In this document: one piece after another, positions 1 to 50,596 of the stretch
Layout: each line of letters begins with the position of its first letter
Position numbering within the stretch: the first letter of the stretch is position 1
Assembly (NCBI GenBank): GCA_003024175.1
Contig: MDYQ01000200.1
Span: forward strand, 1 to 50,596
Reading direction: 5' to 3'
Source: Planoprotostelium fungivorum
Taxonomy: Eukaryota > Evosea > Variosea > Cavosteliida > Cavosteliaceae
DNA length: 50,596 bases
Program-made: the position numbers and the translations under genes
The notes under the pieces: generated by a model
Database searches by the model: none
What the model saw: the letters and a program-made list of their open reading frames with translations, nothing else
Told to the model about the DNA's origin: nothing

Positions 1-81
1 CGGGTCGATCAAGGGTGAAGGCTTTGACTTCTCCTTCTTCCTCAATTCCTTGCTAATGTCTTTGTTGATGAGCGTGTCCAT
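1..81 (-). CDS. 5' end of an unknown gene, runs off the window
   Basis: A minus-strand ATG at 81 opens a reading frame of 27 codons that continues past base 1 without a stop (MDTLINKDISKELRKKEKSK then PSPLIDP). It is lysine-rich and begins 58 bases downstream of the stop codon of the pseudouridine synthase gene, so the two genes are head-to-tail on the same strand. Too little is visible to name a family. The call rests on the open frame, the sensible spacing and the biased composition only. Confidence 0.4.
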   Translation of the reverse strand, partial: MDTLINKDISKELRKKEKSKPSPLIDP

Positions 82-138
82 TGTTTGACGTCAGTGTTCA
101 ATCTCAATCCATTTCCAAAAAATCTTTTATTCGTCCTT

Positions 139-2307
139 TTATTTCTCTCCCTCTTCACCTGATCCTTCAGATGAAGACTCTTCCTTCATCTTCTGTTTCA
201 TCTTCTTCATCTCTTCTCTCCTCTTCACGATACTCTCGTATTTCGGTTCGAAATCTGCATCCATATCATCGACCGTCTCACTTCACCATCATCTCCCCAC
301 CGTAATAAAGAGGTAGCAGCTCCTCCCAATCCCCATTCTTACAATACCAAAGAGCGTCTCGATCGAAAGAACGAAACAGATCTCCATCCCGATCCAATGA
401 TGCAATGTGCGGCAGTAAGACGTCCCTCTCGAACGCTTCCGTCCTCCCTTCCACCGTTCCAGCCGGTGCCTTCTCTCTCAACTTTTCCAAAACGGGCTGT
501 CTCCGTTCAACTCTCGACACCTTCTCATCTCCATCTCACTCTGACTTGCGTCTCGTAGATGTCTCTCTGCTCTCTCGTGTAGTCCAAATGAAGACCGACG
601 TTCACGTAAGGTAACAAGGCACCAGAGTCTTTCGACAGAGAGAAGACGTTATCTGACAAGTACAAAAATTCTCCCGGGGCGAGGGGTATGGCAAAGTGGA
701 AGGGTGAATCCAGAGCCACCTCTGACCACGTCAGTTGTCGTGGAGATTTCGAGTTACGTACTAGGGTAGAGAGGGGGTACGATGCCCTTGAGAACGGCAA
801 TGATGCAAGTCATGATCTTTCTGATCATCGAGTAGAGGAAGGAGTTTGAAGTGATGGTGAAGACGTACCACTCCCCTCCACTGACCTCCACCGGACCTAT
901 CACGTTACACCCCGTTACGTACGTACGTTACGCACCCGCCACGGAGAATTCCCTGATGGTTCTCACCCAAGTCTTCTCCCCTACGAAGCTGTCCCTCTCT
1001 TCTTCTCTCGACATGTTCGGCTTGTATTCTCTTCTCGTTACAACGGAATCACTCGATTCGTCGTTTGCTCCCTACCAACGTCAGACCATTACAAAGCGTG
1101 ACGCCTTCACTTCTTCGTAGATGTGGACATCAGATGGAGAACGAGTGTCTCTTGCTCTCTGCATGGATTCAAGCGTAGGTGTCCTCTTACCGCAAAAGTT
1201 GTGGAAGGTGTGAGTGCCCAAGAAATAATTCATCGTCTGTTCTAATTCGGGGAGGGTGAGGCTGTGGGGGTGAGTGGGGAGATTTCGATGGGATCTCACT
1301 TGCTCTCGCGGATGTATCGAGCGGGGAGGAGGTATTTGTATGTCCTCTGGACGCAGGCTCTTCTGCCGTCGAAAGGTCTGGGAACCTGAACTATTTAGCT
1401 TCTCATGTGATCGTGATCGATGATCGCGATGATTGTTGCCGATTGTGATGATCAATAATTGTGATCACGATCAGTGATGACGATTGAAAGCTTGAGATGA
1501 GATTCATTCGTTCTTCTCATATGCATTCGCACGATCCAGATCACCTTCAGAGCAGCCGCTATGCGAACATCATCGGGCAAGTGAGCGTTGATTCTCTCGG
1601 ACAGTTCTAGCCCCGCAGGATCTCGATTGACAGTGTCTCCGTCCATCTCTAACTTCATGGACACGACCATCTTGATCGCATGCACCTGGCTCTTCTTCAG
1701 ACATCGTGCGTAGTGAGGTCCTCACCCCTCTGTCGGTTCGACTGCTTCGGTTCCAACCCAGTTGTTTGGGGTGAGTGTTAGAAGGTTTGACCAGCCCCGC
1801 TTTCTGTAATGCGATCATGATCTCGCCCTCTACGGCTAGAACGATGTGAGATGCAATGTGATGTCTATGTTGTCTTCACTCTTTCGGGTCGTATCGGATG
1901 GATTCATTTGCAGACCTGGATGGATGAGTGAATGTAGATTTGGAACGGGATGGGGTCACCGTTGTATGATGTTCCACAGTATGCCGTGACGAGAGCGAAA
2001 CGTCTCTTCAATTTATTCTCGAATCCTGCATTGATGCCAGCGAACCTGCTTGATGTCAATCTTATCACAAACCACTGTCCATCGGTTAATGATCTCACTG
2101 TGGTGATGGAGCGGTCAGTGAAGGTCGAACTTTCTTCTCGTGTCTCTGTCTGTTTGAATTGTTGGATGTCATGGGTGGATCGATGTATGTAACTCGAGCG
2201 TATCGAAGAGTCTTAACACAAGAGAAAGATCTTGTCGGTCGATGGATTGGAAGAATCGATCGAAGGTTGAATGATGAGCTTGTGATCGTACGATGCCCCG
2301 CCAGCAT
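139..2307 (-). CDS. PUS1: tRNA pseudouridine synthase, TruA/PUS1 family
   Basis: Isomerises uridine to pseudouridine in tRNA (PUS1 relatives also modify some snRNA and mRNA). Splicing by eye gives the TruA fold in order: YCGTSYNGLQMNP near the N-terminus, VEGEIMIALQKAGL, the catalytic loop SSRTDRGVHA with the invariant Asp, VVSMKLEM, INAHLPDDVR, then a family-typical TYKYLLPARY and GTHTFHNFC. The C-terminus is acidic and lysine-rich and ends at 139. At least six short introns are needed. The first ATG at 2307 gives an arginine-rich, acid-free leader that could be a mitochondrial presequence; an internal ATG at about 2176 would give a shorter form, as PUS1 often has. The gene is divergent from eRF3 about 260 bases away. 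Family identity is firm; exact exon edges and the 3' part (before about 800) are less so. Confidence 0.85.
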
Positions 2308-2567
2308 GATCTCAGGTCATTGATCTGAGATCACATCGTTGTAAAACACATGAAAATATACGACAATTCCTTCTCTTCTATTTCACACATCACTATGATA
2401 GGCCAACCCTGTATGTGCTGTTTAAGGGATCATTCTCAGTTTCTGCAAAGGATTCTTCATCTTCTCAGAATGCTCATGTTGCTTACCTGAAGCGTGATAG
2501 CGTTGTAGATACAAGGTGTCATTTTCCGTTATCTTTCCTTTTGTGATCATCAGTCACACGACCATCG
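2308..2567. promoter_or_regulatory. Shared divergent upstream region of PUS1 and eRF3
   Basis: This 260-base stretch lies between the start codons of two housekeeping genes read in opposite directions and must hold both promoters. It contains no reading frame of note. I see T-rich tracts just before the eRF3 ATG and one TTGTAGAT half-site near 2505, but no clear TATA box. Role inferred from position only. Confidence 0.4.
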
Positions 2568-4696
2568 ATGAATCCCAACGCGAGCACATTCGTTCCCAGT
2601 GAGTGATCTCCATTTGAATGGAATTCGAGTCTTTCGTTCATTGATTCACATTCCATAGGATTTGGATCTGCACCCGCTGCTCAACCTGCAGCTGCTCCAT
2701 CCAAGCCAGCCGTCCTTGTCTTGGGAGCCAAGGTGAGATAGGACTCGATAAATGATGGTCTATTCACACGATACGTAGGATGTCGCAGAGAAGCCCGCCG
2801 CCTCGCCCGTTCAGCAGTCACCACCCACTCAGCCTGCTGCTTCCGTGAACAAGGAGGAGAAGAAGCCCGCACCCACCGTCGCCAAGGTGGAGGAAGCCGC
2901 CTCCAAGTTGTCCATCAAAGAGGAGGAGTCCATCACCGAAGGTAATGTTCCTCAACTCCGTATCATACATCCATTCAATGTCATCTGACCTCCATCTCCA
3001 GAGGAGAGAAAGGAGTTGAAGAGAATCGCCGAGGAAGAAGGCATCACGGAGGAGGAGTTGTTACGTGAAGATGGAGGCAAAGATGGAAAAGACGAAGTCG
3101 TCGAGAGAGAGAGAGTCGAAGATTCGAGAGAACATCTCAGCGTCGTCTTCATCGGTCACGTCGATGCCGGAAAGTCCACCATCTCGGGTCAGATCCTCTT
3201 TGCCACAGGAAAGGTCGACAAGAGAACCATCGAAAAATATGAGAGAGAATCGAAGGAGAAGAACCGTGAGAGTTGGTTCTTAGCTTACATCCTCGACACG
3301 AACGAGGAGGAGAGAGCCAAGGGAAAGACCGTAGAGGTGATGTGACATCATGGTTGGTGTTCGACTCACGGACCTGCAGGTCGGAAGAGCCACGTTCGAG
3401 ACCGCAGCCAAGCGCTACACTATCCTCGACGCTCCAGGTCACAAGAACTACGTGCCCAACATGATCGGAGGCGCATCGCAGGCCGACGTCGGCATCTTGG
3501 TCATCTCCGCCAGAAAGGGAGAATTCGAGACCGGCTTCAATCGTGGAGGACAGAGCAGAGAGCACGCCATGTTGGCTAAGACCCTCGGCATCAAGTACAT
3601 CATCGTTGTCATCAACAAGATGGATGACGACACCGTGAACTGGTCGAAGGAGAGGTGACGAACGAGAACGAGTCCTCCATCTCACCGCGGTAGATACGAC
3701 GAGATCGTGGACCAGTTGAGCCCCTTCATGAAGCAGACCGGATACAACACGAAGACGGACGTTTTCTTCGTTCCCATCTCAGGTCTCAAGGGTCTCGGTG
3801 TGGTGAATGATCCACCGAAGGACCTCGTCCCCTGGTACACTGGCCTCGGCCTGTTGGGCACTCTCGATGCGCTCAAGTCCATCGACAGAAACCCGAACGC
3901 TCCGTTGAGAATTCCCATCATTGACAAGTACAAGGACAGAGGATTCACCATGGCGCTCGGTAAGGTTGAAGCCGGAACCATCACGAAGGGTGACAACTTG
4001 TACGTCATGCCTGGAAGGGTGAATCATCGATGGAAACGTGTGGAGGCTAAATGAATTCCACAGGTCCCCGTTGAAGTTCAACAGATCTTTTTGGACGAGA
4101 ACGACAGCGTCAGGAGAGCTCTGCCCGGAGAGAACATTCGCATCTTGCTGAAGGGAGTTGAAGAAGAAGGCATTCACAGAGGTTACGTTCTATCGGACAG
4201 AATCAACCCCGTACCCTGCGTGACCAAATTCGAATGCCAGCTGGCCATCGTGGAGCTGTTACCCCACAAGCCCATCTTCTCTGCAGGTTACAAGGCTGTC
4301 TTGCACACCCACACTGCAGTCGAAGAGTTCACCCTCGTTGTGAGTCTCATCTCATCCTCTAAAGTCATCATGATGATGATGCTACTTGTCATGCGACCCA
4401 TCACATCACGAATCACATCACATGTCATCACATCACATCCTCTAAAGACATCATCATGATGACACGTGCAGGTCCTCCTCTCTCAGCTCGACAAGACCGG
4501 TAAGGTCATCAAGAAGAAGCCAGGATGGGTCAAGGCGGGTCAAGTCTGCCGCGCCATCATCGAGATGGCCCAACCCATCCCCTGTGAGTTGTTTGCCGAT
4601 GTCGCTCAATTGGGAAGATTCACCGTGAGAGACGAAGGAAAGACCATCGGCATAGGAAAGATCACGTCGTTCGGGCCGAAGAAGGTGGCGAACTGA
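2568..4696 (+). CDS. SUP35/GSPT1: Peptide chain release factor eRF3 (GTPase subunit)
   Basis: GTPase partner of eRF1 in translation termination. Eight exons join in phase to about 567 residues. Exon 1 (2568-2598) starts MNPNASTFVP, which fits the PAM2 motif used by eRF3 to bind the MLLE domain of poly(A)-binding protein. A Pro/Ala-rich then Glu/Lys-rich linker of about 140 residues follows, without the Q/N-rich repeats of yeast Sup35. The G domain shows GHVDAGKS (G1), the eRF3-typical AKGKTVEVG switch region, DAPGH (G3), NKMDD (G4) and VPISGL (G5). The two C-terminal beta-barrels end in QLGRFTVRDEGKTIGIGKI, a GTPase-elongation/eRF3 signature. Introns start after 2598, 2732, 2941, 3336, 3654, 4018 and 4339. 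The start was chosen because the eight-residue first exon matches the known eRF3 N-terminus. Confidence 0.96.
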
Positions 4697-4913
4697 CTCG
4701 GAGGAGGAGAGAAGGGTGGCTCGGCTCGAGTTTCTGGGAGGGAGGAAGTGTAAGAGCACGAGCTGGAAGTAAACGAAACAACGAGCACGAATGCATTTGG
4801 ATTGTGTCATGCAGATGATGATGTGAAGAGAGGATGTGATGACGAGACGATGATCGCGATATGGATATATCGGAATTCATGTGTCGTGATGTTTATAAGA
4901 AGGGTGGAATTGA

Positions 4914-6746
4914 TTAATTCCTTGGTAATACGGCCCTGTAGTGCACTCCCTTGTGTGCTAAGCGGACTACACGAGTTCCACTGCCGACCACTGTCATTCC
5001 GTCTTGCCTGTAGATCTCGAATTTGATGTCGAAGTGTTGAGCCATAGCTGCCAACTCGATGTGATCTCCACTGCAATCTTGAGGACATGATACGACGGAC
5101 GTGATGACCCACTCCTTATCATACTGTGAGTAAGTGTTGATGTGGTCTTCCAGGCTCTCTCCTTTAAGGAACTGATTGATATCGACTGGGCCATCGTTAC
5201 CCTCCCATCTCCCATTGGTGTCCTCTAGAAATCTCATCGTTTGTCGGCGGAGTCTCTTTGCACCTGCTTCGATGTTGTCCTGAAAATCAGGATGCTGACA
5301 TGCCGTAGACAGGAACATGCATTGGCCTTCTCCTCCTGTCTGTTGTCAGTCCTGTGATCTCTAGTTGTAGATGTTCTCCCTTGTCAACGATTTCACAGCC
5401 TGGTGGAACTGTGATGTCATCCCAATCATCGACAGGCATTTTTGTATCGATGTTGAGTCTATCCATCATGGAACCTAGATCGATTGTCGCATTCAAATCG
5501 ACTCTGTTGCGGTCAGATCTTGTGTCGGAGATTGTCTTCACCTCTGACTAACGTGATGATGGTGTAGGAGATGAATCAGCCACAGCATGACTCCTGTCTT
5601 TCCGATCTGTGGCTCAGCATCCAAGATGAGGGAGTATGGTGCGAGCTTCTTTAAGGTCAAGATGGGATGCTTGGCGTTCTTCTGGTTGACGGGATCGCGT
5701 CGTGTCGTTAGGAGATTGTGAAGCTTCGTCCGGTAGTCTCTGTCGTGGCTATAGTAAACGTCAGCTGGTCTCTTGTTGTGTCCGGCACATCTTCCGACAT
5801 CTTGGATCCAGGTACTCCAGTTGCTGTTCGGACCGTATCTGGAACGAACGTCGTATGCCACACAGTTCTTGGGTAGACGCTCTCCCATGCGCAGTCTGTC
5901 CACCACGATGAGCAGTGTGGCCTTCTTCTTGAAATTGGACAGCTTGTAGGTTGATTCCTCCTGGTAATGGATCACACTGAATGGCGTCTGCCTCCGCATG
6001 AAGAAGCTGTGGAGCTCCGATGCATCAGACACCGACTTGAGTCTGATGAGAACCATATTCTTGCTCTTCTTTTCCAAGAGACGAGCCAAGATCTTCTCTT
6101 CTATCGTCCTGGGATCGTCTACGGTCCATCTACCGGCTTCATATCTACGGTAAGCCTTCATGTATTGAGAGACAACGGTGGAAGACTTCGTGGTTTGGCT
6201 TCGCACTGATAGAAGCTCCTCGTCTCTGTGATAAGAGAGCCCATCGATACCGAGATATGTGTCTGTGTAGAACTTCGAATCCGTTCTCAATTGGACCGGT
6301 CATCCATATGAGTTTTTGCGGATACTTTAGTGGTGGTAAGTACCTGCATGTGTTAACAACCATCTTGGATTGTTGCACTTACTTTGGCGGTAGCTGAGAC
6401 GTTCAAGATGAACAGTTTCGGCTTCTTATTCTCTGTCTTCAGTTCCTTGATGATGTCGAGTACCTTCTTGAAGAAGCCCATGATCTGCCCTTCGTCGTCT
6501 ATACCCCAGTGTGCCTCGTCGAAAAAGATGACGTGCAAGTGTTCGTGGCTGACCTCGCCCTCCAGGATCTTCTCAAAGCTTGTTCGGTCCTTCAATCGCG
6601 AGCTGTTCAAAACCACCGTTGTTGCGATATGCTTGAGCTCATCCTCTCCGGCCAGGCGGTCGATCTTGCCAGTCCAAAAGGGTTTAAGATCCTCCCGCGT
6701 TTGTTCGCGAAGATTTGCGGAGGAGTGATCCTGATCTCTTTCATCT
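4914..6746 (-). CDS. SF2 helicase-like protein with C-terminal OTU domain
   Basis: The 5' half carries helicase signatures: VIFFDEAHWGID (DEAH box, motif II), LFILNVSATAK (SAT-like motif III) and WIQDVGRCAGH (arginine-finger motif VI). After motif VI comes LILDAEPQIGKTG, which reads like a Walker A (motif I) element in an unexpected place. The 3' half is an OTU-type cysteine protease fold: GGEGQCMFLSTACQ with the likely catalytic Cys, and VHYRAVLP with the likely catalytic His near the C-terminus; OTU enzymes cleave ubiquitin chains. A short intron is needed just before the Cys. I could not find a clean start codon and the junction near 6300 is unresolved, so the gene may be mis-modelled, incomplete or decaying. 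Its 5' end touches the 3' end of the neighbouring mannosyltransferase gene. Confidence 0.55.
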
Positions 6747-8358
6747 TTATAATCCGTGTCGTTTTCTCTTCCTCAGATGATTCTCCGTCCACACGTCCGA
6801 TCCCCAATCCACTCGACTGCCCTGGTAAGAGATGCACTGCACTCTCTTCGGTTTCTCTAGCTTCCAGTCGATCTTTTCGCTGTCTACAATGGGTTTCTCT
6901 GGGCCGTTGATCTCTCGTCTCTCGTGGTAGTCTTTCTGCTTGTAGGCGATGGAGATAGATGGAAGCATTTGAACTTTTCCTTTGCCTATGATCCAGAAAT
7001 CTGGAGGTCATCAGTTGATGAAAGATGATGATGATGATCGATTTGCATGATGGTGATCATGCTGATCATGGTGTTGATCGTGATGATCACAATGATCGTG
7101 ACGTCGATCGTGTGATGTGAACATCATGATGAGCGATGTCGATCACACATGACGATGACATAGTACATCCACGATCGATCGTGATCGCGACATCAACTGA
7201 ACTGATCTCACCTTTACATATCCTACTCGCTTCAGATTCTCTACACTCTCCCTTCTTCGGATCCGCATCTCTGAACGTGACCTTACTCTCTCTGAATGGC
7301 GCGGCGTCAAAGATGAGCATGCCATTCCAACACGAGTACACTTGTACCGGAAGTCTCTGCTCAAATCTCGTCTTAGAAGGAGGGTGGAGGTTGAATGGTA
7401 TCGGTTCCTTCATGTAAGTCCAGAGACTGTTGCCTTCTATGTCTCTCGCGACCCATGTGTCGTAAAAGTGTCCCTTGTGGATCCAATCGGTGGCACATGT
7501 GATGTCGGCTTGTTGGTTGAAATGTTGGTGAACGAGTTCGAGGAGGTCATCGATGCAGTAGTAGACATCATTGAAGAAGAGGATGATGTCATATTGGACG
7601 GGGCTCGTCTTGAGATGGGATACGACGAGGTTTCTCAACTCGGCCAGGAGTGGAATCCTCTTATCGGGGTCTCTGTGCCAATCTGGCCCCACTGGATTGG
7701 TCGTGATGAAGATCTCTGAATCGGGCACCCCGAAGTACCGAAATAGAGGTGCCAGTGCATCGGTGAGTATCTTTCCCGTCTTGTCTCTCGATCCTGATTC
7801 GTGAATGGAGGCACCGAAATGGATGGTATCACTCCTCAGGAATGACATCAGATGGGTGATCGATTGGATCTGTGTCGGTAGTAGCTCTTCTGTGTTGAAC
7901 GTGTTTCCACCCAGGAGGATTTTGAATGACTTCTGTCTCAGGTAGCCATATCGCTTCTCCAACGCTGGATCCCCCATTTCGACGTAACACTTCATCATCT
8001 GTGGCGCCTGTCCGTCTCTTGCTTTCGTCAACAGTGAGATCATGTGTGCTTGTGCCTCTGCAACCGAGAAAGGTTGACTGGATCCCTCTGATTTGGTTGC
8101 ATTCGGGTTTGTATTGGGGCTTGAACTTGCAGCGTCAGGTGTAGTTGTCGGTATAGGTAACGCGGCTTCGGTCGATTGAAGTTCTAATGCGGCTGCGGTA
8201 TAATTGGCACTCAGATGTTCTGGTGGTATGAAGACCAAATTGTGGTCTGGGGCTGGTGCTTTGGTGGTTGGTGTCCTGAGCACCATACAGATACAGCCGA
8301 AGATGAAAATGAGGATGAGAACCCGAAGCTTCTTGTTCATCGACAGACTGACCACCAT
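6747..8358 (-). CDS. GT69 alpha-1,3-mannosyltransferase, CMT1/CAP59-like (copy 1)
   Basis: Predicted type II Golgi membrane glycosyltransferase. The N-terminus MNKKLRVLILIFIFGC and following residues form one hydrophobic anchor, then a Ser/Thr/Pro-rich stem of about 80 residues, then the catalytic domain with LLGGNTFNTEELLPTQIQ, HESGSRDKTG, DIILFFNDVYYCIDDLLEL, ADITCATDW, VYSCWNGMLIFDAAPF and, after the only intron (about 7012-7210), ASRICKDFWIIGKGKVQM. This order matches the CAP59 mannosyltransferase family of fungi, where Cryptococcus CMT1 makes alpha-1,3-mannose links. The intron is unusually long and full of GATC-rich palindromes. Tandem with a second copy at 8640-9948; the two proteins share nearly every block but differ in the stem. 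Acceptor substrate unknown; a role in cell-coat or glycoprotein glycans is inferred. Confidence 0.85.
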
Positions 8359-8639
8359 CTCCGCCGCTCTATCTGGCAGAGCAGCGTTGATCCCGTTGCG
8401 AAAGATGAGAGAGAGGTACTCTGTCCGTCTACAATGTGTAATCTTCCGCTGGGCTTACCCGCCGGCCGCAGACATACAATTTGCCGTTGACCCATCAGTA
8501 AACAATGACAAACAAGATTCATATCTGCAAGTGAAGAACCTAAACCAACTGAATCCTCTCTCGCAGGTGGCAATCATCATCGCGTGCGTTTCCATCGTTT
8601 GAGATGACGATAAAGAGGGATGTATACAATCGTTCAACT

Positions 8640-9948
8640 TTATAGATGATCGGGCAGGAATTCTGTCGATGACCAACGGTAATCATGTCCATACTTTGGT
8701 ATGCACCTCACTTTCTCTGGTGGTCCGATCCATTGGATCTCCTCACTGTCTTCTGGCTTGATGGAAGGATGCTGCCACTCTCTTCTCGCCGTGAGGTATT
8801 TGTCTTCAGCGTAGGCAACACCAACTGATGGAATGACTTGGACTCTTCCTCTACCGACCTTCCAATAGTCTATCCGAGTCATCAGTATTGGTTATGACGG
8901 ATGAGATGTATAGAGGATGGTGATGATGATGGACGACGATGGAGGGGGTCTCACCTTTGCATATTCGAGTGGATTCGGACTCTCTGCATTCTCCCTTGGT
9001 CGTGTTGGGATTTCGAAACTTGACATCTTTGACGAACGGTGAGGCGGCGAACACGAGCATGCCGTTCCAGCATGAATAGACTTGAATGGGTAGTCTCTGT
9101 TCGTACCTCCTCTGTGATGGTGGATGATATCCAAAGTGGGGCATGTTGTGTTCCCAAATCATGTTGCCGACCAGATCTCTCGCCACCCACGTGTCGTAGA
9201 ACTTTTTGGGATAATGAGGATGCCAATCGAAGGCGCACGTGATGTCGGCTGATTGCTTGATGTGTTGGTGTATGAGCTCTAAAAGATCGTCCACGCAGTA
9301 GTAGATGTCATTGAAGAAGAGGAGCATGTCGTATTGAACGGTGGTCTTCCAAAGAGGAGAGATGACGAGGTTTCTCAGCTCGACTAAGATGGGAATCCTC
9401 TGATCTGGATCCTTGCCCCAATCTGGTCCCTCTTTCGAGGCAGTCACAAAGATCTCAGAGTGGCTGATGTTCATGATCTTGGCGAGGGGCACTAAGACGT
9501 CTGTCAGGACTTGTCCGGTTTTGTCCTTCGATCCTGATTCGTGAACTGAGATACCAAAGCTCGTGTTGCGGTGAAGAAAGAGGACGAGGTCGCTGATGGC
9601 CTTGATCTGTGTGGGCAATAATGGTTCGGTATTGAAGGTATTGCCTCCTAACATGATGTTCATCCATCGCTCTCTCAGATATCCGTATCTCTTTACGATG
9701 GATGGATGGTCTAGACTGAGACACTCCATGATGTGAGGATCTTGCCCATATGCTTTTTTCAAGAGTGCTGATCTTTGTTCGATAACCATGTCCGTGTCTA
9801 ACTCTGGGTGTTTCGTGTTGGAAATGATAGGTGATCCTCTCGAGGACAGAAAGATCATTGTCAATGTGACCCAGCCGATCAAGATAGCGGCTGTTACATA
9901 CGTTCTGATTGATCGAGAGAGAAGGTATTGATACATCGCTCCCGTCAC
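8640..9948 (-). CDS. GT69 alpha-1,3-mannosyltransferase, CMT1/CAP59-like (copy 2)
   Basis: Paralogue of the gene next to it. A single N-terminal membrane anchor (YVTAAILIGWVTLTMIFL) is followed by a short stem and the GT69 catalytic domain: IMLGGNTFNTEPLLPTQI, HESGSKDKTG, DMLLFFNDIYYCVDDLLEL, ADITCAFDW, VYSCWNGMLVFAASPF, STRICKDYWKVGRGRVQV, ending in a conserved tail with a trailing WIGPPEKVRCIPKYG block. It has one intron, at the same place as in copy 1 (after the ICK codons), which supports duplication after intron gain. The start ATG at 9948 immediately precedes the anchor. The upstream 278 bases separate it from the next minus-strand gene and hold a TCTACAATTAAATTG element. Confidence 0.87.
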
Positions 9949-10226
9949 ATTCAGCTGCCGGTTTCTTCTGTTTCTGACCCACTAATATTCACAGAATATT
10001 GCATAGATCAGATCTGTCCCTGGATCTACAATTAAATTGCAACTACCAAGCGCGGTCACAGTCTGTTTAGAAGGCAACATCGTTCATCTGATGTGACACC
10101 ATCTCGTCCATCGTCCACAGAAACACGCTCGACAACATTTATCCGTTATTACTTCTCGTCTTGAGTGGTATCTCTGGTGAATAAGAGAAGAAGGAAGAGA
10201 TGGAAGTGCTCAAATTGGCCCTACCC

Positions 10227-13200
10227 TTAGACAGTAGAGGATTCACTCTGTCCATGGCGCTCGGCATCTGCATTCGAATGAGTGTGACCTTTTCATTTTA
10301 CGTCATCACCTCTACACCAGTGTAGACGCTTGGGTCTCCCGCGAACATGGCTTGAACGTGAGCCATACCGGCCTGCAGCGACGTCAGCATCTACACAGTT
10401 GTAGATGGAGGGTTCACCTTGTAGTCTCTGTTGCCGTCGACTGCTCTTCTGATCTTCGAACACAGTGGAGACCAACCGATGATGTGGTAGAATTGCATCA
10501 GCTCCTACATATAGATATCAGTCTCCATTTTCCCGCCAAATTCGGTTTCCCGCCAAAACACTCACCACGTACTGCTTCTGAGAGACGACATTAGACGAAG
10601 TGACCCTCTTGTAGATCATGTGCTGTCGTTGGAAATTGGCAGCTTCTCTCTCTGCGTAGAACTCGCAGATGTACTTGAGATCTTTCTCCATGGCCTTCTT
10701 CTCAGAATCCTTCATGATCTTCTTCGGAGATTTTCCGACGTTCTTCCGGCCGTCGATGTCGATCATGCAGAACAACTACGGTCGTGATGAGAAACTCGCA
10801 GGATGATCGTCATGAAGATGGACAGAGTTCGCTGATGACGAACATGGCGATCGATGATGATGTGATCGATGGCGATCGATGATGATGTGATCGATCGATG
10901 ATGATGTGATCGATCGATGATGATGTGATCGATCGATGATGATGTGATCAACTCGTAATTGACTGATCGTTAAGACCATCACTCACTTTGGTGAGTGTTC
11001 TGAGACCGTGAATGACGATCGGACCCGAATTATTGGGAGCGATGAGTTCTAAGAGGGAGGCCAGCTGCGAAGTGTGGTTCGTGCTCTTCTTCAGATGACT
11101 CAATACACCGTGATGGTAATGGATGAGATTGTAGATGCAACCCCACGCGTGTCGGTTGAACAGTTCATCTTTGTCATCACGACAGAAGGTGATGAGCCTG
11201 GAGCGGGGTCAGACATTTCCGAGAAATCTCATCGCGCGTAAGATGAAATCTCACTTGGGAATGAGGTCGGTGTCTTTCTTCAGTAGGTCCTGTGATTCCG
11301 GTGATTTGATAAACTGTTTCAGAGCATAGATCATGTCTGACCAACACGGTCAACGGATGATCATCTATAGACACTCACTCCTCTTGTCCACGTATAAATT
11401 GGCAATGTTGAGATCTGTCCTCTGTCCTTCTTTGATGAAGTTGACGATCTTTGTGATCTGTTTGGGAACGTCCAAGCCTTCCGGTTTTTTTGACTAAGGA
11501 GAGGGGTGAGAAAAATCTGGGAAAAGTTTCCCGCCCACCTTGACATCTCTGATTCGGGCGGACAGTTGCTGACACCTCGCCTTGGTCACGTGTGCCAACA
11601 CGTCTGTCATCAGAGTACTCCTCTGATTACGCTTCAGAACGTGCGTCTACAACGCTGTACTCACATCGTCCAATCGTGATGAATTGGCAGTGAGATGGTT
11701 GATCATGTCTTCTAAGATCTTGTCCTCATATAAAAAGTTCATTCCATCCTTCTATCTCGGTTCAGATCAAATAAAACCAAATAAAAGAATTGAGTTGATA
11801 TAAAAATCGATTTGAAAATGGATAACATTGATGAAAGTGAAAGCTACCGATGTGAATCGTATGATGATAAAGAGACATTTGATGTACATCCAACCGTGAT
11901 GTGGCATAAAGAGACACTCGATGTGTCACATTACCTTGTTCAGTGTGTCGATGACTAGATCTCTCGTCAGGTTCGCCTGCAGAGATGGTACCCAGATGTT
12001 CCCATCCTTGCGATCCGATTTCAATCCCTGCTCGCGTCATTTTTTTTCCACATCTGAACTCTTCACCTCTACAATGGACTCGGGTGTGTGTTTTGCCAGC
12101 ATCCAAACTCTCCAACTTCCAGAATGAAATTGGTCGAAAATCCTCTTGGTGACAAACTGTACACGTCAGCGGATTCCATCCGTCTACAACGTTGTAGACT
12201 CACTTGCACGTGAGAGAAACGATTTCTAACGGAGCATTTCTTGCAGAAGAGGCAAGAGAAGGAGTTGTAGAAGCCACACTCATCCGATCGCAGATATTCC
12301 GCTAGTGGTGCGTACGAGTCTTTCATGAGCTGGATGACGATGAAGAGAGACCAAGTGGAGAAATGCATGGACGACGTGGTGCAGGCGGACCAGATGACTC
12401 TGCGGATGAAATCGGGAAACTGCTGGAGGAGAGCGATGAGCGGTTGCGTGCAAACCTATGTGTCGTTACGATGAGATTTTCTCTTGTTATCTCACTCGAA
12501 TGGCGTTCTGGATGTTGGGTGGTAGAGATACGTAAGCGTAGGGTCTCTTACTGATGATGGAGAGAATGATACGCAGGTAATAGTAACACAAGATACGCTC
12601 TAAGATGTTTCTGTACTCCTTGCCGTATTTCTAAAAATAGATCACTACGGTGTTCGATGGTGATGTGTCACCTGGGTGAAATAGGTTATCTTGTCGTTGC
12701 AGTAAGGCATGATATCGTAAGAGACATCGTTGAAAAAGTTCATGGCTTGAGCCAGGTTACAGAGGCTGGAAGCATCTGAAGAGGGTCATCCAAACTGCGG
12801 TGGAGAGATGAACGGGGAGATGGACCACTTCACCTTGGGCGATGCTGTCGAGTAACAATTGGGACCGGTGAGATTGCAAGGCAAACGATACCAAGAGAGA
12901 AATCTGGAGGAAATTTCATCGTCTACAATGAGCATTTTCCCACCTTGGCTCGGACTTCCGGAGCTTTGCGTACGTTGTACAAGTGGAGAAACTCGACGAA
13001 ATTTCCCGGGTTGAAGTTGTTGACGATGTACTGATGATAAGTGGCCACTCCATTGCTGGGTACGATTCCCCTTGTCATCATCTCTTCAAATTTATCCAGG
13101 AACATTTTGCTGTGACGAAATCAGATCTACATCAATGTGATGTGATGTGCTGATTTGATGTAATATGGTGTGATGTGATGACATGTGATGTGATGACATG

Positions 13201-15693
13201 TGATGTGATGACATGTGATGTGATGACATGTGATGTGATGACATGTGATGTGATGACATGTGATGTGATGTCATGTGCTGATATTATGATATGGTGTGAT
13301 ATCATATGATTGGTAAACCCTAAATCCATGCCATCACCTCTGTACGAGTTGATCTAAAAAGTCGATATCGACCTCCAACTTTTCTTGTCCATCAAACATC
13401 CCCTCCAACTGCTCTGCCGCTTCACGTATAACCTGCCACACGTTCGACTCCAGTTCCAACTTCTTATCGAAATTTCACCTCCGGTGGCGTCTTTGGATGG
13501 TACCACGCCTCGAATTTGTGATGCGGCATCACTTGCAGCTGAAACATCTAAACTTTTACCCTCTCTCTCGTACCTCACCTGTCTAATTTTCGAATGGATG
13601 CTATCCCTCGTGCTCTTCACTCTCAGTTCTTTCAGTAGATTCGGCTTCTCTACATCGAAATCGTGTTGGTAAGCTTCGACGGGTTTTCCATAGATTTCGG
13701 TGGGTGCATCCATGCAGGACATCAAGGTGCGGCCGTTCAGATCCGTTCGGCCTGATGGGGTTGGCCGTTGTAGAACGATTTTGGGACTCACGCAGGGCCT
13801 TGTGTTGGCGGGAAATTTTGGGACCTTCGCCTTTGTCCTGAGAACGCTTGTACACGCCGTGGATGACGGGTAACAGTTGATGATCGACATTCCTGCGAAT
13901 TTTCAACGAGTTTTCACCGACTTTCCACCCACTCGATCGTGTACCTCGACACGTTACCCATGCTGGACACCCTAGGTAACCCCGCATTCACCCTCCTATT
14001 CCATTAGCCATCTACAACGAGACGATAAAATATCACTTGGTGAGCCTCTCAAAGGCGGGCATGATGGGAACGGCAGTCTTGAGCATCGGTGGAGTAGCAG
14101 ACATTCTTCTCGTACTTCTCGTCGAAATTTCACCGATCACACTGCGACCTCCCGGAATTTTTCTGGGAACGATGGGCTCCTGGGAACGTCAGGGAGACGT
14201 CACATCAGAGTTACGCACCGGTACGTACGAACGAATGAGGAGTGGATTGTGATTTCCTCTGACGACGACTTCTTCTTCACTCTCGGAAGTAGAGGACGCC
14301 GAATCTGTATCGATCGTCTGACAAAGTATCACGACCTCACTCGAAACATCTTCCATCGATTCACCTCGGTGTACTGTGTGATAGGAATGAGTTCTTTCAG
14401 CTGTGATGCGTGGGGAGGCACGACGGAAACTTCGCAGCAGATTCTCGCCCAATTCTGCATGGCGTACTCGTATTCTGAACGAGTGAGAAAATGCGTGATA
14501 AAAGTGGAATACCTTCGAAGGTGTTGTAGATGGATGGATCGGGCTCGGTTGGGAGGAGAGAAGAGTCCCAGGGAGGATGGGCCAAGTGGATCGTATTCAG
14601 TTCTTGTTCGTTGCTGTGGTGCGTGAGAATCGTGACGTGTCATTATTTTGATGAAGTCCACGTGTGATGTCTGTCACGATGTGATGGTGTGATATGATGT
14701 GATGAGATGTGATGTGATGTGATTTGATGTGAAGTTATGTGATGTGATGTGATTTGATGTGATTTGATGTGATTTGATGTGATTTGATGTGATGTCATGT
14801 GATGATGGAATGGTGCGATCAGCTGATCATCATGATCAGATCGTGAATGAATCACTCACTTTGCATTCTTGTCCAATAATTTCGACAAATTCTCCACCTA
14901 CTCCGATTTCAATCCCATTCACAAACGTACATTACGCACCGATATCTCGTCCTGAACGACACGGTTCTTCACTAGCTCCGTGGCCTGTTCGATCAATTTG
15001 GGATCAGGTCCCAAGTTCTTCTTCTTTGTCGATGCACCCAGACTTCTGCTGACGTTGTTGGTCGGGACAGAATTGGATTCGTTCTTCGGTTTGTCCTAAC
15101 GACATGTTTAGAAATGAATCATCAATGATAATGATGGACGATGGAATGACATCTCACCGTGATACGAGGACGGAAGTAATGTCTAGATGAGGCGCGAGGT
15201 AATTTGACTCGCTCCGAATTGAGTGTTTCTTCGGTTTGTGCACACCATTCTAGAAGGGCTCTCTCGTAATCAGTAAACTTTTCGAAACTCTCTGGGGAGG
15301 GAACGAAGAGAGCCGATCTCAAGTCTAAACCGTGCTCGGCGAACAAGAGATCTAATGATTCGTTGACCGATTCCGTCTTCTGAAGGATGAATGAGATCGG
15401 ATGTTGTGAAGGGGAGGTACGATACCTCTTTGACATCCGTAGGTAGAAAAGCTTGAGCTTCGGGGACATGGCAATAATACTGATCGTAGATGTAACCATC
15501 TGGTGAGATATGAGTTACTTTCGTCTTCGACAATGTCGGAGGAGAAAGCGGAGCCGGAATGTTGGGTGCTTCATACTGTCTTCCCTCTGATAACATCATC
15601 AGAGGAGCTAGTTCCGCATGATGTGAACTCACGAAGGGCTCTACAGAGTCTCGCCTTCTCATCGAAGGTTCGAGTCCGAGTCTTATGCGGCAT
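10227..15693 (-). CDS. Large uncharacterised helical protein
   Basis: I do not recognise the family. A chain of more than fifteen exons joins in phase from MPHKTRTRTFDEKARLCRAL at 15693 to a stop at 10227. The first third is basic and low in structure, with an acidic serine run (DSASSTSESEEEVVV). The remainder is rich in predicted helices, such as EQLEGMFDGQEKLEVDIDF, MFLDKFEEMMTRG, HAWGCIYNLIHYHHGVLSHL and DLKYICEFYAEREAANF, suggesting an alpha-solenoid (armadillo-like) scaffold. A cysteine cluster FSCLFCKKC lies near 12230. Introns hold the largest minisatellites in the window (10848-10949, 13171-13275, 14681-14806) and several TCTACA palindromes. An upstream ATG at 15818 in another frame is less likely. 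It could be two genes, but no internal stop plus promoter gap was seen. Confidence 0.5.
10312..10327. repeat. Palindrome spanning an exon-intron junction
   Basis: TCTACACCAGTGTAGA, two perfect 7-base arms around CA. On the minus strand the 5' splice site of the host gene (ACTG then GTGTAGAG) falls in the middle, so the hairpin would bury the donor site. Confidence 0.7.
10388..10407. repeat. Intronic palindrome, TCTACA family
   Basis: CATCTACACAGTTGTAGATG: perfect 8-base arms around CAGT, inside a 45-base intron of the large uncharacterised gene, nine bases from its 5' splice site. Confidence 0.8.
10848..10949. repeat. 19-bp minisatellite in an intron
   Basis: About five units of CGATGATGATGTGATCGAT in an intron of the large uncharacterised gene. 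Each unit is flanked by ATCGAT palindromes, so the array can fold into repeated short hairpins. Confidence 0.85.
12182..12199. repeat. Perfect 18-bp intronic palindrome, TCTACA family
   Basis: GTCTACAACGTTGTAGAC is its own reverse complement. It begins four bases into an intron of the large uncharacterised gene (minus strand GTGAG then TCTACAACG). Confidence 0.85.
13171..13275. repeat. 15-bp minisatellite in an intron
   Basis: Seven units of TGATGTGATGACATG (the last with GTCATG) inside a roughly 228-base intron, the longest in its gene. Open frames through it (MSSHH repeats) are a by-product. Confidence 0.9.
14681..14806. repeat. 10-bp minisatellite in an intron
   Basis: About twelve units in the register GATGTGATGT / GATTTGATGT, in an intron of the same gene. 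The GATTTGATGT variant occurs at least five times, the last four of them consecutive, indicating local expansion. Confidence 0.85.
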
Positions 15694-15843
15694 CCTTTCA
15701 AAACCAGGTGGAAATGTCTACCCGACACCTCCAAGATGAATTTATTCCATTTTATTCTCCTTCGAAGGAATTCATCTTGTGGTGGATAGGGGAGAAGATG
15801 AAGTGCTGCTGCTAGCATTGGACTGATGCAACTCGATCGTCAT

Positions 15844-17019
15844 TTATTGCGAACCTCCCAAACTGAGCACACAACCAGCTGCAAAAGCCTCTGCACTCCA
15901 AAAGTTTTCACCGAGATAAGCACCGTGATCTACTATATTGATACCCCATTGCCCCTCATTACAGTTCTCATCTGGACACCATCACCGACACGATCGTTCG
16001 TTTCCACCTTCATCGAGATGAGAATCACCTTCCGTCGCACATCTTTGATAGTCGGTGCTGTTTCTGAACCAGAACTCTCTGTCTACGTGTTGTACGTCGC
16101 CGAACAACTTGGGGGGTAGCCGTGGAATGGGGTCTAGATCGTGGGTGATTCTGAAGCTCTCGTCTAAATATTTGTCGTTCATGTAAGAGGCGAAGGCAGC
16201 GTTTCCAACCCTATCTTTTCGTCACGTCCAATGTCAGCGCGATCGTAATCATAAAGGTGAATGACTCACCTTGGAGAACCGAAGGTCCACAATTGAACGG
16301 GGTTCTTGACTTGAGCTGTTGAAGGTGAGATGATGTCGACAATGAAGGTGTGTCACCAGAGATGGCAAGATCGGCGGCGCCCAGAGTTGCGATGGCTCCT
16401 CCTAAAGAATGCCCCGTCACGATGAAATCACTTCCTGGGTATTTTCTCGACAGTTCGATTCCTGCAGCCACCACTTGGTCTCTGACGGCTGCGAGGCTCA
16501 GACGTTGCACGTACGTCATGCTTTTCGTCACCTTCGTATGACTCTAGAAAGCCTCGGTGGACGAGTGCTCCAGCGATGGCATCGTGAAAAGGTGCTGTTG
16601 GAAAGAAGTTGAGATCTGTGATGAGATCTTTCAACTGTCCAATGCGAGTTCCTCTGAAAGCAAAAACGACTGGCGATCAGTGTGAGATGATGATGCTGAC
16701 GTCTACGGCTCACTCTGATTTTGTTTCGTAACACCTGCATAACCGTAGACAGATTCCTCTAATCCTTTGAATGAGTGGGTCAATCTGAAATCATCTGACT
16801 TCTTGCACCAATAGCAGTTCCTACTCGACATCATCACCGTGGCTTGATATCATACACTCACCAAGTCTTCACGTTTACACAGTAGGTGGAGTAGGCGAGC
16901 ACCAATAGAGGTCGCGCCCTATCGATGGAGAAATGTTCGTTGTCGTCCGCTCTCTTCTCACGGACAACTTGAGCAGTGACGATCGCGGCGACGATGTAGA
17001 AGATGATCGGAAGCTTCAT
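15844..17019 (-). CDS. Secreted class 3 lipase
   Basis: Alpha/beta-hydrolase of the fungal-type triacylglycerol lipase family (Lipase_3). The start at 17019 gives a clear signal peptide (MKLPIIFYIVAAIVTAQVV). The mature enzyme begins with the family's Tyr/Cys-rich segment (YSTYC...TWNCYWCKKSDDF), then GYAGVT, IVFAFRGTR, DLNFFPTAPF, the nucleophile elbow IVTGHSLGGAIA with catalytic Ser, LWTFGSPRVGN, the catalytic-Asp region ITHDLDPIPRLPP, and a C-terminal IVDHGAYLGEN bearing the likely catalytic His. Six short introns were placed and all join in phase. Likely secreted or lysosomal, perhaps for digesting prey lipid. Head-to-head with the GT32 gene across a 458-base gap. Confidence 0.9.
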
Positions 17020-17477
17020 GCTGTCGTAGTGCGGGTGTCGATAAGAGATGATTTGCCAATTTGCTGAGAAACTTCGAAGCAGGGTTCTGAAAATCGGATT
17101 TGCTTGCCGCCAAGAGCAGGACACAGGTCGTGGAGCGTCAAACATCAATTTCGTCGACGAAGTATGTTAGTTTGGCAATGATCGACATCGGTGTAGGTGA
17201 TCGAGATCAGAGACTTCTTTTCCTGTTTTGATCGCGAGTGACGGACCCAGTTTTGCGAGACGGGACGTGCAGCCGCCTCCTGTCATCATCGCAGGATAGT
17301 ATACTATTTGCGTGTCGCTGATCACGTGCACGTCCCTGGCGCTCGAACGATATCGGGGGTGCACAGAGTGTTGTTCCTTTCATAGAAGTACGATCAATCA
17401 TCCACCATTGGCCCCAATGTTTTCGAGGAATAATCTGGGTTCGCGAATAAATCCCACCCGCTGCATTCCCCGACGAG
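17020..17477. promoter_or_regulatory. Divergent upstream region between lipase and GT32 genes
   Basis: 458 bases with no convincing coding content. Short overlapping frames exist on both strands but match nothing and have no splice-consistent extension. The region must contain the promoters of both flanking genes. I see no obvious TATA box, repeat or hairpin. Confidence 0.4.
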
Positions 17478-18747
17478 ATGATCAGCCGAGAGCAGAGGCC
17501 ACTGATACTGGGGACTGCCATCATATTGATCACCATCTTCATCAGCTACCGGTATTACGATAGACTCGACAGAGGAGGATACTATCCGATAGATGATGAA
17601 GCCGACGAAGAAAGGAGACAGCAACTGGACAGAATCGATCGACGAACACAGCAGACACAAGCGCTGTTGCTCAACAGAGACGAATGCATCGGAGTTGTCA
17701 AAAATGAGACCGAGTTCTTAGCCGTAGACCTCTTAGACGAAGCCAAGACAGGCATTCCTCACATCATCCATCAGAGCTGGAAGACGAGAGAGCTGCCATT
17801 CAAGTTTGAGAAATGGAGTGCATCGTGGCGATTGAACAATATGAATTGGCGATGGGTTCTGTGGACGAACGAAGACAACATGGCACTCTGTCAGCGGCAT
17901 TTTCCTTGGTTCTTGAAGAAGTACACATCTATGAAAGGGGAGATTTATCGAGCTGATTTAGCCAGAAACATGTACCTCTACATTTATGGAGGGTGAGCAC
18001 TTCCTCCATTCATCCATCCACCATCTGATTTCCATGAAGTATGTATGCCGATCTCGATCAAGAGTCTCTGCGGCCCATTCAACCCATCTTCTCCAAGGCA
18101 AAAACAGACATCAGCCGTTACTTCGATCGGACATCGGGAGACGTGGCTACGGCCAAGAGCGTGGCTTACGTGGGCACCATGGGCGAGGGCGGTATCCACA
18201 GCATTCCCAATGCATGGATGGCATCATCTCCAGAACATCCCATTTGGCTGTTCCCTCTCATCGAAGCCAATAACCGAAGAAGTTCTGCCGCCCCAGAAGA
18301 GGTGATTGGACATCACATGATCCATCCTGACGTCACGTCCTCCAGATATCCGGCCCCATCGCCCTTCTGAGGTCCTACGAACGATACGAAGAGCTCATGA
18401 AGAAAGAGAACGGGGAAGATCTCGTGTGGCAGTACCTTCAAGATGAGCTGGGAGAAGATCTGAAAGGCATGAGAAGGGTTCGTCATGCCAGTGGAGTCTT
18501 TCGCTCGCAGTACATTTATCCCCACGCCTGGACAAATTCAGTGCCGACGTGTTCCGTTGGAAATGCCAACTTCAACACAAAGTCGTGTCATGCCGATCTG
18601 AAAGTGGAAGAGGTGATGGGATGACATGAGGTGATGTCTAACGTGTTGCAGAGGGAATCTTATGCGGTGACGTATTGGAGTCATTCGTGGTCGTATGATG
18701 GTGGTCATCGTGATGACAGAGTCGATTTCTTGAAGAATAAGAATTGA
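17478..18747 (+). CDS. GT32 family glycosyltransferase (Och1-like)
   Basis: Predicted type II Golgi enzyme that transfers a hexose from a nucleotide sugar. An N-terminal anchor (LILGTAIILITIFISY) and coiled stem rich in Glu/Arg/Gln lead into IPHIIHQSWKTRELP, WRLNNMNWRWVLWTNEDN, GEIYRADLARNMYLYIYGG and, across the first intron, MYADLDQES, the DxD metal/donor-binding motif of GT32 enzymes. Further on are GGIHSIPNAWMASSPEHP and a C-terminal WSHSWSYDG. Three introns, about 17993-18039, 18301-18346 and 18613-18652, join in phase. Related enzymes include yeast Och1 and Dictyostelium or plant capsular-type transferases; linkage cannot be told from sequence. Confidence 0.85.
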
Positions 18748-18830
18748 GGCGTTGGGACGTAAAGAAATTTTGGTAAGCGAAGGAGGCAAAGGAAAGAGTT
18801 CGTGGCATAAAGGAAGATACCGCATCACGA

Positions 18831-18855
18831 TCATCATCATCATCATCATCATCAT
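18831..18855. repeat. (TCA)n microsatellite between convergent genes
   Basis: About eight perfect TCA units in the 145-base gap between the stop codons of the GT32 gene (+) and the kinase gene (-). Non-coding in both models. Confidence 0.9.
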
Positions 18856-18892
18856 GTCCATCTGTTTGTATGACGTCGATCCTTCATCGTAT

Positions 18893-20196
<1,304 letters not shown>

Positions 20197-20400
20197 CGTA
20201 CTCCCAAAATAAACCAATAAAGCCAGCTCGCGTACGAACAGAATCTGAAACCTGCGAATGGAAAAACCACTGCTCCGGAGCATTCGGGCGCTGAATACCG
20301 CCAGCGCGGGACAGTAATCCAAACTTCTCGGTTGAGAAACACAAGGGAGAACTTCTGAGGAAACTTGCGTGGCTGTTGTCTAAAGACATCAGCAGCTGCC

Positions 20401-23400
20401 ATGAAGTTCGGGCAGTTTCTGGCGGCCAACACCGTTCCAGAATGGAGGGGAAAGTATCTCAATTACAAAGGTCTGAAGAAGAAGATCAAAGCGACGAGGA
20501 GAGAGGTGCTGGATAGAGTGACTGGGATGATGGAAGATAATCACTCTGGTGGTCAGTGGGTGACAGGCGAATTCGGTCGGCTGACACCATAATCCAGACG
20601 GAGACATTCCAATGCAATCGATTCGTCTGTCAGAACAGGCGGCAGAGGTGGAGTTCTATCAAGAGATCGAGAAGAGCCTTCTGATGGTCAACGAATTTTA
20701 CAATCTGAAAGAACAAGAGATGACAAAGATCTTCTACGGTCTCGTCATTCAAGCTATCCGTCTGGTAAGCTCTTATCTCCTCCAAACGTAAACCAAACTG
20801 ATCATCATACAGCACCTGATCGAAGAATATGTGCCAGAAAAGAAGAGAATCAGGACGAGATTAGAGAGGGAGCTAACGAGACTGAAGGCACCCGTTCGCA
20901 TTTCGTATGATACGCAGGAGAAGGATGATAATCTCCCTCACGTGGTCGATCTGTACCCCGTCAAGGCATTAAGACAATCCCAATTCGAAGTTCCGAACGA
21001 TGCAGGAGCTCCACCTCAACCGCTTGCAGTCAGAAGGACAAAAGGTTTCGCTCGTTTGGTCAGTTCGGGAGAACGTGAGACTTCGGAGAATTCTCCATCT
21101 ACAACCGACCAACCTTTCTGCAGAGATACTGGCCGATATGATGTCTTTTCGATTCAAAGAGAAGAACAACGATATTCATGTCAATCGCGAGCACCATGAT
21201 GAAGAAGACATCGATGAGAGACCACCCAGAAACGCATCTGACACGTACAAGATCAAAGGTGAATCGACCGTCTACAACGTTATAGATTGACGGACGTCAG
21301 GGAGGTCAGCTAAAGTGGGGTCGGATAGTTCATCACCTACGGAGGGAGAAGAAGAGGAAGAGAGGGACATGAGAGAAGAAGCCATCAACGAGAAGAACAT
21401 GGACGCTCTATCGAACGCCATTCAGATTGACGAGAGTCGAATCCAGCAGAGGGTGAGTCTCGATCATCATGACATCCATCACGTCGTACATCGTCCTGAT
21501 CGTGATGTGATCATCGGACACGATGATGATCACCTTGATGATCTCGATGATGTTCATGCTGGTGTGATGATATCATCTCACCTCCTACAGGTATCAGGCA
21601 GCCCGAGGAAACTCAAACACGCATTTCGTGAATACTATCGTGGTCTCATCCTCTTAAAGAGCTACTGTGCCGTCAACAACCAAGCCCTTCGCAAGATCAT
21701 GAAGAAACACAGGAAGAACGTGGGAACCTCAGGGAAGAGCGAAGACCCGGAGAAATTTGCAAAGTCACTCGATTTCCCCGATCATTCAAAGTTGATGGGG
21801 CTCATATCGGAAACTGAGGTGAAATTTCATCGAAATTCCGAGGAATTCTAATGAAAATTTCATCAGACATTGTACTCGGTCGTCTTCACGGAAGGTCACC
21901 GTCGCATGGCCATGAGAAAACTCCGGTGAATTTTCGTGGAGATATCTCTTCTGACGTCAAGACAGGATAGAGAACCCGGATGACACAGCCGCAAAGATGA
22001 GGACGAGTTTCACTCTGGGCGTCACGTTGGGTCTCACGCTCGTTCTCATCGCTCTCATGTTCTATCTTGGCTTTACAAACCCGGGTAAACACAATTATCC
22101 GCGATTCGATCAAGTGATTGTGACGTATCGGTGAGAGGGAAGATGAGAAGAAAGTTGATGGATGTGCAGGGCATTTGGGATGGTCATTTTATTGTTGTGG
22201 TGAGTCATTTATTTGATTTTAATCTTTCATGGGCTCACTCCATGCAGGGGATGGTGAGACGATCATCTACAACGAGTCAGAGTGGATCACATAGAAGACG
22301 ATCGTATTTATGCAGATGTCTCATATGATATCAGGGGAATCGATATGTACATCTGGACGAAATTTCGTGTGAATTACCCATTCATCTTCGAATTTCCATC
22401 GAAAGACCACGTCTCCTTCCTGCACGTTTTCCAGGTATTTTATTCTATTTTATTCTTTCTCCCTCTCACCTCCACAGGTAGCCGCAGTAGCCACACTCTT
22501 TTGGACGTTCAATCTATTCCTATACATCTTAGGTACACATCCATCTCTTCATCGTTTCTTACCGTGAAGAGACGTCTATGTATCACAAAGACATGTGACT
22601 GAAACGGAACAGCTGCAACGAGAGCTCCCGGCCTGTTATGGTTGAGTGACATACCTTGGCAGACTTTTCCTCTCACTTTGGCCGGCGTTCTCATCTTATT
22701 CTTCTTCATCTTCCAGACACGTTCGAATTTCTGGCTGATGAGAACTCTGTGAGTGGTCGTCTACAACGTTGTATATTGATGGAAATCATAGGGGTAGACT
22801 CTTCAGCGCACCTTTCATCCCCGTAGTTTTTCGTGATTTTTTCATGGGTGATCAGCTGATGTCGACTGTCATCGTCCTGCAGGATTTAGAGTTTAGCATC
22901 TGTTTCTTCAGTTACGACGCCTGGGCCGGAACGAGTGATTGCATCTACACCGTTGTAGATTGACGATTCTCCAGATTATTGTACGGCCTCGAACACGTAT
23001 TCGAAACCCATCATCGTCATCGTTCCAGCCATACTTCGATTCTTACAGTGCCTGAGAAGGTACAGAGACACGAAAGATTTCAATCAAGTGGTGAGTGCAG
23101 ATCTGATCCACACGATGTCATCTCATCCCTCTACGCGTGATCTTAATCCATTACTTAATCCATTACTTTATCCATTACTTTATCCATTCCATCTCAAATC
23201 ATTGAACTCTCGCAGCTGAACGCGGGAAAATATGCGACGACATTTCTCGTGGCCACCTTCTCCACTCTGAAGGGTAACCTCACCAGCCCCGTATTCCTCG
23301 TCTTCTGGGTCATCTGTTACGTCATATCCACCGCTTACACTTACACGTGGGACGTCAAGAAGGATTGGTCTCTCGAGATGAAGCGAGAGAAGTGGCCTCG

Positions 23401-23754
23401 ATCGACGACCACTCTCTATCCAAAGTGGTTCTACGCTCACGCTGCCATCTCAAATTTCTTCCTCCGTCTCGCGTGGACGTTGACGACTTCACCGAGGACG
23501 TTTGAAGTGAGTGAGAGACACCGACTTCATCTCATCTTCTTTAGAATTTCGATCAGAACTTGTTCGCCGCCATTCTGGCCTCTCTGGAGATCGTGCGTCG
23601 CACGCAGTGGAATCTCATTCGAGTGGAGAACGAGCAGTTGAACAACATCGGGAAGTTCAGAGCCACCGACGTGCACGTGCCGCTGCCTGACTCTGTCGTT
23701 TCGAATTTCTCGGCCGCAGTACCGAAATCGGGAGAAGATAAGAAGGAAGAATGA
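20401..23754 (+). CDS. XPR1-like: SPX-EXS phosphate exporter (XPR1/SYG1/PHO1 family)
   Basis: Membrane protein that exports inorganic phosphate and senses inositol pyrophosphates. The N-terminal SPX domain opens [19 protein letters not shown] and [16 protein letters not shown], whose lysines form the InsP-binding surface, with IYEYNVPE-like parts split by introns, and closes around [28 protein letters not shown]. Hydrophobic segments follow (for example [15 protein letters not shown]), then the EXS domain: [79 protein letters not shown] and [18 protein letters not shown] near the C-terminus. More than ten introns; three contain the TCTACAACGTTGTAGA-type palindrome. Family and function are firm. 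Confidence 0.93.
21271..21286. repeat. Intronic palindrome, TCTACA family
   Basis: TCTACAACGTTATAGA, one mismatch from the perfect palindrome, in an exporter intron that begins GTGAATCGACCG and continues TTGACG after the palindrome. Confidence 0.75.
22760..22775. repeat. Intronic palindrome, TCTACA family
   Basis: TCTACAACGTTGTATA in an exporter intron beginning GTGAGTGGTCG; followed by TTGATGG. Same layout as 21271 and 22943. Confidence 0.75.
22943..22960. repeat. Intronic palindrome, TCTACA family
   Basis: ATCTACACCGTTGTAGAT in a 40-base exporter intron that begins GTGATTGC and continues TGACGATTCTCCAG. The palindrome takes up nearly half of the intron. Confidence 0.8.
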
Positions 23755-23774
23755 AAAAAGGGTCAAGTGTGTGT

Positions 23775-23819
23775 ACACGAAGAAGCATGACACGAAGAAG
23801 CATGACACGAAGAAGCATT
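23775..23819. repeat. 15-bp tandem repeat, three copies
   Basis: Three head-to-tail copies of ACACGAAGAAGCATG (the last ending in T) directly after the exporter stop codon, in the 120-base gap to the stop codon of the next, convergent gene. Probably part of one or both 3' untranslated regions. Confidence 0.9.
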
Positions 23820-23874
23820 ACGAACGGAACGTTTTATACCGCTCGCTCTAAGATGAACTCGAGTGAATGTACAA

Positions 23875-26800
23875 TCAAGAGGCATCCACTTTGCTGCCTC
23901 TCGTTCCTTTGATCATGGACATGGGAACCAGTTTGGGAATCTCTTGTTCGCTCGCCTCCCAGGTTTTGTAACGATTCATGTACACATTGTATTCCACCAT
24001 TGATCTCTTCCCGTAGATCTGATCTCATCAGCCTCGATGTCGTCACATCAAATCAATGTGTGTTGTCATCATATCAAATCGATGTGTGTTGTCATTACAT
24101 CAACTTTGATTCGTGATGGAGGAAGATGAGCTCACCAGAGTGGAGGAGATGAAATCATTGTCGATGCCGGTGGCTTTCTCTTCTTTGATCTTGTCTTCTA
24201 ATCGGGAGACGTGTTCGTTCAATCTCTTCAGTAAGAGGCTGTGAGTGATGAGATGATGTGATCTGATGATGCGATGATGTGACGTGATGATGAACTCACA
24301 AATCGATGACTTCTTCTGCACCAATTCTGTTCTGAAGGGATGGTCTCCTCCTTCCTTCTCTCACATTTCGAAATTGTGCCGTCTCCAAATTGGACCGTTT
24401 GCTGATTAACAACTGCATTTCATACATCAATCCACCATTCATCTCCACATCACCATCATCATGATGTGATGATCAAGTCATGTCTATCACGCTGATGCTG
24501 ATGAGCTCACCCGATAAACGATGATCTGTTGAAATGTATTCCGCACTCCTTCGTCCCAATGTGTGAAAAGCGGGAGAAATTTCTCGTCCAATAGATAATC
24601 TCCGTACAACTTGACCGCGTCAGTTTTTTTCATCACACCTTCTTCTCACTTCTTTTCTACATTCTGTTTCAAACAGTGGAGCGTGGTAGTACAATAACAT
24701 CAGTACCTGATCGTGTCAGCAGGAAATTCGTGGAAAACTCGTCTCACCTTGTTGATCAGCTGATGGTGATCTGTGTTGATGATGGCATCGATCGTGACCT
24801 TGAAGAAATCTAGATCGAACGCATCGATTTGAAACCGAATTCTAAAACCATCAATTTTTGTCGATGAAAATTATTATATACATTATATAAATTTTATTTT
24901 TTCTATGATAAAAATAAGAACGATATCTCACCTCTGGTTGCTGATGTACTTCAACCAACCATCGATGGTGGATATACAACCCGATACAGATTGAAAATGA
25001 TCACTCCTGGTTCGTTTGACCATCTACAATCGTCAGCATCCGTAGAATCCTTGGAGATTTCACCATCTTGAGAAAGAGATCAAAGAGTTTGCGGTCAGAG
25101 GCCATGCAGGCCATCGCACATTCGTTGAGAGCACCAGGCGTGAACCATTCTTCCGATTTCGTGATGGAAGAGACGAAGTATCTCGTCATCTCACTGAAAC
25201 CCACCACATCGCGGACGCTCTGATCGTCGTCAGCTCCGTGATCGCGATCACGATGTGTCACGATGATGATCGTCATGATGATGGCGATCACGATGTGTCA
25301 CGATGATGATCGCGTGGGGATGATCGCGATCGTAACGATGATGGTGATCGTCGTATTGATCACGATCATGATCTTGATGATGAGACACTCACGATGGGTG
25401 TGCCCTGCGTGTGTGCTCGGATGTAATTCAGCCATTCCTTGAAGAATATAAAGAACAACATCGAATCGTTCTGCAGTGACGACAGATAATTCGTATCGTC
25501 TGCCTTCGTTCTCATCTCTTCGTCTTCTTTTCCCGCCCTCTGCTCCCAGTGAGTCACGTGATCACATTACGTACGACATCGCACGTGACATCTCACCTCC
25601 CACTCTGAATTGTCTGGCTCGTCTTCATCCTCAACGTACACTGGAATTCTCGTAGAAGGTGCAGGTGTGATGTATCTGTCCCTTTCGTTCGTTTCGTCAG
25701 GCTCCAGGGAAGGAGGACTCACCTGTCGTTCAATTTGTCGTGAAAATCTTTCCACATGAGAACGGATAGATGGGTCTTCTTTGGAATTGGATCTGATTCT
25801 GAATCACGTCATTTTATGAAAGTAGAGAAAAAGAGAAGAAATGTGGAAGAAAGTAGAGAGAAAAGAGAAATGTATTCAAAGTAGAGAGAAATGAGAAATA
25901 AGAAAGAAAAGAGAGTGATCGATTGGGAAGATATGGAAAAAATGATGGAGTTGAATGTCGTGAAAGTTTCAAAGAGAAATGAAGACCAATGTCCTCACGT
26001 GGTCTGCTGTCGAATTCCGTGGCAGAATTGTGTAGACTGTTTTCAGAGAAGTTATTCGAGAGCCTCAACTCTTTCGGTATGTCGCTGGTGGTTCGTTGTA
26101 GATGATCCATACTGTACGATCGTCTGCAGTCAAAGTGTGAGAGAAAGATCCCAATACGATTTTGAATATAGAAATAAATTTCGTTTCGAAGATATCTCTC
26201 ATTTTTCATTTTAGTTTTTCTCATCTTCAAATTGAACGCTTTCTCTCAATATCAATACAACAATGTTTCGTTCACTCCATTCACAGTATATATTCACTCA
26301 ATTGATATCGTCAAGAAGAACGTGGTCTGTGTCAAAAGATGAAGATGTAGATGTCACACACCTGAGATAGATGGAACCGAATCCTTTGCTCATAGGCAGC
26401 GTGACGTCAAAATCGAAATCATAATTTTCCTTCATTTGCTCCGAAACACTCTCCGACGTATTGAACGCAGAGAAAAGTGACATCCCTACCTGCTCCGTCG
26501 TTACGATTCGAAATTCAAATTTCCCGCCGTTTCTCCTCACCTGTTGTGGCAGCCTGAAATAATGGAGGGCTAATACTCGGAGTGCAAACTGGTACATCGG
26601 CGCTTGTTGGTAGTAATTCATGGCACCCTTCTTCAATTTGTCCGCCGCGATGATCTGTGTTCTGTAGGCCAACTGTCTCTGGTCTTGAGCGGCGTGAATG
26701 TCTTCTTCTGTGTAGGCCACCATGGTGATGTACCAACTGTCTAATTCCGGTCTACATCGGGTGTCAGATCGTCATCATCATCGCATGCGGATGGTCTCAT

Positions 26801-27749
26801 AGACATCACCTCATCATCACGGCCCACAACATCTTGAACCAATTCGGTTCTAACGTTCTGACTTCGGGAGGTGATATACCCTTCCAGAATGCCTCGGGAT
26901 CTTTCATCATCTCCCTCACCAGCCACAGGAGACGAGTCCATGTCAACAGGAGGTCACCTCTAACGGACCGAATGTGTCTCGCATAGAAGGTCTGCAATCG
27001 AACGAAATGTTCTCGGTAATGATCTGACTCTGAAGACACGTCAGACACGGGATGGCCAGGGAAGAGAATGAGATGGAAGCTCGGGAATGAATGATGGGAG
27101 GAGGATAGACACGATGAAAAGAGGGAGAGATAAGGGAATGTGGAGATAGAAGGTGAAGATGGGCCTCCATTTGTCGGGTGGATGATTTGTATACGAGTCT
27201 CACCTTCGAAGGATGGATTCTTCAAATGGCCAGAGTGTCTTCGTGATTGTCTGTCATCTCTCTCCTGTTAAGATTCCATTATCACGACTGACAATCGGGT
27301 CGCACGAATGACTCACATCACTCAATTCAAAGTTGACATTGTTCAACAGAGGCAGCAGCTCCTCCATATTCGCATTGACCGCTTTGAAGCGTTTGAGGAG
27401 TCTGGCATTTGATTTCTCCGTCTTCTCTTCATCTTCCTTGTCCCTCTCTTCGTACAATTCAGTGATGCTTTCCAACAGACCTCTGTTGGCCTTCTCGAAC
27501 TGAGATGCCCACTGCAACCATTCAGAGAACAACATCATGATACGATCTTACCGAACTATATCGGGTAGACTCTTTATCCTGATCAATGTGTTATTCGCAA
27601 TGTTCTCTCTCGTCCATCTGTCTCCTCACCTTGCTATCGTAATAATAGTCCTTCAGGTTATAAAACAGCCCCGATATGGCCGAGAAGTTCTTCTTCAGGC
27701 GAGCAGAGACGCTGTGGCCTTCCTCCCGCCACCACGATCTCTCTCCCAT
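23875..27749 (-). CDS. Large uncharacterised helical protein
   Basis: Family not recognised. The chain starts MGERSWWREEGHSVSARL at 27749, continues in phase through YNLKDYYYDSK and WASQFEKANRGLLESITELY, and ends in LVPMSMIKGTRGSKVDAS with the stop at 23875. About twenty introns. The middle shows helical, charged and aromatic blocks: REHFVRLQTFYARHIRSV, DPEAFWKGISPPEVRTLEP, QLAYRTQIIAADKLKKGAM, MYQFALRVLALHYFRLPQ; later FFKEWLNYIRAHTQG, FTPGALNECAMACMASDRKL, KMVKSPRILRML and FLLKRLNEHVSRLEDKIKEE. No membrane segment or catalytic motif was seen. It reads like a cytoplasmic scaffold. It ends close to the convergent exporter gene and starts 128 bases from the divergent LRR gene, so both share one short promoter region. 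Confidence 0.5.
25244..25312. repeat. 29-bp direct repeat with 40-bp period in an intron
   Basis: Two copies of a 29-base block beginning GCGATCACGATGTGTCACG, at 25244-25272 and 25284-25312, inside a GATC-rich intron (about 25225-25395) of the uncharacterised gene. The blocks are also partly self-complementary (GATCACGATG and its near reverse complement recur). Confidence 0.8.
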
Positions 27750-27876
27750 GCTGCTTCAAGCGGAATTGAAGTTATTTTCCCGGCAAGAAAGAAATGGTGC
27801 TCGTTTACAGCGCCGCGGCTCACAAACACTACTTACGATGGTCCCGAAAGAGGTTCACGAGGACTTCGGGCGAAGC

Positions 27877-29629
27877 ATGAAGTGGATCGTGCTCGCGCTG
27901 TGTCTGCTGTTCCATGTGAGCCCGATGGATGGACAGAGATTGGCAGAATCAGAGAAGAACACATTACTGTCTCTCTACGAGAGCACTGGCGGTGAGGAAA
28001 TTGGAGGCGACGTGTGATGATTAGTGCAGGTTCCTCTTGGGCGAATCAGACGGGATGGTCGTCGCCAAACAGCGATCCTTGCACTTGGTTCGGTGTCACA
28101 TGCAATGGAATACCTTCCATCGCTTCCCTCCATCTCAACGTACGTGATCTGCGTGATAGATGATGGACATCAATCTGACAGAGACGAAGGGAAACAATCT
28201 GACTGGACAACTGCCTCCCTCTTTGGTCAATCTAACGTAAGTCACCTCTGAATATCGTCCCACATTGAACGACTGAAGTGCAATGACTCTGCTCGATCTT
28301 CGATTCAATGCACTACAAGGACAGATTCCCACATTCAGCAACACATCCCAACTGTCTCAATTGATTTTATGGGGTGAAGAGAGGATCACATGTTCTCATA
28401 CGATGGAACTCTGTTCTAACATTCAACAGGAAACAATTTCACTGACGGTCTCAGTAATCTGTGTGTCTTGAGTCAAGTTCAGATCATCACTCTCAGGTGC
28501 GATCATGGACCATCATCCATCATCCAGTGACACGTCCACAGATCCAATTCATTCTCTGGATCTATACCCGATTGTCTATGTGACTCATCCATCTCGACGA
28601 CATCGAAGATATCGCATGTGCTGCCCCAAGGAGATTGACCATGGTGCAGGTGGATTGACTTCACTTCTCAGCTTAGACATCAGCACAAACTTTCTCACCG
28701 GTGAGAATTTAGATTCCACCTCATCAGATGGATGAGATGAGGTAGGAAATTTGCCTCTTTGTCTTGGAGCTCTGAGCGGTCTCATCAAATTAGACCTCTC
28801 CACGAACATGTTGATGGGTAACTAACATCTCGATATTCTTCATCGACTGCACGTGATCATCGCATCATCCACGAAAAAGATCATCATCCATCATCATGTT
28901 CATCATGTTCATCAGACGAACAGGAGAGATTCCATCCTCTTTTTCTGGTTTGACCAACGTGGAGACACTCAACCTCGGTTCGAACACTTTCGGTGAGTCG
29001 TCGATCAGCTGTACATGATCACCGTATCATCAAAGATGATGCTGACGATGAAAGTTGGATCTGTTCCCGTCGCCCTGACTTCACTGACCTCTCTATCTAC
29101 TCTCTCCTTGGTGAAAATTACGCGGGAGATTTATCGTTTGATTTTCAAACAGTCTTCAAACAGTCTGACGGGCACGCTGCCTTCCTTCGAGAACTCCACC
29201 AGCTTGGAATATTTCGTCGTGGCATCCAATTCATTGTCTTTTGTTCTCGGTCAAGTATGTCATCATCACCACCATGGACATCATCGACGTCATCTTCTAA
29301 ATGCAGCAGGCACCACCGGCCGTGGGTACTTGCGACCTGTCGGGCAACCTCAACTTCTATTGTGGCGAGATTCCTGAATGGGTCTTGTCGACTTGTGGTG
29401 GTGTCTGTGTGGACAAAACATCCCCCTACATCTTAGTTGGAGTCATCTTTGTGTATTCTGCCATATTCCTCGTCATCCTCTTCTTTTCTGATCCCATCGA
29501 GAGGTGATGATGCCTAGTTCATCGACAGTACCAACGTGAGACAGGTTCTTTGCAAGATTTGGATCTTCGCAGGTAGATTTCGTTCGTGGATTGTTTGGAC
29601 GTAGAAAGAGTAACAAGAGGAGACAATGA
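27877..29629 (+). CDS. Leucine-rich-repeat transmembrane receptor, no kinase
   Basis: Cell-surface LRR protein of plant-receptor style. Signal peptide MKWIVLALCLLFHVSPMDGQ, then an LRRNT-like cap (SDPCTWFGVTCNG), then about eight LRRs such as NNLTGQLPPSLVNL, LLDLRFNALQGQIPTF, LLSLDISTNFLTG, LIKLDLSTNMLMG, GEIPSSFSGLTNVETLNLGSN and SNSLTGTLPSFENSTSLEYF, a cysteine-rich cap (CDLSGNLNFYCGEIPEW), one membrane helix (ILVGVIFVYSAIFLVILFF) and a short basic tail. A last 45-base intron extends the tail to ARFGSSQVDFVRGLFGRRKS and a stop at 29629; without it the stop would be at 29507. Many introns separate single repeats. No cytoplasmic kinase domain, so signalling would need a partner. An upstream in-frame ATG at 27676 lies inside the opposite gene's first exon and was not used. 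Confidence 0.85.
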
Positions 29630-29714
29630 TTCAATGACCAGAATGAACATCATACACTCGTCGCTGCCGGCTGGTGGCCGTTCATAGAAGATGATTCAAT
29701 ATACACAATCGTCT

Positions 29715-30200
29715 TTATACAGTAGCTTTCTTCGTTCCTCTCTCTTCAGATACGTTGACCATCTCATACACCTGTCCATCTCTGGGCTGCTGTTGATAAA
29801 GCATTTTCAATGGATAGAGTGCGAAACCTCTGACGATAGCGAGCACCAGATGTAACCACAGGATGAAGGCCCCGACGTCCACTGCATGCCAAGTCCCAGC
29901 ATTATTTATGAGAGAGCGGATGAGAAAGGGTTGTACGGCTAAGAGGACGATGGACAGCACGTTGAATGTCCCCGCGACCAAAACGAGACGTCTGCTTGCA
30001 CTGGAATGGGACAGCCAGAGAAGGAGGGATAGACTGGGTAAGAAAATGGCTTGGGGGAGGAGAAGGAGGGGCAAGTGGTGCACATCCTTTGATGCGGTGA
30101 TAACAGCCACGGCCGTGTGCAAGAGGATGGCTACGACAGCCACCATCTGTATACTCATCTTCTCTGAGGGGACACGAATGATCGTATTCTGTTTCGACAT
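29715..30200 (-). CDS. Four-helix membrane protein, unknown
   Basis: 161 residues from one uninterrupted frame, the only intronless membrane gene here. Four hydrophobic stretches are visible: MVAVVAILLHTAVAVITA, LLLLPQAIFLPSLSLLLWL, LVLVAGTFNVLSIVLLAV and VGAFILWLHLVLAIVRGFAL, with short charged loops and a tail GQVYEMVNVSEERGTKKATV that could be cytoplasmic. The topology resembles MARVEL or DUF4149-like small membrane proteins, but no signature residue lets me name one. Convergent with the LRR gene, stop codons 86 bases apart. Confidence 0.65.
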   Translation of the reverse strand: MSKQNTIIRVPSEKMSIQMVAVVAILLHTAVAVITASKDVHHLPLLLLPQAIFLPSLSLLLWLSHSSASRRLVLVAGTFNVLSIVLLAVQPFLIRSLINNAGTWHAVDVGAFILWLHLVLAIVRGFALYPLKMLYQQQPRDGQVYEMVNVSEERGTKKATV

Positions 30201-30528
30201 TATCGTGATGATCTCCGTTGTGATGTGGTTCTTTCAATTTGTCACGCAGCGACCGGTTCAAAAAATAAAACCCGTCTCATCGTCATTTATACTTCAACCG
30301 AGGATCTCCTTCGAAGAAGTGACACTCTGTCCTCGGTCGGAATCACATCTACAGACACCGTCTGAGCTCTCCCCTGCCGGCTGTGTGCCTCTCTTCCGCT
30401 GCTCTCCGAAGCCCGAGGGGTCTCCAGAGCCCGAATCGGCATTGACTCCGCACACGGATCCCCGATCTTCACAAACAGAGACGACCAGCATGCAGAACGG
30501 GTGCAATACATTCATACACTGTGGATCT

Positions 30529-31651
30529 ATGTCCGCGAGAAAGCGACCCGCCTGTGCATCGTGTAGAGACAGTCACGTCACTTGCGAAGGGGGAGGTGGG
30601 GCGATGGACGCGGGTTCGACGGCTGACGATGGACAGAGAGACCCTGTCACCGATGCAAAGTGAGAGGATGGGAATGCGTCGAATCGGTCTCGAAGAGAAA
30701 ATGCAAGGCGCAGAGGATCTCTGGTTCGACCGATGTGAGTGGAAAGACTCTCACCACCACGCCTCCGAGGATCGCAGGTGACATTCCTCCTTAGCCATCC
30801 TCCCATCGTCTCAAACATTTACAGGTGAATATGGAGAGCTCAGGAAGGTCCCGAAATTGGAGATCAGCGAACCACCATCTCTGTGTGCCGTGTTGAAGAA
30901 GGACTTTGAGATCTACGTCGAGTATCTGAGGAGAGAGTGAGACGACCACCCCGCATGCAGTGCATTAACATTCCAAAGGGGAATCATCTTCGACACCAAC
31001 GTGAAGAGTAAACTTGATACCATAGATCAGAAGGTGATGGACTTGACTCGATGCATCCTGAACCCGCCAGATCGTCGAGATGAAACAATTCACGACACCA
31101 CAACAGAAGGAACAGCTTCTGTCCGATTTTACGAAACAATTGAGCGTGAGTTACCACCGCCTATATCTCTTCTCACATCATCACCAGATCGCCATCGAAG
31201 CCGCTCGCAATTGTCAAGTCCCTACCATCATCTCTGACCGCAGCGTTGTGGTGCATTACGTCAATGATGCGGCTGCATCTCTTCTCTCGTGGAGTCATCC
31301 TCTACCTTATCGCGATCGCGAAGCATGGCTTCACGTGAGCATCATCATCCATCTTCAATGTGTCGGAGAGATCTGACGCTGAAGACAGATCATGAGTCCA
31401 GAGATGCTCTCGTTTCTCATGGAGAATTCCATTCGAATTAATATGGAATGTATCGTAGACCGAACAGTCTATCACAGAGCCTCTTTTCGCAGTTTGGACT
31501 GCAAGGTGAACGAATTCAACTTGAAAGATGATGAGCTGACCTCACACAGGATAGAGTGTATCGGAAGTGCAATTATGCTATATCAACAAAGAGAGACTTG
31601 TTAGGATTGCCACAGTTGACCACCTTGCAATTGCTGCCAGATCCAGAATAG
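30529..31651 (+). CDS. Zn2Cys6 transcription factor with PAS domain
   Basis: DNA-binding regulator. After the first residues (MSARKRPACASCRDSHVTC) an intron of about 50 bases joins to RPCHRCKVRGWECVE, giving the binuclear zinc-cluster spacing C-x2-C-x6-C...C-x2-C-x6-C. A Ser/Thr linker, then a helical segment (VLKKDFEIYVEYLRRE), then a PAS-like region: VPTIISDRSVVVHYVNDAAASLL and ENSIRINMECIVDRTVYHR. The C-terminus, reached by one more intron, is KDRVYRKCNYAISTKRDLLG and ends at 31651. Zinc cluster followed by a single PAS domain is the layout of the fungal gluconeogenesis regulators ERT1/AcuK/RDS2; similarity of function is inference. An ATG at 30490 could add 13 residues. Zn2Cys6 factors occur in fungi and some amoebae. 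Confidence 0.8.
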
Positions 31652-31877
31652 ACCATCTGCTCTCATGCGATGCCGTTTAAAGTCTCCGCTTAGATGGAAA
31701 CGTGTGAAATCTCGGAGGATTGAGATCGAATAGAGAGGATGTATATGTAAAGAAATGTACTTTGATGAATCGATGTCAATGACGATTAGTGATTCACAGT
31801 TTTAATAATACACAACAACCTTTCATCACAAATGACAGGATATATTTCACTTCAACAGCTCACCTCTAGTTCCCTCG

Positions 31878-33268
31878 ATGAGCTCGATGGCAAGATTATT
31901 GATCTTGGCCCGTCAAACTCGGATCTTCTACATCACTGATCTCTCATCCTTCCCTGTCCTCACATACGTCGCTACGATTCGTCAGCTCTTTGTGGCTGCC
32001 ATCAGTCCCGCGAGTGTTGTTTCCAAATACAGCTCTGAGCGTGATCTGCCACCTTATCCACCCTTCATGTCGGTGTTGTATCTGAGATTGCTGCGCTTTG
32101 GTGGGAGAGTGATCTGAGATCTGTCAGAAACCACCAACACAGATCCTGAGCGCACCTTCCGCACAACCGACAGAAGCAGAGAAGCAACAGAAGATGAAGT
32201 ACCCGGAGGACATCACGGTTTCGGGAGAGATGATAGAGCTGCAGAGAAGGCAGCTACCCTTCAAGCGAAAGGAACTGAGTAGAACTTTAGAAGAGACCAT
32301 CAGGAAGTTAGACACACTGCGAGGTAACAAGCAATCGCAAGAAGCGGGAGCTCGAAAGGCGTTGAGAGCGAAATCAGCAAGTGAGTGCCGAGAAAATGTG
32401 GTTCCATTCTGAAATGGACGAAGGCCTCCAAGCGATGATCGAGTTAGTGGACGCTATTTATATGAATTTGGGTGTGGACGGCAACGAGCAGTTGAGATGT
32501 GAGTTTGTGTTGATCCGGTTCAGCCTCTGAAGTAACACAGGTGAAATCGCAGCCATCATCCTCTGGTATTGTCACTGCGTTTTAACGGCAGATGACGATC
32601 AATTCGTTCCCTTCTGCAGGAGGTACAGGATCGCAACCGGGAAGACAGGTAATGCACCTCACCATCGTGTTTGTCTACCTCTTTCTCACTCTCTCAAGGT
32701 CTCTTCTGTCAAGCTAAGAGCGTGGACCAATATTACAGAAACATGTGGATCTCGGGTGCGTTAGCTCTGACGTACGTTGGTATCTTAGCCTTCCCTCTCT
32801 ATGCCCCTCTTGCTTTCCCACATTCCATCGCTTGGATTTCTCATCAATTTAGAAAGATCGTGAGCCCATCGAATGCATTATCGTCAACTCATTCTCAACA
32901 GCACATGGACTTTCGAGTGGACAATCGAACCGAATCCGACGAAGTGGGCTACTTTAGGAATCTGCAGAAGTTGAAGGATTCCATGATGGAGATCGACATG
33001 CCAGATCCAACGGCAGCAGTAGACGTTCGAGCTTTGAGAGCTTCCCTCTCCGAGGTAATCATCTTCATCCAACTCCATCTTCATCATCTGATCGAACTTC
33101 CAGGCTATGTATCTTCCTCCCATCGTCATCACGAACCAAGTCATTGCGGAGAATGACATGGCAACGCCACGAAACAGGAAGTCTTTCCACGTCTCACCAC
33201 GAGCAGAGCGGCTGTCTCAGAGAGTGGATCAGATCTACGCCAATAAGCGTGCCAGTCTGATGGTGTAA
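31878..33268 (+). CDS. Uncharacterised protein
   Basis: Not recognised. Exons join in phase from about 32150 onward: KMKYPEDITVSGEMIELQ, RTLEETIRKLDTLRG, LQAMIELVDAIYMNLGVDG, AAIILWYCHCVLTADDD, a hydrophobic stretch ALALTYVGILAFPLYAPLAF, and a Ser/Arg-rich C-terminus ending RVDQIYANKRASLMV at 33268. Possibly cytosolic with one membrane-associated helix. The first exon (from 31878, MSSMARLLILARQTRIFY) connects in phase by a 37-base intron but is less certain than the rest. AATAAA appears at about 33312, 44 bases after the stop, as a likely poly(A) signal. Confidence 0.5.
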
Positions 33269-33539
33269 ACGATGCACAGATGTAACATATAGAGTCCGTA
33301 ATAATTTTCGAAATAAACGCGTTGAGATTGAGGTTTTAACTCATGTGACGCGCATCAGAGAAGAGAAGGACACAAGGTCTATCAAAACGGAGGAGAAGTC
33401 ATCGCATGAAAGCGTGAGGCATCGGAATCTCGTGGGTTGGTCAGTTTCAAGAGCTTCACAGAAGACTACTCCCTTTAATTACATAAATACGCACGATCAC
33501 AACAACGTCTAAGACACATCGGCTGCCCATACGAATCAG

Positions 33540-36500
33540 ATGGTGTTTCAAGGAGAATCCGGCAAGGTGGGGAGATGGTGTGGTTGCGTCTGATGTATAT
33601 AGCCCATCAGCTGGTCAGCACCTCAAGCAGGTCTGAGGAAGGTCGTTGGTGTTAGCTATCTCATACAACGAAAGGTGATCACGCGGACAACTGTGCATCT
33701 CTGACACAACATCAGCTGGCCAGTCGGAGAGTTCGAAAACAGTTGCGAATTCCAATCGATGATGAAAAAGATGTAAGATGTCTATATGTTGTCACTGCTA
33801 ACCTCTCAGCAAACCAGAAGAGAAGAAGTAGAATCCATGAAGGACTGCCTCCTCTTTTCTCGGGATAATCAATCAGAGGTGATATCGTCACCGTATCATT
33901 GCACCCATCTTCTATAGATTCCAGAAGGTGGAAGTCTCTATCGACTGTTGGAGTACATCATCTCCACTCGTCAACCTCTTCGATCCCAACTGATCGAAGC
34001 CATTTGGATTTCAATCAGACCTCTCGTCGGTTGTGAAGAGCTTTTCTCTCAATTAACGCAGATATACGAAGACGTAGAGAGCGAAGCCACCATAGGCAAT
34101 GAACTCACAGAAGACATCACGCGAAACAGAGAACAGTCTCAGGTGGATCATCTTGATACGATCATCGCGATGATTCGTTGTTGACCCATCGACACAGAGG
34201 GTCATATCAGAGATGATCCATCAGTGGTGCACAAGGTTTCCCGATGATTGGCAAAGACATCCGCCCATGACCCACTCTCTATCTCTCTTCATAGAGAGTA
34301 ACACGAGAGACAACTATCCACCCAGCTCAACTCTGAGGCGTGCCTTGTCCCATGCATCCGCGGCGACACCATCACCGGTGAGTCGAAGACACGAGATCTC
34401 ATCTCATCATCATGTTCTATAGACATTCCAAGAGATAAATTACAAGTCGAGAGACAGTTTAGAACTAGTCCGATACCCTCCCATCTCCATCGCCCATCAG
34501 ATGACCCTGATGGAGTCGTCCATCATGTCTTACATCTCTCCTCAAGAGTGAGAATCGCACTCGCGTTCGCACAATTGAGTTTCCGTCAGGTTCCTCTTGT
34601 ACCTATGGAAACAGCAAGACGCAGTGAACGTGAATCGAATGAAATTATGGAATGAATCAACGAGAGGCTGGGTGTCAAAGTGCATGAGAGCTTATCCCAA
34701 CGGCAGCGACATCGTCGATTACATGTACAACCTGGCGTCGGTACGTACGGTACGTATTCACGTTGATGATGGTGGTAGGAGCTGTACAAGATTGGGAATA
34801 TCAATGGAATGAAGAGTGTACTGCTGGGGTGCTCAGACGTCTTGGGACAATCGATGCCTCAGAAAGTGACTTTAAAACATTTAAAATGTATTTTATTCAC
34901 GACGTGACAGATGGTGCAACCGCTACAGTGTACCGATGGAAATCGAAACGAGGCTTTAGCGTTTCAAATTCCATATCTTTCGGACTTGCTGGAGAGACTG
35001 AAAGACTCTGACGACTCTTTGTTAGATTACATTCACGAGGGCGTCATCAACTTTGCAAAGTGTGTCAGCGAGACGAAACTGATCGCAGGGTGGGTGATCG
35101 TGTCATCATCGCGATCGAGTGATGGAGGACAGGTTCATGAGTGGGATGAACTGTGGGGGAGACAATGGCATCTACAATCGGATCGTCAGAGATGCAAACA
35201 TCATGGAGGTGATGATCCGTGTCATGATGACGATGATCACGATCTTGGCATCTGACAACATCTAGTTACTCTCCAATCGTCAACCTTGTATTAGTCCTGA
35301 AGAAGCGATGAAACTCCACAGAAAACTCGACATCGTATCTCCCAAGAGCCACGTCAACGTAAACCGCCCGGGAGGTGCGCGAGTTCTCATCGAAATTTCT
35401 CTCACACGTCCAGTTCAAGAGACCGCAGACGAGAATAACGTGATCCTCCTGCACAAACAATTGAGCCACAAGCTGAAACCACACCACCTGCAACTCCTCT
35501 ATTCCATCGGAGAACAAGTACAATACAAGGCGGGAAACAGAATTTTGAGACAGAACGGTCCCAATTCTCACTTCTTCATCATACTGGACGGCACCGTACA
35601 CATGACAAAAGTATGACGTCTCGACTGACCACCGGCCGTACACTCATGATATCTCAGGGTCACGATGGAGGCGAATACCAAGTGTGGGATTTAGGTAGAG
35701 GTCACTTCTTCGGTGACAACAGTTTGTTCGATGGAGGAAATTTGGGACTCATCCACTCTGTCTACGTTTCCGAGTGCGGAGACGCAAAATTGATTCGAAT
35801 CGAGCGGGAAAGATTATTGGGACTCATGAGGGAAGATCCGCTGCTGTCGATCGAGCTGCTGAGGTGTATGATCGAGTCGTTCTCTTGGCAGGTGAGAGAT
35901 TTCGATTTACGTACGTAACGATGCGCACAGTTGTTCTCCCTACCTCCACCTTCCCAACGGATCGGTACCGAATTTCAGAGTGAAACTTCGACAAGATCTC
36001 ACGGTAAAGAACAGAGAAGGGAAGAGAAGAGTGAGACGATAACTTCTACTCGTTTCGCTGAGACGTTCAGGTGAATCGGAGCTAAGTCCACGAGATTGGG
36101 AAGAATTGAGACGTAGGTGTAATACGCAGACGTACGAGAAGGGTGAACACGTCATCCAGTCGTACCACGGTGATCGCAAGTTCTACCTCCTCCTCACAGG
36201 TGCAAACGAAATCCAATCGAAATTTCGTGACTCCCGGGAACAGGTCGATGTCAGTACCATCTACACGCAGACGATAACCATCACGAGATTGGGGAGAGGG
36301 AGTTGATGGGTGTGTACAGTTTCTTCCACAACAAACCCACTCGATTCTCCATCACAGCACTCACCCAATGTGATGTCTTATCTTTCGACGCCCTCACCCT
36401 TCGTGACATCGCATCGATCGACCCCGGAGTGAGTGAAATCTCGCGGAATTTTCGATGACCTGGGACAGATGGTGTCTAGGCTGTACATGTACGTCGCCAG

Positions 36501-39500
36501 GGTGATGGCCGTCCGATGGAGGGCGAGGAATCAGCAGACTTGGGAGCAGACGAGATCTTCAACGAAGGAGATGCAGATCTCCCCAGATCTACTCATAGAT
36601 GATCACACGAGCTATCCACCAGAGAAGAAGGGAAGATTAGCGGAACGGTCGCGAACTTCAACTCTCATTCACACGAAGTGGAACGAGAGGTGAGGGGGAG
36701 AGTTGTAGATGGATGATGACGTCATCAGGTTCTGTGAGGTCAGGGGAGGGTTTTTGATCATCTACAACGATCCAGAAGGAAGATTGGCGAGAGACAAGGC
36801 ACTTTCTTGGAAAAGTCACACGAAGCCCATGAAGGTCGTGTGCCTATCACGTGAGAGGACTTGATGTCGTACGTCTCACCGAGACATCTCAGGTTATCGT
36901 CTGGTCGGTTGTAGAACGTCAGATCGTCTCATCATCAAATTGATTTCACCTCACGGCATCATCGCTCTCTCTTGTGACATAGTCATCGAGGTAAAGTCCA
37001 CTACCATTCATCTCACCTCAATCAAATCGTGACATCCATCTCATCCCAATCAAGGTGGTGGGGTGGATCGGCACGATGCACCACTGGACGAACCTACAGA
37101 ATCGATTTCAATCGTTCGCGCCGGTTCGTCACAAGATTGCAGTGGAATCATTTGTGGATGCAGAAGGTGAGAACTTTGATGTAGAGAGAATACTGATGTA
37201 GAGAGAATATTCACCATCACACAGATACGTTCAAATCCATCGCAAAAGATCTCGCGAGAGCTCAACGTTTCATCTTCATCGTCGATTGGTGGTTGTGTCC
37301 GGAATTGTACTTGAAGAGAGGAGAAGATGCCACGGTGAACGATCGATTGGATGTCATACTGGAGAAGAAGGCAAACGAGGGTGTCAAGGTGTTGGGAGAT
37401 CTCTTCTTCTCTTCATCTCTGACAAATTCAGGTCTTCGTGTTGGTGTGGAACGACACAGACATCGCCAGCAACCTCTCTTCCCTCCACACGAAGAAGAAA
37501 TTAGAAGCCCTCAGGTAAGATATCATCACGACACAGGAGAACTTCCACCATCTGATGCATTGTAGTGAAAACATCGAAGTCATTCGACATCCAGCCATCA
37601 TTCCATTCGAATGGTCGCACCATCAGAAGAATGTCGTCATCGATCACACTGTCGCTTACGTCGGTGGATTGGATCTGTGCTTCGGCAGATACGATACGAA
37701 TCGACACGAATGTGTGGACGATTGTCACGTGAACAGGTGAGAGTGAGGTATAGAGGTGGTGGTGATGTGAATAGTGTGTGGCCGGGGAAGGATTATGCGA
37801 ATACGAATCGAAGGGGAATTGTAGATCCAGAGATTCCATTTGACGTGAGCATGATCGCATCATCACATCATCACATGACCATCGCACGACCATATCATCA
37901 TCATCACAACATCGTCATCACAACATCACAACATCATCACATCATCTGTTCACGATCATATTTCATCTCATAAATCCATCTTCTGACATCATGACCTCGA
38001 CACATCTCACCCTCCAACAGGAAGAAGTAGATCGTAAGTCTATTCCCAGAATGGGTTGGCACGATGTACACATGAGAGTGACGGGTCAAGCGGCTCTCGA
38101 CGTCTCACTCAACTTTATTCAAGTGCGTCTTCCTCTTCTTCTGAATGTCTGACCACGACAGAGGTGGAATCACCATCAAGAGTCTCTGTTGAGTCACACT
38201 CACATTGTTCCGTGGAAAATGAGCCGTTCCGAGGAAGAGACGAATCGTGGTACGGCCGATGTACAGTTGGTGAGGTCACTTCCCATCTGGGCGGGAGGAA
38301 ATGTCGACGAAAAGTGAGAGAAATCTCGCGGAGAATTCGAGTTCACCCCAGCAGCTCGGTCGTCACAGCTTACATCGATCTCATCGAAAGAGCCGAACAT
38401 TACGTCTACATAGAGAATCAATACTTTATCTCTTCCACTGCCAACGATAAGGTGAAGAACCAAATCGCACAAGTCATGGTAGAGAGGATCTCCAGGGCCT
38501 ACGAGGAGAAGAAAAAGTGAGAGAGAAAGAGAAGAATTGTACGTTGACAAGGAGTAGGTTCAGAATCATCGTTGTCATGCCGCTGGCGCCTGATGGAGGC
38601 TTCATCCATCGCAATTCCATTCGTTACATCATGACATTGTGAGTTTCACGTCTTCACTTCATCGTTCTCGATGTGTACATCGCGTCGATTCGTCGAATGC
38701 ACGAGAATCAAATCGTGATCTGACACCGAATCAGACAGTTCAACACGATGTGGAGCGGTGAGACGTCCATCTACAATCAATTAGAGAAGAGGCATCCACA
38801 GATAAGAGTGGAGGACTATATCACTTTTCACGGCCTAAGGACTTACGGAAGAATGGTGAAGGGTTACGTGACCGAACAGATCTACGTCCACGCCAAGGTG
38901 AGACATCCATCACGCACTCATCCATCATGGAATGACATCTCATCAGTTGATGATCGCCGACGACTGTCGCGTCATCATGGGATCGGCAAACATCAACGAC
39001 AGAAGGTGACCATCATATCTCCCTTTTATTTCATTTTAAATCTTTTACAGTCTGCACGAGGGAAGAGACAGCGAGATCGCCGCCGTGGTGGAAGACAAGA
39101 GAGTAGAAGAGATCACAATGAACGGAAGACCTTTCGCAGCGGCACACTTTGCAGCTGATTTAAGAAGAAGGATCTGGGCGGAACATTTGGGATTAGAAGA
39201 CAAGATGGACTCGTTGGTGGATCCCATGTCTGATTCTACGCTGTCTCTGTGGCATGGAATATCGAATCGTAACACGAAGATCTTCGAGAAGGTGAGCCGT
39301 CCACCATCAGATTGGAAGATCGTGATGTGATGATTGACGATGGGATGGCAGGTGTTTCCCTTTGTCGCTTCGAATCAGATCACGACGATGGAACAACTGA
39401 GAGAACTGATGGACGGAGAAGAGTACGTCTTACACAACGCCGAACTGCTGAGTGAGGTCAGCGGACACCTCGTCGACTTTCCCATGGGCTTTCTTTCCAA

Positions 39501-39573
39501 GGCCGGCGCAGACATGCTACCCAAGTTTAAGATATTTGAGAAGGTCCAACAGTTCAATCGAGTCTTCCAATAA
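33540..39573 (+). CDS. RasGEF-cNB-cNB-PH-phospholipase D fusion protein
   Basis: About 1,520 residues from roughly 29 exons whose junctions I followed in phase without a stop. Order (approximate residues): REM/RasGEF-N (75-170; RLLEYIISTRQPLRSQLIEA, RVISEMIHQWCTRFPDDW); RasGEF catalytic (225-430; IAHQMTLMESSIMSYISPQE, ELYKIGNINGMKSVL, INFAKCVSETKLIAG); cNMP-binding-like domain 1 (480-610; NSHFFIILDGTVHM, FFGDNSLFD); domain 2 (670-760; KGEHVIQSY, LTQCDVLSFDA); PH-like (830-960; WNERFCEVRGGFLIIYNDP, VVGWIGTMHHW); PLD (960-1450; FIVDWWLCPELYLKRG, first HKD HHQKNVVIDH, GGLDLCFGRYD, ENQYFISS, second HKD VHAKLMIADD, GSANINDRS). Expected roles: Ras/Rap activation and hydrolysis of phosphatidylcholine to phosphatidic acid at membranes. 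No PX domain was seen. The start at 33540 is the least certain part. If RNA shows a break it would be near 36440-36475, between the second cNB and PH parts. Confidence 0.75.
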
Positions 39574-39584
39574 ATGTATTTATT
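39569..39584. terminator. Palindromic two-way poly(A) signal between convergent genes
   Basis: AATAAATGTATTTATT reads AATAAA on both strands. It overlaps the stop codon of the RasGEF-PLD gene (+) and lies 12 bases beyond the stop of the phosphoglycerate mutase gene (-), whose stop codons are only 22 bases apart. Function as a shared poly(A) signal is inferred from sequence and position. Confidence 0.55.
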
Positions 39585-39595
39585 GTCGTTTCCTC

Positions 39596-40510
39596 TTACT
39601 CCTTCTTCTTTCCTTGGTTGGCCACTGCACTCTGTGCGGCCTTGACCGTCTCTTCATCGGCGAGGTAGTAGCTCTTCTTCACGGGCTTGAGAGTCTCGGC
39701 ATCTAACTCGTAGATGAGAGGGATGCCGGTGGGGACATTGAGCTCGACGATGTCGTCATCGCTGACGTTGTCCAAGTATTTGATGAGAGCTCTCAGACTG
39801 TTGCCGTGAGCGGCGATGAGCACCTTCTTTCCACTCCTATCGAGGGTGAGTCGAATGCAGATGATGGGTATGACGGCCATACTTGATCTGAGGGACGATC
39901 TCGTTGTGCCATGCGGGTAAGAATCTATCGACAGTGTCCTTAAGACATTCGGTCTTGGGAAGATCAGCTGGGTTCAAATGCTTGTATCTGGGATCGTTTC
40001 CGGGGTAGTATTGGTTGGATTCGTCCAGAGCGGGAGGGGGGATGGCGTAGGCTCTTCTCCATACCTTGACTTGATCCTCTCCATGCTTAGCGGCAGTCTC
40101 TGCCTTGTCTAATCCCTGTTCTTGATGTCAGAAGTTTGTGCTGTGAAAGATTGCATATCTGACCTGAAGGGCACCATACATGCGCTCGTTCAATCTCCAG
40201 TTGGGATAGACGGGAATGTACATGAGGTTCATCTCTTCCAAGGCGAGCCAGAGGGTCTTGATGGCTCTGGACAGCATCGAAGTGTAGGCGACATCGAATG
40301 TGAAGCCGTTCTCCTTCAACTGCTTTCCTGCGAATTTGGCCTCAGTGAGACCCTGATGCAGTCAGTCGATCGATCTGCAGCGATGGTGGAGATGGATGAT
40401 AGATCCATTACCTTCTCAGACAGAGGAACATCGGCCCAACCAGTGAACCTGTTCTCCTTGTTCCAGCTTGACTCTCCGTGACGCAGTAAGACGACCTTGA
40501 CTGTAGACAT
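39596..40510 (-). CDS. GPM1/PGAM: Phosphoglycerate mutase, 2,3-BPG-dependent type
   Basis: Glycolytic enzyme interconverting 3- and 2-phosphoglycerate. N-terminal [20 protein letters not shown] holds the phosphorylated His; then [48 protein letters not shown] with the catalytic Glu region, and [19 protein letters not shown] with the second catalytic His. The tail [19 protein letters not shown] and a Lys-rich end follow. Three or four introns, GT-AG, in phase. Length (about 250 residues) is typical. Convergent with the PLD gene with almost no spacer. Confidence 0.95.
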
Positions 40511-40748
40511 TATTATTCTTTCGTGTGATGCTGACGGTGATGCTTTCTCCACAAACAACGCCAGTCGAAAATAAAATCATTTTCACTCTCATTTCGCACC
40601 GTCACAATCTTTATCGAAAGCTTGCTACAAGATGTACTCTGGTAAGACGACGGAGAACTGAGAACAAATCAGTCAAATGTAACGCAGCAACATGTAACAA
40701 AGGTACAACTATGACCTATACCGCTCATGAAATAAAAATAGGCTTTTA

Positions 40749-41756
40749 TCATGCTTCAGACATGTTGGGCTGCAATTTTGTGACTTCAGTGCTGTGATCG
40801 GCCAGTTCTCTCAGTGTTCTCGCAGGATGAACGATGTTGAAGACTCCCTGAGCGATGACCATCATCAAACCGTCTAGAATGACAAAGTAAGATTCTGTGG
40901 ATATGATGGGTCCGTTCCATCCTTCAGATAGTTCGATCACTCGGTACACTCCTCTGACGTAGAGGGCGATGGAGCTGATGATGACAGGTACTGCGATACG
41001 CTTCAGATCCCTCTTCTATTTTTCTATGTCAGAAGATGTGGCGATAAGATGGGCATCACCTGCTGAGGCGATGAATCACAGGCTCCCGCCTTCATAGCTG
41101 CCAGTAATTTGATGGAAAAGTCCACGGCGAAGATGACAAACAGCGTCATGCTGACCAATTGAAAGACGATGCCTCCCAGCATGATGCGCGCTCCCAGATC
41201 GGCTCCTTCGAGGTCGATTGCCGTGGCAGCCATACCACCACCGATGGCTTGGACCACCAGCGCGATCACGTCGCACGTGATGAACACGATGCTGTATAAT
41301 TTGGGCCTCAGTCTCGAATATTCTGGGTTCGTGAGGCTCATCCTGCATCACATCGTCAGATACGGTGAAGGTGATTCATCCTCGAGCAAACTCACACTTT
41401 GCCCAACATGAGGTAGATGGCAGCTGAATAGAAGACGGGGGCGATGACTAACACAGCAATCTGGCACAAGAATCCATTGCCGTTGGTAGGCTCGTAAGCG
41501 TTATAGAGTCTAGCACCCCAGCCGATGCATTCGCCTTCGTCACATCGTCATTCATCGTCATCTGTGGGAGAAACTCACCTATGCCTCCGATCGTCAACAC
41601 GTGCAGCCACCATCCTCTATAGTAACTGACTTGCACCAAGTGAGCCAAAGTGGAGATGCCAAACAGTGCGACGAAGACGATGCCGATCCAGGCGTGGGGT
41701 ATGTAGTGGTAAGGTGAACCGAGTTGGGAGGGATCCAGTACGCTAGTTGTGTTCAT
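40749..41756 (-). CDS. RTA1-like seven-transmembrane protein
   Basis: Membrane protein of the RTA1 family, known in fungi for resistance to lipid-active compounds (yeast RTA1, RSB1 for sphingoid bases). Spliced chain: YIPHAWIGIVFVALFGISTL, LHVLTIGGIGE, CQIAVLVIAPVFYSAAIYLM, LGKV, LYSIVFITCDVIALVVQAIG with GGGMAA next (the family's conserved cytoplasmic-face QxxGGG block), IMLGGIVFQLVSMTLFVIFA, the IALYVRGVYRVIEL motif (family R-x-x-[FY]R-x-x-E) and ESYFVILDGLMMVIAQGVFN (D-x-x-x-M). All hallmark residues are present, seven helices can be drawn, and the C-terminal tail is short. The substrate is not predictable. Confidence 0.9.
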
Positions 41757-42098
41757 GTCGTCTGTCGATTAGATGTTGGTTCAGAGTATGAAGACATACC
41801 ACACGAAACCTCCCAAGTATCCGATACTCTTTTTCTGAACCGACGACATTCCGCGAAACCCGAGGTTACCTCGGTCGGTTTCATAGAATAAAATTATTTT
41901 GATTTCTTTTTTTTGGTATTGCACTAGAGAGGAGATATTTTCTCTGTAGGAAGGGTTCTATGAAATGACTTAGGCGTAGTCTGAAACATCTAGCGAGTGA
42001 AGTGAGGCAGGAAGAGTGAAACGAGGTGCGTTGCAGTTGATGATTGGATGACGACAACGTGTGATGATGAAGCAGTGGCGCGAGCTATACATTTTATT
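41757..42098. promoter_or_regulatory. Upstream region of the RTA1-like gene, with inverted repeat
   Basis: 342 non-coding bases. A 10-base inverted repeat, TTTCATAGAA at 41879-41888 and TTCTATGAAA at 41956-41965, brackets an AT-rich core with a run of nine T. It could form a long-stem hairpin or be a very small non-autonomous element. No duplicated flank was evident. Confidence 0.4.
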
Positions 42099-43693
42099 TA
42101 CATGCGAGCGTAATCGGAGGCCCAGCTGGAGAGGATACCATTGACGTAAGATACCACGTTCTCTGACCCAATGTCGGCCTCTTCCGTCCTTGCCTCCGCC
42201 ATTTGGAAGTGTGTGTTCTGTTCTCTCTTCAGTCTCGTGTCTGATCACTCGGTGTGATGTTGATGATGCAGAGTCCGACATGTGACGGATGTGATGATGT
42301 GACGAATGTGATGATGTGACGAATGTGAGGATGTGACGATGTGATGATGTGATGACTTCGTCTGTACTCACGATTCGATCGAACGACTCGGTCAACTTCT
42401 TATTCACCGAATCCACTTCCTGCAGCAATTTCGGCCACTCCATGCAATCCGGTCCCATCAGCTTCTCAGACTCGGTGCTAACGTTCTCTGAATGTCTATA
42501 TTCCACCATGCATAATCCTTTGATCTCTTCTAACCACATCACTCTGCGTCTCAATTTCTTGTTATTTGGTAGATCTACGTAGTGATACTTTTTCTTCAGA
42601 TCGGTCGCTGTTGAATGTCAACGTCACGTGACTTCTCATCGAAATTTCACCCGTGCTGACTACGCCCCGACTGGATCTCCACGAATAGCCGTCGCTGTTA
42701 CCTGATGGTAAGAAAGCTGGCAGAATGAGTCACGTGATCATCCATCTACAACTCACCCTCTCCCTGGTAAGCGTAACAGTACACGTTCTGCGTGTCTTCG
42801 AGAAATTTCGCTGGAATCTGTCAGTTTTGATCACGTGATCAACTCACCTGGTAGGATCCTCCTGCAAGGAGAGGCGTGCCTGGGATTCTGACTTACGTAT
42901 CTGAGACAGTTCTCCAGCACTTCGTCCCACGCGTTTCTCTTCCAAACGTGTTTCCCTGACAACAAAGTCGTTGTAGATGGAGAAGGACCGAACGGCTTCT
43001 TCTTCAGTTCGTACAAGATGGCCAGGCAGAGATTGATTCCGGGGACGATCTGATGCATGATCATCAATCAGAACACCACCATCGATCGTCTTCGATCATC
43101 ACTGATGATCGAGGACAGCATCATCATTTATCATCACCTCTCTCATGGCCAAAAAGAACGAAGTTGTGGGAAATTGTTTCAGGTGGAGGGAGAATGTGGA
43201 CATCTTTGTGAATGGGTTCATGTTCGCATAGAAAGAATCAGTGATGATGTTGCTGTCCTCCGCAGGTGTGCCCAATTCATCTTTACCTCAACGATCAGGT
43301 GGAGTTGATCGACATCGACATGACGATGCACACCTGATGGTATTCCTCTCAACTCCCGTGGATGAGCCACGTTGAATATACGAGCGACATTTGAATTGGC
43401 TGTGAGAATGCGATGGACACCTCTTCGTGGATACTGTCCGGCTCATCAGAAGATGAGAAGATGAAGGTTGACCCACATCAACCATGGTGATGCTGAGTTG
43501 ATTCATGCCCAAGAGTTTGCAGATGATGTCCTCTTCCACGACATCGATTAGACTCGTCACTTCGTTAGGAAGATCTTTCTAACGTTCAATAGAGTCTTCT
43601 TTGTTCTTCGCATCTCACTCTGCAAGTATGCCACTTGGGGTGAACCTCTTCCTCTTCTCTTCTTTGCCGTGACGACAACAGCTGGTTGGTCAT
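42099..43693 (-). CDS. Uncharacterised protein
   Basis: About 390 residues from eight or so exons joined in phase, from MTNQLLSSRQRREEEEVHPK at 43693 to SWASDYARM and the stop at 42099. Blocks: KDLPNEVTSLIDVVEEDII, YPRRGVHRILTANSNVARIF, MSTFSLHLKQFPTTSFFLAM, IVPGINLCLAILYELKKKPF, KHVWKRNAWDEVLENCLRY, NVYCYAYQGEGNSDGYSW and RRRVMWLEEIKGLCMVEYRH. The last two are faintly like parts of the CG-1 DNA-binding domain (CYYAHGE; RRSYWML..LVHYR), not enough for a name. No membrane segment. AATAAA overlaps the stop codon region. One intron (about 42220-42370) contains a (GATGTGACGAAT)-like array. Confidence 0.5.
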
Positions 43694-43899
43694 TTGCTAT
43701 CGTCTTTCGGTATCTGTTGCTTTCAGCGCTGAGATGGATGGTTCTCAATCACTTAATATGAATGTGGTGCCCTGAGATCTGAATCTCTTCCTTTCGGTTC
43801 TGTTCACTCTTACACACTTGTTCGATCGTTTTCCAAAAAGACAGTGCCACACCAGTGCATCTACACGATCGATTACCATCTATGATAACATCACTCTTC

Positions 43900-44112
43900 T
43901 CACCCCGGATCACCCGTCGGACTGATCAAGTCAGATAGCATGGTCTTTGCGATATCGTCGGCCATGAGGACATAAGGATTTCCCTCCACCGGCACTCCCA
44001 CAATCATCGTTGCCGTTTCGTCTTCATCTTTGATGTGGATGTCCGGTGTCACAAGAGAGCACAGAGCTCGAGCGGTGTCGATATCGGTCTTCCTCCTCTT
44101 CAGCATCACCAA
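43900..44112 (-). CDS. Possible coding exon, unknown
   Basis: An open stretch translating to about 70 residues (LVMLKRRKTDIDTARALC, then an acidic run and GNPYVLMADDIAKTMLSDLI) ending in a stop at 43900. Composition looks protein-like and a CTATGCTCAG acceptor precedes it at about 44130, but no upstream exon with a start codon could be joined. It may be the last exon of a short gene or a remnant. Confidence 0.3.
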   Translation of the reverse strand: MVMLKRRKTDIDTARALCSLVTPDIHIKDEDETATMIVGVPVEGNPYVLMADDIAKTMLSDLISPTGDPG

Positions 44113-44545
44113 TGGTGTTTCTGAGCATAGATACCAGCCTTACGAGATTTTAGCGTTGTAGATGAGATTTAAACTTGATCAACCCGCCGCTCAAATGTCA
44201 GCCACCCACGACCATCCGTATTTTTGGAAGTCTGTAGCTCCACAATTTGTTTGGAATCAGGGCATCATGGATGAAACCTCTCTGAAGAGGTCAGATGAGA
44301 CACGATGCAGCCTGTCGGACGCCGGGTCACGTCCGTCGTGTCTCCCTGAAATTTGTACCCTCCTGCAACTCCTCCTTTCTGCACTTTCCGCCACACTAGC
44401 AGTCACTATATGTGAGCGCGTCTTCGTTTCGATCAGCGGATCTCAGCATCATCTTTAGGTCTGATGTGACATTGAGGGCATCGAATGTGAAGAGTATCTC
44501 ATTGACGTCGAGCAATACAGAAGCCGATTCTTTATAGCAGTGCAT

Positions 44546-44655
44546 TCACTTCTTACCACAGCTGATGCAGGCGCAAAGGGTTCCTCCCTCTCCATCAGAC
44601 CAGCAGATGGGTCCGCAAGCCAGAATGGCGGCACATCATCCGTATTGTCTCTCTG
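44546..44655 (-). pseudogene. Decayed third copy of the ten-cysteine secreted protein gene
   Basis: On the strand opposite to the intact pair, the conceptual translation matches the C-terminal third of the secreted proteins (AILACGPICWSDGEGGTLC and ACISCGK). The N-terminal two thirds and signal peptide are not recognisable nearby and the copy looks broken. Divergence from the intact pair is far greater than between the pair members, so it is the older duplicate. Confidence 0.65.
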
Positions 44656-45313
44656 ACACCGACGTTCCAATGGAGCGGCTCATCCGAACAGACGAAGCGG
44701 CGATCCCTATGATACTTCGTCGTCGATAGACACAAGGATTGATGCGAGATACCTAGTCCACACATGAACACGAAATCATTTGTCATGACACGGATGAGCC
44801 TTGATGATGATTTTTCGACGACAAGAGTTCGTGCAGAAAGTGATTCCCTCTCGATTCTCTTGCTCTATTGAAGACCTCATCGACTCATTCAATCGTCTGG
44901 TTTCACTCGACAAGAAACGGTTTTGGGATTCTCAGATATTGTTCTGCTCATGTCAACGTCACAAGCCACGGTCTCACTTATTTCACCAGCTCTGACTTTG
45001 AAAGAAGAGACTGAAGCATGCAATGACTGGTCGAAAATGCAGCTTTATGCTTCGCCTGGTGATCATTATCTTGGAGCGATCACCATCACGCTTCGGTGGA
45101 GTCGTTCTGTGTAAAGAACTATTATCATAGGGGATCGCCTCCACACTCGCTTGTCACAGTTATCGTAACGTCAGACTCCTCTCCTTTTTCCATGATAAAT
45201 TTCACCTCGGACAAACAGCTCCACCGGGAACGCGTCAGGCTTTTCATGTCGTGACGCGGTAATCTACCTGCACCGATCCACGGTAGCAAACGAGGGCGTA
45301 GAACTGCCGCAGC

Positions 45314-45344
45314 GAAGGTGAAGCACTTCCAAACCTCATTATTC
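45314..45344 (+). promoter_or_regulatory. Conserved 31-bp upstream block of secreted protein gene 1
   Basis: This block (starting GAAGGTGAAGCACTTCC and ending CATTATTC) is identical to 46462-46492. It sits 54 bases before the ATG of gene 1 and 53 bases before that of gene 2, while the sequence around it has diverged. Likely core promoter, transcription start or 5' UTR element. Confidence 0.6.
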
Positions 45345-45367
45345 CCCCAAATCGAAAGAGCAACAAC

Positions 45368-45712
45368 ATGAAGGTCACTATCCTCTTTGCCATCTTCTTC
45401 TGCCTCGCCGCTGTCCGTGCCGCTGACTTTGCCGACAACTTTCCTCAGCCTCCTTACAACGCTGTGCAGACAGTCAGCACAGACACACCTACCTCTGTGA
45501 CCTGCCCTGACAACTGTGGCAACCCCAACTCTAAGTACTGCTACTGGAATGCCGACATCCAAGACACTTGCTCTGCCACATACGCTGAGAAGAGAAGCGT
45601 AGAGGAGAGACAAGCCTACGGTGGCTGCCGGGCTATTCTGGCCTGTGGACCCGTGTGCTGGTCTGACGGACAGGGAGGAACTGTCTGTGCCTGCGTTAGC
45701 TGTGGAAAGTAA
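45368..45712 (+). CDS. Small secreted ten-cysteine protein (copy 1)
   Basis: 114 residues, intronless, which is unusual here. Signal peptide MKVTILFAIFFCLAAVRA, predicted cleavage before ADFADNF. The mature part has ten cysteines in the pattern CPDNC, KYC, DTC, GGC, AC, PVC, TVC, AC, SC, enough for five disulphides, and a dibasic KR (EKRSVEER) about two thirds along, a possible processing site. Codon use is more C-ending than in neighbours, as in highly expressed genes. Family not recognised; could be a secreted defence, signalling or coat protein. Tandem with a near-identical copy 1.1 kb downstream. Confidence 0.8.
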   Translation: MKVTILFAIFFCLAAVRAADFADNFPQPPYNAVQTVSTDTPTSVTCPDNCGNPNSKYCYWNADIQDTCSATYAEKRSVEERQAYGGCRAILACGPVCWSDGQGGTVCACVSCGK

Positions 45713-46514
45713 ACCATATTATCATAAATGATTGTACGCTCGGTTCGCTTGAATCATACACCTAATTTCACGTCACGATCAAGATCTGATGAAGACGAAG
45801 GAGAATGGAGGAGGAAAAAGTAATGTTCACATTCTCGTTGATGCCATTCTCTTACGACTGATATCTTCCACAAACTTTCCACCATCAGATTCTCTTCACG
45901 GTGCAGCTCATGATCACGCGAAACGAGACAGGATAGAAATAGCATATTTTCGTCTGAATTTCACCATTGGCTTGATGCAAGAAACCGCTTTGCGGTTCTG
46001 AGGTCTAGAATATAAGAACGTGCTACTTCTTTGAAGACAGCTGTGTTCTCGCATCATTGTGTTGTTGAGCATGATCTCCGTGATCTGATCTGCAGTCAAA
46101 TTCGGCGAACCTCAATCTTCATGACATTTGAAGGTGAATGCGCCTCTATGGTTCACCCAGCTCATCATCACGGAGCATTGATCAGCATCCATCTTCCCTC
46201 TCGTTCTGTAAAATACGAAAGCATAGGGAATCACCACCACACCCGCTCCGTACTGTTATAGTAACCCTTGTCGTGCGTCATTGATCAATCTTCTTTGCGT
46301 TCCCAGCACTGACAAAATACGTTTCTATTTTTTCATCGCCGACCAATTTTCTATTTGAATTTTCTCCATAGGGGCTGGGTGTCAGACTTCTCCGCATAGA
46401 CTCGGTAAAACTACCGTATTGATCACGTTAAATCGGGCCGCCTCGAAAATGCCCCGACACTGAAGGTGAAGCACTTCCAAACCTCATTATTCAACTCACA
46501 CGAGATCAAACAAC
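45713..46514. other. Spacer between the two secreted-protein genes
   Basis: About 800 bases with no gene-like frame. The last 290 bases resemble the upstream region of copy 1: an ATAGGG(G)ATC...CACAC...CGC...GTTAT.GTAAC block near 46222-46265 matches 45128-45170 imperfectly, showing that the duplicated unit includes the promoter. Confidence 0.5.
46462..46492 (+). promoter_or_regulatory. Conserved 31-bp upstream block of secreted protein gene 2
   Basis: Exact copy of 45314-45344 at the same distance from the ATG. Conservation against diverged flanks suggests function rather than mere recent duplication. Confidence 0.6.
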
Positions 46515-46856
46515 ATGAAAGTTGCCTTCCTCTTCGCCATCTTCTTCTGCCTCGCCGCTGTCCGTGCCGCTGACTTTGCCGACAACTTTCCTCAGCCTCC
46601 TTACAACGCTGTACAGACCGTCAGCAAAGACACACCTACCTCTGTGACCTGCCCTGACAACTGTGGCAACCCCAACTCTAAGTACTGCTACTGGAATGCC
46701 GACATCCAAGACACTTGCTCTGCCACATACGCTGAGAAGAGAAGCGTAGAAGAGAGACAATACGGAGGATGTGCCGCCATTCTGGCCTGTGGACCCGTGT
46801 GCTGGTCTGACGGACAGGGAGGAACTGTCTGTGCCTGCGTCAGCTGTGGAAAGTAA
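46515..46856 (+). CDS. Small secreted ten-cysteine protein (copy 2)
   Basis: 113 residues, intronless. Same layout as copy 1: signal peptide (MKVAFLFAIFFCLAAVRA), acidic/Pro-rich start of the mature chain, ten cysteines, and the EKRSVEER dibasic site. Differences cluster at the signal peptide and around the GGC (QAYGGCRAIL versus QYGGCAAIL); the central region between them is identical at the DNA level over more than 120 bases. AATAAA lies shortly after the stop at about 46873. The pattern suggests recent duplication or gene conversion of the centre. Function unknown. Confidence 0.8.
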   Translation: MKVAFLFAIFFCLAAVRAADFADNFPQPPYNAVQTVSKDTPTSVTCPDNCGNPNSKYCYWNADIQDTCSATYAEKRSVEERQYGGCAAILACGPVCWSDGQGGTVCACVSCGK

Positions 46857-47193
46857 ACCATGTCAACCTGCAAATAAACCATTGTATTCTAAGCGTTTCG
46901 TTTCATTCACACGTTCAAGTTCGTGACTTTCATCTTTGGCTTTCTAACAAAGATGTTCTGTCACTTCAATAAGAGAAGAACTGACCGGAGAAGGTTGGTC
47001 ATCACCTTCATCGGTGGACGACAGTCTAGTCTCATCAAGAGCTCCGTCCCTGGCGATCTGCAGAACCAATTGTATCACCTCTGTTGGAGGCTTCCTCTTC
47101 CACATCATGAAGTGGATGAGGTGAAGACAATCACGAAAGACGTTCACACGTTTATCATCTCGATGTTCTCTTGTATCTCTCCTCTTCCTCCCT
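46857..47193. other. Intergenic region, convergent
   Basis: 337 bases between the stop of secreted gene 2 (+) and the stop of the F-box gene (-). It contains an AATAAA for the plus-strand gene. A 67-codon minus-strand frame at 46944-47147 has no support beyond being open. Confidence 0.4.
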
Positions 47194-49832
47194 TCACTTC
47201 TTCTTCTTCTTGAAAAATCCCGAAAATGCCCCCCCGTTCGGTGTGTTCCCAGTAGGTGACACCCCCGTTGTAGACACAGCCGGTGATGCCTGCTCTCGTC
47301 ATCCTCTATATCTCATCATCTCTCTCACCTCTACAACTTCCTCTTCCACCAAGTCTTCTCTCCTCACGCTAAAGTCCATGATGGTCACCTAGTTCACCTT
47401 CAGAATAAAACGAAATAAAATGATTTCCTCCACCTTTCCGTCGTTCGAGCCGCTGATGACGAGCGTGTCATCAGATAACAGACAAGACACCCACAACTCG
47501 TTCTTGATGTGGAGGTACACCTCTCCCTCATCATGAGCGTCCTGCCTCTTCAAACTCGACACGAAGAGATCGTACTGCGTCGCGTAGACCAACATGTTGT
47601 TGTCCGTGCTGCTGTCTAAGAAGGTGACGGGCGCAGCGGTAGAATGGACGCTCTCTCTCTTTCCATTCTTTAAATTCCAAACTGCGGCCGTCTTGTCCGT
47701 CGATCTGTGGGGGTGAGATGGTGGAGTGGCGCGTTGTAGATACCCGGATAATAATCGATCGTGACCCTGCAAGCGGATCGTGTTGACGGGTCCCGTGTGT
47801 CCCTTCAGTGTGACGTCCGCCACGTTACTCTCCTTCACTTGTGACTCCTGACGTAATGTCACGTAACGTACGTTCCGTGTACGTCTCACCTCCGATTGAG
47901 GTCGGTGGATGATGTGACCCGTGATGTTTCCACTGCTGGTGGATATCCAAACGTATTCCTTCTCTTCCGTGATTGAATACAATATCCCAGTGATCGATCC
48001 TTCACCCCCCCTGTACACCTACCCCCCATCAGATTTCGAAATTTCATCGAAATCTCACGTGGGTCAAGGTACCATCCCTCTTCCATATCCGAAGAATTCC
48101 ATCTTCCGTTCCAGTGAAAGCTTCGCGTTCGGTTAACATGACGCGATTGACAGCACTCTCGTGATCTCCCAAGACAACGTGGCTTCCTGTTTCGGTTCAA
48201 AATTTGAAATGAGAAGAAAGAGATCACCTGTATCGAGGGACCAGATGCGAGCTGTTCTATCGGACGAGGCACTGATGACTGTCTTATCGGCGGCGTGGAC
48301 GTAACGTACGTCTCCGGTGTGTCCCTCTAGTGGTGTGGGTGTCGCATTTTTTTGCGACACGGTGGAGAAGATCAATCTGCCGTTCGGACCACCTGTTGTT
48401 TTTAATTGAAATTTCGTCTTACGTCTCACCCGCTGCAACGAGACCGTTGTGATCGTCCAGAGCGAGACAAGTGATCTCAAAGTTACACTGGATGGGGTGG
48501 AGGTAGCGCGGGAGAACGTTCCAATCGTGCAGCATGATTTCGGGTAATTGTACGGGCAGGTCGTGAATGAAAATATCCGTCACAGCCGTGGCAGCCGTGG
48601 GTTGCTTGCTGTTACCCAACAGAGCCTCCGGTATACCACCAGTGAGTACTCTCGTCTTCTGTACATCGTGAGATTTCTCTGAAATTTCGCGGAGATTTCG
48701 GAGAAATATCATGTCTCACGGGGGGTGTCACGGGTATGGGTACACCCAAAGTCTTCGGTTTGGGTACGTAACCGTAACTGACGGTGAGTCTGCCTCTCTC
48801 TTTTAGATTCGTTCCGTTGGAGCTCTTTGTGAGAGATTTATTACTGCTGGGTGCCAGGGCGGGACTGCCTTGCTTCGGCGCATTGTTCAGCAGATTGGAG
48901 AAACCTGTGGGGAACGTTCGATCGGGCATTTCTCAGATGATGTCGGATGAGATGACGTCACCTGTCTTCATCTGAGAGAAGGATGTGTCTTCTCGTGAAG
49001 GGACGATGCTCGGTGTAGAAGATCTCTCCTTCTCTTTCATCTTGGCCGATGTCTGCATGTCGTCATTCTTCATGTCCATCCGATCGTGATCACCTTGAAG
49101 CGATCGGCGATGGATGGAGATTGAAAGACACCCGAATGATAGCCTCCAGAGTGGATCATGGGAGAGTCCATGACGGGTGTTGATGTGGCTGAAGAGTGGA
49201 GATGGGGCCTCAGTTCGATGACTCTCAGACTTCCATCGGTGGAGCCTGTGACGAGCCATTTGTCCCCGAAATCAACACATGTGACTGCATCTGTGATTAC
49301 GTATCAGGATCTCATCCTTTATCATGCACGTCGTTGTGGGCGATTCGATTGTATTGTGTAAAATAACTCACCGCGGTGCATTTCCATTACGGCCACAGAG
49401 TAAACTCCCTTCCTCCAGTTGTTTTGGATTCTCGTACGCTGGAAATATTCTCCCTTCCAGTTGATCGACTGTAATGCGTTGGGTCGTGCGGTAATCATGG
49501 GGCTGGATTACGAGTGAGCGAAATGTTAGACATTGTGCTCACCTCAGCGGTTCGTGCAAGGACTGTCTCCAGGTAGTCGATTTACCGAGCGCTCTGAGGC
49601 ACAACCGCTGGTGGAAATTGGGGAAATGCTTCTTTACTATGCCCTTCCACAAGTGTGGCTCGCTACAGAGAGATCGGAAGGCTCTGCACGTCTCCGACAG
49701 ATTCAGGATCTGAGACGGATCGACGTGGTTGATCAGGAGGTTCAACATGATATCGACGGGTAGGATCATAATGTCCGCTCCCATCTGAACGCACTCCCCC
49801 GCAAAGGAAGGTTGTTTCGTTGGCTTCAGCAT
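47194..49832 (-). CDS. F-box / WD40-repeat protein
   Basis: Probable substrate receptor of an SCF ubiquitin ligase. The N-terminal F-box reads ILPVDIMLNLLINHVDPSQI and LNLSETCRAFRSLCSEPHLW. WD40 repeats follow across many exons: VTCVDFGDKWLVTGSTDGSL, FEITCLALDDHNGLVAAGE, DVRYVHAADKTVISASSDRT, RIWSLDTGD, HTGPVNTIRLQGHDRLLSGY, DKTAAVWNLKNGK, ELWVSCLLSDDTLVISGSND. The C-terminus is Ser/Thr/Gly-rich and ends in five lysines at 47194. The WD linker near 48960-49120 is low-complexity. The start ATG at 49832 precedes the F-box by about 20 residues. Introns several times contain GAAATTTCGATGAAATTTC-like palindromes. Substrate unknown. Confidence 0.82.
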
Positions 49833-50011
49833 CTAATGTATCTCTGGTTGCTGTGGGAGGTCCTATCGATCTTGATGCACTGCACACAGTTCGTAGATTT
49901 CGTTCAAAAGTCAAGCGAGTGGTCGCCTTAGGCTGACGTTGTAGAAGGACAGCGCTAAAGGAGGAAAATGGAAGAGAGAAAGTCTGAGAACGTTGAGCTC
50001 CCGCAAACAGC

Positions 50012-50596
50012 ATGGGCAACTGCTGTGGAAAGGTGATGTGTGACAGTGAGAGCGTTGATCGTGACGTAGAACAGAGGAAGGATGAGAGGAGGCCTCTGTT
50101 GGATCCCGAACATCAGCACGCACCACTTCGTCAGAATGGTGAGGCAACGTCTCCATCGTATCTGAATATTATCATCCTTCGTATTTCTCTTCAACGATCG
50201 TCCATCCAAAGTTAATCCATCTATTAGAGATCGTAAAGAAGCTGCGTGAACACGAGCCAGACATAGCATCCGCACCAGTATCGTGGCAGAAAGGTCACAG
50301 TGGAAAAGCCAGACAGGAAGATGAAGAAGCCATCTCGAAAGCCATCTCGGAGACATCGACGAGTCAAACCGCCCACACCCCCACTAAATCCAGTGGTGCA
50401 TATGATGGAGAGGTGGGGTACCATCTGAGACGGTGTGTGTGACATGAATGGAAAGCGCAATCGGATAGACAAAAAGAGAGAGGAACCCGATTACCTGTTA
50501 CCCGTCGGCTCTTTCAAGAAGCCGAGAGTCGAAGCGACTGAGCCCGAGCCCATCAAGGTGAACGATGGAACGTCCATGATGAATGGGCTCATGTGT
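50012..50596 (+). CDS. Probably N-acylated membrane-anchored protein, 3' end off window
   Basis: Starts MGNCCGK: Gly2 fits N-myristoylation and the two cysteines fit palmitoylation, so the protein should sit on the cytoplasmic face of membranes. The first exon continues with an acidic/basic DRDVEQRKDERRPLLDPEHQ, recalling the N-terminus of LAMTOR1/p18, but the next exon (EIVKKLREHEPDIASAPV, then Ser/Thr-rich) does not. A further in-phase exon with RIDKKREEPDYLLPVGSFKK runs to the edge. The intron near 50405-50440 is uncertain; instead a new gene could begin at the ATG at 50444. Divergent from the F-box gene across 179 bases. Confidence 0.55.

What the first reader, a model, noticed from the sequence alone, without database searches (positions are those of the whole stretch)
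33540..39573. One reading path joins RasGEF, two cNMP-binding-like domains, PH and phospholipase D
Seen: every exon from the RasGEF-N region to the second HKD motif connects through short GT-AG introns in one phase. The only candidate break (36440-36475) has a canonical 43-base intron and room for neither a 3' UTR nor a promoter. Known: Dictyostelium GbpC and GbpD combine RasGEF with cNB domains, and eukaryotic PLDs carry PX-PH or C2 upstream of the two HKD halves. A RasGEF-cNB-PLD chain is not an architecture I know of. Inference: a single protein could couple a cyclic-nucleotide or other allosteric input to Ras/Rap activation and local phosphatidic acid production, for example in chemotaxis or macropinocytosis.
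Basis: partly seen in the sequence, partly recalled or inferred. Interest (0 to 1): 0.88.

Follow-up and report, generated by a model that had tools for sequence, protein, structure and literature searches.

The report
RasGEF fused to phospholipase D
One gene of an unnamed, probably fungus-like microbe appears to encode a single protein that both switches on a Ras-type signalling protein and makes the signalling lipid phosphatidic acid, two jobs that usually belong to separate proteins.

Summary
Confirmed in its main point. A 31-exon plus-strand model ending at 39573 (30 of 30 introns GT-AG, 37-176 nt) reads as one open chain of about 1,450 residues: RasGEF_N, RasGEF, two cNMP-binding-fold domains, a possible PH domain and a complete PLD1/2-type phospholipase D with both HKD motifs. 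The intron at the suspected break is 40 nt (36429-36468), not 43. A two-gene reading leaves only 10 or 15 nt between genes, and each bridging intron joins what look like two parts of one domain, though those alignments are weak. One polypeptide is likely, not proven: no cDNA or relative could be consulted. Interpretation weakens in three ways. Neither cNB keeps the arginine that holds the cyclic-nucleotide phosphate, so ordinary cAMP/cGMP control is unlikely. The PH call rests on one weak match (E 0.3). Neighbours (RTA1, CAP59-type, DUF1765) suggest a fungus or relative, not an amoeba. Best reading: a GbpD-like exchange factor joined to PH-PLD, coupling local phosphatidic acid to Ras/Rap activation. 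New variant of a known kind.

The parts
33540..33917 (+). 5' end of the gene, start codon unresolved (ATG 33406, 33540, 33575, 33593 or 33837 possible); exons 1-3 of the model at 33639-33674, 33716-33772, 33810-33878
   Evidence: 31 open candidate paths from the first four ATGs; ATG 33837 located; codon score not supportive for exons 1-3
33927..34281 (+). RasGEF_N domain (exons 4-5)
   Evidence: Pfam PF00618 29.7 bits vs cut-off 28.3 when scanned alone; 25.3 in the whole protein
34489..35063 (+). RasGEF (Cdc25) domain, exons 6-9, probably continuing into exons 10-11
   Evidence: Pfam PF00617 43.3 bits over profile 2-180 of 181; 47.5 bits in two stretches when alone; SOS2 8uf2 E 2e-5 over the first half only
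35518..35837 (+). first cNMP-binding-fold domain (exons 11-12); phosphate-binding cassette without arginine
   Evidence: Pfam PF00027 47.7 bits; alignments to 4ev0 and 4z07
36127..36413 (+). second cNMP-binding-fold domain, beta roll (exons 14-15)
   Evidence: Pfam PF00027 40.9 bits; alignments to 3of1 and 2pqq
36429..36468 (+). intron 15, 40 nt, at the suspected break; joins IASIDPG to MVSRLYMYVARV (helix C of cNB2)
   Evidence: the 2pqq alignment runs 12 residues past the junction
36469..36522 (+). helix-C-like start of exon 16
   Evidence: 8 of the 25 listed chains align past the junction, E 0.0022 to 0.092; the Pfam profile ends before it
36661..37087 (+). possible PH domain (exons 16-19), directly before the PLD core
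   Evidence: only 2cof, E 0.3, spanning the 36689/36729 junction; no Pfam or NCBIfam match
36690..36728 (+). intron 16, 39 nt, second possible break (stop 36691-36693, ATG 36709); joins TLIHTKWNER to FCEVRGGFLIIY
37097..39522 (+). phospholipase D catalytic core, PLD1/2 type (exons 19-31)
   Evidence: 405 bits, E 5e-120 over 564 query residues to solved phospholipase D1 6u8z
37612..37689 (+). first HKD motif, WSHHQKNVVIDHTVAYVGGLDLCFGR
   Evidence: Pfam PLDc best stretch; alignment
38889..39005 (+). second HKD motif, HAKLMIADDCRVIMGSANINDR, split by intron 38898-38946
39569..39574 (+). AATAAA overlapping the TAA stop (39571-39573)
   Evidence: the only other AATAAA on this strand in 33000-40000 is 33312

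Best explanation
One gene encodes one protein: RasGEF_N-RasGEF-cNB-cNB-(PH)-PLD. Shown: the open spliced path, the RasGEF, cNB and PLD matches and both HKD motifs. Likely: each place where the chain could be cut lies inside what looks like a domain. Inferred: the tandem cNB domains act as a built-in regulatory lid on the exchange domain, as in GbpD or Epac, but answer to something other than an ordinary cyclic nucleotide (another small ligand, a partner protein, or membrane contact), or only give structure; the PH-like segment and PLD hold the protein on the membrane; PLD makes phosphatidic acid there, which keeps the exchange factor next to its Ras- or Rap-type substrate. PA production and Ras/Rap activation would thus happen at one spot, a built-in version of the PLD2-PA-Sos link reported in mammalian cells. 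I put about 0.85 on one polypeptide, 0.8 on an active PLD, 0.6 on an active exchange factor, 0.4 on the PA-retention step.
For: 30 of 30 introns GT-AG and mostly short. In-frame codon score is the best of the three frames in 25 of 31 exons, including exons 14-19 around both candidate breaks. Pfam above cut-off for RasGEF, cNB twice, PLDc and PLDc_2, and for RasGEF_N when alone. PLD core 405 bits to 6u8z with both HKD motifs. The junction at 36428/36469 lies inside the cNB2-2pqq alignment and the one at 36689/36729 inside the 2cof PH alignment. Gaps of 10 and 15 nt for a two-gene reading. 0 of 60 shuffles give any gene. PLD2-made PA coupling to Sos: a reference title and passages on the SOS PH domain and PA in PMC3762125 (passages only).
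Against: No transcript and no relative: nothing confirmed in viral contigs or genome contigs, and no collection of eukaryote genomes was available. My gene finder gives 95.4 for one gene and 81.1 for the best two-gene parse, but the 14.3 gap is almost wholly its 14-point charge for a second gene, so codon signal alone does not decide. The same finder also joined this gene to its upstream neighbour and PGAM to an RTA1 gene, so its joins are cheap. Lack of AATAAA inside the gene is uninformative: 33 in the window on both strands predict about 2 in 7 kb of one strand, 2 are seen, and only 4 of 13 predicted gene ends have one. The domain-splitting alignments are weak (E 0.0022 and 0.3); the best cNB2 matches stop before the junction, and Pfam scores cNB2 slightly higher without the residues after it (41.8 vs 40.9). 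In-frame codon score is not best in exons 1, 2, 3, 5, 13 and 23. The RasGEF second half departs from consensus (read by eye).
Confidence: 0.72

Rival explanations
1. Two tightly packed genes: a GbpD-like RasGEF-cNB-cNB gene ending at 36693 and a PH-PLD gene starting at ATG 36709.
For: Stop at 36691-36693 in the exon-16 frame if intron 16 is not spliced; ATG 36709 opens MDDDVIRFCEVRGG in the PLD frame (frames); the best two-gene parse starts its second gene at 36709 (its first gene ends at 36602).
Against: Only 15 nt between them; GTGAGG...CATCAG is of the usual type here; the PH hallmark KWNER-FCEVRGGFLIIY would be cut (weak). The same-strand boundary just upstream has 271 nt if the gene starts at ATG 33540 (stop ends 33268).
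Confidence: 0.08
2. Two genes from one polycistronic or trans-spliced transcript, the second starting at AG|ATG 36469.
For: ATG stands directly after a 3' splice-site-like CAG at 36466-36468; ATG 33540 is also preceded by CAG.
Against: Of 12 predicted gene starts printed, 1 has CAG|ATG (49784, minus) and 1 more GAG|ATG (17478); GTGAGT at 36429 is a good cis donor in frame; the cNB2 alignment continues across (weak).
Confidence: 0.04
3. One gene whose intron 15 or 16 is sometimes retained, giving a short RasGEF-cNB form beside the long form.
For: Both introns bring a stop when retained.
Against: 23 of 30 introns of the gene do so, so this is not special.
Confidence: 0.15
4. The RasGEF half is no longer catalytic and serves only as a Ras-binding or structural part of a membrane-anchored PLD.
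For: SOS alignments cover only the first half of the domain; apparent deletion and insertion in the second half (by eye); cNB cassettes degenerate.
Against: Pfam RasGEF covers profile 2-180 of 181; INFAK near the catalytic hairpin is kept (by eye, consensus recalled).
Confidence: 0.3

Closest known systems
[quoted passage not shown]
   Same: RasGEF_N and RasGEF first, cNMP-binding domains after them, unlike Epac (PMC1273635, passages)
   Different: GbpC/D carry a GRAM domain (between two cNBs per PMC11988041, passages; PMC1273635 counts three cNMP domains in RasGEFU) and no PLD is described; here no GRAM match, a PH-like segment and a full PLD follow; host looks fungal
PLD1/PLD2 and fungal Spo14-type PX-PH-PLD (PX-PH layout recalled)
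   Same: catalytic core, two HKD motifs, a PH-like segment just before the core
   Different: no PX match; RasGEF and two cNBs take its place; C-terminus does not end in the EVWT of mammalian PLD (recalled)
Epac and PDZ-GEF
   Same: cNB and RasGEF in one chain; PDZ-GEF also lacks the cassette arginine (PMC2246266, passages)
   Different: cNB lies before the RasGEF there (for Epac and PDZ-GEF order); no PLD
PLD2-PA-Sos coupling and PLD2 with GEF activity
   Same: functional link of PLD and small-GTPase exchange (PMC3762125, passages; PMC12743522, listing)
   Different: separate proteins (Sos) or GEF activity of PLD2 itself; no RasGEF domain fused to PLD

Membership tests
PLD1/2-type phospholipase D | two HKD motifs in a core aligning over its length | tested here: met
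   405 bits, query 93-656 to chain 8-588 of 6u8z; PLDc two stretches
PLD1/2-type phospholipase D | PX domain before PH | tested here: not met
   no PX match in the whole protein or in the 180-residue piece from the break through PH
PLD1/2-type phospholipase D | PH domain before the core | tested here: inconclusive
   2cof E 0.3; no Pfam match or NCBIfam match
RasGEF | RasGEF_N plus Cdc25 domain above curated cut-off | tested here: met
   29.7 and 47.5 bits when scanned as pieces; RasGEF_N under its cut-off in the whole protein
RasGEF | exchange activity on a Ras or Rap | not testable with these tools
   needs protein
cAMP/cGMP-binding cNB | phosphate-binding cassette FGE[LIV]AL..[PV]R | tested here: not met
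   cNB1 FFGDNSLFDGGNLGLIHSVYV has no R; cNB2 LMGVYSFFHNKPTRFSITA has V for E and T at the R position, R one later (motif)
GbpC/GbpD family | RasGEF followed by two cNBs | tested here: met
GbpC/GbpD family | GRAM domain | tested here: not met
   no GRAM match in the whole protein at E up to 10; 61 residues lie between the two cNB stretches (570 to 632)
GbpC/GbpD family | groups with GbpC/D in a RasGEF tree | not tested
   no eukaryote protein collection available

The most novel reading that the evidence does not exclude
A two-enzyme signalling protein of a fungus-side lineage in which a cNB pair that no longer reads cyclic nucleotides gates both a Ras/Rap exchange domain and a phospholipase D, giving a self-contained positive-feedback switch: PA holds the exchange factor on the membrane while the activated GTPase raises PLD output.
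Probability: 0.25. Interest if true: 0.8.

Novelty: new variant of a known kind. Interest (0 to 1): 0.6.

Why it matters
If the protein is real, natural fusion of a RasGEF to PLD would be strong evidence that PA production and Ras/Rap exchange can work as one step, a link so far argued from separate mammalian proteins. One purified protein would let that coupling be measured, and it would show a GbpD-like layout outside the amoebae where it was described.

Tried and rejected
Whole-genome search: none held. Relatives by PLD or RasGEF peptides and by an exact 30-mer: nothing confirmed. PH by Pfam and NCBIfam: nothing. One-versus-two-gene scoring by codon use: undecided once the gene-start charge is removed (cut points every 5 nt from 36300 to 36720). 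AATAAA as gene-end marker: only 4 of 13 predicted ends have it, and the count inside the gene is what chance predicts. Several automatic splices were replaced by hand, guided by homology; for example 36227-36270 became 36200-36243 because that restores the cNB2 strand FYLLLTGRCQYHL, so the final model is not independent of the families it matches. A sub-cut-off Pfam match to Polysacc_lyase over the RasGEF_N region (16.7 bits in the whole protein, 21.1 alone, cut-off 29.9) was set aside as chance.

Papers: searches listed no title or abstract opening that describes a RasGEF-cNB-PLD chain; one search returned nothing. I saw passages of six papers, otherwise listings only. The library lacks most subscription journals, so this is not proof of absence.
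Full report
What is there. I read 32500-40800 and its three plus-strand frames, took unambiguous coding stretches as a first codon table, ran a simple splice-aware gene finder, and then fixed each junction by hand using frame and homology. The result is 31 exons from 33639 to the TAA at 39573, 1,458 residues without an internal stop, with 30 introns, all GT-AG, lengths 37-176, median about 44, 26 of 30 at 60 nt or less. Fourteen of 30 donors are GTGAG. Intron phases 0/1/2 number 17/4/9. The 5' end is open: 31 candidate first-exon paths from ATGs at 33406, 33540, 33575 and 33593, or ATG 33837 within exon 3.

Is it more than chance? With a codon table from 6,884 codons predicted outside the gene, the finder gives the region 95.4 and one gene, 34501-39573; 60 of 60 dinucleotide shuffles give no gene. 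The prediction of those outside codons was seeded with this gene's exons, a mild circularity. Left-out codon scores favour the model frame in 25 of 31 exons (stops in the other frames not charged); exceptions are 1, 2, 3, 5, 13 and 23. The whole-window run fused this gene with the upstream one and PGAM with an RTA1 gene, so the finder merges too readily and I do not lean on its joins.

Domains. Pfam on the whole protein: cNMP_binding 78.1 bits in two stretches, PLDc 55.7 in two, PLDc_2 51.9 in two, RasGEF 43.3 over nearly the whole profile, RasGEF_N 25.3, under its cut-off of 28.3. As pieces: RasGEF_N 29.7, RasGEF 47.5 (two stretches), cNB1 47.7, cNB2 40.9. Among solved structures the N-terminal half finds SOS2/SOS1 and many cNB proteins; the C-terminal half finds phospholipase D1 6u8z with 405 bits over 564 residues and phospholipase D2 6ohm with 370 bits. 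Both HKD motifs are intact. The PH segment has one match, 2cof at E 0.3, whose aligned stretch is the first strand pair, with W and R kept; that this is a PH hallmark and that 2cof is a PH domain are recalled. Pfam and NCBIfam give none. The segment lies directly before the PLD core, as PH does in PLD1/2 (layout recalled). I call it plausible, not shown.

One gene or two. There are two places to cut. At a second, reading stops at TGA 36691-36693 and ATG 36709 opens the PLD frame. Gaps of 10 and 15 nt leave no room for UTRs and a promoter, although convergent genes here come as near as 22 nt (39573/39596). The intron at each place has ordinary signals and length, and each joins what look like two parts of a domain: the cNB2 alignment to 2pqq runs 12 residues past 36428/36469 (E 0.0022), and 8 of the 25 chains listed align past it, all Crp/Fnr-type and none better than E 0.0022; the best match, 3of1, stops before it. 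The 2cof alignment crosses 36689/36729 (E 0.3). Of five in-frame open ways to join exon 15 to exon 16, all from donor 36429, one enters at 36469 and four enter deeper and drop helix C (donors 36381-36460, acceptors before 36560). AATAAA on this strand between 33000 and 40000 occurs only at 33312, 44 nt after the upstream stop, and at 39569, overlapping the stop; but that number is what chance predicts and only 4 of 13 predicted ends in the window have one. Scores of one versus two genes do not decide. I judge one gene at about 0.85.

Regulation. The canonical cassette is FGE[LIV]AL[LIMV]x[PV]R (PMC2246266, passages). cNB1 has FGD and no arginine; cNB2 has G-V for G-E and threonine at the arginine's place. 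PDZ-GEF lacks the arginine too, and that paper called the meaning there unclear. So the cNB pair is unlikely to read cAMP or cGMP in the usual way, and 'cyclic-nucleotide input' should be dropped or left open to other ligands.

Comparison. GbpD (RasGEFU) has its cNMP domains after the RasGEF, unlike Epac (PMC1273635, passages, which counts three); a review puts a GRAM domain between two cNBs and says GbpD acts on Rap1 (PMC11988041, passages); Physarum has GbpC/D homologues (PMC4758236, passages). The first half of this protein has that order without a GRAM match. The second half is PH-like plus PLD without PX. Searches listed no paper that joins the two. A 2007 survey does mention cNB domains fused to phospholipases, kind not stated in the passages seen. 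The functional link has precedent: a review lists PLD2-made PA coupling EGFR to Sos and says the SOS PH domain answers to PIP2 or PA (PMC3762125, passages); PLD2 with GEF activity appears in a listing (PMC12743522).

Host. Neighbours include RTA1 (218 bits), a CAP59-type mannosyltransferase (183 bits; a second, similar copy beside it was read by eye, not scanned), SPX-EXS, Lipase_3, and DUF1765 (26.5 bits, cut-off 25). [quoted passage not shown] that CAP59 and DUF1765 are mainly fungal is recalled. A fungus or near relative is therefore likelier than an amoeba; nothing narrower can be said, and no tree was built.

Mechanism. Shown: sequence and domains. Inferred: cNB lid over the exchange domain, membrane anchoring, PA-based retention and local Ras/Rap activation. 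Rivals and tests are given in their sections.

Noticed in passing
39569-39584: AATAAATGTATTTATT: a near-palindrome holding AATAAA for both strands at the 22-nt gap between the PLD gene and the convergent phosphoglycerate mutase gene, overlapping the PLD stop codon.
   Followed up: partly
4914-14086 (minus): My gene finder merges several genes here: two CAP59-type mannosyltransferases in tandem (one scanned by Pfam; the other by eye), and a stretch matching the GREB1 circularly permuted SF2 helicase model (48.6 bits).
   Followed up: partly
30653-33268: Upstream stretch with no Pfam match in two versions of its model; the finder joined it to the RasGEF gene by a weak donor, which I did not accept but cannot exclude.
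   Followed up: partly
34866-35208: RasGEF second half looks shortened in the middle and has about 25 extra residues (FMSGMNCGGDNGIYNRIVRDANIME) near the catalytic hairpin, judged by eye.
   Followed up: no
39596-44106 (minus): Region merged by the finder that holds phosphoglycerate mutase and an RTA1-like membrane protein, 218 bits; a clue to a fungal host.
   Followed up: partly
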